Below are positions 1-64,000 of a stretch of DNA of 64,000 nucleotides, one piece after another. The notes under the pieces were generated by a model. That model did no database searches. It had not been told where the DNA came from and saw only the letters and a program-made list of their open reading frames with translations. This DNA is from Lathyrus oleraceus (taxonomy: Eukaryota > Streptophyta > Magnoliopsida > Fabales > Fabaceae): NCBI RefSeq assembly GCF_024323335.1, contig NC_066581.1, positions 35,854,699 through 35,918,698 of the forward strand, read 5' to 3'. A program made the position numbers and the translations under genes. Within the stretch, counting starts at the first letter, position 1. Every line of letters starts with the position of its first letter.

Positions 1-3000
1 AGTGAAGCGTACGCTTACTATCTCCTTTTCATCCCAAATTTATGTTAAGATAAAATCCTTTAAAAGTTAAATGGTTTGAAAATTGATTTGAATTTGTGTT
101 ATATTTTGATTTTGATAAGTGATTTGAAATTGTGAGTTTTAAGATTTGATCGGGTGACAAGAGCTCGTGCAATATGGCGTACGCCAATTATTCGAGTACT
201 TGAGAAATAATGAAGCGTACGCTTCCTATCTCCTTTTCATCCCAAGTTATATTTAATAGAAAATTCTTTTTTTTTAGAAATTGAATGATTTGAAAATTGA
301 TTTGAGTTTAGAAAATATATTGATTTGAAAAATTGATTTGAAATTGTATGATTATTAGGGTTTAATCGGGTGACAAGAACTCACGCAATATGGCGTACGC
401 CAATTGTTCAAGTGCTTGAGAAATAGTGAAGCGTACGCTTCCTATCTCCTTTTCATCCCAAGTTTATGTTTAAAAAAAGAAAATGGTTTGGAAAATGGTT
501 TGGATTTGTGTTATAAATGAAATGAATTTATTTTGTGTATTATTTCATCTACTCGATTATTCAATAAACAAGTAGGTTTCATTGTAAGGAAGCCCAAGAG
601 TAAGCTATGTGAGGTTGATGGCGATGCGAAGAGCAATCGACTTACAAGGGTATTTTGAAATGGGCTCGATATGGAATCGAGAACTGTATGATGTGATTTT
701 TGAAATTGATTTGTATGATTTTGAAGTAAAATTGAAAGTGATAATGAAAAGATGGTTTGGAATTGGAATGAAATGAAATGGTTTTCTAATTAACCAAAAT
801 AAATTTCTCAAAATTTGATTGAATTAATTAATTAATTTAACTAAAACTAATCATCAAAATTATTTACTTAAAAAAAAAAATTATGTTAATTAAAATTAAT
901 TAATGTTAATTAATTAATTAAACAACATTTAAATTGATTAATTAAAAAAGAAATATATGATAACATTGATTTACAAAACTCGAATCATGGTAGTCACAAA
1001 ATGTGCTAAAAACCGGTTATGGCGAGATAACAATGATTGATATTATTCGCAACTTCGAAACCCGGTGAAAGTATTCTTTTGCTGTATTGGAACTTCTACA
1101 GAATAACGACATACAAATGTCGGATTCACCGTAATTAAAATTCAAAGGAATTGTATTGAAATCTAATAACAACCGTTCTAACTTATCAAATCTGTACAAT
1201 ATAACCATAAAAAATGCGTTAAAAGGTTGAAACAATATATAATACAAAACTATCGGTCACCTTCTAAACTTCATCAATTTCAATTTAACTAAGAATATGA
1301 AAAATTAAAAGGGATTAAATGGTGTCTTTCCAAAATGTTTTTTACGCTTTCATTCCCTCTCGTCTCAACAACCATTGCTAATAGCAAATCACAGCAAATG
1401 TAACATCAACATATTAATCCACACATATACACAGCATAAAAAATTACAATAGTCAAAGTTCAGTTTGTCATGATAAATCTATAGCATCAACGTAAACCTG
1501 TTTAGGTATCCATGAGTTGCACCATACTTTATTCTTAATCAAATTTGAAAGAACAAACCATTTTCAAAATGAAAAAACAATATTTACATCATAATACTTT
1601 TGTACTAACATCAACAAGTCGAAACTCATCAAATATAGAACAAACTGCGTGCAAACAACATCAGTCTTGACTCAATTCAAATCTAACAATACCGATGGCC
1701 ACACGGTTTGATCCACACATACATGATGATTGTGTAGTCAAACACAGACAGTTTATGAGATACAGTTTATATGAGAGCAACCATTTTCTTTTCTTACTGG
1801 ACTTGAAAACAACAAGATAGCATCTAGCCTTATTCTGAATGACAATACATGGATTCTTTACAGAATCGGTTACCGAGTTTAAACATTAAACGACATGTAT
1901 AATGGAATCGAACTCAAATTTGTACCATCATTATATATTTTTTCCAAAATATTCATCAACAAGAATTGAAATGCGTGGAACTTGGTTTACCGTAATTACG
2001 ATGTCAACTGAAGTAGAAACAAGGCGTAACAGCAGCAACAACTTGAAGACTTCGTCCAATCAACGCATTTAGGGGTTTTTGACTTCGAACCCAGAACTTC
2101 AGAAATCCATTCAGCTCGCTTCAAACGGTTGTTCACTGGATGTGAGACGTCATGGCGGCGGCGGATTCTGGTGAGGTTAGGACCGAATGAAACTTTGCAA
2201 TGTTTGTAATGCGTCCAAAGTTGAATACCGACCCTGACTCAGACTAGCAATAATGGTAGTGAGATGCAAACATCAGGCAACAACAATCCGGTAACAAAAT
2301 CAAACAACAACAATCGAGTAATGTAAAGGCAAGATTAAAAACGGTTCCGTTGTTATCATCGGATTGATGGTGTATGAGTGGCGGCGGAGTAAGGGTTACA
2401 GTTTATGGGTTGAATGAAGGTGATGTTTGGAAGCGATGATGGAGGTCGCGTGGTGGGTTTATTTGTTGGTGGAAGGAGGCGATTTGGGGCTTGAGTAGCG
2501 ATTGAGACGACGAAGGTTTTGGGTGGGTTGCGAGCTCGCGGTCGGCGAAGTGAGGGTTTCGTTGGAGCGATTTAAGGTTTTCGTGAGGGTGGATAGCGGT
2601 TGAAATGAGGGTTTGTGAGATGACGGTGGTGAATGAAAATGGAGAGGAGGACGGCGGCTGGTGTTGGTTGAGGGAGAAAAATGGGTTTCGTGGTCACTGA
2701 GAGGAAACAGTATTATTTTTTAATTTCTTTTTCTTTCTTTGAGAGAATGGAGAGAAGGTAGGTGAGGTGCGTGTGGTAGTGAAGAGACGGAGAGGAAATT
2801 TCCGAGAGTGAGAGGATGGTGAGGTAGCGGCGGATAGGGTTTTGTGAGATATCTGAGAGAGTGAGTGAGGAGAGTGAGAGATGGAAGGGTTTTTGTGCTG
2901 TTGAGGGAGTGAGAGCGTGAGAGAGATCTTTTCTCAGAGATTCCCTGTGATAATGCATACGCCCTCTTTTTATCCTTTTCTTTTTTGTTTTATTCAGTAT

Positions 3001-3641
3001 GTGCTGAGGAATGAGAGTGGAAGAGTGGAATGTGAGTGGGAATTTAGTGGGGTGAGGTGTCTGGCAGACCGTTGGGAGTGTTTTCCTTGGATTCCTCCTT
3101 TTTTATTATTTCTTTTTTTTGTTTTTTATGTAAGTAAAGTAAAAAGGATCCAATGGACCTAAATATATATATATACATATTATTTATAATAAATTATAAA
3201 AAAAACTAACTAATAATTATTTTTAAACTAACTAATATCTAAACTAACTAATATTTAAAAACTAACCAATATTAAAAAAAATTAACTAATTCTTAATTAA
3301 ATAACTAATATTTTTTTAAAACACTAACTAATTTTAATATTATTCTAAAAAATATTTGACCAATTAAAAATAAAAATCGAGTACAAATTTTAATTCGAAA
3401 AAAATAAATCAGTCACACTAAAATTGTCAGCACAAAACCTATTTATTAAAAATACAGTCTTTCCTCAAATTTTAACGATTCAACCGATTTTTCTGTATTC
3501 TCAAATAAATTCATTCTGACTGACATTTTAGGTATTATTCGTGATGCAATGTATGCAATGGTATGTATATGATGCAAAGATAAAAAATGAAAACGATTTT
3601 ATGAAAATTTAAATATGCCCGGACAAAATTGGGGTATGACA
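1..3641 (-). repeat. LTR1 of the TR-GAG array (3' LTR of copy 1, partial)
   Basis: The right boundary at 3641 is where TGTCATACCCC begins on the minus strand, directly after the polypurine tract. The left part is cut by the window; it aligns with LTR3 from 24727 on. It keeps the two palindrome modules missing from LTR2. In the U3-side half it shares base differences with LTR2 rather than LTR3 (for example in the stretches around 1950 and 2270), so the three LTRs look like a recombination mosaic. Short ORFs repeated in every LTR copy are not supported as genes. Confidence 0.9.
6..439. repeat. Palindrome-pair array in LTR1 (partial)
   Basis: Second half of a pair at 6-15, then pairs at 176/214 and 392/430. 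The rest lies beyond the window. Spacing is again 38 bp. Confidence 0.88.
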
Positions 3642-3654
3642 GCTGCCCCTATTT
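3642..3654 (-). promoter_or_regulatory. Polypurine tract, TR-GAG copy 1
   Basis: On the minus strand AAATAGGGGCAGC directly precedes the LTR start. All Ogre-like elements here share GGGGCAG at this position. Confidence 0.85.
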
Positions 3655-3876
3655 AATTAACTTGAACTAGAAGGTAAGAATGACAGCAGTCTTCGTACAT
3701 TCATGGTGGAAGATAATTAAATACAAAAAAGACCCGAATTTTGTCCTTCGAAATGCAATGGAGAAATGCAGAAAGAAAATGCAGTGAGAAATACAATAAG
3801 AAAAATTATTAGAAGGTAAAATGAAACAGTCAAGACTCTCTGGGAATCGTCAGAACAGTATCTTGGATGTCATAAC

Positions 3877-4341
3877 CGAGATATTCCAATAATGGAATGA
3901 TACCTCAACTGTATTTAAGACTTTCTGATAATTAGCAGAATAGTGTCTTGATTTGAACCCACGAGATTCTCTGAGGATCAACGAAGCAGTACCTTACATG
4001 ATATAATTGAGATATTCCGACAAGGGAATGATACCTCAACCGTATCTAAGATTCTCCGAGGATACCTAGAGCAGTATCTCTAAAAATGAATGAGACTCTT
4101 CATATCGATGAAGCAGCATCTCAAACAGTAGAAACGAGATTCTCTGTATCGAGTCGAAGCAGCATCTTATCTGATAGAATTAAGATATTCCGAACAAGGG
4201 AATGATACCTTAATTAAATCTAAGACTCTTCGAGGATATTAGAGCAGTATCTCTAAAAACTGAATGAGACTCTTCATATTGATGAAGCAGCATCTCAAAC
4301 AGACGACTGAGATTCTCCATATAAATGAAGCAGTATCTCAG
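3877..4341 (-). repeat. 3' UTR two-tier hairpin array (TR-GAG copy 1)
   Basis: Units of about 33 nt each contain an outer and an inner inverted repeat. Examples: outer TTGAG/CTCAA (4007-4011, 4035-4039) with inner ATTCC/GGAAT; outer TTAAG/CTTAA (4180-4184, 4209-4213) with the same inner stem; outer AAGAC/GTCTT (3917-3921, 3945-3949) with inner TTCTG/CAGAA; outer TGAGA/TCTCA with inner CTTCAT/ATGAAG (4090-4122 and 4265-4297). Arm sequences change between units while complementarity holds. There is no coding potential. Confidence 0.8.
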
Positions 4342-4949
4342 ATGTTTATCTGTTGGGGGAAATATTTTAGAAAAGACTCCTTTTGGAAGAGATTTACTAT
4401 AAATGCTCTGCAGTGGAAAAGCTCATAAGAGACTTTTTAGGGTAACCTCTGCTTGGGGAGCAATGATAGCAAAGATGTTGGGGAATATCATTATTAATCA
4501 CAAATTTGAAGAATGACTGGCTGGGAAATAATTCCACAAGCACATGCAAGATAATAACTTTATTGAATTAAATGAGGAAAGTCCGGGATACATATGGACG
4601 ACCCTGGATCTTGATATTTTATGTTTGATGTTTGTATTATGTTCCACTTTGGGTGGCAATGCCATGCATGGGATGATGCATTAGATGCATGAAGGGATGC
4701 AATTGTTGGGGATATTTAGGATGTGTATGTATGAATGCGAGTAATTTTATTCATTTTTTATGAAATTTCCGTTTTGACGGGAGTGCTTATGCATGGGTAT
4801 GCTGATGATTGATATGATTGTGTTTGATGAATCTTCCTAATTGGCAGGAAAATTATGCATGGAATGATGCATGTGATGCATGTGGGAATGCAATTGGGTA
4901 ATTGGATGTTTTTGTAGGGTTTTATTTTTTAGATTATTGGGGAATATCA

Positions 4950-5485
4950 TCACCAAAGAGTTGATGGAAAGGCAACTGTCATCGTCAAAGGGTTGACGGA
5001 AAGGATCTAAAGGATGTCGTCACCAAAGGGTTGGTGGAAAAGAAACCTCACTAGGGAGTGGCATCACCAAAGGGTTGGTGGAAAAGAAACCTCACTAGGG
5101 AGTGGCATCACCAAAGGGTTGGTGGAAAATAAACCTCACTAGGGAGTGGCATCACCAAAGGGTTGGTGGAAAATTACTTCACTATGGAGTGGCATCATCA
5201 AAGGGTTGATGGAAAAAACTTCACTAGGGAGTGGCATCACCAAAGGATTGATAGGAAAGATTGTATATGTAGTATCATCGTCAAAGGGTTGACGGAAAGA
5301 AACTTCACTATGGAGTGGCATCACCAAAGGGTTGGTGGAAAAGTATGGTCATCGTCAAAGGGTTGACGGAAAAGAGACTTCACTATGGAGTGGCATCACC
5401 AAAGGGTTGGTGGAAAGGATGATCATCATCAGAGGGCTGATGGAAAAGAAAGATTAGGTTATGTCCATCAAAGGGTTGATGAAAA
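4950..5485 (-). repeat. 3' UTR AGGG-loop hairpin array (TR-GAG copy 1)
   Basis: About 14 units, roughly 30-50 bp apart, each an inverted repeat round AGGG on the plus strand: CACCAA-AGGG-TTGGTG, CGTCAA-AGGG-TTGACG, CATCAA-AGGG-TTGATG and CATCAG-AGGG-CTGATG. The spacers (GGAAAAGAAACCTCACTAGG type) are also conserved. A hypervariable tandem-repeat 3' UTR is a known property of Ogre elements. Confidence 0.88.
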
Positions 5486-5724
5486 GAAAAGAAAAAAAAA
5501 TTATGATGTTGTGTATGCGTATGATGCATGTTAATGAAAATTTCTTATTTTTGTGAGAGAGATCTTGGATATGCAACTTCCTGATTTGGCAGGAAAGTTA
5601 TGCATGTTTATTGTATGCAGTGCATGTGGTAATGCAAGAGGATTATTGGCTGTTTCTAGATTGATCTCCCTTTTTGAAGGTGAGATTTTCTGGGTACTAA
5701 TGTTAATTGATTTTGAGTTTACGA

Positions 5725-5915
5725 AGATGCCAGCAAAGTGGATTTTCAGTGGTTGCCAATATGGATTGGACTTTGGTTTTGGAGATGCCAATAGGGATTG
5801 GACTTTGGTTTTATGAGGATGCCAACAAAGTGGACTTTTATTTTTGGTAGCTGCCAATGTGGATTGGACTTTGTTTTTCGGAGATGCCAATAGGGATTGG
5901 ACTTTTGGTTGGTGA
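5725..5915 (-). repeat. 3' UTR CCAAT/ATTGG repeat array (TR-GAG copy 1)
   Basis: Repeats of about 50 bp containing CCAAT-AGGG-ATTGG, CCAAT-ATGG-ATTGG and CCAAT-GTGG-ATTGG, alternating with CCA-N6-TGG versions. The overlapping short ORFs on both strands follow from the repeats and are not supported as genes. Confidence 0.75.
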
Positions 5916-7044
5916 AGGGTTTTGACTTCCCGACATTCTGTATTTTGACGATGCGATGATCAGAAGATAGGTGTAGATGCTCTTGGTGCCCCAAGTTTGA
6001 TCATTTGCTGATAGACTGTGTATTTGTTCTTGAGAGAACCTCAACTTCTTTGACTGGTATGCCATGATGACTTGCAAATGATTTAATGAGCGTAGCGACA
6101 TAATTAATGCATGATGATTATGCTCTTGCTCTGCCCTAAGGCTCTTTGCGACCTTGTCTTCCCCGGCCTGTAGGGTCTTTGAAGGAATTCGCCTTTGAAA
6201 GGGAACTCTGGGAATGATTATACCATGGACTGAACCAAATTTGCCCCAGTGTATGAGTCTTTCTGTAATTTGCCCCTGATTGAGATTTTGAATGGCTTGC
6301 CCCAGATTGACTGGATATTTTGAAAAGATTTGCCTCCTTGATCAACTAATGCTTGGAGATTGTCTTTTGACTGACCAACTCACATTCAATGGATACCATG
6401 CCCCAAATCCACAGGGTTAGGAAGTAGTTTTGATATTGGTGAATGGTCAAGTTCCACTGGTTGCTCCTTTGAAGCTCCTTGATGTCAAGTACTTACTTGC
6501 AGTTAAAATTGTTTATTCAATCAATGGTAATTTTAACGCGACATTCATGCAGGTTTGAAAAATCATGTATTGAAGTGATAGTGATAGTGTGTGACGAATG
6601 GTCCATTAGTTCGAACGCATTGTTGATTTAGCTAATGTGTGAAAGATACAGCGGGATATGATGCCAATACAAGTGATTAACAAATATTTAGGAGTCAGTT
6701 TACGCAACCTTGTTGTAGTATGCTTTCAGAATAAACCCTACCTCAATTAGGTCTTTTGAGGGTTGTAATGTGGCATGGTTCACGGTTTTTGAACGAAAGG
6801 ATATAAGGCTCAAATTTTGTTTTAACCCACCCCTTCTTCATGATGATCTCCAATCCTACTTCAGTTAAGTTAACACACGCATTCAACTTTTAAGAGTTTG
6901 GAAGTGTAAGATCTATTGAAATGGCAGTCATCTTATTTTGCTCTTCATTGATGTTGGTGACCCTTTGATTTTGGTATGATGGTCACCGAATCTTGTTTTG
7001 TTTTGTTGAGGGTTTTCGTGACCTCTTTTGATTTATGCTTTGAT
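5916..7044 (-). other. Non-coding 3' UTR of TR-GAG copy 1
   Basis: Unique-looking, AT-rich sequence between the hairpin arrays and the paired hairpins. No ORF above about 90 codons and no known domain in any frame. Short GCCCC-containing phrases recur (6235-6310) without a clear period. Confidence 0.6.
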
Positions 7045-7145
7045 CCCTAACTTTTGCCTGGACCGCTTTTTGAAGCTTTTTAGTCCACCGGGATTGCCCT
7101 AATTTTTGCCTAAGTCTCCTTTTTGGGTGTTCGACTTAGCGGGCT
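7045..7145 (-). repeat. Two tandem hairpins homologous to the post-pol hairpin set
   Basis: Stems TGGAC/GTCCA (7059-7063, 7083-7087) and CTAAGTC/GACTTAG (7110-7116, 7133-7139). In the sense direction each is preceded by CCCG and followed by GGCAAAA. They match two of the four hairpins that follow pol in the other two elements. Copy 2 has the same at 20209-20309. Confidence 0.75.
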
Positions 7146-7789
7146 CTTTCTTTGATTTTTGGGAAGATTATGACTGCCAAGTCATTGGTCATTGAAGAAC
7201 AACCGACATAACTTTGGTATTTTTCAAGGTTCCTTCGACAGTTCAAGATGTGTGCGAAGAATGGCATATGGTTGATCCTCATACGGGATATCTCATCTTG
7301 TAATTTGAATGTGTAGTCAAATTAACTGAACACTACCTTGCCCCAGGTTAAATGTAAGGGTTTGTAAATCCGAAAGAAACTCCTACTTCTAGGCTCGAAG
7401 TGGTTGACTAGGGATTAACTCCTTATCTCTCCAGTGTTTGAGGATTTGAAACAATGCCTGTACATCATCAGCAAGGTTTTATCCGAAAGCATACAGTCAG
7501 CAATTATGGGTATTTTTTCGTCATCCTCCCTTCAATCTTTGCTAAAACAAGAGTTTGATAAGTGAATGGGAGAAATATTTTTTATATCAATGGAAAAAAT
7601 GAGTGAATACGAAAGGATTCGTTCAAAACATGCATAATCATTTCATTAATATTACCATTAAAGGAAATCAACAATACTTGAAAGCAGATAAGTGCTTAAC
7701 ATGCAAAGAAAGACACAAATGAAATGCGAAGAGTAACCAAATGGTTGCCAGTGTAGAGGAAACTCTCTCGTGTTTGGTTTACTGTTGGG
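7146..7789 (-). other. Non-coding stretch between gag and 3' UTR hairpins (TR-GAG copy 1)
   Basis: This is where pol would lie. No RT, RNase H or integrase motif is present in any frame, so pol is cleanly absent rather than decayed. Confidence 0.65.
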
Positions 7790-9381
7790 CTAGCCTTTTT
7801 CAGAGTAGTGGTATTTCTCCTCATCGAGACTAGTACGATAATCATCTTCAGATCTATTCTCGGAAATCTCCTCCACTGATTGGACTGATGGACCCGCATA
7901 GCTAGGCGAAGAAGTATTATTGATTTGCAAGCTTCGAGGCGTAAATGAGAACATCTTGGAATCAAGCAGGGTTTGCACCTTACTCTTGAGCACCTTGCAG
8001 TCTTCAGTTGAATGCCCTTGTGCCCTAGCATGGAAGTCACATCGAGCATTGGCGTCAAAGCCTGGTGGATATGGAGGACTGACTGGTTTTAGCTCCTTTG
8101 GCACTATCAATCCCCTCTTAATCAAATATGGAAGTGCTTGACTGTATGGCATTGGAAGCGGATCAATATGTCTCTCTGGCTTCCTTGGCCTTTGTTGAGC
8201 ATGCTGGCGTGCTGATGTGGAGTGTTATGTCGTTTGTATGGCTGTTGAGGTGGAATCCATCGTTGATATTGAGGAGGTCCTTGAGTTGTAGGATACTGAC
8301 CATGTGGAGAGAATGTTGTCTGGTGTGAAGCTTGTGGAGCTTCCCAGACTGCGTTAATTTCAGCCTCTTCTTCCTTTTGGGGACTAGGAATAGATTCACT
8401 TTCCATGCTCTGGCTATTCGAGGCGCATTGGATTTTTCCACTTTTGAGGCCATTCTCGATGCGTTCTCCAATTGACACCAAGTGAGCGAAGTCTGATGCT
8501 GCACTGCTGATCATCCTTTCGAAGTAAGGACTTTGCAAGGTATCCCTGAATAATTCCATCACTTCTTTGTCTAAGAGTGGTGGTTCAACGCGAGCTACTA
8601 ACTCTCTCCATCTTTGGGCATACCCTCTGAAGGATTCGTTGCTTTCCTGAGACAAGGCTCTCAACTGCATGCGATCGGGAGCCATGTCCAAATTGTATTT
8701 GTACTGCTTCAAAAAGGCATTAGCTAGGTCCAACCATGACTGAATGTGACTCCTTTCTAACTTCATATACCAACTCAATGATGCCCCAGTCAAACTGTCC
8801 TGAAAACAGTGAATCATTAGCTTATCATTGTGGGCATGAGAGGTCATTTTTCGACAAAACATTACCAAATGGTGCTTTGGACAGCTATCCCCTTTGTACT
8901 TCTCAAATTCTGGTACTTCAAATTTTGGGGGTATAACTAGGCCAGGTACCAAACACATGTCTAAGGCACTCTGTTCAACAGTATCTTGTCCTTCTATGGC
9001 CTTGAGCTTTTTCTCTAGCACGCGGCATCTTTTAGCAATCTCATCATCTTGTGGTTGTTCAGTATTAACCAATAGACTTGTTCCATGTGAATTTGGCACG
9101 GAGAATGCAAAGCTGTGATATTCAACATCATCATGGTAAGAGGAATCTCGAATGATATGACGTTCCTGTACAACAGAGTTATCAACTGGGGTTTGCACAG
9201 GCCGAGGTTGGGTAAGATCATTTACTAGAGGCGGAACTACATTCTCAATAACTGCAGTCTGCTGAATGTTGTCCTCCCTCTTTGCTAAAGCTATCATAGC
9301 CTCTACAAGTTGGTCTACCTGGTTTTTTATTGAGTCCACATCTCCTCTCAAAGCAATGTGGCTTTGCTCTAGCGAATCCAT
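7790..9381 (-). pseudogene. gag of TR-GAG copy 1, frameshifted
   Basis: Homologous to the intact gag of copy 2 (20954-22546). It starts at the same ATG (9381) and covers the same span but is 1 bp shorter. A missing C near 8209-8210 (GGCGTGCTG against GGCGCTGCTG) shifts the frame, so the N-terminal product ends after 419 residues and the C-terminal part, including the zinc-knuckle-like motif, continues in another frame (7790-8152). The retrotransposon gag domain at about residues 185-275 is intact. A truncated Gag without the nucleic-acid-binding part might still be made. Apart from this base the copies agree almost completely. Confidence 0.88.
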
Positions 9382-10208
9382 GGTCTTTCAAGAACTACTT
9401 CAAGTTCGATACGAGTGTCGGGAATTCAACTGCGGGTTATGGACAAAGGATGGGATGAGTTTCTTTGTTTATGAAAATGATATTTGATTCATGCTGATGA
9501 GATGAGAATGCATGAAATTTTGTATTTAGGTATGCAAAGGAAATGTAATTCAGGTATAACTAGGATCCAGGATATCACGAGTATCATATGGTACACCCTA
9601 TAAAGAGGTTCTATGTTCTCTACCCCACACACAAAGGATGGCTCATAAGGTTATCCATTTTCATGATAAGAACTTAGAGTCATGGACCAAGTTCAGTCTT
9701 CCATCGCAATAATGGGTTAGCCACATTGAAATGGAAGTTCTGAATCAGTCTATTCTAAGTGGGATCCTCGTATTCTTCGAACAGGGTGTACACCCTTCGG
9801 TTCAATACTACACGATCGCCAATCATGAAGACGGACTTCAGTTTAAGATGAGGTTCCCAGAGTCATGGACCATGTTCAACGTTTCCTCGCAATGATGGGC
9901 TAGCCATATTATGACGGAAACTCTGAACAGATCTATTCTAGGTGGAGTTCTCGTATTGTCCCAATGAGGTGTACACCCCCCGGTTCAATACTACACAACT
10001 CCGGGTTCTAAGTTCTTCTCAAAGCTCGGGTACGGAGCTTATCTCACAACATGTGTCAAGTACCATAAATCACCCAACACAATAGCAGAATAAATTATAT
10101 AACATAAATAATACATCAAGATATACAAAAGCAAATGAAAGCGGTATTCTAACATTCATAGCAAATTGACTAAGTTAGGCTTGACTCTCTCTTGCTTGGA
10201 GCAGCTTC
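9382..10208 (-). other. 5' leader of TR-GAG copy 1
   Basis: About 830 bp between primer site and gag, with no credible ORF. It holds an imperfect direct duplication: the block starting AGAGTCATGGACC at 9676 recurs at 9859 (183-bp offset) and both end near GGTTCAATACTACAC. Packaging or translation signals may lie here, but none can be named. Confidence 0.6.
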
Positions 10209-10226
10209 TCCCCAGTGGAGTCGCCA
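10209..10226 (-). promoter_or_regulatory. Primer-binding site, TR-GAG copy 1
   Basis: The sense sequence TGGCGACTCCACTGGGGA starts 2 bp after the LTR end. It resembles the tRNA-Arg-type primer site of Ogre elements and the sites of the two other Ogre-like elements (TGGCGACTCTGCTGGGGAC), differing at CA for TG. Confidence 0.85.
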
Positions 10227-10288
10227 TCTGTCGCATCTCGAAAAATACGATTCCTCGCGATGGTCGCGGAAAGAAATTATGTTCGAAC

Positions 10289-10300
10289 AGAGTCGCCACC
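10289..10300 (-). promoter_or_regulatory. Primer-site-like motif inside LTR2
   Basis: The sense sequence GGTGGCGACTCT lies 60 bp inside the LTR end and repeats the first ten bases of the generic primer site. The same motif is at 23453-23464 (LTR3), 38896-38907 and 51923-51934 (inner element), 56757-56768 (outer element) and within the inverted fragment near 16080. Confidence 0.8.
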
Positions 10301-11056
10301 GAACTTTATTTATCCCAATCAAGGAATAGGAAAATATCGATAAAACCTTTAAAAAAAAGAATAATGGTCGTCGCAACCATATTCGGGTTCGGGAGTCAAT
10401 TACGCAAGGGGAAGGTATTAGCACCCCTCACGTCCGTTGTACTCAACGGGAACCTTTTAGTCTAATTTGCTATTTGAATGTTAGTTAAATGTTATTTGCT
10501 TTCTTTGAGTACTTAAATATTGAATAGAGATGGATGACAACCTCAGAAGGGGAAAGGGGAGGTTTTTTATTAGTGTGCTCGCGAAGATACAGCAATCTCC
10601 TGCCTACGTATCCTTATGGTGCAATAAGGAAATCAGAGCATTCGTAGTTCGGGGTACTACGAATATTTGGTGTGTTTTGTTTTGATGAACGACTGTGTAG
10701 GTCGGCGTTCTAACGGCTAAACGCTGGCTTCTCTACTCTCGGGGGGGGCTCTAGCACTGGTTTGTTGTGCGCATTAGAAAGGATTGACAGTGTTCGTTTT
10801 GAAAGGGTTTTTGGTCACGCGGGGGTGACAAGTTGAATTGATGTGTTTGGGTGTTTGGTTTCGATCGCTCGGGGGCGAGAAGTTAGGTTTGATGCGTTTT
10901 AGATGTTTTTGGAGAACGGCGAAAGATTGAGCAATGTGGTGTTCACCAATCGTCCAATTCTTTCGAGGAGTAACAAGGCGTCCGCCTTCTATTCCCTTTT
11001 CGTTTGAATTATTTTTGAAAGTTCTGTTTGTGGATGTTGAATACGCACGGTAGTGA

Positions 11057-11577
11057 GGCGTACGCCTCCTACTTGCTTATTCAAGGAATAACGAGGCGTA
11101 CGCCACCTATTCCTTTATCCAAGTTTATTAGAATGTATTAATCGGAAGTCGATAATTTGTGCAATATGGCGTACGCCAATTATCCAAATAATCGAGAGAC
11201 TGTGAGGCGTACGCCTCCCATCTTTTATCATCCGAGGTTTAAATTAAGAAAGATATGTTTGGATATTGTATTCGATTTGCGAAGATAGTTTGAATTTTGG
11301 ATTGGTAGGTTTTGATCGAAAGATGATTTGAGCTTACTCGTTTGTGTTTTAAGTTTGATGACGAAGATTCGAGCAATGTGGCGTACGCCAATTATTCGAA
11401 TAATCGAAAGATAGTGAGGCGTACGCCTCCTATCCTCTTTTCATCTGAAATGTGGAATTAAAAGGATTTGGAATTTGTAGAAAGATTATGATTTGAAGTT
11501 TAATCGGGTGACAAGAACTTGTGCAATATGGCGTACGCCAATTGTTCAAGTGCTTGAGAAATAGTGAAGCGTACGCT
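11057..11577. repeat. Palindrome-pair array in LTR2 (four perfect pairs)
   Basis: Pairs start at 11057/11095, 11168/11206, 11380/11418 and 11530/11568, all 38 bp apart. Two pairs present in LTR1 and LTR3 are missing, accounting for a 425-bp length difference. Confidence 0.88.
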
Positions 11578-14140
11578 TCCTATCTCCTTTTCATCCCAAG
11601 TTTATGTTTAAAAAAAGAAAATGGTTTGGAAAATGGTTTGGATTTGTGTTATAAATGAAATGAATTTATTTTGTGTATTATTTCATCTACTCGATTATTC
11701 AATAAACAAGTAGGTTTCATTGTAAGGAAGCCCAAGAGTAAGCTATGTGAGGTTGATGGCGATGCGAAGAGCAATCGACTTACAAGGGTATTTTGAAATG
11801 GGCTCGATATGGAATCGAGAACTGTATGATGTGATTTTTGAAATTGATTTGTATGATTTTGAAGTAAAATTGAAAGTGATAATGAAAAGATGGTTTGGAA
11901 TTGGAATGAAATGAAATGGTTTTCTAATTAACCAAAATAAATTTCTCAAAATTTGATTGAATTAATTAATTAATTTAACTAAAACTAATCATCAAAATTA
12001 TTTACTTAAAAAAAAAATTATGTTAATTAAAATTAATTAATGTTAATTAATTAATTAAACAACATTTAAATTGATTAATTAAAAAAGAAATATATGATAA
12101 CATTGATTTACAAAACTCGAATCATGGTAGTCACAAAATGTGCTAAAAACCGGTTATGGCGAGATAACAATGATTGATATTATTCGCAACTTCGAAACCC
12201 GGTGAAAGTATTCTTTTGCTGTATTGGAACTTCTACAGAATAACGACATACAAATGTCGGATTCACCGTAATTAAAATTCAAAGGAATTGTATTGAAATC
12301 TAATAACAACCGTTCTAACTTATCAAATCTGTACAATATAACCATAAAAAATGCGTTAAAAGGTTGAAACAATATATAATACAAAACTATCGGTCACCTT
12401 CTAAACTTCATCAATTTCAATTTAACTAAGAATATGAAAAATTAAAAGGGATTAAATGGTGTCTTTCCAAAATGTTTTTTACGCTTTCATTCCCTCTCGT
12501 CTCAACAACCATTGCTAATAGCAAATCACAGCAAATGTAACATCAACATATTAATCCACACATATACACAGCATAAAAAATTACAATAGTCAAAGTTCAG
12601 TTTGTCATGATAAATCTATAGCATCAACGTAAACCTGTTTAGGTATCCATGAGTTGCACCATACTTTATTCTTAATCAAATTTGAAAGAACAAACCATTT
12701 TCAAAATGAAAAAACAATATTTACATCATAATACTTTTGTACTAACATCAACAAGTCGAAACTCATCAAATATAGAACAAACTGCGTGCAAACAACATCA
12801 GTCTTGACTCAATTCAAATCTAACAATACCGATGGCCACACGGTTTGATCCACACATACATGATGATTGTGTAGTCAAACACAGACAGTTTATGAGATAC
12901 AGTTTATATGAGAGCAACCATTTTCTTTTCTTACTGGACTTGAAAACAACAAGATAGCATCTAGCCTTATTCTGAATGACAATACATGGATTCTTTACAG
13001 AATCGGTTACCGAGTTTAAACATTAAACGACATGTATAATGGAATCGAACTCAAATTTGTACCATCATTATATATTTTTTCCAAAATATTCATCAACAAG
13101 AATTGAAATGCGTGGAACTTGGTTTACCGTAATTACGATGTCAACTGAAGTAGAAACAAGGCGTAACAGCAGCAACAACTTGAAGACTTCGTCCAATCAA
13201 CGCATTTAGGGGTTTTTGACTTCGAACCCAGAACTTCAGAAATCCATTCAGCTCGCTTCAAACGGTTGTTCACTGGATGTGAGACGTCATGGCGGCGGCG
13301 GATTCTGGTGAGGTTAGGACCGAATGAAACTTTGCAATGTTTGTAATGCGTCCAAAGTTGAATACCGACCCTGACTCAGACTAGCAATAATGGTAGTGAG
13401 ATGCAAACATCAGGCAACAACAATCCGGTAACAAAATCAAACAACAACAATCGAGTAATGTAAAGGCAAGATTAAAAACGGTTCCGTTGTTATCATCGGA
13501 TTGATGGTGTATGAGTGGCGGCGGAGTAAGGGTTACAGTTTATGGGTTGAATGAAGGTGATGTTTGGAAGCGATGATGGAGGTCGCGTGGTGGGTTTATT
13601 TGTTGGTGGAAGGAGGCGATTTGGGGCTTGAGTAGCGATTGAGACGACGAAGGTTTTGGGTGGGTTGCGAGCTCGCGGTCGGCGAAGTGAGGGTTTCGTT
13701 GGAGCGATTTAAGGTTTTCGTGAGGGTGGATAGCGGTTGAAATGAGGGTTTGTGAGATGACGGTGGTGAATGAAAATGGAGAGGAGGACGGCGGCTGGTG
13801 TTGGTTGAGGGAGAAAAATGGGTTTCGTGGTCACTGAGAGGAAACAGTATTATTTTTTAATTTCTTTTTCTTTCTTTGAGAGAATGGAGAGAAGGTAGGT
13901 GAGGTGCGTGTGGTAGTGAAGAGACGGAGAGGAAATTTCCGAGAGTGAGAGGATGGTGAGGTAGCGGCGGATAGGGTTTTGTGAGATATCTGAGAGAGTG
14001 AGTGAGGAGAGTGAGAGATGGAAGGGTTTTTGTGCTGTTGAGGGAGTGAGAGCGTGAGAGAGATCTTTTCTCAGAGATTCCCTGTGATAATGCATACGCC
14101 CTCTTTTTATCCTTTTCTTTTTTGTTTTATTCAGTATGTG

Positions 14141-14235
14141 CTGAGGAATGAGAGTGGAAGAGTGGAATGTGAGTGGGAATTTAGTGGGGTGAGGTGTCTG
14201 GCAGACCGTTGGGAGTGTTTTCCTTGGATTCCTCC
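14141..14235. repeat. 95-bp direct duplication, left copy (flank of inverted insertion)
   Basis: The block from CTGAGGAATG to TTCCTCC occurs once in LTR1 and LTR3 but twice in LTR2, here and at 16163-16257, flanking the inverted fragment. The left copy runs into a 28-base T tract (14236-14263); the normal LTR has only about six T's there. Confidence 0.9.
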
Positions 14236-14263
14236 TTTTTTTTTTTTTTTTTTTTTTTTTTTT

Positions 14264-16162
14264 GTAAATTATTTTGATTAATCATGTGGGCCAATTTACA
14301 ATGGGTCGTAGGTCCAATTTACAAATGTGCTAAATCAATTTAATCTATGTCCACACTATTTCACACATAAGCAACCGTATTTACTAATTGTACAGACAAT
14401 TTCAATTTCAAAAACTTTTCATCAAAATCAAGTCCTTCAAACCATTTTTCATTAAATGTAAGTATTATTGATTAATATCAAGTTCCTTCCCTTCTTGCAT
14501 GAAACATGTTACCTTTTTCTTGAAAACCTTAAACGCATAAGTTCAAACCTTTTTAAAAAAAAAAGGAATTTTCCCTTTTTACAATCTAATTTTGGGATGA
14601 AAAAGATATAGGAGGCGTATGCTTCACTATTTCTCAAGCACTCGAATAATTGGCGTACGCCATATTGCGCGAGTTCTTGTCACCCGATTAAATCCTAATA
14701 ATCATACAATTTCAAATCAATTTTCAAAATCAAATATAATTTCTAAATTCAATTTATTTTCAAACCACTTTTCAAACTATTCAATTTCAAAAGAATTTTT
14801 CTTTTAAACATAAACTTTGGTTGAAAAGGAGATAGGAAGCGTACGCTTCATTATTTCTCAAGTACTCGAATAATTGGCGTACGCCATATTGCGCGAGTTC
14901 TTGTCACCCGATTAACACTTCAAATCATACTATTTCAAATTATTTCTACAAATTCCCAAATCCTTTTTAATTCCACATTTCAGATGAAAAGAGGATAGGA
15001 GGCGTACGCCTCACTATCTTTCGATTATTCGAATAATTGGCGTACGCCACATTGCTCGGATCTTCGTCATTTAATTTAAACCACTATCATACAAGCTCAA
15101 ATCATCGACAAATCCAAACCTACCAATTCAAATCCAAACTATTTTTGCGAATCAAATACAATATCCAAACATATCTTTCTTAAATTAAACTTCGGATGAT
15201 AAGAGATGGGAGGCGTACGCCTCACAGTCTCTCGATTATTTGGATAATTGGCGTACGCCATATTGCACAAGTTATCGACTTCCGACTAAAACACGTTAAA
15301 TAAACTTGGATAAGGGAATAGGTGGCGTACGCCTCGTTATTCCTTGAATAAGCAAGTAGGAGGCGTACGCCTCACTACCGTGCATATTCAACATCCACTA
15401 ACAAAATTTCAAAATAATTCGAATGAAAAAGGAATAGAAGGCGGACGCCTTATTACTCCTCGAAAGAATTGAACGATTGGTGTACACCATATTGCTCAAT
15501 CTTTCGTCGTTCTTTAAAATACCTTAACAAATCAAACTAATGTCTCGCCCCCGTGCGGCCTACAACCTAAAATTTCTTTTCAAAAGAACACTGTTAATCC
15601 TTTCTAATGCGCATAACAAACCAATGCTTAGGCCTCCGCCGAGAGTAAACAAGCCAGCGTTTAGCCTTTAGAACGCGATCTACACAGTCGTTCATTAAAA
15701 GACACCAACAAAAAACCGTAGTTGCCCGAACTACGAATGCTCTGATTTCCTTATTACACCATAAGGAATACGTAGGCACGAGATTGCGAGATCTTGGCGA
15801 GCACACTAATAAAAAACCTCCTATTTCCCCCTCCTGAGGTCTTCATCCATATCTATCATCAATTCTAATTACTCAAAGAAAGCAAATAATATTTAACTAA
15901 CATTCAAATAGCAAATTAGACTAAAAGGTTCCCGTTGAGTACAACGGACGTGAGGGGTGCTAATACCTTCCCCTTGCGTAATCGACTCCCGAACCCGAAT
16001 ATGGTTGCGACGATCATTATTCTTTTTTTAAAGGTTTTATCGATATTTTCCTATTCCTTGATTGGGATAAATAAAATTCGGTGGCGACTCTGTTCGAACA
16101 AATTTTTTCCGCGACCATCGCGAGGAATCGTATTTTTCGAGATGCGACAGATGGCGACTCCA
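14264..16162 (+). repeat. Inverted fragment of a related LTR ending inside a primer-binding site
   Basis: This segment inside LTR2 runs in the opposite direction to its host. From about 14590 it matches the 3' half of the TR-GAG LTR (palindrome pairs, U5 block) but is visibly diverged, so it came from another family member. It passes the LTR end ATGCGACA and continues into GATGGCGACTCCACTG, the first bases of the primer-binding site, then stops. About 325 bp after the T tract do not match LTR3. Ending within the primer site is what a plus-strand strong-stop copy would give, though a scaffold error is also possible. Confidence 0.75.
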
Positions 16163-16257
16163 CTGAGGAATGAGAGTGGAAGAGTGGAATGTGAGTGGGA
16201 ATTTAGTGGGGTGAGGTGTCTGGCAGACCGTTGGGAGTGTTTTCCTTGGATTCCTCC
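16163..16257. repeat. 95-bp direct duplication, right copy
   Basis: Second copy of the block at 14141-14235. It joins the inverted fragment at the shared bases ACTG, a microhomology between primer site and LTR, and then continues as normal LTR. Confidence 0.9.
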
Positions 16258-16805
16258 TTTTTTATTATTTCTTTTTTTTTGTTTTTTATGTAAGTAAAGT
16301 AAAAAGGATCCAATGGACCTAAATATATATATATATATACATATTATTTATAATAAATTATAAAAAAAACTAACTAATAATTATTTTTAAACTAACTAAT
16401 ATCTAAACTAACTAATATTTAAAAACTAACCAATATTAAAAAAAATTAACTAATTCTTAATTAAATAACTAATATTTTTTTAAAACACTAACTAATTTTA
16501 ATATTATTCTAAAAAATATTTGACCAATTAAAAATAAAAATCGAGTACAAATTTTAATTCGAAAAAAATAAATCAGTCACACTAAAATTGTCAGCACAAA
16601 ACCTATTTATTAAAAATACAGTCTTTCCTCAAATTTTAACGATTCAACCGATTTTTCTGTATTCTCAAATAAATTCATTCTGACTGACATTTTAGGTATT
16701 ATTCGTGATGCAATGTATGCAATGGTATGTATATGATGCAAAGATAAAAAATGAAAACGATTTTATGAAAATTTAAATATGCCCGGACAAAATTGGGGTA
16801 TGACA

Positions 16806-16818
16806 GCTGCCCCTATTT
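16806..16818 (-). promoter_or_regulatory. Polypurine tract, TR-GAG copy 2
   Basis: Identical to the tract at 3642-3654, directly preceding LTR2. Confidence 0.85.
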
Positions 16819-17040
16819 AATTAACTTGAACTAGAAGGTAAGAATGACAGCAGTCTTCGTACATTCATGGTGGAAGATAATTAAATACAAAAAAGACCCG
16901 AATTTTGTCCTTCGAAATGCAATGGAGAAATGCAGAAAGAAAATGCAGTGAGAAATACAATAAGAAAAATTATTAGAAGGTAAAATGAAACAGTCAAGAC
17001 TCTCTGGGAATCGTCAGAACAATATCTTGGATGTCATAAC

Positions 17041-17505
17041 CGAGATATTCCAATAATGGAATGATACCTCAATTGTATTTAAGACTTTCTGATAATTAGC
17101 AGAACAGTGTCTTGATTTGAACCCACGAGATTCTCTGAGGATCAACGAAGCAGTACCTTACATGATATAATTGAGATATTCCGACAAGGGAATGATACCT
17201 CAACCGTATCTAAGATTCTCCGAGGATACCTAGAGCAGTATCTCTAAAAATGAATGAGACTCTTCATATCGATGAAGCAGCATCTCAAACAGTAGAAACG
17301 AGATTCTCTGTATCGAGTCGAAGCAGCATCTTATCTGATAGAATTAAGATATTCCGAACAAGGGAATGATACCTTAATTAAATCTAAGACTCTTCGAGGA
17401 TATTAGAGCAGTATCTCTAAAAACTGAATGAGACTCTTCATATTGATGAAGCAGCATCTCAAACAGACGACTGAGATTCTCCATATAAATGAAGCAGTAT
17501 CTCAG
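17041..17505 (-). repeat. 3' UTR two-tier hairpin array (TR-GAG copy 2)
   Basis: Second copy of the array at 3877-4341, with a few single-base differences (for example a C for T near 17105). Confidence 0.8.
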
Positions 17506-18113
17506 ATGTTTATCTGTTGGGGGAAATATTTTAGAAAAGACTCCTTTTGGAAGAGATTTACTATAAATGCTCTGCAGTGGAAAAGCTCATAAGAGACTTT
17601 TTAGGGTAACCTCTGCTTGGGGAGCAATGATAGCAAAGATGTTGGGGAATATCATTATTAATCACAAATTTGAAGAATGACTGGCTGGGAAATAATTCCA
17701 CAAGCACATGCAAGATAATAACTTTATTGAATTAAATGAGGAAAGTCCGGGATACATATGGACGACCCTGGATCTTGATATTTTATGTTTGATGTTTGTA
17801 TTATGTTCCACTTTGGGTGGCAATGCCATGCATGGGATGATGCATTAGATGCATGAAGGGATGCAATTGTTGGGGATATTTAGGATGTGTATGTATGAAT
17901 GCGAGTAATTTTATTCATTTTTTATGAAATTTCCGTTTTGACGGGAGTGCTTATGCATGGGTATGCTGATGATTGATATGATTGTGTTTGATGAATCTTC
18001 CTAATTGGCAGGAAAATTATGCATGGAATGATGCATGTGATGCATGTGGGAATGCAATTGGGTAATTGGATGTTTTTGTAGGGTTTTATTTTTTAGATTA
18101 TTGGGGAATATCA

Positions 18114-18649
18114 TCACCAAAGAGTTGATGGAAAGGCAACTGTCATCGTCAAAGGGTTGACGGAAAGGATCTAAAGGATGTCGTCACCAAAGGGTTGGTG
18201 GAAAAGAAACCTCACTAGGGAGTGGCATCACCAAAGGGTTGGTGGAAAAGAAACCTCACTAGGGAGTGGCATCACCAAAGGGTTGGTGGAAAATAAACCT
18301 CACTAGGGAGTGGCATCACCAAAGGGTTGGTGGAAAATTACTTCACTATGGAGTGGCATCATCAAAGGGTTGATGGAAAAAACTTCACTAGGGAGTGGCA
18401 TCACCAAAGGATTGATAGGAAAGATTGTATATGTAGTATCATCGTCAAAGGGTTGACGGAAAGAAACTTCACTATGGAGTGGCATCACCAAAGGGTTGGT
18501 GGAAAAGTATGGTCATCGTCAAAGGGTTGACGGAAAAGAGACTTCACTATGGAGTGGCATCACCAAAGGGTTGGTGGAAAGGATGATCATCATCAGAGGG
18601 CTGATGGAAAAGAAAGATTAGGTTATGTCCATCAAAGGGTTGATGAAAA
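18114..18649 (-). repeat. 3' UTR AGGG-loop hairpin array (TR-GAG copy 2)
   Basis: Same unit order and number as 4950-5485; no difference noticed by eye. Confidence 0.88.
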
Positions 18650-18888
18650 GAAAAGAAAAAAAAATTATGATGTTGTGTATGCGTATGATGCATGTTAATG
18701 AAAATTTCTTATTTTTGTGAGAGAGATCTTGGATATGCAACTTCCTGATTTGGCAGGAAAGTTATGCATGTTTATTGTATGCAGTGCATGTGGTAATGCA
18801 AGAGGATTATTGGCTGTTTCTAGATTGATCTCCCTTTTTGAAGGTGAGATTTTCTGGGTACTAATGTTAATTGATTTTGAGTTTACGA

Positions 18889-19079
18889 AGATGCCAGCAA
18901 AGTGGATTTTCAGTGGTTGCCAATATGGATTGGACTTTGGTTTTGGAGATGCCAATAGGGATTGGACTTTGGTTTTATGAGGATGCCAACAAAGTGGACT
19001 TTTATTTTTGGTAGCTGCCAATGTGGATTGGACTTTGTTTTTCGGAGATGCCAATAGGGATTGGACTTTTGGTTGGTGA
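18889..19079 (-). repeat. 3' UTR CCAAT/ATTGG repeat array (TR-GAG copy 2)
   Basis: Second copy of the array at 5725-5915. Confidence 0.75.
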
Positions 19080-20953
19080 AGGGTTTTGACTTCCCGACAT
19101 TCTGTATTTTGACGATGCGATGATCAGAAGATAGGTGTAGATGCTCTTGGTGCCCCAAGTTTGATCATTTGCTGATAGACTGTGTATTTGTTCTTGAGAG
19201 AACCTCAACTTCTTTGACTGGTATGCCATGATGACTTGCAAATGATTTAATGAGCGTAGCGACATAATTAATGCATGATGATTATGCTCTTGCTCTGCCC
19301 TAAGGCTCTTTGCGACCTTGTCTTCCCCGGCCTGTAGGGTCTTTGAAGGAATTCGCCTTTGAAAGGGAACTCTGGGAATGATTATACCATGGACTGAACC
19401 AAATTTGCCCCAGTGTATGAGTCTTTCTGTAATTTGCCCCTGATTGAGATTTTGAATGGCTTGCCCCAGATTGACTGGATATTTTGAAAAGATTTGCCTC
19501 CTTGATCAACTAATGCTTGGAGATTGTCTTTTGACTGACCAACTCACATTCAATGGATACCATGCCCCAAATCCACAGGGTTAGGAAGTAGTTTTGATAT
19601 TGGTGAATGGTCAAGTTCCACTGGTTGCTCCTTTGAAGCTCCTTGATGTCAAGTACTTACTTGCAGTTAAAATTGTTTATTCAATCAATGGTAATTTTAA
19701 CGCGACATTCATGCAGGTTTGAAAAATCATGTATTGAAGTGATAGTGATAGTGTGTGACGAATGGTCCATTAGTTCGAACGCATTGTTGATTTAGCTAAT
19801 GTGTGAAAGATACAGCGGGATATGATGCCAATACAAGTGATTAACAAATATTTAGGAGTCAGTTTACGCAACCTTGTTGTAGTATGCTTTCAGAATAAAC
19901 CCTACCTCAATTAGGTCTTTTGAGGGTTGTAATGTGGCATGGTTCACGGTTTTTGAACGAAAGGATATAAGGCTCAAATTTTGTTTTAACCCACCCCTTC
20001 TTCATGATGATCTCCAATCCTACTTCAGTTAAGTTAACACACGCATTCAACTTTTAAGAGTTTGGAAGTGTAAGATCTATTGAAATGGCAGTCATCTTAT
20101 TTTGCTCTTCATTGATGTTGGTGACCCTTTGATTTTGGTATGATGGTCACCGAATCTTGTTTTGTTTTGTTGAGGGTTTTCGTGACCTCTTTTGATTTAT
20201 GCTTTGATCCCTAACTTTTGCCTGGACCGCTTTTTGAAGCTTTTTAGTCCACCGGGATTGCCCTAATTTTTGCCTAAGTCTCCTTTTTGGGTGTTCGACT
20301 TAGCGGGCTCTTTCTTTGATTTTTGGGAAGATTATGACTGCCAAGTCATTGGTCATTGAAGAACAACCGACATAACTTTGGTATTTTTCAAGGTTCCTTC
20401 GACAGTTCAAGATGTGTGCGAAGAATGGCATATGGTTGATCCTCATACGGGATATCTCATCTTGTAATTTGAATGTGTAGTCAAATTAACTGAACACTAC
20501 CTTGCCCCAGGTTAAATGTAAGGGTTTGTAAATCCGAAAGAAACTCCTACTTCTAGGCTCGAAGTGGTTGACTAGGGATTAACTCCTTATCTCTCCAGTG
20601 TTTGAGGATTTGAAACAATGCCTGTACATCATCAGCAAGGTTTTATCCGAAAGCATACAGTCAGCAATTATGGGTATTTTTTCGTCATCCTCCCTTCAAT
20701 CTTTGCTAAAACAAGAGTTTGATAAGTGAATGGGAGAAATATTTTTTATATCAATGGAAAAAATGAGTGAATACGAAAGGATTCGTTCAAAACATGCATA
20801 ATCATTTCATTAATATTACCATTAAAGGAAATCAACAATACTTGAAAGCAGATAAGTGCTTAACATGCAAAGAAAGACACAAATGAAATGCGAAGAGTAA
20901 CCAAATGGTTGCCAGTGTAGAGGAAACTCTCTCGTGTTTGGTTTACTGTTGGG
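19080..20953 (-). other. Non-coding 3' UTR of TR-GAG copy 2
   Basis: Matches 5916-7789. It includes the paired hairpins at 20209-20309. Pol is absent and there is no other gene. Confidence 0.6.
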
Positions 20954-22546
20954 CTAGCCTTTTTCAGAGTAGTGGTATTTCTCCTCATCGAGACTAGTAC
21001 GATAATCATCTTCAGATCTATTCTCGGAAATCTCCTCCACTGATTGGACTGATGGACCCGCATAGCTAGGCGAAGAAGTATTATTGATTTGCAAGCTTCG
21101 AGGCGTAAATGAGAACATCTTGGAATCAAGCAGGGTTTGCACCTTACTCTTGAGCACCTTGCAGTCTTCAGTTGAATGCCCTTGTGCCCTAGCATGGAAG
21201 TCACATCGAGCATTGGCGTCAAAGCCTGGTGGATATGGAGGACTGACTGGTTTTAGCTCCTTTGGCACTATCAATCCCCTCTTAATCAAATATGGAAGTG
21301 CTTGACTGTATGGCATTGGAAGCGGATCAATATGTCTCTCTGGCTTCCTTGGCCTTTGTTGAGCATGCTGGCGCTGCTGATGTGGAGTGTTATGTCGTTT
21401 GTATGGCTGTTGAGGTGGAATCCATCGTTGATATTGAGGAGGTCCTTGAGTTGTAGGATACTGACCATGTGGAGAGAATGTTGTCTGGTGTGAAGCTTGT
21501 GGAGCTTCCCAGACTGCGTTAATTTCAGCCTCTTCTTCCTTTTGGGGACTAGGAATAGATTCACTTTCCATGCTCTGGCTATTCGAGGCGCATTGGATTT
21601 TTCCACTTTTGAGGCCATTCTCGATGCGTTCTCCAATTGACACCAAGTGAGCGAAGTCTGATGCTGCACTGCTGATCATCCTTTCGAAGTAAGGACTTTG
21701 CAAGGTATCCCTGAATAATTCCATCACTTCTTTGTCTAAGAGTGGTGGTTCAACGCGAGCTACTAACTCTCTCCATCTTTGGGCATACCCTCTGAAGGAT
21801 TCGTTGCTTTCCTGAGACAAGGCTCTCAACTGCATGCGATCGGGAGCCATGTCCAAATTGTATTTGTACTGCTTCAAAAAGGCATTAGCTAGGTCCAACC
21901 ATGACTGAATGTGACTCCTTTCTAACTTCATATACCAACTCAATGATGCCCCAGTCAAACTGTCCTGAAAACAGTGAATCATTAGCTTATCATTGTGGGC
22001 ATGAGAGGTCATTTTTCGACAAAACATTACCAAATGGTGCTTTGGACAGCTATCCCCTTTGTACTTCTCAAATTCTGGTACTTTAAATTTTGGGGGTATA
22101 ACTAGGCCAGGTACCAAACACATGTCTAAGGCACTCTGTTCAACAGTATCTTGTCCTTCTATGGCCTTGAGCTTTTTCTCTAGCACGCGGCATCTTTTAG
22201 CAATCTCATCATCTTGTGGTTGTTCAGTATTAACCAATAGACTTGTTCCATGTGAATTTGGCACGGAGAATGCAAAGCTGTGATATTCAACATCATCATG
22301 GTAAGAGGAATCTCGAATGATATGACGTTCCTGTACAACAGAGTTATCAACTGGGGTTTGCACAGGCCGAGGTTGGGTAAGATCATTTACTAGAGGCGGA
22401 ACTACATTCTCAATAACTGCAGTCTGCTGAATGTTGTCCTCCCTCTTTGCTAAAGCTATCATAGCCTCTACAAGTTGGTCTACCTGGTTTTTTATTGAGT
22501 CCACATCTCCTCTCAAAGCAATGTGGCTTTGCTCTAGCGAATCCAT
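20954..22546 (-). CDS. gag: Gag polyprotein of TR-GAG copy 2 (530 aa), intact
   Basis: Structural Gag, expected to form cytoplasmic virus-like particles and bind element RNA. The N-terminus (about residues 1-50) looks coiled-coil-like. The retrotransposon gag domain is at about 185-275, with the typical FQDSLTGASLSWYMKLE and YAQRWREL stretches. A Pro/Gln/His-rich linker follows, then a knuckle-like motif at about 448-462, C-x2-H-x5-H-x4-C instead of the usual C-x2-C-x4-H-x4-C. The acidic tail ends in a TAG. There is no protease. The start at 22546 is the first ATG after the leader and matches copy 1. This is the only intact retrotransposon gag in the window; mobilisation would need Pol from elsewhere. 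Expression is unproven. Confidence 0.88.
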   Translation of the reverse strand: MDSLEQSHIALRGDVDSIKNQVDQLVEAMIALAKREDNIQQTAVIENVVPPLVNDLTQPRPVQTPVDNSVVQERHIIRDSSYHDDVEYHSFAFSVPNSHGTSLLVNTEQPQDDEIAKRCRVLEKKLKAIEGQDTVEQSALDMCLVPGLVIPPKFKVPEFEKYKGDSCPKHHLVMFCRKMTSHAHNDKLMIHCFQDSLTGASLSWYMKLERSHIQSWLDLANAFLKQYKYNLDMAPDRMQLRALSQESNESFRGYAQRWRELVARVEPPLLDKEVMELFRDTLQSPYFERMISSAASDFAHLVSIGERIENGLKSGKIQCASNSQSMESESIPSPQKEEEAEINAVWEAPQASHQTTFSPHGQYPTTQGPPQYQRWIPPQQPYKRHNTPHQQRQHAQQRPRKPERHIDPLPMPYSQALPYLIKRGLIVPKELKPVSPPYPPGFDANARCDFHARAQGHSTEDCKVLKSKVQTLLDSKMFSFTPRSLQINNTSSPSYAGPSVQSVEEISENRSEDDYRTSLDEEKYHYSEKG

Positions 22547-23372
22547 GGTTTTTCAAGAACTACTTCAAGTTCGATACGAGTGTCGGGAATTCAACTGCGG
22601 GTTATGGACAAAGGATGGGATGAGTTTCTTTGTTTATGAAAATGATATGCGATTCATGCTGATGAGATGAGAATGCATGAAATTTTGTATTTAGGTATGC
22701 AAAGGAAATGTAATTCAGGTATAACTAGGATCCAGGATATCACGAGTATCATATGGTACACCCTATAAAGAGGTTCTATGTTCTCTACCCCACACACAAA
22801 GGATGGCTCATAAGGTTATCCATTTTCATGATAAGAACTTAGAGTCATGGACCAAGTTCAGTCTTCCATCGCAATAATGGGCTAGCCACATTGAAATGGA
22901 AGTTCTGAATCAGTCTATTCTAAGTGGGATCCTCGTATTCTTCGAACAGGGTGTACACCCTTCGGTTCAATACTACACGATCGCCAATCATGAAGACGGA
23001 CTTCAGTTTAAGATGAGGTTCCCAGAGTCATGGACCATGTTCAACGTTTCCTCGCAATGATGGGCTAGCCATATTATGACGGAAACTCTGAACAGATCTA
23101 TTCTAGGTGGAGTTCTCGTATTGTCCCAATGAGGTGTACACCCCCGGTTCAATACTACACAACTCCGGGTTCTAAGTTCTTCTCAAAGCTCGGGTACGGA
23201 GCTTATCTCACAACATGTGTCAAGTACCATAAATCACCCAACACAATAGCAGAATAAATTATATAACATAAATAATACATCAAGATATACAAAAGCAAAT
23301 GAAAGCGGTATTCTAACATTCATAGCAAATTGACTAAGTTAGGCTTGACTCTCTCTTGCTTGGAGCAGCTTC
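22547..23372 (-). other. 5' leader of TR-GAG copy 2
   Basis: Same as 9382-10208, including the 183-bp-offset duplication. One fewer C in the run near 23140 balances the gag deletion of copy 1, which keeps the inter-copy distance constant. Confidence 0.6.
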
Positions 23373-23390
23373 TCCCCAGTGGAGTCGCCA
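23373..23390 (-). promoter_or_regulatory. Primer-binding site, TR-GAG copy 2
   Basis: TGGCGACTCCACTGGGGA on the minus strand, 2 bp from the LTR3 end; identical to copy 1. Confidence 0.85.
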
Positions 23391-24101
23391 TCTGTCGCAT
23401 CTCGAAAAATACGATTCCTCGCGATGGTCGCGGAAAGAAATTATGTTCGAACAGAGTCGCCACCGAACTTTATTTATCCCAATCAAGGAATAGGAAAATA
23501 TCGATAAAACCTTTAAAAAAAAGAATAATGGTCGTCGCAACCATATTCGGGTTCGGGAGTCAATTACGCAAGGGGAAGGTATTAGCACCCCTCACGTCCG
23601 TTGTACTCAACGGGAACCTTTTAGTCTAATTTGCTATTTGAATGTTAGTTAAATGTTATTTGTTTTCTTTGAGTAATTAAATATTGAATAGAGATGGATA
23701 ACAACCTCAGAAGGGGAAAGGGGAGGTTTTTTATTAGTGTGCTCGCGAAGATACAGCAATCTCCTGCCTACGTATCCTTATGGTGCAATAAGGAAATCAG
23801 AGCATTCGTAGTTCGGGGTACTACGAATATTTGGTGTGTTTTGTTTTGATGAACGACTGTGTAGGTCGGCGTTCTAACGGCTAAACGCTGGCTTCTCTAC
23901 TCTCGGGGGAGGCTCTAGCACTGGTTTGTTGTGCGCATTAGAAAGGATTGACAGTGTTCGTTTTGAAAGGGTTTTTGGTCACGCGGGGGTGACAAGTTGA
24001 ATTGATGTGTTTGGGTGTTTGGTTTCGATCGCTCGGGGGCGAGAAGTTAGGTTTGATGCGTTTTAGATGTTTTTGGAGAACGGCGAAAGATTGAGCAATG
24101 T

Positions 24102-25165
24102 GGTGTTCACCAATCGTCCAATTCTTTCGAGGAGTAACAAGGCGTCCGCCTTCTATTCCCTTTTCGTTTGAATTATTTTTGAAAGTTCTGTTTGTGGATG
24201 TTGAATACGCACGGTAGTGAGGCGTACGCCTCCTACTTGCTTATTCAAGGAATAACGAGGCGTACGCCACCTATTCCTTTATCCAAGTTTATTAGAATGT
24301 ATTAATCGGAAGTCGATAATTTGTGCAATATGGCGTACGCCAATTATCCAAATAATCGAGAGACTGTGAGGCGTACGCCTCCCATCTTTTATCATCCGAG
24401 GTTTAAATTAAGAAAGATATGTTTGGATATTGTATTCGATTTGCGAAGATAGTTTGAATTTTGGATTGGTAGGTTTTGATCGAAAGATGATTTGAGCTTA
24501 CTCGTTTGTGTTTTAAGTTTGATGACGAAGATTCGAGCAATGTGGCGTACGCCAATTATTCGAATAATCGAAAGATAGTGAGGCGTACGCCTCCTATCCT
24601 CTTTTCATCTGAAATGTGGAATTAAAAGGATTTGGAATTTGTAGAAAGATTATGATTTGAAGTTTAATCGGGTGACAAGAACTTGTGCAATATGGCGTAC
24701 GCCAATTGTTCAAGTGCTTGAGAAATAGTGAAGCGTACGCTTACTATCTCCTTTTCATCCCAAATTTATGTTAAGATAAAATCCTTTAAAAGTTAAATGG
24801 TTTGAAAATTGATTTGAATTTGTGTTATATTTTGATTTTGATAAGTGATTTGAAATTGTGAGTTTTAAGATTTGATCGGGTGACAAGAGCTCGTGCAATA
24901 TGGCGTACGCCAATTATTCGAGTACTTGAGAAATAATGAAGCGTACGCTTCCTATCTCCTTTTCATCCCAAGTTATATTTAATAGAAAATTCTTTTTTTT
25001 TAGAAATTGAATGATTTGAAAATTGATTTGAGTTTAGAAAATATATTGATTTGAAAAATTGATTTGAAATTGTATGATTATTAGGGTTTAATCGGGTGAC
25101 AAGAACTCACGCAATATGGCGTACGCCAATTGTTCAAGTGCTTGAGAAATAGTGAAGCGTACGCT
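24102..25165. repeat. Array of paired 12-bp palindromes, 38-bp spacing (LTR3)
   Basis: Exact GCGTACGC cores, as TGGCGTACGCCA, AGGCGTACGCCT or AAGCGTACGCTT, start at 24221/24259, 24332/24370, 24544/24582, 24694/24732, 24902/24940 and 25118/25156. Within each pair the offset is exactly 38 bp. A decayed pair lies at 24102/24141. Between the two palindromes of several modules sits a weaker inverted repeat such as TCAAGTGCTTGA. Confidence 0.9.
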
Positions 25166-27691
25166 TCCTATCTCCTTTTCATCCCAAGTTTATGTTTAAA
25201 AAAAGAAAATGGTTTGGAAAATGGTTTGGATTTGTGTTATAAATGAAATGAATTTATTTTGTGTATTATTTCATCTACTCGATTATTCAATAAACAAGTA
25301 GGTTTCATTGTAAGGAAGCCCAAGAGTAAGCTATGTGAGGTTGATGGCGATGCGAAGAGCAATCGACTTACAAGGGTATTTTGAAATGGGCTCGATATGG
25401 AATCGAGAACTGTATGATGTGATTTTTGAAATTGATTTGTATGATTTTGAAGTAAAATTGAAAGTGATAATGAAAAGATGGTTTGGAATTGGAATGAAAT
25501 GAAATGGTTTTCTAATTAACCAAAATAAATTTCTCAAAATTTGATTGAATTAATTAATTAATTTAACTAAAACTAATCATCAAAATTATTTACTTAAAAA
25601 AAAAAATTATGTTAATTAAAATTAATTAATGTTAATTAATTAATTAAACAACATTTAAATTGATTAATTAAAAAAGAAATATATGATAACATTGATTTAC
25701 AAAACTCGAATCATGGTAGTCACAAAATGTGCTAAAAACCGGTTATGGCGAGATAACAATGATTGATATTATTCGCAACTTCGAAACCCGGTGAAAGTAT
25801 TCTTTTGCTGTATTGGAACTTCTACAGAATAACGACATACAAATGTCGGATTCACCGTAATTAAAATTCAAAGGAATTGTATTGAAATCTAATAACAACC
25901 GTTCTAACTTATCAAATCTGTACAATATAACCATAAAAAATGCGTTAAAAGGTTGAAACAATATATAATACAAAACTATCGGTCACCTTCTAAACTTCAT
26001 CAATTTCAATTTAACTAAGAATATGAAAAATTAAAAGGGATTAAATGGTGTCTTTCCAAAATGTTTTTTACGCTTTCATTCCCTCTCGTCTCAACAACCA
26101 TTGCTAATAGCAAATCACAGCAAATGTAACATCAACATATTAATCCACACATATACACAGCATAAAAAATTACAATAGTCAAAGTTCAGTTTGTCATGAT
26201 AAATCTATAGCATCAACGTAAACCTGTTTAGGTATCCATGAGTTGCACCATACTTTATTCTTAATCAAATTTGAAAGAACAAACCATTTTCAAAATGAAA
26301 AAACAATATTTACATCATAATACTTTTGTACTAACATCAACAAGTCGAAACTCATCAAATATAGAACAAACTGCGTGCAAACAACATCAGTCTTGACTCA
26401 ATTCAAATCTAACAATACCGATGGCCACACGGTTTGATCCACACATACATGATGATTGTGTAGTCAAACACAGACAGTTTATGAGATACAGTTTATATGA
26501 GAGCAACCATTTTCTTTTCTTACTGGACTTGAAAACAACAAGATAGCATCTAGCCTTATTCTGAATGACAATACATGGATTCTTTACAGAATCGGTTACC
26601 GAGTTTAAACATTAAACGACATGTATAATGGAATCGAACTCAAATTTGTACCATCATTATATATTTTTTCCAGAATATTCATCAACAAGAATTGAAACGC
26701 GTGGAACTTGGTTTACCGTAATTACGATGTCAACTGAAGTAGAAACAAGGCGTAACAGCAGCAACAACTTGAAGACTTCGTCCAATCAACGCATTTAGGG
26801 GTTTTTGACTTCGAACCCAGAACTTCAGAAATCCATTCAGCTCGCTTCAAACGGTTGTTCACTGGATGTGAGACGTCATGGCGGCGGCGGATTCTGGTGA
26901 GGTTAGGACCGAATGAAACTTTGCAATGTTTGTAATGCGTCCAAAGTTGAATACCGACCCTGACTCAGACTAGCAATAATGGTAGTGAGCTGCAAACATC
27001 AGGCAACAACAATCCGGTAACAAAATCAAACAACAACAATCGAGTAATGTAAAGGCAAGATTAAAAACGGTTCCGTTGTTATCATCGGATTGATGGTGTA
27101 TGAGTGGCGGCGGAGTAAGGGTTACGGTTTATGGGTTGAATGAAGGTGATGTTTGGAAGCGATGATGGAGGTCGCGTGGTGGGTTTATTTGTTGGTGGAA
27201 GGAGGCGATTTGGGGCTTGAGTAGCGATTGAGACGGCGAAGGTTTTGGGTGGGTTGCGAGCTCGCGGTCGGCGAAGTGAGGGTTTCGTTGGAGCGATTTA
27301 AGGTTTTCGTGAGGGTGGATAGCGGTTGAAATGAGGGTTTGTGAGATGACGGTGGTGAATGAAAATGGAGAGGAGGACGGCGGCTGGTGTTGGTTGAGGG
27401 AGAAAAATGGGTTTCGTGGTCACTGAGAGGAAACAGTATTATTTTTTAATTTCTTTTTCTTTCTTTGAGAGAATGGAGAGAAGGTAGGTGAGGTGCGTGT
27501 GGTAGTGAAGAGACGGAGAGGAAATTTCCGAGAGTGAGAGGATGGTGAGGTAGCGGCGGATAGGGTTTTGTGAGATATCTGAGAGAGTGAGTGAGGAGAG
27601 TGAGAGATGGAAGGGTTTTTGTGCTGTTGAGGGAGTGAGAGCGTGAGAGAGATCTTTTCTCAGAGATTCCCTGTGATAATGCATACGCCCT

Positions 27692-27701
27692 CTTTTTATC
27701 C
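27692..27701 (-). promoter_or_regulatory. Putative TATA box of the TR-GAG LTR (GGATAAAAAG)
   Basis: The sense sequence GGATAAAAAG is followed within about 40-60 bp by a long pyrimidine-rich run (CTCTCTC type), as in many plant LTR leaders. The same box is at 2966-2975 in LTR1. If correct, U3 is about 0.7 kb and R plus U5 about 4.2 kb, an unusually long transcribed LTR part. The start site is inferred only. Confidence 0.4.
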
Positions 27702-27886
27702 TTTTCTTTTTTGTTTTATTCAGTATGTGCTGAGGAATGAGAGTGGAAGAGTGGAATGTGAGTGGGAATTTAGTGGGGTGAGGTGTCTGGCAGACCGTTG
27801 GGAGTGTTTTCCTTGGATTCCTCCCTTTTTTATTATTTCTTTTTTTTGTTTTTTATGTAAGTAAAGTAAAAAGGATCCAATGGACC

Positions 27887-27927
<41 letters not shown>

Positions 27928-28387
27928 TATTTATAATAAATTATAAAAAAAACTAACTAATAATTATTTTTAAACTAACTAATATCTAAACTAACTAATA
28001 TTTAAAAACTAACCAATATTAAAAAAAATTAACTAATTCTTAATTAAATAACTAATATTTTTTTAAAACACTAACTAATTTTAATATTATTCTAAAAAAT
28101 ATTTGACCAATTAAAAATAAAAATCGAGTACAAATTTTAATTCGAAAAAATAAATCAGTCACACTAAAATTGTCAGCACAAAACCTATTTATTAAAAATA
28201 CAGTCTTTCCTCAAATTTTAACGATTCAACCGATTTTTCTGTATTCTCAAATAAATTTATTCTGACTGACATTTTAGGTATTATTCGTGATGCAATGTAT
28301 GCAATGGTATGTATATGATGCAAAGATAAAAAATGAAAACGATTTTATGAAAATTTAAATATGCCCGGACAAAATTGGGGTATGACA

Positions 28388-29368
28388 GTAAGAACAAAAT
28401 TTGTTCTACAACAGATTCCAGGATTTTGATGATAACAAAGGATGAAACCAAAAATGGCACTCTAACGAAAATTTTCTAAGTGTGCAGGACTCTGAACAAG
28501 AACAAAGGAATCTGATCGCTTTATCAGATACAGAATCGAATCAGATACAAAGTACCAGAAGATCAGATGCATCTAAAGAAGAAGCGCACTTTAGAAGTTC
28601 TGTCTCTGAGCAAAACAGCATAGCAGAATACCAGAAGCTCTAAACTTCCTCTGGAATCAACGCTGATGATCTAAAAGACCAGGACTATCAGAAGCTCTGA
28701 TGTCACATCACAACAATCTCAGATTAACAGAGTTAACGCAGATTCTGACGAAGAATCTCCTTATCCAGAAAGAGTAACGGAAACTACAACTTCAAATGGA
28801 AAGAAATTATATTTGGAAAGAAGTTATTCAGGGAGACAAATTTGTGTTGGCAAGAAACACAGTAGTTATGGCATTAAACTCTCATCAAAGACAAATATTC
28901 TGCCATCACTACAACGGTCCTTTCATCACTATATAAAGGACGGCAAACTTCTTTGAGAGACACACCTGAACGCACAGAAAAACTCTACTCTCTCTCTTAG
29001 TCTTTCACGAGTTGTTGCTCATATGTGAAATCACTTGCTTGCTCTAAATTACTGTAATATTTGCTTTATCTTAGAAGCACTTTAGATTACAATTTTCTTT
29101 TGCTAAATTGATTTTGTTCCTCAAGTGACTCTGCGCAGTCTGTATACTTGGGAGGACTAAGAGATCTTTCTCTTAGACGTTGGTTGTAATAATCTTTCAA
29201 GATTAGTGGATTAAGTCCTTTTTGAAGGCGAAATCACCTTGGCCGGGTGGACTGGAGTAGCTTTGTGTTATAAGCGAACCAGTATAAAATCCTGTGTGTT
29301 CTTATTCTGCAAAAACGCTTATTTTCCAAAACAATTCAAACCCCCCTTTCTTGTTTTTCTCACCTTCA
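28388..29368 (+). repeat. SIRE/Maximus-like Ty1/copia LTR, left end lost
   Basis: Plus-strand LTR-like sequence with the phrase GATTTTGATGATAACAAAGG near its start, a TATA box, a CT-rich leader and an end rich in C (AACCCCCCTTTCTTG, then TTTTTCTCACCTTCA). It begins exactly at the LTR3 boundary, so the TR-GAG array probably inserted near its start. No copia coding sequence and no primer site follow it, so it is a solo or truncated LTR. The family name rests on remembered features. Confidence 0.6.
28930..28937 (+). promoter_or_regulatory. TATA box of the copia-like LTR
   Basis: TATATAAA, followed by a CT-rich stretch from about 28980 that is typical of a transcript leader. Confidence 0.6.
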
Positions 29369-29636
29369 TCTCTCTCTCTCGATCTCTCTCTCTCTCTCAC
29401 TCACTCAAAGCCTTCATTCGTAGCAGCTAGCACTGAGATTGAAGGAATCTGTTCATTTGGACTGAGTAGAGGCGTTGTCTTCGTTCAACATTCGTGATCG
29501 CTCCGTAGATCTGCATCAAAGGTTACAATCGCCACAAGAGGTAACAATTATATCATTGATCATGCCCATTCGTAAGGATCACTAAAGGAGAAATTTTAAA
29601 TTCCGCTGCGTTATGGATCGCTCTTCTCCTTCAATT
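29369..29636 (+). repeat. LTR-end-like scrap with CT microsatellite
   Basis: (CT)n at about 29370-29400, then unique sequence ending CTTCTCCTTCA followed by ATTG, which looks like an LTR end and the first bases of a tRNA-Met-type primer site (ATTGGTATCAGAG), cut off there. Element of origin unknown. Two short overlapping ORFs start in the preceding LTR; neither has a recognisable domain. Confidence 0.4.
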
Positions 29637-30263
29637 GTATGGTAGGAGGTGTAGAACTTATTTGTGTTAGTATGAGTCGGGCGACGTTTTGGGCTTGGAC
29701 CTGAGATTGTTCACTAGACGACTGAAAAGATCAAGATGATCCAAGAAAAGATGAAAGCATCGTAGAGTCGTCAGAAAAGTTACCATGACAAGAGGAGGAA
29801 AACGCTTGAGCTCCAGGAGGGAGATCACATGTTTTTGAGGGTTACGCTGGTAGCTAGTGTTGGTCGAGCTTTAATGTCTCGAAAGCTTACACCGTATTTT
29901 GTTGCCCCGTACCGGATTTTACAAAGGATAAGAGAGGTGGCCTATAGGATTTTTTTGCTGTCGCTGCTTGCTAATCTTCATGATATGTTTCACGTGTCTC
30001 AGTTGAGGAGATATATTTCGGATCCATCTCATGTGATTCAAGTGGATGATATGTAGGTGGGAGATAATCTGACTGTTGATGTATCACCTGTGTAGATAGA
30101 GGATCAGGAAGTGAAACTGATTCATGGTAAAGAGGTTGCCTTGGTGAAGGTAGTTTTGGGTGGACCAGCTGGTGGGAGCATGACTTGAGAACGTGAGAAG
30201 CAGATGAAGGAGTCGTATCCGACTCTATTTTCCTCAAGTGATTTTCGAGGGCGAAAATTTCTT
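29637..30263 (+). pseudogene. C-terminal integrase remnant of a Tekay-like Ty3/gypsy element
   Basis: Conceptual translation in shifting frames gives the end of a chromovirus-type integrase: YGRRCR, then YHDKRRK-like, EGDHVFLRVT, a GRALMSRKLTPYFVAPYRILQ-like block, ANLHDMFHVSQLRRY, DPSHVIQVDD and a YPTLFSS-like end. An in-frame TAG replaces a Trp codon early on, and several frameshifts break the rest; the longest open piece is 75 aa (29829-30056). The catalytic core, RT and gag are missing on the left. It directly precedes the polypurine tract and 3' LTR, which fixes its orientation. Confidence 0.8.
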
Positions 30264-30277
30264 AAGTGGGGGAGAGT
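30264..30277 (+). promoter_or_regulatory. Polypurine tract of the plus-strand Tekay-like element
   Basis: AAGTGGGGGAGAGT immediately before the LTR start TGTAACACCC. Confidence 0.85.
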
Positions 30278-31706
30278 TGTAACACCCTGAATTTAATTAA
30301 TTAGTTAGTTTGAATTATTTAGATTTTTATATGATTAATGTGTGTTTTAAATTAATTGTGTATGATTGTGGGGGTAGGTATCCTTGAAATAGAAGTATGG
30401 AGGGAGTAAGAGTTTGGTATAGTTGTTGATAATTAATTAGAATTTTAATTAGTGATTGAAATAAATAGAATTAAATAAATAAATAAATAAAAATCACTAG
30501 AATATGAGCATCTTAATTAAATAATGAAATTTAGTTATTTTATTTATTTAATGGGGATAATGAGAATTTTTAATAATTAGCCTATTTTATTTAATTGGTT
30601 GGAATAAAATAGAAGAGTAGAAATAGTATGGAGAAAAAGAAGAATATTATTGGTATTATTTTATTAAAAGAAAATTAGAGTCAAGAGGGGTATGATGGTA
30701 AATAATATGATAAGTGAGGGTAATGGTGGAAGTTCCTAATTGAGGGGGATTACGTTAATGATAAAAAAGGTTTGTAAGAGAGTTTGGTGGGTTTTACGTA
30801 AAATAGGTTTTTGTGGTGAGAAGAGGCAAGGGATAGGGTTAAAAGAAAACTCCATTGTTAGAGCTTGAAGTGTGCATCTTGTTGGAAAATCTAAGGTAAG
30901 GGTGAGAATTTGTTGCAATAGTAAAGGGTATGATAGAATGATAGAATGGAGAAACCCTTAACCTCCTTAGAGTTGGGGGTTTTGATTCATAATTTTGAAT
31001 TTGGATGCTATGGTGATTATTATATGATTATGATATGATGAATTTCATGTGTCTTGCTTGTGTTTAGTTTTCTGTTTTGATAATTAAATTTATATTCACC
31101 ATTGTTGCAATTTCAAAGGTTTTAGGTATAATGTTAAAGTTGTGATTAAATTATTTAATTATGTTAAAACTATAAATTAATAATATTCACATGCTTACTG
31201 TATTAATAAATGTATTGGTTTATATGTTTGGTTGATGAATCGTTGCATTGTTGTAATATCATTGTGTGATAATTATGTTGTTATGTCGATGATGTTAAGA
31301 TGTTGATGAGTTGTTGTTATTTGTTGATATTATTCATGTGGTAACATGAATTGGTTGTTGCATGATGAATGGTGTGATGCATGATGAATAATGTGATGCA
31401 TAAATGATGAGATGTGTGTGGGGATCCTTTAAGTGAACCTTATTGTGTTAATGCATGTTATTTGAGAGTCATGCATCTTGATGTACGGGATTCGGTCCAA
31501 TTTCGGTAAGTCTCAATTCTATGGTGATGGATCGAGTGCGAGTAGCTAATTCTTATTATGAGGGATTAGTGAAGCATTATATATGTTGATGGTAACGATT
31601 TTTGGTGAGCCTCGATCCCATAGTGATGGATCGGGTGCGAGTAGCTAATTCCTATTATGGGGGATTAGTGAAGCGTTACCTATGGTGATGGTAGCGATTT
31701 TGGTGT
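30278..31706 (+). repeat. 3' LTR of the plus-strand Tekay-like element, left part
   Basis: Starts TGTAACACCC after the polypurine tract and runs to about 31706, where the outer Ogre-like element interrupts it. It resumes at 58413-59366. AT-rich, with AAAT/TGATG-rich microsatellite-like stretches and a tandem duplication of about 99 bp (31523 and 31622, GTGATGGATCG phrases). The same sequence is inverted at 62514-64000. Confidence 0.85.
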
Positions 31707-32675
31707 ATCCCACAAGCAAAGTGGAATATCCAGCGAGCTATCCCTGCAAAAGTCATGTGATCCTTCACAAAAACTCAACAAAAGGGTTAGTGAAACAAGA
31801 TAAGGATTAGGAGAAAACATGTTATGACAAACGTAAGTCAGATTAGAGCAAAACAGTATGGTTTTTCATGGATAACAGTATGGTTTCAAAAACCTCAAAC
31901 CCTGTGGCATACACTTCAGAAATTAAACGATTAAGCATTCAAGGCATTATTTATACATTCATACATAATTATGAACCCGTGGGCAAAAACCTAATGAAAT
32001 TCATCCATCATACCTCAAACATTCAGAGTGTTCAACTTCAAAGCACAAAGGTAATGGGAATAAGGGCAAACCTGATTGGAGAGATCGGTTGAAATCAAAT
32101 GGCACGGCTGAATTTGCAAACCAATGTTAGGGTTTGCTTGAGCTGAAAGTGTGTGAGTCAGAATGAACCTTTCAGAGTTGCCTGGAGGTTGCTCTGAACT
32201 CTGTTATCTCTTCTCTCACTATCTTTTTCCCAGACAGGGTAATAGGAATAGAAAAATGCCTTTTGTTTCACTGAAACTCTGAATTTATAACCTGATTTTT
32301 GTGGACATGTGGGCTCAAATGAGAGAGGTCCAAGTCCAAGATGTATTTATTTATTTATTTATTTATTTATTTTTCAAAACACGTGGGCTTCGCCTAGCGA
32401 GCATGACAGCTCATGAACGAACCTTTGCTCCTTCAAGATTAACGTTTTGACTGACGAATAGACCCCTGTTGGAAGTAACTCAAGTCTTTCCCTTGTGTTG
32501 ACTGGTCATCTAAATAGAGCCCACAAATTGTCCTGGATGATGTTCAAGCTTCTTGGATCCGATTCCGATTACCATGATGAAATGCAAATGCTAAATGACC
32601 TAAAAATGAATGCATGCATGAGGTGTAAAGCGTATGCTTCCAAGAAAAATGAAGGGTAAATTTTGGGGTATTACA
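31705..32675 (-). repeat. 3' LTR of the outer element, truncated
   Basis: Matches 57454-58412 of the 5' LTR. The distal 756 bp are missing and the remnant joins Tekay-like LTR sequence with a 2-bp overlap (GT). About 25 bp of Tekay LTR are missing at the junction too, judging by the inverted copy at 63400-63460. A (TTTA)n tract at about 32343-32372 is longer than in the other LTR. Confidence 0.88.
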
Positions 32676-32690
32676 GCTGCCCCTATTCAA
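32676..32690 (-). promoter_or_regulatory. Polypurine tract of the outer element
   Basis: Sense TTGAATAGGGGCAGC directly before the LTR start TGTAATACCCC. Confidence 0.85.
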
Positions 32691-32859
32691 TCAACTGGAG
32701 ACCTGGAAAGAAGATAGCAGCGGCTTTCGTGCTTTCGAGGTATCAAGGGATTGAATACAATAAAAGCCCGAAAATTTGCACTGAAGTGAAGTGAAGTAAC
32801 AATGCCTGTCAGAATCGGCAAAGAGGTGGTCTTGAAAGAAGAATCCGTCTGGTACGGTG

Positions 32860-33660
32860 AGAGTCAGTCTGAATACCGAAAAAGAATGTTAACCTGGATA
32901 CCAAAATAAATGGTAACACAGAAATAACCATGGCCTGAATGCCGCTCATCAGTCTGAATACCGAAAAAAACTTCGATCTGAACATCGGGAGATATAAGAT
33001 TATTAATATCGGTCTGAACACCGAGAGGCTGGCCTGAATGCCACAAGTTGCGTCGACCTGAACGTCGGAAACTTCTTCGATCTGAACATCGGAAAACTGG
33101 CCTGAACGCCACAAGTTGCATCGACCTGAACGTCGGAAACTTCTTCGATCTGAACATCGGAAAACTGGCCTAAACGCCACAAGTTGCATCGACCTGAACG
33201 TCGGAAACTTCTTTGATCTGAACATCGGAAAACTGGCCTGAACGCCACAAGTTGCATCGACCTGAACGTCGGAAACTTCTTCGATCTGAACATCGGAAAG
33301 CTGGCCTGAACGCCACAAGTTGCATCGACCTGAACATCGGAAACTTCTTCGATCTGAACATCGGAAAACTGGCCTGAACGCCACAAGTTGCATCGACCTG
33401 AACGTTGGAAACTTCTTCGATCTGAACATCGGAAAACTGGCCTGAACGCCACAAGTTGCATCGACCTGAACGTCGGAAACTTCTTCGATCTGAACATCGG
33501 AAAACTGGCCTGAACGCCACTTCGGTCTGAATACCGGAAACTTCATGCCTGTCAGCATCGGCAGAAATAGGGAACGATAATAGAGGCGGCGCATGGGCCA
33601 ATGACACTTGCTGGGGATAACAAAGGTAAGTCATGAACAATCTTCAGTCTGAGTACTGGA
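32860..33660 (-). repeat. 3' UTR array of 68-bp repeats built of CTGAAC-loop hairpins (outer element)
   Basis: Seven tandem 68-bp units (anchors at 33053, 33121, 33189, 33257, 33325, 33393, 33461) with degenerate flanks. Each unit holds three inverted repeats round the same hexamer: CGAC-CTGAAC-GTCG, CGAT-CTGAAC-ATCG and GGC-CTGAAC-GCC. Flanking variants are CGGT-CTGAAC-ACCG near 33012 and CAGT-CTGAGT-ACTG near 33645. The repeat lacks stops in all three minus frames and so makes several overlapping ORFs of up to 261 aa; these look like a by-product, with no known domain. Confidence 0.88.
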
Positions 33661-34880
33661 AACAACTTCTGGCTTATCACTTGGGATACCGAGAATGTTT
33701 TATGCTTACATGCGTATGTTTGAGTTTTTCAATGGCGTAATGCTCCATGAAAATGGAAATGCTACGCGATTTGGGAGGATGCAATGCAATATGATTCTAC
33801 ATGCAGGGATGCGAAATGCTGGGTAGAATGCCAAACTGAGGCAAGGGGATCTGCTGGGGAAATGATCACCATCTTCTGGACCCTGGCAAGGCTGCTGGAG
33901 ATGCACAGCGCAAAGAATTATGTGGGGAAATGACCCGTCACACGGTGTTCTAGCAATGACGAAATACCGAGATTCTGACTGGGGAGAGAACGACACTGAA
34001 AACCTGTTGTTGGGGAAAGCGATAGTGGTTCTGGCAACCACGATCTGCGAGAGATGACTCAGCAGGGGAAGCAAACACCGATACGGTACCGAGGTTCTGC
34101 TTCAAGGAAAGAAACCATGGATCTGGCATTGGGATTATCGATCTGGCCTCGAACTCTGAGGAGCAGCCGCTTCTGCTGGGAAGATACAGTCTGGCACTGT
34201 CAACTCCGCTGGGGGTATATAGTCTGACACTGTAAACTCTACTGGGGAGTGTATAATCTGAAACCACCGCTTGGGGGGGGGGGGTACAGTGGTGAGAACC
34301 TGCTGGGGATTGAAGAATCCGACGCTCTGATCAGCTCTGCAGGGATAAGATACCGAATTCGTCTGTTGGGGAAAACATTCACGATCATCTGCAGGGGATT
34401 TTAAGGAAATGCCCCGAGGGTACCTGTTCTGAATAGACGATCCAAAGCACTTAAAATTTACAGCAATTTTAGATGTTTATTAAGCATGTGCCTGTAAAGC
34501 TCTTATGTGTCATGATGCAATGTTTATCAAAAAATTCGGATGTCATTTTTGCAAACAAAACAGAAAAATGAAAATGAAAACAGAGATATACTGAATAACA
34601 TGATTTTATTGATTGAACGGCCTCTGAATAGACATTTACATCAGGAAGCAATCCCTGGAAAGAGGTAATCGCACAACAGATAAAAACAGACATTAACGTA
34701 ATGGCAATGTGAAATGGATTTCTATTGGGTTCCAATTCTGCTATAACTTGCTCGACATCAAGATCCTCCAGAAGATCAGCTTTCTGAAAAGAGTGATTGG
34801 ACTGTTTCCTATCCTTCAAAAGTTTCCAGTCATTGACACGAGATGAGATTCAGAACTACTCAGATCGCAGTCATTCGTTT
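33661..34880 (-). other. Remaining 3' UTR of the outer element
   Basis: Non-coding. Between about 33840 and 34400 a phrase like CTGCTGGGGA recurs with short inverted repeats round CTGGC: GTGGTT-CTGGC-AACCAC (34025-34041) and ACAGT-CTGGC-ACTGT (34186-34200). A G run lies near 34270. ORFs of 105-122 aa here show no domain. Confidence 0.6.
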
Positions 34881-34882
34881 AA

Positions 34883-35090
34883 TCCCTAACTTTTGCCTGG
34901 ATCGCCCTTTTCGGGTTTTCAATCCACCGGGATACCCATTTTTGCCTAAGTTGCCTTTTCAGGTTTTCAACTTACCGGGTGTACAATCTTTTCACTTTTA
35001 ATCCCTAATTTTTGCCCGAACCTTTTCATTTTCTTGGTTCGTCGGGATGCCCATTTTTTGCCTGGACTATTCTTTTTACTGTCCAGCGGG
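34883..35090 (-). repeat. Four tandem hairpins after pol (outer element)
   Basis: In plus-strand order the stems are TGGATCG/CAATCCA (34898-34904, 34920-34926), TAAGTTG/CAACTTA (34947-34953, 34968-34974), CGAACC/GGTTCG (35017-35022, 35036-35041) and CTGGAC/GTCCAG (35062-35067, 35081-35086). In sense direction each is framed by CCCG and GGCAAAA. The first follows the pol stop codon after about 6 nt. Confidence 0.85.
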
Positions 35091-35096
35091 TCTATT

Positions 35097-38000
35097 TTAT
35101 GCGAAGTATTTTTTAACTGCGTCTGAGTTCACAGGGGAAGTGAAGTTTTCACCATCCATCGTTGCAAGCATTAAGGCCCCACCATCAAAAACCTTGGTGA
35201 CAATATACGGTCCATCATAGTTAGGAGTCCACTTGCCCCTGTGATCTGTCTGAGGAGGAAGGATCCTTTTCAACACCAAATCTCCGACCTGGAAGCATCG
35301 AGGATGCACTTTCTGATCAAAGGCTCTCTTCATCCGACTTTGATACAACTGCCCATGACAAATGGCTGCCATTCGCTTCTCTTCGATAAGACTCAACTCA
35401 TTGAACCTTGTCCGAATCCATTCAGCTTCGTCTAACTTGACATCCAACAGGACTCTTAGAGAAGGAATATCCACTTCAACAGGTAGGACTGCTTCCATAC
35501 CATACACAAGGGAGTAAGGGGTTGCCCCGGTCGATGTACGTACTGAAGTACGGTACCCATGCAAGGCGAAGGGTAGCATCTCATGCCAATCTCTGTACGT
35601 AACGACCATCTTCTGCACAATCTTCTTTATGTTCTTATTTGCCGCCTCAACAACACCGTTCATCTTAGGGCGGTAAGGGGAAGAATTGTGATGCTGAATG
35701 TTGAAGTTCTGGCACAACTCCTTCATCATTTTGTTATTGAGATTAGAACCGTTATCAGTAATGATTCTTTCGGGAATCCCATAACGACAAATGATTTCTT
35801 TCTTGATGAAACGGGCAACCACGTGTCTGGTGACATTCGCGAATGATGCTACTTCGACCCACTTGATGAAATAGTTGATGGCAACAAGGATGAAGCGATG
35901 CCCATTGGAGGCGGTCGGCTCAATCTTTCCAATTATATCGATGCCCCACATAGAAAAAGGCCACGGCGAAGACATCACATTCAAAGGATTTGGTGGCACA
36001 TGTACCTTATCAGCATAAATCTGGCATTTATGACACTTCCGGGCATATTTGAAACAATCAGATTCCATGGTCATCCAGTAATAACCCGCTCTCAACAATT
36101 TCTTAGCCATTGCATGTCCGCCGGCATGAGTACAGAAGGAGCCTTCATGAACTTCCTGCATTAACATGTCTGCTTCGTGTCTATCCATGCATATGAACAA
36201 AACCATGTCGAAGTTCCTCTTATACAGAACATCATCTTTGTTAAAGAAGAAACTGCCTGCCAATCTCCTCAAAGTCTTTCTATCATTGTTGGATGCCCCT
36301 GCAGAGTACTCTTGATTCTTCAGAAAGCACTTGATGTCGTGATACCAGGGCTTGTCGTCAACTACCAGTTCAACAGCAAACACATACGCGGCCCTATCAA
36401 GGCGCATCACGTCGATCTTAGGAGCATGGTTCCAACGGATCACCGTGATCATGGAGGATAGAGTAGCAAGAGCATCTGCCATCTGGTTCTCATCACGAGG
36501 TATATGGTACAACTTTACTGTTGTGAAGAAAGTCAACAGTCTTCTCGTGTAATCTCTGTAGGGGACCAGAGTAGGATGGAGAGTGTTCCAATCACCATTC
36601 ACTTGATTGATTACCAGAGCTGAATCTCCGAAGATGTCCAAAGTCTTGATTATCAAATCAATGGCTTGCTCAATACCCAAGATACAAGCTTCATACTCAG
36701 CTTCATTATTGGTGCACTCGAAAGTCAGACGAGCGGTGAAAGGCATGTGGGCACCTTTTGGAGTTGTAATGACAGCACCAATTCCACTTCCTCTGGCGTT
36801 GACGGCCCCATCAAACATTAAAGTCCACTTTTCGTCTGGATCAGGTCCCTCTTCAACAACTGGCTCTTCACAGTCTTTCATCTTGAGGAACATGATGTCT
36901 TCATCTGGAAAATCAAACTTCATCGGCTCATAATCTTCAACCGGATGTTGAGCAAGATAGTCTGACAGAATACTCCCCTTGATGGCTTTCTGGGAAGTAT
37001 ACTGGATGTCGTACTCTGTCAGTACCATTTGCCAACGAGCAACTCTTCCGGTGAGAGCTGGCTTCTCAAATATATACTTGATTGGATCCATTTTGGAGAT
37101 CAGTAAGGTTGTGTGAGACAACATGTATTGTCTCAATCGCTTAGCAGCCCATGCAAGTGCACAACATGTTTTTTCAAGCATTGAGTATCTCGACTCGCAA
37201 TCTATGAATTTCTTACTCAGGTAGTAGATGGCATGCTCTTTCCTACCTGTCTCGTCGTGTTGACCGAGAACACAACCCATGGAATTGTCTAGTACTGTCA
37301 AATACATAATCAGCGGTCTCCTTGGGACCGGAGGCACAAGGATAGGAGGATTCTACAAATACTCTTTTATCTTCTCGAACGCCCTTTGACAATCATCATT
37401 CCACCTGATAGCCTGATCTTTGCTCAACAATTTGAATATTGGCTCACACGTGGCTGTTAGGTGAGAGATGAACCTTGCAATTTAGTTCAACCTCCCTAAG
37501 AAACCACGGACTTGTTTCTCTGTTCTTGGCTCAGGCATTTCCTGTATCGCTTTCACTTTGGCCGGATCCACCTCAATCCCTTTTTTGCTAACAAGAAAAC
37601 CCAGTAGTTTTCCAGATCTCACCCCAAAAGTACACTTGTTCGGATTAAGCCTCGGCTTGAATTTCCTCAAACGCTCTAACAGTTTCTGCAAATTCACCAA
37701 ATGTTCTTCTTCTGTCTGAGATTTGGAAATCATATCATCAACATAAACCTCGATTTCATGATGAATCATATCATGGAACAGAGTCACCATCGCTCGCTGA
37801 TACATTGCTACGGCATTTTTCAGACCAAACGACATCACCTTGTAGTAGAAGGTGCCCCATGGGGTTATGAATGTTGTCTTCTCCATGTCTTCTGGTGCCA
37901 TCTTAATTTGATTATAGCCAGAAAAGCCATCCATGAAGGAGAATACCGAGAACTGAGTCGTGTTATCCACCAAAACGTCAATGTGAGGTAAGGGGAAATC

Positions 38001-38571
38001 ATCTTTAGGACTAGCCCTGTTCAGATCCCGGTAGTCAACACACATCCTTACCTTTCCATCCTTCTTAGGTACCGAAACGATATTTGCAACCCATGGCGGA
38101 TAATTTGTGACTGCTAGAAACCCTGCATCCAACTGTTTTTGCACTTCTTCCTTTATCTTGACAGCCATCTCTAGTCTTGTTCTTCTGAGCTTCTGCTTGA
38201 CCAGAGGACAACCTTCTTTGAGCGGCAAGCGATGTACCACGATGTCTGTGTCAAGCCCTGGCATGTCTTGATAAGACCAAGCGAAGATGTCAACATACTC
38301 TTGCAGCAATTCAATCAACCCCTTCTTCACATTGTCTTCCAAAGCAGCCCCTATCTTGATTTCTCTCTTGGCGTCCTCGGTGCCGAGATTAATCACTTCA
38401 ACAGACTCTTGATGCGGTTGAATGACCCTTTCCTCTTGTTTTAATAACCTAGTAAGTTCTTCAGGGAGTTCACAGTCTTCATCACCCTCTTCTTCAGCTT
38501 GAAAGATTGGATTTTCAAAGTCGAAGCGAGCCATAGCGGAACCGTTATCAATAGGATCCGGTGATGTGCAT
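35097..38571 (-). pseudogene. pol: pol exon of the outer element: RT, RNase H, aRNH, integrase
   Basis: One reading frame from the splice acceptor (38571) to TAA at 35097-35099, broken by TAA (37482-37484, at a Tyr codon) and TAG (37353-37355, at a Gln codon), both in the RT-RNase H junction. RT (about 38300-37480) has VPKKDGKVRMCVDYRDLN, the SFMDGFSGYNQI stretch and the YVDD catalytic box. Then come a gypsy RNase H (YLTVLDNSMGCVLGQ) and an archaeal-type RNase H (FDGAVN, NNEAEYEA, GDSALVI, ADALA), the latter a hallmark of Tat elements. The integrase keeps the H-x3-H and C-x2-C zinc motif and all three catalytic acids (GIDIIG, ITDNGSN, VVEAANKN). The 746-aa stretch 37337-35097 is fully open. 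Confidence 0.9.
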
Positions 38572-38818
38572 CTGCATGAGTGATGGTATGTGCTTATGAG
38601 TGTGAAAAAAAAAAGTGGAAACTAAACAAAACATTGCCATTTTTTTTTTTGAAAAACTGCAAAAATAGAAAGACAGGGAACGAAATATTTGAATGCAAAA
38701 AGACGTCCTTTATTTATGATAAAAAATGCAAGTGTCACATAAATGAGCCCTACAATGAGTCATTACGCCCCGGAGGAACGTAAGACTTGGATATGCATGA
38801 ATAAACAAAGAAAATTAC
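38572..38818 (-). other. Intron between gag and RT (outer element), 247 bp
   Basis: GT-AG intron with sense donor GGA|GTAATT and acceptor CATGCAG|ATGC. Removal joins the frame ending ...LEE to SPDPIDN..., exactly in phase. If retained, GAG-TAA terminates translation at the donor. An intron at this place is an established Ogre feature. The intron shares a CTTTTTGCATTCAAATATT stretch with that of the inner element. Confidence 0.8.
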
Positions 38819-38829
38819 TCCTCCAGATA

Positions 38830-38834
38830 AGTGG
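38830..38834. repeat. Target-site duplication AGTGG, left (inner element)
   Basis: AGTGG is repeated at 53879-53883, directly outside the two LTR ends of the inner element. A perfect 5-bp duplication is as expected for Ty3/gypsy integration. Confidence 0.95.
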
Positions 38835-40851
38835 TGTCATACGGTGAACTGACTTTGTGTGTTTTTGCTTTGGAAAGCAAATGTCGCGGATAGCAAGAGT
38901 CGCCACCGACTTTTATTTTATCCAATAAGGAAAGGTGGAAAAGAACAGGAAAGACCTTAATTAGATTTTGGGTTCGGGAGGTACATTATACAAAGGGAAG
39001 GTGTTAGCACCCTTTGTATCCATGGTTATCCATGGGCACTTAATTGCTGGATCACTTATGTTTGTCTGAAAAAAGTGTTTGTGAATTGCTTAAAAATGTT
39101 TTTGAAAAGAGAGTTTAACTTTGTAATGATTCTTATGCGAATGTATACAAAGTATTTATCTCGTTTAATTTTGAAAGCGGTTTAGAAAAATATAACTTGG
39201 CAATGATTCTAGTATGAATGTATACCAAGTGGTGATTTTCTAGTATTTGCAAAGTGTGAGATATGGAAAATGTTTTAAGTAGTGATTCAGCATTTAAGAG
39301 TTATACCTACCCAAGGTCTTTATGGGCATTTCCTATCCTTATGAGGGTAAAACCGCCCTTACTATTGAGAAGTAAGTAGTTTTATCCTTTGGATGTAAAA
39401 GGGTCATCGTAGGGTCATCGATCGGTCATTGAAGGCAACATTCGTAAGGATACCTTAGCATTCGGAGGGACGATCATCATTTAACCGTAGGCTACACCGA
39501 AGGGTCATCGAGGGACAAAATCATATATTCGAAGGCAACATCCGAGGGACTATGATTTATCGGGACATGATGATTTATTCGAAGGGTCTTTGCCAAGTGT
39601 ATCCCCACATTCGCGGGACATGACCGTAATACCGTAATACTGTAGGGTAACAAAGAGAGGTCCAAGATCACATATTCAAAGGCCATATTTTACAATCAAT
39701 TAGGTAATTAGGATGAATCTCCACATTAAAATTAATACATTAAAATCAATTAAGTAATTTAGGGTGGATCTTCGCGATAAAATTAATACATTAAAATCAA
39801 TTAAGTAATTTATGGTGGATCTTCGCAATAAAATTGATACATTGAAATCAATTAAGTAATTTAGGGTGAATCTCCACAAGGGTATCCCACAAATAAAGTG
39901 GAATACCTATCAAGCTATCTTTTCCAGGGATATGTGAACCTTTACAAAACTCAGCAAACATGTCAGAATACCAAATCAGGGTGCAATCGAGAATTACACC
40001 ACAAAAGAAATCACAACAGTCGTAGGGTCAGGTAAGCAATGCATGGCTATGATAAAACATGTCAGATGAGCAAAAATCAGAACAGAAAAGTCAGCGACTG
40101 TCACATTCGCTCCTGCCTCGCCTAGCGAAGGCTTAGCGAATACTCGCTACATGCTCGCTTAGCGATGTGCTAGCGAGCGACTGCGGATTCTGGTTTTGAT
40201 AACAGTACAATTTCAGCCAATTTTATGCCTTATGGCATCCATTATAGAGATTATATGGTTAAACCTTCCAGATATTCATACATACTTAAACTCACATGCA
40301 AAACTTAAGATATTTTTATAAATTCAATCATAATGCCATATGCAAATTAAGAACCTAAAGCGGTAATAGCAATGCAAACCTGTTTGCAACTGAATTGCAA
40401 CCTTGAATCGGCAAATCGGATTGAATTGGGCGGAGGTAACCTTGATGCGGCTGAGTTTCCTTCAGGGTTTCTTTTAGGGTTGCTCTGAATTCTTAGGGTT
40501 AGCCTCCAGGGTTTGCTGTGCCTTCTCTCTATCTCCCGTCTTCCTTCCGTTTCCCTCCTCTCTTCTGAATGAAGCTCTGCTATTTATAATGCTCTTTTTG
40601 TGACCTAATGGGCTCAGAGTGAAGCCCAGAATTTTCTGATATCCGCAAGCTTCGCTAGGCGAGCGGTATAGCGAGGGGTTCGCTAGGCGAAGGATTTGCT
40701 CGCCTAGCGAGCATGCCAGTTGGGGTCATTTCCTCGGTTTGGCCACCTGCGAGTTGGGCCTTTGTTCTTGTAGGATCAATGCCTTGAAAAATAAGTTGGG
40801 GTGCCTTAAAAATGCCTTGTAATACTAACGGGCAATTTTTGGGGTATGACA
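38835..40851 (-). repeat. 3' LTR of the inner element
   Basis: 2,017 bp, TGTCATACCCC to CGTATGACA on the minus strand. Contains a TATA-like box at 40580-40589, clusters of CGCCTAGCGA / TCGCTAGGCG at 40118-40180 and 40650-40716, and three imperfect repeats of AATCAATTAAGTAATTTA near 39720-39870. The ORFs of 64-65 aa it holds recur in the other LTR and have no domain. Confidence 0.95.
40580..40589 (-). promoter_or_regulatory. Putative TATA box in the 3' LTR of the inner element
   Basis: Sense TTATAAATAG about 262 bp from the LTR start, followed by a pyrimidine/purine-rich GAAGAGAGGAGGG leader. The functional 5' LTR copy is at 53607-53616. Confidence 0.6.
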
Positions 40852-40867
40852 ACTGCCCCTGTTCAAT
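40852..40867 (-). promoter_or_regulatory. Polypurine tract of the inner element
   Basis: Sense ATTGAACAGGGGCAGT directly before the 3' LTR. Confidence 0.85.
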
Positions 40868-41157
40868 ATTCTTGAACCGAGAGAGTTAGAATGGCATGTA
40901 CGCCATTCGTGGTCTGGAGGTGTAAGATTATTGAACATTAGAATGCCCCAAAAATTTGCACTTGTTAATCAGAAGTTATTCCTGATGGAGATGGGCTTAA
41001 AGGTGCCATCCAGGAAGTTTGATGATGAAAGATCAGAATGGATCATACGCTGCTGGGGATAAAGGATCAGAATGGACCATATGCTAGATCGTATCTGAGT
41101 AGCAGAATGAGTTATCCATTAGGCGGGTGACTTCGCTGGGGATGAAAGATCAGAATG

Positions 41158-41675
41158 GATCGTACGCTAGATCGTATCTGAGTTGCAGAATGAGCCGTAC
41201 GTTAGGCTGTATCTGACGAAGGTAGAATCAGAATGGATCGTACGTTAGATCGTATCTGAGTTGAAGGTCCAAATGGGTCGTACGTTAGACCGTGTTGGGG
41301 TTGCAGAATGAGCCGTACGTTAGGCTGTATCTGAAGAAGAAGGTAGTCGTACGCTAGACTACACCCCGGAATGTACCGTACGCTAGGCAGTATCTGAGGA
41401 TTTGAAGATCCAAATGGGTCGTACGTTAGACCGTATTGGAGTTGCAGAATGAGCCGTACGTTAGGCTGTATCTGAAGAAGAAAGTAGTCGTACGCTAGAC
41501 TACACCCCGGAATGTACCGTACGCTAGGCAGTATCTGAGGATTTGAAGATCCAAATGGGTCGTACGTTAGACCGTATTGGAGTTGCTGAAGGTCAGAATG
41601 GATCGTACGTTAGATCGCATCTGAGTTGAAGGAGTCATATGTTGAGCTGAATCAGAATGAACCGTACGCTAGGCT
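41158..41675 (-). repeat. 3' UTR array of about 14 stem-loops with constant GTACGYTA loop (inner element)
   Basis: Each unit is arm + GTACG(C/T)TA + complementary arm. First units: GATC/GATC (41158-41173), AGCC/GGCT (41193-41208), GATC/GATC (41236-41251), GGTC/GACC (41276-41291), AGCC/GGCT (41311-41326), GTAGTC/GACTAC (41343-41362), TACC/GGCA (about 41374-41389). A higher-order block of about 140-180 bp then repeats the GGTC, AGCC, AGTC and TACC units. The linkers (CAGAATG, TATCTGA) are conserved. Non-coding. Confidence 0.9.
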
Positions 41676-42659
41676 AAATCTGATAGTATTTGCAATGAAT
41701 ATCTGGGGTAGGCTTTAGAGATGCCACCATTGGGAGGATATCAGAGTGTCTGTCAGAATGGATGTTCATATGGATTGTATTTGAGAGCTGTATTTGAATC
41801 TTGAATGTAATTGATCAGGACGTCCGTCTGAATGGATCTTTTATTTTGACTATATCAGGAGGATAATTAACCTGAAAAGGAAAGTTAGCTTCATGCCAGG
41901 TCATGATGCATACGATGTTTTATGCTTTTGAAAATAAATGCGAACATTGTATGCATGTATGTGATGTGCAATGATGCATGAAATGAATTATGCGTCTGAG
42001 AATTTTGTCAGGGGAAAATAAATCCCCACATCCTAGTTGGAGATATTTGTATTGATGACCCTTTCTCAGCTGGGGGTATTTGATTTCTGTCTGATGGTAG
42101 AAATGTTCAACAGAAGCCTGGCTGGGGATGGAAGAGATGACCAATTTGTCTAGTAATGCCAATTTCTTCTGGGGAGTAACTGGCTTTGCTGGGGAATAGA
42201 ATTAGCAACGGATTCATTGGAAAGCATGGTTAGACCTTCTCCTCGATCCTGAAGTCTTGTAGTAATCGCTATTTCTATTTTATGCATGCATTTTTGGTAA
42301 ACATCGATCATATTCAAATGCATATATTAATTCAAATTAAATCAATGGACGTTTACGCAAACAAAACAGAAAAAGTAAAACAAAAGCATCTTTTTGGAAA
42401 TAAAATTGTATTGAGTTTGAAAGAGGGCCTATAAACAGGCAATTTGTGTACAAAGAGACAGAAATCCTAGTAAGAGGAAATTGTCGAGAACATAAAGAAA
42501 AAGCTATGAAGGAAAAGTCCTATCGATTTTAATTCTGCTACTGTCATTATGTCTTCAAGCATCTCATCTCCTGCTGTCGGATAGAAGTGATTGGCTTGTT
42601 CAGTCCTTTTGACTTGGGTGAAGCTGACCGAGAATGGGACATAGTCATACGCTTTTAAT
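41676..42659 (-). other. Rest of the 3' UTR of the inner element
   Basis: AT-rich non-coding sequence with loose repeats of CTGGGGA and CAGAATGGAT. No ORF above 80 codons on the sense strand and no domain. The stretch 40868-41157 just beyond the array holds decayed units (for example ATGCTAGATCGTATCTGA near 41080). Confidence 0.6.
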
Positions 42660-42856
42660 CCCTAATTTTTGCCTGGACCGCCTTTTCAGGTTTTCAGTCC
42701 ACCAGGATACCCTTTTTTGCCCAAGCCGCCTTTTCAAGTTTTCGACTTGCCGGGTGTACATTTTTCATATGTTTATCCCTAATTTTTGCCCGAACCCTTT
42801 TGGTTTGCCGGGATGCCCTTACTTCTGCCTAGATACGTCGACCTAGCGGGTCTCTT
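42660..42856 (-). repeat. Four tandem hairpins after pol (inner element)
   Basis: Stems TGGACCG/CAGTCCA (42674-42680, 42695-42701), CAAGCCG/CGACTTG (42722-42728, 42743-42749), CGAACC/GGTTTG (42791-42796, 42802-42807) and CTAGAT/ACCTAG (42829-42834, 42841-42846). Compared with the outer element several pairs change on both sides (T-A to C-G). CCCG and GGCAAAA frames are kept, with small changes. Confidence 0.85.
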
Positions 42857-45800
42857 TTATGCGTAGTATTTTTTGACTATGTCTGCGTTCACGGGATGCG
42901 GGAAATCTTCGCCATCCATTGTAGCAAGCATCATGGCTCCACCAGAGAATACCTTCTTAACTACAAATGGCCCTTCGTATGTGGGAGTCCATTTGCCTCT
43001 GGGATCACCTTGTGGTAGAATGATACGCTTTACTACCAAGTCGCCAATTTGATACACCCGTCTCTTGACTCTTTTGTTAAATGCCTGGGTCATGCGCTTC
43101 TGATATATCTGCCCATGACAAACAGCCGCAAGTCTCTTCTCATCAATCAAATTTATCTGATCGAGTCGAGTCTGAATCCATTCATCTTCATCTAAGCCCG
43201 CCTCTTTCATGATTCTTAGAGAGGGAATCTGAACTTCCACTGGTAAAACGGCTTCCATCCCGTAGACTAAAGAGAAAGGAGTTGCCCCTGTCGAAGTCCG
43301 CACTGACGTGCGATAACCATGAAGAGCAAAGGGTAACATCTCATGCCAGTCTTTGTATGTTACTGTCATTTTTTGTATGATCTTCTTGATATTCTTATTA
43401 GCAGCCTCCACGGTGCCGTTCATCTTTGGCCGGTACGGAGAGGAGTTATGGTGTTTTATTTTGAACTGCGTGCAGAGTTCAGTAATCATCTTGTTGTTCA
43501 AATTAGTACCATTGTTAGTGATAATTCTTTCAGGGATGCCATATCGACAAATGAGACTATTCTTGATGAACCGTGCCACCACATTCTTGGTAACAGAAGC
43601 AAATGAGGCTGCCTCTACCCACTTTGTAAAGTAATCAATAGCAACAAGAATGAAACGATGTCCGTTAGAAGCAGTAGGTTTAATCTCTCCAATCATATCG
43701 ATGCCCCACATTGCAAAGGGCCAAGGGGCTGTCAACACGTTTAAAGGAGCAGGAGGCACATGTACTTTATCCGCATAGATCTGGCACTTGTGACAAGTTC
43801 TGGAGTGATGGTGGCAATCAGCTTCCATGGTAGACCAATAATACCCTGATCTCAGAATCTTCTTGGCCATCGTATGTCCACTAGAATGAGTCCCAAAAAT
43901 ACCGTCGTGCATGTCTTCCATAATCTTTTCTGCTTCCTTTTTATCCACACAGCGAAGCAAAGTCAAATCATGATTACGTTTGTATAATACTCCATTACTC
44001 AAAAAGAATTTAGTGGAGAACTTCCTCAGAAATTTTCTGTCGTTGATGGATGCCCCTTCAGGGTATTCCTGAGTTTCTAAATATCTTTTCACTTCGTGGA
44101 ACCAAGGTTTCTCCTCTACTCCCTCAGTATTAAGTTCATAACAATACGCTGGTTCATCTAATCGTTCAATGGTGATCCTAGGAGCCTCACTGTCCCATCT
44201 GACTCTGAACATAGATGACATGGTAGCCAATGCGTCTGCCAACTGATTCTCTTCCCGTGGAATATGTTCAAATGTAATCTCTTCAAAGTATGGGATTAAT
44301 GTCATCACCCGCTCTCGATAAGGGATGAGATTCAGATGTTTAGTGTCTCATTCTCTTTTGATCTGACTGATTACTAATGCTGAGTCTCCGTACACACTCA
44401 AAAACTTGATTCTTAAGTCTATAGCAGCCTTGAGTCCCAAAATACATGCTTCATACTCAGCCATATTATTGGTACAATCAAAACATAGTCTAGCAGTGAA
44501 AGGTGTATGGCAACCTCTGGGAGAAATAATTACAACACCAACACCATTGCCCAATGCATTAGAAGATCCATCAAAAACCATAGTCCATCGGGATCCCAGT
44601 TCGGGTCTTTCATCCGGTCCAGGTTCTTCATAATCAGTAACAAGCATGACATCCTCATCTGGGAACTCAAAATTCATAGATTGATAATCATCCACTGCTT
44701 GATGAGCCAAATGATTAGCTAGCATGCTTCCTTTGATTGCTTTCTGGGTAGTATACTGGATATCATACTCTGTTAAAATCATCTGCCATCTTGCTATTCT
44801 TCCGGAGAGGGCAGGTTTCTCAAATATGTATTTGATAGGGTCCATCTTAGAAATCAATAAAGTGGTATGATTCAACATATACTGTCTTAGTCGGCGAGCA
44901 GCCCAGGCCAAAGCACAGCAAGTTCTCTCGAGCAGTGAGTATCTTGTTTCACAGTCGGTAAACTTTTTGCTAAGGTAGTATATGGCATGCTCTTTTCGAC
45001 CAGACTCGTCATGTTGCCCCAACACACACCCCATTGAATTTTCTAACACGGTTAAATACATAATTAGAGGTCTTCCTTCAACTGGTGGCATCAGAATTGG
45101 AGGTTCTTGGAGGTACTTCTTGATTTTGTCAAAAGCTTCTTAACATTCATCATTCCATATCATCTCTTGATTTTTCCTCAGTAATTTGAAGATGGGTTTG
45201 CAGGTAGCGGTCAAATGGGAGATAAACCGGGCAATGTAATTCAAACGTCCCAAGAAACCTCTGACTTCTTTATCTGTACGAGGAACTGGCATTTCTTGAA
45301 TAGCTCTCACCTTAGCCGGGTCAACCTCGATTCCTCTGCCACTGACAATAAATCCCAAGAGTTTACCGGATCTTACCCCAAAGGTGCATTTGTTCGGGTT
45401 CAATCTCAGCTTGTATTTCTTCAACCTCTCAAACAATTTGTACAAATGGTCGAGATGTTCTTCTTCAGTATGAGATCTGGCTATCATGTCATCCATATAT
45501 ACTTCTATTTCATGATGAATCATATCATGGAACAAAACCACCATAGCACGCTGGTACGTTGCCCCGGCGTTCTTTAAACCGAATGGCATTACTTTATAAC
45601 AGAAAGTGCCCCATTGCATCACAAACGTAGTTTTCTCCATGTCTTCAGGTGCCATCTTAATCTGGTTATAACCCGAGAATCCATCCATGAAGGAGAATAC
45701 TTTGTGTTGAGCGGTGTTGTCTACCAGAACATCAATGTGCGGGAGTGGAAAGTCGTCTTTGGGACTCGCTTTATTCAGATCTCTGTAATCTACACACATT

Positions 45801-46328
45801 CGTACCTTACCATCCTTCTTTGGCACTGGTACCACATTAGCAACCCATTGCGGATAAGAAGTAACGGCCAGAAAACCCGCATTAAATTGTTTCATAACCT
45901 CGGCTTTGATTTTCTCAGACATTTCAGGACGCATGCGCCGAACCTTTTGCTTGACGGGACGACAGTCTTCCTTCGTTGGCAAACGATGCACTACTATGTC
46001 AGTATCCAGTCCTGGCATGTCTTCGTAGAACCAAGCAAAAATCTCTATATAGTCATGTAACATCTGAATCAATCTTCCTTTGACACTGTTTTCCAAGCCT
46101 GCTCCTATTTTGACTTCTTTCTTGTCCACTTCAGTACCCAGGTTTACAATTTCGATTGACTCTTCATGCGGCTGTATAGTTCTTTCTTCTTGCAGTAATA
46201 GTCTGGCAAGTTCTCCAGGTACTTCACAATCTTCCTCACTTCCATCCTCGGCTTGGTAGATCGGATTTTCAAAGTCATAATGAACAGTAGTAGAACTATT
46301 ATCAACAGGATCCAGAGTGGGTATGGAT
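42857..46328 (-). pseudogene. pol: pol exon of the inner element: RT, RNase H, aRNH, integrase
   Basis: A single frame from the splice acceptor to TAA at 42857, interrupted by TAA at 45140-45142 (Gln codon, after RT) and TGA at 44348-44350 (Trp codon, inside aRNH). RT (46129-45140) has VPKKDGKVRMCVDYRDLN and a YMDD box. Gypsy RNase H follows (45091 on), then aRNH with FDGSSN, NNMAEYEA, GDSALVI and ADALA. Integrase (44308-42857, 483 aa open) has H-S-S-G-H and C-H-K-C zinc ligands and the core acids at GIDMIG and TVEAANKN. The second catalytic Asp is Asn (ITNNGTN, against ITDNGSN in the outer element). Defective as it stands. Confidence 0.92.
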
Positions 46329-46572
46329 CTGCAATTTGTTACGTGAGTGTGTGTAAGAAAACATAGCTTTTTTGGAAGATGACAGGAAAGATAACGAGCG
46401 CAATATTTGAATGCAAAAAGTCCATTGATTTATTGAATGTGAACATGCTTATGAAAATGACAAAACCCTTAACAAATTAGCTATTGTGCCCCCGACTTAG
46501 ACACAATGCTTTAAGAAGTTCGATTGTAAAAACTAAAAAATTTGCAACACTAAAATAGACAATAACAATTAC
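46329..46572 (-). other. Intron between protease and RT (inner element), 244 bp
   Basis: Sense donor GGA|GTAATT, acceptor AATTGCAG|ATCC. Splicing joins ...ISFSQE to SIPTLDPVDNS... in frame and connects gag-protease to pol. Unspliced RNA ends at TAA (46569-46571), whose bases are part of the donor. Position and phase equal those of the outer element. Confidence 0.85.
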
Positions 46573-49500
46573 TCCTGACTAAAGGAAATCGGGATAGTGT
46601 CTTCAGCCTTCCAGTTATTGAGTCCGTCACCAATTGTTGGGAAAATCCAGCTATCCAGGTCGCAGTCGCTGTCAGCATCTTCTACAGCATTAATCTGATC
46701 TTTGACCATCCTTTCAGAGTTAAATCCCAGACCAGACTTGTCAGACTTGTACGGTACGTTGATCAGTTGACCCCAGCCAGTGCGACTACCATCTTCAACC
46801 ACGGCTTGAGCGTCCTTCAGAGAAATCATAGCAGGAGGAGCACAAATAACCTTGGGCACACATGAAGTTGGCTTAAGGACAGGACTAGTCGGGGGAACTA
46901 CTTCAAATGACTGAGAAGGAGTCTCAAAGAATTCACCATCCATCTCGACGTATCTGAAGGCCTGCACACTACTGACAATATACTCTTCTTCTCCACACAC
47001 AGTGACAATCTTGCCCTCTATTGGATACCTCAGCTTTTGATGGAGGGACGAAGCTACATCACTTGCCCCATGAATCCAAGGGCGTCCCAGCAAGCAGGAA
47101 TAGGCAGGACGAATGTTCATTACGTGAAAGGTAGTGTTAAAGACTTTAGGTCCTATTTTGATAGGGAGAACTACTTCGCCATAGACAACACTCTTCGCAC
47201 CATCGTAAGCACGTACCACAATGTCACTAGGTTTCAGTTCGATGCTTTTACAGTCAAGTTTATCAAGCACAACTTTCGGTAGCACATTCAAAGAGGAGCC
47301 ATTATCGATCAACACATGAGACAAGGTGGTCCCCTTACACTCAATGGAGATATGCAGAGCTTTATTGTGATTCTTTCCTGCTGGTGTCAGGTCAGCATCG
47401 GAAAAGCCTAGGCCATTGTCAACAGTCAGGTTGGCAACATAGTTTGCAAACTGATCGACGGATGTCTCCTGAGGTACATGAGCGGTCTTCAAGAATTTTA
47501 TCAATGCATTGGCATGAGATTCAGAAGATAACAGCAAGGATAACATCGAGATCTTAGACGGAGTATGCCCCAACTGTTCTACCACATCAAAATCACTCTT
47601 GCGGATGATTTTCAGCACTTCTTCCATTTCTTGTTTGGCAACATCTTCGGTAGTAACTTCGACCGGTGTCTCTGACTGAGAAGGGTGGACTGGTTCCTTT
47701 CCTCGAGTTTCAAGGGCAGGAGGTGAGATTTCTGGAGAGAATATCCTTCCACTTCGAGTAATTTTACTAGTCCCAACAATGCCATTAGGATTAGTAGAAT
47801 TATCAACTTGCTTTACGCCATGGATGTAAACATCACCTCCATAATTCCACGGAATAACTTTGCTTGAGGAATACGGTACTGGGCCAGGTGCAGTAATAAT
47901 TAGGGGAGCTACCTTGGGCTCAGCAGTAATCTTCACAGGCACTCTAGTAGTGGTAATCTTCACTGGAACTTTGGACCTGGCAATCACAAATATTTCTTCA
48001 ATAGGGTTTTCCGCCTTAGGAATCTTTTCAAAGAGAATTGTACGATCATCCATCAGCCGTTGAATACCATTCTTCAACTTCAAACAATCATTGGGTTGGA
48101 GTATGCAGAGATCGCAATTTTCAGCACAACCTGGAAATAAACCAGCTTGCACTAAATTCTTCTTGATGATCAGGAGAGGAGATATTAAGTCAGCTACGTT
48201 AGAAATGTGAGAATTGTCATCCACAGCGTTAACAGTCTTGTCATGATTAGGCATGGGAGCAGTGATGATATTAGGAGTATCTGGCGGGTCAAATTCAATT
48301 TCTCCAGCGTCGATCATATCCTGAATCTTATTCTTCAACAACCAACAATCGTTTGTATCATGCCCAGGGCTATCGGAGTGATATGCACACCTGACATTGG
48401 GATTATAACGAGGAGAAGCAGTGTTAACATTTGCAGGAGGGCCTCTGAGGGTAATTAGGTTTGCCTTTAGCATACCCTGCAGTGCTTGTGCTAAAGTCAT
48501 ATTGATCTTGGTAAACTGCCTTCTTGGCCTGTCTTGCCTGTGCTGGAAGTTTTGAGATGGCGGTGCTGCAATCGTAACTGCTCCAACGGCATGGTCACGA
48601 TTTTTCTTGTTATGACTCCTTTCACCGTACACAGCATTTGATTCATTCTTTCCCTGATGGGTCTTTCTGGTGCTTGCGGAGGTAGCTGCCTGTATCTTTC
48701 CACTTCAAATACCACTTTCAACACGTTCCCCTGTCAATATCAGGTCAGTGAAACCCGATGAAGAACTTCCCAGTAGATGGCTGTAGAATGGACCAGTCAG
48801 TGTACCCATGAACATGTCCACTAATTCTCGATCAGTCATAGGGGGTTTGACTCTGCCAGCCAAATCTCTCCATTTTTGAGCATATTCTTTGAAGCTTTCT
48901 CTAGATCCCATAGTCATACTCTGCAACTGTATCCGAGTAGGCGCTAATTCAGAATTATACTGGTAGTGCTTGTAGAAAGCTGTCGCTAAATCAGTCCAGG
49001 TGCGGATGTTAGAGCTCTCGAGCTGGTAATACCACTCCAACTGTGTGCCAGACAGACTCTCTTGGAAGAAATGGATCCATAGCTTCCTATCAGTGGTATA
49101 CGGCTGAATCTTTCTCACATAAGCTCTCAGATGCATCTGAGGACAAGATGCCCCATCGTATTTAGTGAAAGCGGGGACCTTGAATTTGCGGGGAATGACC
49201 ACATCAGAGACCAGACCTAAGCCTTCGAAATCCAGACCGGGCGCCTTCTGACCCTCCATAGCTAGCATGCATTCTTCCAGCAACTTATACTTATCATATT
49301 TTGGAGAGTATTGTTCATTTTCATAATCTTCATCGTCGTCCTCCTGGCTGAAAGGATCAGCATTCTCATCTTCTGAATCTGTCCCCTCTTCTTGATCCTT
49401 CGGAATCCTAATCTTGACTCCTGCAGTCTGTCCTTTAAGCCTTCTTCCCAGGTTAATGTAACTCACAGGTTTCTGGTCTTTCTTCTTCTCGAGCAAGAGG

Positions 49501-49598
49501 GCCTTCAGTTCCTCCTGCCCCTTGGATAAGCTCAGCATCATCTCCTGGAATTGAGCATTCTGAGCCTGGAGATCTTTGACAGTTTGTTCGAGAGCCAT
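46569..49598 (-). pseudogene. gag-pro: gag-protease of the inner element, one in-frame TGA
   Basis: Starts at ATG 49598 and ends at TAA 46569-46571 in one frame of 1,009 codons, interrupted by TGA at 48705-48707 just after ERVESGI, where the related element has a Lys (GLKSGKIQ); a CGA codon there would give TGA by one C-to-T step. The N-terminal part (297 aa) has a coiled coil and the retrotransposon gag domain (about 150-250, LSGTQLEWYYQLE, YAQKWRDL). The second part (open from 48632, 687 aa) has the C-x2-H-x5-H-x4-C knuckle at its residues 82-96, a Cys cluster at about 169-183, the aspartic protease site LIDNGSSLNVLP near 443 and LLGRPWIHGA downstream. Protease sits in frame with gag, as usual for Tat. 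Confidence 0.9.
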
Positions 49599-49809
49599 TT
49601 TTCTGTTTAGAAGGAAGACCGTAAGAACATTGATCTTTTAGAATACCTGTTATGCAATGTTATGTTATGCTATGCAATGTATGAAATGTTTTCAAGGACT
49701 TTTGGAATTTAACTTTGCGTAAACCACCAACAAGAGAGAAACTTTTATTAATAATTTCTTTAATCAATGTTCATTACAAAAAGAATAATAATAAAAATAC
49801 AATGAAAGC

Positions 49810-51138
49810 TCAAGTCTCCCAGGGGTGACTTCTTTTTGGGCGAAGATATGCATTGAGTCTTCGTTCCTCATTAAGCTGACTGGTAAGTTCTAACACTTTC
49901 TTCCTTTCTGCAACGAATTGAGTCTCAAAAGTATCCCTTTCCTCTCTCAACTGGATCCAGGATCTCTTCAGTTCTTCAACATTGGTAGGCATATCTGGAT
50001 AAGGAATGATCTGAGGAGTACCTCCTTCAACTTCTGGTTCGACAATCTGAGGTCCGATTGCAAGATATGGCATGACAAGTTCGCGAGCTCTGGCGCGTAC
50101 CCATCTGAGATAAGGTTCCATAGGAATAGAGTTTTTCTGTCCTAAAGTACTTCTTTTCACCATGCCCCAAGCTCGTACAAACCTTTGGCGGAGACCTTGG
50201 GAATCGTTGTCATAGTCAAACACAGTGCCTTGGATAATTATCTCATGTGGACCATCTCTTGGAGCATAACCAAACTGGCGTAGGGCTAAAGCTGGGTTAT
50301 AAGTAATACCTCCTCTTATCCCCAAGAGTGGTACATTAGAGAATTCTCCACAACGGTCGATGAGGATAACGTCTTCTTTGAGATGCGGACACCAACGGAT
50401 GTCTGAATGGGAGAGCGACATTATCCTTTGAGACCATTTCAAATTCTGCTCGTTCTTCAAGACTGACTGAGGAAGGTGCGAAATAAACCACCTAGACAAT
50501 AAAGGTACGCAGCACATGAGGGTCCCTTGCCTCTTCATAGTACGGGTGTGGAGGGAATGCAAAATGTCTCCAAGCAAGGTAGGCACAGGGTTATGAGTGA
50601 GAAATATCTTAATAGCATTCATGTCTATGAATTGGTCTGGGTTAGGGAATAACGCCAAACCATAGATTAGTAACGCTAGGACATCTTCGAAAGCATGGAC
50701 GTCCATAACTTTTAAGAATTCTCGGGCCTTATTTATCAGAAATTTGGCAAGTAAACCCTTAACTCCACTTCTTGTTACCCAATTGGTTTCAATATCGGAC
50801 TTTGCCATGTGTAAAGCTGCGGCAGCTTCTTCAGACTTCGGAATCTTTTCTAAACCACTGAAAGGTGTTTGATCAAGTATAGGTATCCCAAGCAGTCTGG
50901 AGAATTCTTCTAATGTGGGTACCAACTGATAATCTGGGAATGTGAAGCAATGGTGTTTAGGATCAAAGAACTGGAATAAAACTCTCATCATATCTTCTTT
51001 GAAACCAGTGGTAACCAAATTGAGAAGAGAACCATGTTTCTTGGTGAACTGAGCCTGATCAGGAAGTTCTGACACTAAATTCTTGAGTTGAGGAGAGGTC
51101 ACTACGAAATTAATCCGGATGGTCTTTCTGGAAGCCAT
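49810..51138 (-). CDS. Extra ORF upstream of gag (ORF1), 442 aa, inner element
   Basis: Intact ORF between leader and gag, on the same strand, 211 bp before the gag ATG. An ORF in this place marks Ogre elements; its function is unknown. It starts MASRKTIRINFVV; the mid part (FPDYQLVPTLEEFSRLLGIP, LLIYGLALFPNPDQFID, LLSRWFISHLP) looks like the plant-mobile-domain / DUF7745 type found in many legume repeats. The last 60 residues (VEELKRSWIQLREERDTFETQ onward) are heptad-like, probably coiled coil. No Cys/His motif, signal peptide or membrane segment. It is open although gag and pol are broken. Confidence 0.8.
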   Translation of the reverse strand: MASRKTIRINFVVTSPQLKNLVSELPDQAQFTKKHGSLLNLVTTGFKEDMMRVLFQFFDPKHHCFTFPDYQLVPTLEEFSRLLGIPILDQTPFSGLEKIPKSEEAAAALHMAKSDIETNWVTRSGVKGLLAKFLINKAREFLKVMDVHAFEDVLALLIYGLALFPNPDQFIDMNAIKIFLTHNPVPTLLGDILHSLHTRTMKRQGTLMCCVPLLSRWFISHLPQSVLKNEQNLKWSQRIMSLSHSDIRWCPHLKEDVILIDRCGEFSNVPLLGIRGGITYNPALALRQFGYAPRDGPHEIIIQGTVFDYDNDSQGLRQRFVRAWGMVKRSTLGQKNSIPMEPYLRWVRARARELVMPYLAIGPQIVEPEVEGGTPQIIPYPDMPTNVEELKRSWIQLREERDTFETQFVAERKKVLELTSQLNEERRLNAYLRPKRSHPWET

Positions 51139-51838
51139 AGCCCTGTTAAACAGAGCAAAGTCAAATCCCTAAGTCCTTGAAATGGTTAGTACAATGCCAT
51201 GATGTTATGATGTTATGATGTTATGATGTTATGATGTTAAGTAAATAACAAGCACAAGCAAGTCGCACAACCATCATTCCTAAGTTTTAAGGCTTGCATG
51301 AGTTCCATAAGTAAGTACCCTCCCCATTGAAGTTTGGTTGGTTCAACCTGTCCTAGAATAGTAACCGGGTTCTAATAGGATTTCCAATCATTGACCTTCC
51401 TTTAAGTCCACTTCAGTGCAACACCAAGTGGTTGACCGAAGCTTCCCTAAAGTCCAATCTCAAAGAGTGTAGTATCGAGTCTCAACCAACCCCAGTCGAA
51501 ACCGAAGTCAGTTATCTCACTACTTTCTAATGGCTAGGATGAGTCAATTAGGGTTCTAAAGGTCTGGTTAATGCTTTGACGACACCACGCAGACGCCAAA
51601 TTTCTCCTCAAGTAAACATGAGGAACATCAGGACATCCAAAGTGTCACATTAACCGTAGCCATCATTTTAACCATTCCAGTATATGCCGGATAGTCGCGA
51701 TGATCTATTGCTACTTACCTAAGGTACACTAGATCCGGGTGTAGGATCTTTCACTCAAGCATATAATCCCTTAAAAATAAATCAGACAATTCAAATAAGT
51801 GATCCTTTTTTTTTAAGATGGCCTCTCTTCGTAATCAC
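51139..51838 (-). other. 5' leader of the inner element with an 8-bp microsatellite
   Basis: About 700 bp between primer site and ORF1. ATGATGTT is repeated five times at 51199-51238, just upstream of ORF1. No other feature is supported. Confidence 0.65.
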
Positions 51839-51857
51839 GTCCCCAGCAGAGTCGCCA
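51839..51857 (-). promoter_or_regulatory. Primer-binding site of the inner element
   Basis: Sense TGGCGACTCTGCTGGGGAC, 4 bp (GAAC) after the 5' LTR end. Identical to that of the outer element; Ogre-type, tRNA-Arg-like. Confidence 0.88.
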
Positions 51858-51861
51858 GTTC

Positions 51862-53878
51862 TGTCATACGGTGAACTGACTTTGTGTGTTTTTGCTTTGG
51901 AAAGCAAATGTCGCGGATAGCAAGAGTCGCCACCGACTTTTCTTTTATCCAATAAGGAAAGGTGGAAAAGAACAGGAAAGACCTTAATTAGATTTTGGGT
52001 TCGGGAGGTACATTATACAAAGGGAAGGTGTTAGCACCCTTTGTATCCATGGTTATCCATGGGCTCTTAATTGCTGGATCACTTATGTTTGTCTGAAAAA
52101 AGTGTTTGTGAATTGCTTAAAAATGTTTTTGAAAAGAGAGTTTAACTTTGTAATGATTCTTATGCGAATGTATACAAAGTATTTATCTCGTTTAATTTTG
52201 AAAGCGGTTTAGAAAAATATAACTTGGCAATGATTCTAGTATGAATGTATACCAAGTGGTGATTTTCTAGTATTTGCAAAGTGTGAGATATGGAAAATGT
52301 TTTAAGTAGTGATTCAGCATTTAAGAGTTATACCTACCCAAGGTCTTTATGGGCATTTCCTATCCTTATGAGGGTAAAACCGCCCTTACTATTGAGAAGT
52401 AAGTAGTTTTATCCTTTGGATGTAAAAGGGTCATCGTAGGGTCATCGATCGGTCATTGAAGGCAACATTCGTAAGGATACCTTAGCATTCGGAGGGACGA
52501 TCATCATTTAACCGTAGGCTACACCGAAGGGTCATCGAGGGACAAAATCATATATTTGAAGGCAACATCCGAGGGACTATGATTTATCGGGACATGATGA
52601 TTTATTCGAAGGGTCTTTGCCAAGTGTATCCCCACATTCGCGGGACATGACCGTAATACCGTAATACTGTAGGGTAACAAAGAGAGGTCCAAGATCACAT
52701 ATTCAAAGGCCATATTTTACAATCAATTAGGTAATTAGGATGAATCTCTACATTAAAATTAATACATTAAAATCAATTAAGTAATTTAGGGTGGATCTTC
52801 GCGATAAAATTAATACATTAAAATCAATTAAGTAATTTAGGGTGGATCTTCGCAATAAAATTGATACATTGAAATCAATTAAGTAATTTAGGGTGAATCT
52901 CCACAAGGGTATCCCACAAATAAAGTGGAATACCTATCAAGCTATCTTTTCCAGGGATATGTGAACCTTTACAAAACTCAGCAAACATGTCAGAATACCA
53001 AATCAGGGTGCAATCGAGAATTACACCACAAAAGAAATCACAACAGTCGTAGGGTCAGGTAAGCAATGCATGGCTATGATAAAACATGTCAGATGAGCAA
53101 AAATCAGAACAGAAAAGTCAGCGACTGTCACGTTCGCTCCTGCCTCGCCTAGCGAAGGCTTAGCGAATACTCGCTACATGCTCGCTTAGCGATGTGCTAG
53201 CGAGCGACTGCGGATTCTGGTTTTGATAACAATACAATTTCAGCCAATTTTATGCCTTATGGCATCCATTACAGAGATTATATGGTTAAACCTTCCAGAT
53301 ATTCATACATACTTAAACTCACATGCAAAACTTAAGATATTTTTATAAATTCAATCATAATGCCATATGCAAATTAAGAACCTAAAGCGGTAATAGCAAT
53401 GCAAACCTGTTTGCAACTGAATTGCAACCTTGAATCGGCAAATCGGATTGAATTGGGCGGAGGTAACCTTGATGCGGTTGAGTTTCCTTCAGGGTTTCTT
53501 TTAGGGTTGCTCTGAATTCTCAGGGTTAGCCTCCAGGGTTTGCTGTGCCTTCTCTCTATCTCCCGTCTTCCTTCTGTTTCCCTCCTCTCTTCTGAATGAA
53601 GCTCTGCTATTTATAATGCTCTTTTTGTGACCTAATGGGCTCAGAGTGAAGCCCAGAATTTTCTGATATCTGCAAGCTTCGCTAGGCGAGCGGTATAGCG
53701 AGGGGTTCGCTAGGCGAAGGATTTGCTCGCCTAGCGAGCATGCCAGTTGGGGTCATTTCCTCGGTTTGGCCACCTGCGAGTTGGGCCTTTGTTCTTGTAG
53801 GATCAATGCCTTGAAAAATAAGTTGGGGTGCCTTAAAAATGCCTTGTAATACTAACGGGCAAATTTTGGGGTATGACA
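51862..53878 (-). repeat. 5' LTR of the inner element
   Basis: 2,017 bp, same length as the 3' LTR. TATA-like box at 53607-53616; primer-site-like GGTGGCGACTCT at 51923-51934, 61 bp inside the end. About 13 differences from the 3' LTR by eye, e.g. A/C near 51940, C/T near 52557, A/G near 53131. Confidence 0.95.
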
Positions 53879-53883
53879 AGTGG
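53879..53883. repeat. Target-site duplication AGTGG, right (inner element)
   Basis: Matches 38830-38834. Removing the inner element and one copy restores an uninterrupted frame into the outer intron donor. Confidence 0.95.
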
Positions 53884-55483
53884 CTTGGACAATCTCCTCA
53901 GAAGACCAATTGTTGATGACTTCACCCGGGATCCTCGGACGCACTCAGTTATCGATGTCGCAATCACTATCCCCATCTTCATCGTTGACCACAGAGACCA
54001 ATTTGACTTCTCCTTCAACCATGTTAACGTTAGCTCCACCATGCTGGGGCATGGGATTGTTGACGACATTAGGAGTTGGTGCAAAGTTAACGGCCTTTGA
54101 ATCAATGAGGTCCTAAACTACGTGCTTAAAAGCTTTGCAGTTCTCAATATTATGGCCAGGTGCCCCAGAGTGGAAGCTACACCTAGCGTTGGCGTCGTAA
54201 CCCGCCGGAAGCCTGCCAACGGGAGGAGCCAGAGTGCGCAACTGCACAAGTTGTAGTTGTTGAAGACTAGAAAGCAACTGAGCGTACGACATTGGAAGAG
54301 TGTCGAAACGCCGGTCCATCGTCCTTGGCCTCGGTTGATAGGCGGGTCTGTTACCCGGTTGTTGTGGTTGGTACTGAGCTGGTTGACGCTGTGGTTGTTG
54401 TTGTAGTGGTGCTGCAGCTGGAATGGTCACGGTCGCAACATACGGTTGCTGATGATAGTTCTGAAAGTTATTCCTCTGGTTACCCCTGTTCTGATAAGAA
54501 GATATGGCACTTGCATCCCCTTCTCTCCTCTTCTGTCCCTGAATGAACGGCTTCTTCACCCCTGATGAAGATCCATCTCCGCTCTGGGTCTTGTATGTCT
54601 TCAAGTAATTCTCCACCCTCTCTCCGGTAGAGACTACATCAGCAAAATTGGAGGCATTGCAACCCACCAGGCGCTCCAAATAAGGTCCTGGCAGAGTGTT
54701 CATGAACATGTTAGCCATTTCCTTCTCCAACATAGGAGGTTGAACACGGGAAGCTGTTTCTCTCCAGCGTTGAGCGTATTCTCTGAAGCACTCATTGCTC
54801 TTAAGTGACAAATTTTGAAGTTGAGTTCTGTCCGGAGCCATGTCTGCATTATACTGATACTGCTTCACGAAAGCCTCAGCCAAATCCCTCCAGCAACGGA
54901 TGTGGGCTCTGTCCAGCCTCATATACCATTCCAGGGATGCCCCAGCTAGGCTGTCCTGGAAAAAGTACATAAGCAACTTTTCGTCATCGGAGTATGCAAC
55001 CATTTTACGGAAATAGGCTTGCACATGGGTCTTCGGGCAAGAGTTGCCATTGTATTTGTCAAATATCGGGACCTTGAATTTCGGTGGCACTCTCACACCT
55101 GGGACCAGCCCCAAGTCAGCAACATCTACTCCCAGAGGACTCTGTCCTTCCACTGCCTTCAACCTCTCTTCCAATCTTCTAAACATGGGGTCCACACCAT
55201 GACCCATACCAAAGTCTTCCTGCAGCAGGGGGAACTGATCGTCCTGATCATCATGAACGGGCTGTTGACTGGAGGTGACATGTAGGATTGGGATAGGCCC
55301 TGGTCCATTGGGTCCATTAGCCTTACCAGCTGGAGGATCAGTCACCGTCTCTGGTTGAGCAGGGGGATTCCTCTGTATCATCTGCCTGAGCTCTTGTTGT
55401 CCCTGAGCCACCCCTTGAACCACATCCATGAATTGATTCATGCGGATTTTCATCTCGGCGAACTCTGCCTGTAGGCTTTCCAT
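53884..55483 (-). pseudogene. gag: gag of the outer element, protease deleted, split by insertion
   Basis: ATG at 55483. The 456-aa open part has an N-terminal coiled coil, retrotransposon gag domain (about 165-265; FQDSLAGASLEWYMRLD, YAQRWRE), a Gln/Pro-rich linker and the C-x2-H-x5-H-x4-C knuckle near its end. TAG at 54113-54115 stands for a Gln codon, and TGA at 53945-53947 for a Trp codon, by comparison with the inner element (SDCDLDSW). In frame, the sequence jumps from the knuckle region to the acidic SDCDID block that follows the protease in the inner element, so protease and its surroundings (some 300 residues or more) are deleted. The frame meets the insertion and continues at 38829 for a few codons up to the intron donor. 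Confidence 0.88.
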
Positions 55484-56676
55484 TACTCTCTGTTGGTTTC
55501 TGCGGGTACCGTATCGGTGAATGCCTGGGTTAGCTATCCTGTTGATGGAACACCAAATAAACTGAGAGCATTGTGGCGGTACCTGTTATGCAAGACATGC
55601 TAATGAATATGTAAATGCAATGACATGTTTATCAATTCCAAAGGTATTCTACCCCATTGATTCCAGCCTCTCAATAGATAAACGATGTAAAAAAAAAAGA
55701 CTAAGTCGTTAATGAGAACCAAGAAAATTTCGACTAGAATCAAGTAGAAGATATAAATCCCACAGAAATGGATAAACATGTGTGAATGATTGTGAATGCA
55801 AAATGATGTGAATGCAGTGCAGTGGCATGGGAATCAGGATCACTGTATCTTCTTGAACATCTGTCAGGTTGCACTGTCTGGAGAGAAATTAAGAGCACAC
55901 CGAACAAAGGTCATGAGATGGATCATGTTATCCTTAATATCAACCACCCATTTTGGTGGATTATGGTTTACACCTTATCAACACCCAAGTTTCATTGATA
56001 TTAAGGATACCTGATCGGATCAACCATGAATCAAGGGTTTGTTGCAAGTCACGAGCATGGAGTTTAGGTTAAGAACCACCCAAAAGGAGTGTACTAAGGT
56101 TTAAACCTGCCAAACATGTTCTACAAAAGGTTCCCATAGTCATAATCCCATCTTTCGGATATTATCGGAGGAACGACTACTCGTATTCCAAAAATATTCT
56201 CAAGAGAGACTCTTATGAGTGTAGTATCGCGTAACAATCGTATCAAATCTTACACTTGAACGACTTTCGCACTACGTCCTACGAATAGGCCAAGATGGGT
56301 TTGGTAAACTAAGGTCCTCGGCTTCTAAGGTCTATATTGGAAAAAGTAATGTCTAACCACAACTTACTTGTGTGACATTATTGATCTCAACATGACCTCC
56401 ACCAAGTGAATGGGCTTGCAAGTCAACTTGCTAAGGAATAACTCCACATAAGTCGACAAGACTATGCCATTCTCCTATCCTAAGTGCACTCGAGTTCGGG
56501 TATAAAACTCATCTCACAAAGATCACCAAGCAGCCATAGCCAGCCAACAGATACAGCAATGATATGTACACAATGCAATAAGGTAAAGCAGGTAAATAAA
56601 TAAATGTACAAAAGCATGAACACCCAATAAACAAACAAACTACAAAATCTAGGAGGGACTCGCTTAGGGAAACCGG
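55484..56676 (-). other. 5' leader of the outer element, with a long stem-loop
   Basis: No ORF1 equivalent is present. At 55929-55943 and 55995-56009 the 15-bp arms TATCCTTAATATCAA and TTGATATTAAGGATA form a perfect inverted repeat. GATCA/TGATC extends it outward after small internal loops, and CCACC/GGTGG sits in the loop. Otherwise non-coding. Confidence 0.7.
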
Positions 56677-56695
56677 GTCCCCAGCAGAGTCGCCA
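56677..56695 (-). promoter_or_regulatory. Primer-binding site of the outer element
   Basis: Sense TGGCGACTCTGCTGGGGAC, 2 bp after the LTR end. Confidence 0.88.
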
Positions 56696-56697
56696 GC

Positions 56698-58412
56698 TGT
56701 CGCAACCTGAAAAATACAGTGCGTGAAAAAAACAACCGGCGAAAGAAAATGACAGAAGAGTCGCCACCGTGCGTTATTTATCCCAAAGGAAGGAAAGGAA
56801 ACGCTCGAAGTAAACCTGAAAAGAGGAAAGGAAAAGACAAGGTCTCGCAACCAAATCTTGGGTTCGGGAGTCGGTTATGCGAAGGGAAGGTATTAGCACC
56901 CCTACGCATCCGTAGTACTCTACGGGATCCACTTTTGTAGTTCTTGTCTAAAGGGTGTGAGTTTATCTTATGCTGTTTACTAAAAAAAGGGGTTAAATGA
57001 AAATGACTCGCGCGGATGTCGCATCCACTGCATACGTATCTCATATGAATATGAGAATCAGAGTCTTCGTAGCTCGGCTGACCTATGGGTTGGGGGGATG
57101 TGTGCTCGCTAAGACATCGCGTCTTATGCCTACGTATCTCATCGGGAATGAGAATTAGAGCAAGCCGTAGTTCGGCTAACTACGGGGTTAAGGATTATGT
57201 TTTGGGGGCGGACGACGTTACTACGCAATCTACCGGATGCTCGACCTTTGGAGACTTACTCACCTGTAGTAGAAGGAGTAAACGTGTGTTTAGGAGAAGA
57301 AAAATCAATGAAGGGTTAGGGTTTGGGATGCTCATGCAAAAAGGCAGTCCTTGACGAAGGAACTGCGCTACCTGCGGGGATACGAACACATACAAAACAA
57401 ACATGTATAAAGTAAATGTGCCAACAAGGCAATCAGAATAAATCTCCCAAATGGTATCCCACAAGCAAAGTGGAATATCCAGCGAGCTATCCCTGCAAAA
57501 GTCATGTGAGCCTTCACAAAAACTCAACAAAAGGGTTAGTGAAACAAGATAAGGATTAGGAGAAAACATGTTATGACAAACGTAAGTCAGATTAGAGCAA
57601 AACAGTATGGTTTTTCATGGATAACAATATGGTTTCAGAAACCTCAAACCCTGTGGCATACACTTCAGAAATTAAACGATTAAGCATTCAAGGCATTATT
57701 TATACATTCATACATAATTATGAACCTGTGGGCAAAAACCTAATGAAATTCATCCATCATACCTCAAACATTCAGAGTATTCAACTTCAAAGCACAAAGG
57801 TAATGGGAATAAGGGCAAACTTGATTGGAGAGATCGGTTGAAATCAAATGACACGGCTGGATTTGCAAACCAATGTTAGGGTTTGCTTGAGCTGAAAGTG
57901 TGTGAGTCAGAATGAACCTTTCAGAGTTGCCTGGAGGTTGCTCTGAACTCTGTTAGCTCTTCTCTCACTATCTTTTTCCCAGACAGGGTAATAGGAATAG
58001 AAAAATGCCTTTTGTTTCACTGAAACTCTGAATTTATAACCTGATTTTTGTGGACCTGTGGGCTCAAATGAGAGAGGTCCAAGTCCAAGATTTATTTATT
58101 TATTTATTTTTCAAAACACGTGGGCTTCGCCTAGCGAGCATGACAGCTCATGAACGAACCTTTGCTCCTTCAAGATTAACGTTTTGACTGACGAATAGAC
58201 CCCTGTTGGAAGTAACTCAAGTCTTTCCCTTGTGTTGACTGGTCATCTAAATAGAGCCCACAAAGTGTCCTGGATGATGTTCAAGCTTCTTGGATCCGAT
58301 TCCGATTGCCATGATGAAATGCAAATGCTAAATGACCTAAAAATGAATGCATGCATGAGGTGTAAAGCGTATGCTTCCAAGAAAAATGAAGGGTAAATTT
58401 TGGGGTATTACA
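56698..58412 (-). repeat. 5' LTR of the outer element, complete, 1,715 bp
   Basis: TGTAATACCCC to GGTTGCGACA on the minus strand. TATA-like box GTTATAAATTC at 58030-58040. The primer-site-like GGTGGCGACTCT lies at 56757-56768, 59 bp inside the end. One CGCCTAGCGA motif near 58128. The flank TCCTATGG at 58413 resumes the Tekay-like LTR. Confidence 0.92.
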
Positions 58413-59366
58413 TCCTATGGTGGGGATCATGGAGTGAGATGAACCTGAGTGTTCATTTTGGTACCATGTACATGTTGAGTCGGTGTTGAGTACATTGCAT
58501 AAGTGTTGCATTTGTATTGGTTGTTATTGATGTGTTATTGGATGAGATGTTGTTGCATATGATGTTAATGATAAATGAGATGTGGTTTTGTATGATGTTG
58601 ATGATAATTGAGAACTTATCGTGTATGATGTTGATTATGATTTGGATGTAAGAATGTGATATATTGTTGTGCATGATTTTTTAGATGTTTTACTCTATTC
58701 TTCATTCTATATTATTATTATTGAAATGAATTCTCACCCCTTATGTTTGAATGTTGCCTTTACACGGGCATCGTGCAGATACTCAAGAATAGTATTGCTG
58801 AAGTAAGTGGAAGGTAGCTCTTGGATTACTTCTTTATTTTGTCGCTTTTACTAGTGGTACCTTGCTCTGATCATGTAACATCAGGTTGAGTTAAACGCTT
58901 ACTTTAATCCTTATGTTTGATCATGTTGAAGTCATAAGACTAATTTTGTTGTTGAGAACTCTTAAGATGTTGAGTTGATTGATTAGAACTCTCTTATTTT
59001 GTTATTGCAATTGAAGTTGAGACTAGATGTTATTACTTGCTTTATCTTCCATAATTGTGATGATAATTACGATGCGATGATACTTAAAAATGGAAGTGAG
59101 CATGCAGTGACAAGTTATGAATGTCTTATTTTGTGAATATATAATACCGATCAGATGACAAGGATGTCGTGTAAACATCCCAGGTATGATTCAGATAAGT
59201 AGGATGTCGTGTAAACATTTTTATTACAAATGTGTGTATTGAAATTTACTGTTGAAACCCGTGTTACGGAGCAGGTCATGTGTGTTATGAATGTGTGACA
59301 CCCTACGTGATTTTATTTTATATTTAATTTATGCGATAAATTATATGTGGGGTTTAGGGTGTTACA
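58413..59366 (+). repeat. 3' LTR of the plus-strand Tekay-like element, right part
   Basis: Continuation of 30278-31706 after the outer Ogre-like insertion. Ends TTTAGGGTGTTACA. The whole LTR would be about 2.4 kb. The duplicated phrase GGATGTCGTGTAAACAT lies near 59160 and 59205. Confidence 0.85.
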
Positions 59367-62300
59367 GCTGGTCCACCCTAAACTACCTTCACAAAGGCAA
59401 TCTCTTTACCATGTATCTGCTTCACTTCCCGATCCTCTATCCGCATGGGTGATACACCAACAATCACATTATCTCCCATTTGCACATCATCCACCTGGAT
59501 CACATGAGATGGATCCGAAATATATCTCCTCAACTGAGACACATGAAACACATCATGAAGATTAGCAAGTGGCGACAAAAAAGCAATCTGATAGGCCATC
59601 TCTCCTATCCTCTATAAAATATGGTACGGACCAACAAAATGTGGTGTGAGCTTTTGAGACTTCAAAGCTCGACCAACCCCAATTACATGCGTAACTCTCA
59701 AAAATACATGATCTCCCTCCTGGAACTCAAAGGCTTTCCTCCTCTTGTGATGGTAACTTTTTGATGACTCTGCGACACTTTCATTATTTCTTGGATCATC
59801 TTGATCTTTTCATTCGTCAAGGGAACAATCTTAGGTCTGAGCACAACACGTTCGCCCGGCTGATACTAACACAAATAAGTTCTACACCTCCTACCATACA
59901 ACGCCTCACATGGTCTATTCTGATACTAGAATAGAAATTGTTGTTATAGGTAAACTCAATCAATGACAATTAGCTATCCCAAGTACCTCCTTGTTCTAGA
60001 ATACAAGTCCTCAACAAGTCCTCCAAATACTGGATAGTCCTCTATATTTGACTGTTCATCTACATAAGATAAGAAGAACTCAACTTCAGCTTAGTACCCA
60101 AAGTAGCCTGCAGACTCTCCCAAAACCTCGATGTAAATCTCGAATCTCTATCTAACACAATACTTGAAGGATTACCGTTCAACTTCATAATCTCATCAAC
60201 ATATAATTCATCCAGCTTCTTTAAAGGATAATTGATCCTCATCGGTACAAAATAAACCGATTTGGTCAATCTATCCATAATCACCCAAATTGAATCGCAT
60301 CCCTTTGACCCTCCTCAAGAATACTCCTCTTAAATTCTGATACATAAAAAAACAAACTCTATCTCTGAACATCATCACACCATTTTCATCAACTCGGAAA
60401 TCACATTCGTTACCTTGGTTGATTAATGTGAGACGATTTATCAAAATCAAATCATATATCTTACTTCTCCGATCTCTTCAAGGATACCACTCGTCAACTT
60501 CAACATACCCAACTTCACACTATTAGAAGTTTCTCCACCCACTAACTCATATCTTTGAATTGCTCAATCAGTTTTAACTCTCGAGCCATAATCATCGACC
60601 TATGTAAAGACTTCTTACTCATTGCATCAACTACAACATTAGCTTTACTCGGATGGTAACTCAAATCAAAATCACAATCCTTCAGAAGTTCAAGTCATCT
60701 CCTCTGCCTCATATTCGTCTCTTTTGATCAAATGAATATTTCAATTACTTGTAATCACTGATCACTTCGAATTTGGAGCCAAATAGGTAGAGCCTCCAAA
60801 TCTTCAACATGAATACCACTGTTGTCAACTCAAGATCATGCGTAGGGTAATTCCTTTCATGAAATCTCAATTGTCTCTAAGCATAAGCCACAACCTAACC
60901 ATTCTGCATCAATATACCTCCCCGACCCATCTTCGAAGGATCACAATATACAACAAAGGACTCACTTGGATTCGTCAAAATCAAAATTGGAGCTACATCC
61001 ACTTCTTCTTGAGTTCTTGGAAACTCTTTTCACAATGCACATCCTAACATAGGTTTAACCCTTTCGAGTCAACTGAGTTTTAACGACAATGCTAAATTTG
61101 AAAAACCTTTAATGAACTTCATGTAGTAACCAGTTAATATAAGAAAAACTTCTAATCTTAGTGGCAGACTTCAAAGTCTCGCATAGTAACACGGCATCTA
61201 TCTTCGATAGATCCACAACTATACCACCACTAGAATCACATGACCAAGGAAACTCACTTCCTTTAACGATAACTCGCATTTGGAAAAACTTTGTGTACCA
61301 ATGGTTCTCTTTCAATGCCTACAATAGAATTCTCAAATCACTCATAGCCTCATACTCTCGTCCCTCTTCTTCACTAATAACACTGACACACCCCACAGAT
61401 AAACACTTGGTTGAACAAAATTGTTCTCAAGCAAATCTTCTAGTTGCTCCTTTAATTCCCAAACTCTGAAGTAGACACCCTATAAGGAGTCATTGACACC
61501 AGACTACTACCAGGTACTAAGTCTACAGAAAAATCCACTTCACGCTCTAGAGACAAATCACTGATGTCTTCAGGAAACACTTTTAGGAAATTCACACACT
61601 CCAGGAAGATCCCGAACTACACCCTTTTCTCTAGCTTCCAACAAAGCTAACATCACAAACACTTCTGCCATATCCTTCACAGACTCTCTCACTTGCTTAT
61701 CTGGTACAAACATCAACTATTCACCTCCATCGAATTCAAATTCACACTCTGGAGGTAAGTTGAAAACATCTTCGGGAAAACATCAAGAATCACACACCAC
61801 TGGCATAACACTAGTTGTCACATCACTCTTTACTCTCTAAGGAACAACATTAACAATACCTGATTGTTTTCCCTACAGACTTCCCAACTTGACCGACAGA
61901 CAAGAATCTTGAATCCACAACATCTTCAGTGTTAGGAACAACACAACTTTACCATTGCATGAGCTCTTGCAATCAGCGGCGCACTGCACCAACTTATCAA
62001 ACAATTGGTAAACACTTAGTTTAAGTCCAACCAATTCAATCCAAGAGTAACGTCAACTTGTTCCAACAAAATACAAACCGTACACATCCTTAGGGAACAC
62101 GTCACAATACTTAACACACCACTGGCTCATCTCTGTCCAAAACATCACCTTCCCCCTCACAAGGAAGTGACTAACAAACACACCTGACCATATTCCCTCA
62201 AGGATCACACCATTTTGCTAACCGACACCATCCTCGAATCTGACCTCCTTTGGCTTCAGGGAAAGCACAACATTCTCAAAACAGGTTAACTAGCCAAAAC

Positions 62301-62513
62301 TGCACTCTTGCATGTAGCAACATAATGTCCAAGCTCTATACATTTGGAACATCCAAGAGAAGTAGACGCTTCTCCCTCACTTATTTTATTCCCAAACTGC
62401 AAATGGAAAACAAAACAACCATCGACAATGCTCTCACACACATGTCGTATACTATTGAACAAACATAATTAAACAACATGGCCGGATGGACCGACCTACT
62501 CTGATACCACTAA
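59367..62513 (-). pseudogene. Degenerate gag-pol of a minus-strand Tekay-like element
   Basis: Minus-strand fragments in order: gag scraps (about 62500-61900), a protease/RT-start piece (about 61640-61440, resembling a FPEDISDLSLEREV block), an RT C-terminal piece (61315-61109, SSGGIVVDLSKIDAVL), an integrase core piece (60284-60060, IMDRLTKSVYFVP and DRDSRFTSRFWESLQA) and an integrase C-terminal piece (59599-59378, ANLHDVFHVSQLRRYISDP). Frameshifts and deletions abound; only 3.1 kb of an expected 4.5 kb or more remain, and YVDD is not visible. It ends abruptly at 59367 against the LTR end of the plus-strand element. Confidence 0.75.
62497..62509 (-). promoter_or_regulatory. Primer-binding site, tRNA-Met type
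   Basis: Sense TGGTATCAGAGTA, 4 bp (TTAG) after the LTR end; matches the usual initiator tRNA-Met site except the last bases. Confidence 0.8.
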
Positions 62514-64000
62514 TGTAACACCCTAAACCCCACACATAATTTATCGTGTAAATTAAATATAAAATAAAACCACGTAGGGTGTCACACACTCATAACACAC
62601 ATGACCTGCCCCGTAACACGGGTTTCAACAGTAAATTTCAATACACACATTTGTAATAAGGATGTTTGCACACATTCATCTCATCTGATCAACATTATAT
62701 ATTCACATAATAAGACATTCATAACTTGTCATCTCACGCTCACTTCCATTTTAAACTATCATCGCATTGGAATTATCATCACATTTATGGAAGATAAAGT
62801 AAGTAATAACATCTAGTCTCAACTTCAATTGTAATAACAAAATAAGAGATTTTTAATTAATAAACTCAACATCTTAAGAATTCTCAACAACAAAATTAGT
62901 CTTATGACTTCAACATAATCATACGTAAGGAATAAAATAAGCGTTTAACTCAATCCGATGTTACATGATCAGAGCAAGGTACCACTAGTAAACGCGACAA
63001 AATAAAGAAGTAATCCAAAAGCTACCTTACACTTACTTCAACAACACTACTCTTGAGTATCTGCACGATGCCCATATAAAGGCAACATTTAAACAAAAGG
63101 GATGAGAATTCATTTCAATAATAATGATACAGAATGAAGAATAGAGTACAACATTTACACAATCATGCACACCAATATATCACATTCTTAAATCCAAATC
63201 ATAATCAACATCATACACGACAACATCGCAATTATCATCAACATCATACACAACCACATCTCAATTATCATTAACATCATATGCAACAACATCTCATCCA
63301 ACAACACATCAATAACAACCAATACAACTGCAACACTTATGCAATGTACTCAACACCGACTCGACATGCATGTGGTACCAAATATGAACACTCAGGTTCA
63401 TCTCACTCCATGATCCCCGCCATAGGATCGATTCCCTCTTGGAACCGATGCACACCAAAATCGTTACCATCATCATAGGTAATGCTTCACTAATCCTCCA
63501 TAATAGGAATTAGCTACTCGCACTCGATCCATCACAATGGAATCGAGGCTCACCAAAAATTGTTACCATCAACATAGGTAACACTTCACTAATCCCTCAT
63601 AATAAGAATTAGCTACTCGCACCCGATCCATCACCATAGAATCGAGGCTCACCAAAATTGGACTGAAGCCCATACACCAAGATGCATGACTCTCAAATAA
63701 CATGCATTAACACAACAAGGTTCACCTAAAGGATACCCACACACATTTCATCATTTATGCATCACATCATTCATCATTCATCATGCAACAACCAATTCAT
63801 ATTGCCACGTGAATAATATCAATAAACACTAGCAACTCGTCAACATCTTAACATCATTGACATAATAATATAATCATCACACCACGATATTACAACAATA
63901 CAATGATTAATCAACCAAACGTATAAACCAATACATTTATTAACATATTAGGCATGTGAATATTATTAAAACATATCAACAATCATTAACATATTATGGG
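62514..64000 (-). repeat. 5' LTR of the minus-strand Tekay-like element (partial)
   Basis: On the minus strand it ends TTTAGGGTGTTACA next to the primer site. It is the reverse complement, with divergence, of 58413-59366 followed by about 31100-31706, and preserves the short stretch lost at the outer-element junction (about 63400-63460). It runs off the window. Confidence 0.85.

Follow-up and report, generated by a model that had tools for sequence, protein, structure and literature searches.

The window, by which is meant the whole 64-kb stretch of Lathyrus oleraceus (pea) DNA analysed here, contains one minus-strand LTR retrotransposon at 38835-53878. Its LTRs, of about 2,017 bp each, are 99.4% identical to one another, and the element is flanked by a 5-bp target duplication, AGTGG (38830-38834 and 53879-53883). 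The features of this carrier element are:

38835..40851, minus strand: 3' LTR (LTR comparison)
42857..44347, minus strand: integrase frame and end of the additional RNase H (Pfam), the final coding part ahead of the hairpin array
44348-45139, minus strand: RNase H and start of the additional RNase H (Pfam), part of the frame 44348..46429
45140-46429, minus strand: reverse transcriptase (Pfam), part of the frame 44348..46429
48705..49637, minus strand: Gag frame (Pfam PF03732)
49810-51168, upstream of gag: extra ORF of 452 aa, DUF7745 (Pfam)
51862..53878, minus strand: 5' LTR (LTR comparison)

Judged by its sequence, the carrier appears to fit a Ty3/gypsy element of the Ogre/Tat type, because its domain order and its additional RNase H match the description in the excerpted text of PMC6317226. 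That text gives an additional RNase H between RNase H and integrase as an Ogre hallmark; in the carrier, an RVT_3 match runs across the frames 44348-45139 and 42857-44347, between RT_RNaseH and rve, a feature common to Retand elements. A related family (family B, see below) has the same order of RNase H, additional RNase H and integrase, but in one frame. The DUF7745 frame represents the extra ORF that is common in the OTA superclade, and the 3' UTR contains tandem repeats, as in Ogre elements. Ogre elements carry gag-pro and RT-RH-INT as two ORFs with a short intron stretch between them; the stop-to-stop frames of the carrier are separated by a 139-bp gap (46430-46568), and Pfam did not recognise a protease. 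The primer binding site of Ogre elements is given as tRNA-Arg in passages of PMC2206039, and TGGCGACTCTGCTGGGGAC begins 4 bases past the 5' LTR of the carrier, at the putative primer binding site. The carrier appears to have inserted within a related element of family B, since a B gag-like frame (54113-55585) and the B pol (35097-38621) lie on its two sides. The carrier integrase also matches, with 62% identity over the whole query, a protein filed as Salmonella enterica (P0020), a record that is most likely plant contamination.

The 3' UTR of the carrier, which runs from the integrase stop to the 3' LTR, contains a string of short hairpins. The preliminary description had reported about 14 stem-loop units with the loop GTACGYTA in an Ogre 3' UTR, and it was right on both the units and their location: the window has 14 GTACGYTA sites, every one of them within the array (41162-41671, plus strand), against a chance expectation of 1.19 for the window and a maximum of 4 among 100 shuffles, and the array has pol on one side and the 3' LTR on the other, in what appears to be an Ogre/Tat-type element. 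Absent from that description were an outer helix (TCAGA/TCTGA, TCCAA/TTGGA), a 15th, decayed unit (41067-41098), and the location of the element on the other strand. The array and representative units are:

41067..41683, minus strand: array of 15 hairpin units, 14 with the exact loop (the motif as first written reads on the plus strand; the coding strand is the minus strand)
41150..41181, minus strand: typical unit with outer arms TCAGA/TCTGA, internal loop ATG/GTA, inner arms GATC/GATC and loop GTACGCTA (sequence and 32-mer fold)
41337..41368, minus strand: variant class, inner stem of 6 uninterrupted bp, GTAGTC/GACTAC (sequence and class counts)
41409..41440, minus strand: unit in which the outer and inner arms have changed together, TCCAA/TTGGA and GGTC/GACC (sequence)

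On the plus strand, antisense to the element, the typical unit reads TCAGA-ATG-GATC-GTACGYTA-GATC-GTA-TCTGA, which gives a 5-bp outer stem, an unpaired 3x3 ATG/GTA internal loop, a 4-bp inner stem and an 8-nt loop. The inner 4-nt arms are fully Watson-Crick in 11 of the 14 window units, and each of the remaining three has a single A.C mismatch (two TACC/GGCA, one AACC/GGCT). The original statement that the arms are nearly always complementary is therefore accurate for most units but not for TACC/GGCA, which carries its mismatch in the window copy; the complementary counterpart, TACC/GGTA, is seen in 39 of the 71 family A loci (family A being that of the carrier). Tandem duplication within the array is plain, in the form of a 141-bp higher-order repeat.

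The full two-helix shape is the commonest fold among 192 distinct units (34 units, with 18 more that differ by the outermost pair), and in the AGTC/GACT class a continuous 6-bp stem replaces it. Folding energy picks no strand, because the whole region (41027-41700) does better on the element strand (z of -4.4, versus -2.5 on the opposite strand; 20 shuffles each) and single units do slightly better on the other (means of -6.8 kcal/mol on the element strand and -7.7 on the non-coding strand). An Rfam scan of the window gave 0 matches above the gathering score, a tRNA scan of the window was empty, and viral contigs contained no exact match to one unit pattern.

Hairpins of this kind are abundant in the pea genome. 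A 20-letter half-unit pattern, searched through 3.8 Gb with at most three mismatches, gave 64,142 matches, versus 352 for the reversed control. The 71 family A loci yielded 1,076 units, with 3 to 29 hairpins per locus (median 16; some arrays exceed the sampled stretch), in a collection biased toward the GATC-arm unit in that 58 of the 70 fetched loci came from the window's own contig through a pattern with this arm. Among the 19 arrays within the first 20 fetched loci, integrase adjoins 17, in every case at the side expected and in opposite orientation. An adjacent integrase match is missing at one array (L016), and at another (L018) the sole integrase match lies past the LTR in the other orientation and probably belongs to another element. 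The window LTR matches 18 of these 19 arrays, with 74-92% identity over pieces of at least 170 bases, and has no match at L013. A sample independent of the array was obtained with the C-terminal 180 residues of integrase as query, by reading the 1.2 kb downstream. An array was present in all 12 elements picked in this way, with 5 to 20 units each, and the strand was uniform (159 units opposite to pol and none on its own strand); these 12 were taken at intervals from 150 listed matches, which alone had been scored among 147,941 candidates, and are close relatives for that reason.

The loop is constant across the 14 exact-loop units of the window copy and variable in the family as a whole, where GTCCGTTA, GTACATTA, GTACACTA, ATACGCTA and GTATGYTA are common variants. 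The invariance first ascribed to the loop thus describes the window copy, and strict invariance is ruled out for family A. The relaxed unit detection used for the larger set relies on loop, closing pair and internal-loop columns for its score, and so conservation at these positions is partly there by construction. At two loci, L100 and L106, four unit types of one higher-order repeat share CA for CG in the loop, and their arms, which differ from one another, are mostly paired; it is as if the loops had changed together.

The arms pair in one register. In the exact-loop set (59 loci, 484 units, 192 distinct 32-mers), 90% of the inner-arm cells are Watson-Crick at the proposed register versus 1-33% when the arms are slid by one to three positions, a comparison that bears out the complementarity first noticed by eye in the window. 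For the outer arms, leaving aside the AGTC class, the corresponding values are 77% and 8-31%. At the three positions of the internal loop, neither a pair nor a wobble forms in 147, 138 and 130 of the 151 distinct non-AGTC units, counts that rest on units found by loop alone; the last of these positions has 14 further A.C among the same 151. In the 71-locus set, where the closing pair was the sole arm position used for detection, 78 inner-arm types occur in the 1,076 units, and pairing is complete in 730 units, broken at one pair in 298 and at two or more in 48 (756 are fully paired at pairs 2-4 alone). Eight types are fully complementary, namely GATC/GATC, GGTC/GACC, AGCC/GGCT, AGTC/GACT and TACC/GGTA, together with the rarer CGTC/GACG (7 units), AACC/GGTT (3) and CATC/GATG (2). 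Nine pairs of types are one compensatory step apart; both intermediates were sampled for four of these, one intermediate for one, and none for the other four. In one such step, AGCC/GGCT (159 units) and AACC/GGTT (3) are bridged by AACC/GGCT (56) and AGCC/GGTT (9).

Covariation was measured against a tree-aware null, in which columns were simulated independently on the unit tree, each keeping its own number and kind of changes, in 1,000 runs; the test was limited to pairs 2-4, and the trees are rough, since the units from which they were built are no more than 20 to 32 nt long. With 507 distinct units, the inner helix has a covariation of 0.747 versus 0.072 (sd 0.051) in the simulations, and 0 of 1,000 runs reach it. 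The outer helix scores 0.192 versus 0.069 simulated, which 4 of 1,000 runs reach, and the internal loop shows no covariation (0.009 versus 0.013 simulated; 428 of 1,000 runs). A smaller set of 376 units gave 0, 15 and 529 of 1,000 runs for the inner helix, outer helix and internal loop, respectively, and the 12 integrase-picked loci alone gave 0 runs for the inner and 6 of 1,000 for the outer helix. The preliminary description had argued that arm change with preserved pairing is not what tandem duplication with random substitution would leave, and for the inner helix this is upheld, since the tree-aware model fails to generate the covariation. Constraint on base pairing in the array is well supported overall, very well for the inner helix and fairly well for the outer.

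In a pairing-blind G-test with the tree null, inner pairs 4, 2 and 3 rank 1-3 of 496 column pairs, with E values of 0.017, 0.05 and 3.6; E is at or below 0.05 for only 2 of the 12 pairs, and the outer pairs fail. Recent compensatory pairs within a unit type were set aside as evidence because the signal is too weak: among outer-helix haplotypes with exactly two changes (seven classes of at least 20 units), pairing is restored in 2 of 21, and 5 of the 21 come from the AGTC class. Much of the variation within unit types consists of single substitutions. Shuffling the arms among distinct types gave no separation (6 observed versus a mean of 2.9 and a maximum of 10), and is uninformative because many arm types are single mutants of each other. 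Wobble asymmetry gave no signal either. Among arm types present in at least two loci, 12 have one G.T and 9 have one A.C on the array strand, about equal numbers, and the attempt to assign the RNA strand in this way was abandoned; the preference for G.U over A.C on the transcribed strand that is expected of a structured cis-acting RNA was not seen (9 versus 12 types).

Analogous arrays are found in two related families, so that the observation is not only confirmed but broader than first noted. The whole window was scanned de novo for any loop present repeatedly with three or more complementary arm types. The scan returned the family A array and three other kinds, with loops CTGAAC, AGGG and GTAC; the same scan returned nothing in five locally shuffled windows, nor in the pol region. 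At 20 other loci, scanned with loops containing TACG, CGTA or GTAC excluded, it returned five rows in four loci, of which four have 3-nt loops and look like chance and one is a decayed A loop. The corresponding features of the window are:

32861..33660, minus strand: family B array downstream of B pol, with loop CTGAAY and arms TGGC/GCCA, CGAT/ATCG, CGAC/GTCG, CGGT/ACCG and others
35097-38621: family B pol, upstream of the B array
4980..5480, minus strand: element C array, with loop AGGG and arms CACCAA/TTGGTG, CGTCAA/TTGACG, CATCAA/TTGATG, CATCAG/CTGATG and CACT/AGTG
18144-18644: near-identical second copy of the element C array

A 22-letter pattern of family B has 51,805 genome matches and a 23-letter pattern of element C has 14,505, versus 0 in the control for each; the B and C loci were each fetched by a pattern with a single arm type. 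The 21 B arrays contain 453 units, 348 of them fully paired, and six complementary arm types, one of which is limited to one array. Pairs 1-4 are paired in 81-88% of cases, with one slid register reaching 62% at pair 2, and the stem covariation of 0.548 (0.093 simulated) was reached in 0 of 1,000 tree-aware runs. In nine element C arrays, at least 4 bp form at 137 of 169 AGGG sites, and four 6-bp arm types each occur in 7 to 9 arrays, with a fifth seen once; covariation is 0.320 versus 0.037 simulated, with 0 of 1,000 runs reaching it. A search with AKGG, which also matches unit ends, found 6-bp arms at 110 of 261 sites, and one slid register reached 71% at one pair. Stem length is mostly constant within a family (4+5 bp in A, 4 in B and 6 in C), the exceptions being AGTC units in A and CACT/AGTG units in C. 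Element C looks non-autonomous, since it has kept gag and arrays and neither the A nor the B reverse transcriptase, RNase H or integrase has a match in it.

The arrangement of element C, in window 1-28388, is complex. There are three LTR-like copies (347-3133, 11487-14267 and 25073-27860), two internal parts that are 99.8% identical, and an inverted stretch (14556-16169), as if two copies shared the middle LTR. Palindromes with a CGTACG core lie near the LTR ends (178-432, 11059-11575, 14654-15369 and 24224-25159), and their arms (AAGC/GCTT, AGGC/GCCT, TGGC/GCCA, TGGT/ACCA) are a separate case of varied arms that are still paired.

Base pairing in these arrays is under constraint, place and orientation are kept in the sampled copies, and three families have the same design with different loops. 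We tentatively propose, at somewhat short of an even chance, that the array presents many copies of an RNA docking site, whose partner may be the Gag encoded by the same element. The part of the retrotransposon transcript that follows pol and precedes the 3' LTR would then act in cis as a structured region, where two helices keep pairing while their letters vary, and the apical and internal loops keep their letters within limits. The idea of a docking platform in the genomic RNA comes from the fact that the stems change while both kinds of loop and the length of the stems stay largely the same, in many repeats at a fixed place and on a fixed strand; the docking protein would sense the loop and the geometry and ignore the stem letters. 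RNA is the likely acting form of the array, and we infer that a protein reads it. Because the loops differ between families, the partner would be expected to differ as well, and the likeliest candidate is the element's own Gag, which might gather and package its own RNA amid related transcripts. Gag is the first choice because the Gags of A, B and C (48705-49637, 54113-55585 and 8122-9387) are 39-52% identical in their aligned parts, compared to 66-74% between the A and B pol proteins (reverse transcriptase 74%, RNase H 72%, integrase 66%), and Gag-directed RNA selection is proposed with modest confidence.

Data from yeast elements bear on this docking proposal in both directions. Passages of two papers on these elements (PMC4974528, PMC11381356) report that Ty3 needs UTR and/or POL sequences to localise and package its RNA; they also report, against the proposal, that the mapped dimer and packaging signals of Ty1 and Ty3 lie toward the 5' end and that the Ty1 3' UTR is dispensable for localisation. 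The pairing-blind G-test, the weak signal from recent changes and the better fold of single units on the non-coding strand also count against it, as does the lack of wobble asymmetry, since selection on the sense RNA should favour types with one A.C on the array strand.

Several other explanations need to be weighed. The place of the array between pol and the 3' LTR would also suit an RNA export or stability element, akin to the constitutive transport elements of simple retroviruses, in which 3' UTR hairpins read by a host protein aid the nuclear exit of unspliced, intron-bearing transcripts; however, a single host factor predicts one common loop, and with different loops in the three families this is rather unlikely. 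Complementarity could also arise without selection, as a mutational by-product, if fold-back during reverse transcription copied one arm from the other. Such a process could be common to several families and accounts for the similar frequency of the two mismatch types, and the longer-stem AGTC class could be one of its products. Nonetheless, copying through a unit should erase the internal loop, which instead remains mismatched at the frequencies given above, the outer helix beyond that loop also covaries, and stem length is mostly constant per family apart from the two exceptional classes; a by-product of this kind is about as improbable as an export element. Neutral tandem duplication of one ancestral hairpin, with pairing as mere inheritance, agrees with the 141-bp higher-order repeat and with the single substitutions that make up much of the within-type variation, but is extremely unlikely in that none of the 1,000 tree-aware simulations reaches the A inner-helix score or the B and C stem scores.

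The arrays might instead act as DNA palindromes, either as protein sites or as extruded cruciforms with effects on chromatin, recombination or integration. Mismatches without strand asymmetry, and the paired arms of the CGTACG palindromes near the LTR ends of element C, would be in keeping with this, but the array is internal to the element and its strand is fixed relative to pol. Sequence-specific DNA sites also seldom vary in their arm letters, and cruciform extrusion should be inefficient from arms so short, with an 8-nt loop and a 3x3 mismatch, and so a role at the DNA level seems quite improbable. A kissing-loop dimerisation signal, in which the loop palindrome CGTACG joins two genomic RNAs, is suggested by the main loop of family A and by the dimerisation of Ty3 through a short palindrome in a hairpin, as reported in passages of PMC11381356 (see also the Ty1 paper PMC5454406). 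We consider it very unlikely: 17 of the 19 units at each of L100 and L106 carry the palindrome-breaking CA for CG and yet have been tandemly multiplied, at both loci, and the B and C loops, CTGAAY and AGGG, are not palindromic. Self-complementarity is thus a property of the main A loop that is broken in propagated sub-families and absent in B and C.

Retroviral and Ty packaging or dimerisation hairpins resemble the array in being genomic-RNA hairpins whose loops are conserved and presumably recognised by Gag or by a second hairpin, but those named in the excerpted passages sit toward the 5' end, whereas the pea array lies in the 3' UTR and has as many as 29 units. Simple retroviruses carry a constitutive transport element, likewise a structured RNA with symmetric internal loops, which follows the last gene and precedes the 3' LTR; it has few copies and a host receptor, whereas the pea arrays have many copies and family-specific loops. 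The dispersed packaging-signal hairpins of small RNA viruses, (PMC6475782), are also short degenerate signals that recur on one RNA, but these lie in the virus genome, and the pea array is contiguous, non-coding and in a retrotransposon.

The hypervariable 3' UTR tandem repeats of Tat/Ogre elements (Macas et al. 2009, via passages of PMC7004042 and PMC6317226) come from the same region and lineage as the array, and like it they are tandem, differ between elements and are satellite precursors (PMC7004042). PMC7004042 treats these repeats as sequence, and its main text contains neither 'secondary structure' nor 'palindrom'. Among the titles and abstract openings listed for open-access papers, which for two queries covered 20 of 603 and 20 of 136 papers, none describes covarying hairpin arrays in Ogre/Tat 3' UTRs; Macas et al. 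2009 (Gene) may mention hairpins. According to passages of PMC2206039, Ogre elements are estimated to account for 20-33% of the pea genome, and their 3' UTR repeats are a known source of many satellites, with an origin ascribed in the excerpted text of PMC7004042 to illegitimate recombination or abnormal strand transfer. If the arrays are kept folded by selection, they would have a function in the life cycle of the element; this would offer a testable answer to how plant retrotransposons choose their own RNA, and some satellite DNAs would descend from RNA-structure modules. It is conceivable, though doubtful, that Ogre families each have their own hairpin code, with family-specific loops read only by that family's Gag and with loop and Gag diverging together. 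In that event, tens of thousands of competing elements would keep their RNAs apart, gag-only derivatives would survive by retaining both lock and key, and the hypervariable 3' UTR, a known satellite nursery, would be a fast-evolving identity tag.

Some smaller pairing-capable repeats occur elsewhere in the window. Short inverted repeats surround CGCTAGGCGA / TCGCCTAGCG at 40655-40715, in the LTR, and element C has further repeats of this kind at 3982-4340 and 5754-5910, in the forms GAGA...TCTC with inner TTCAT/ATGAA and CCAAT-AGGG-ATTGG.
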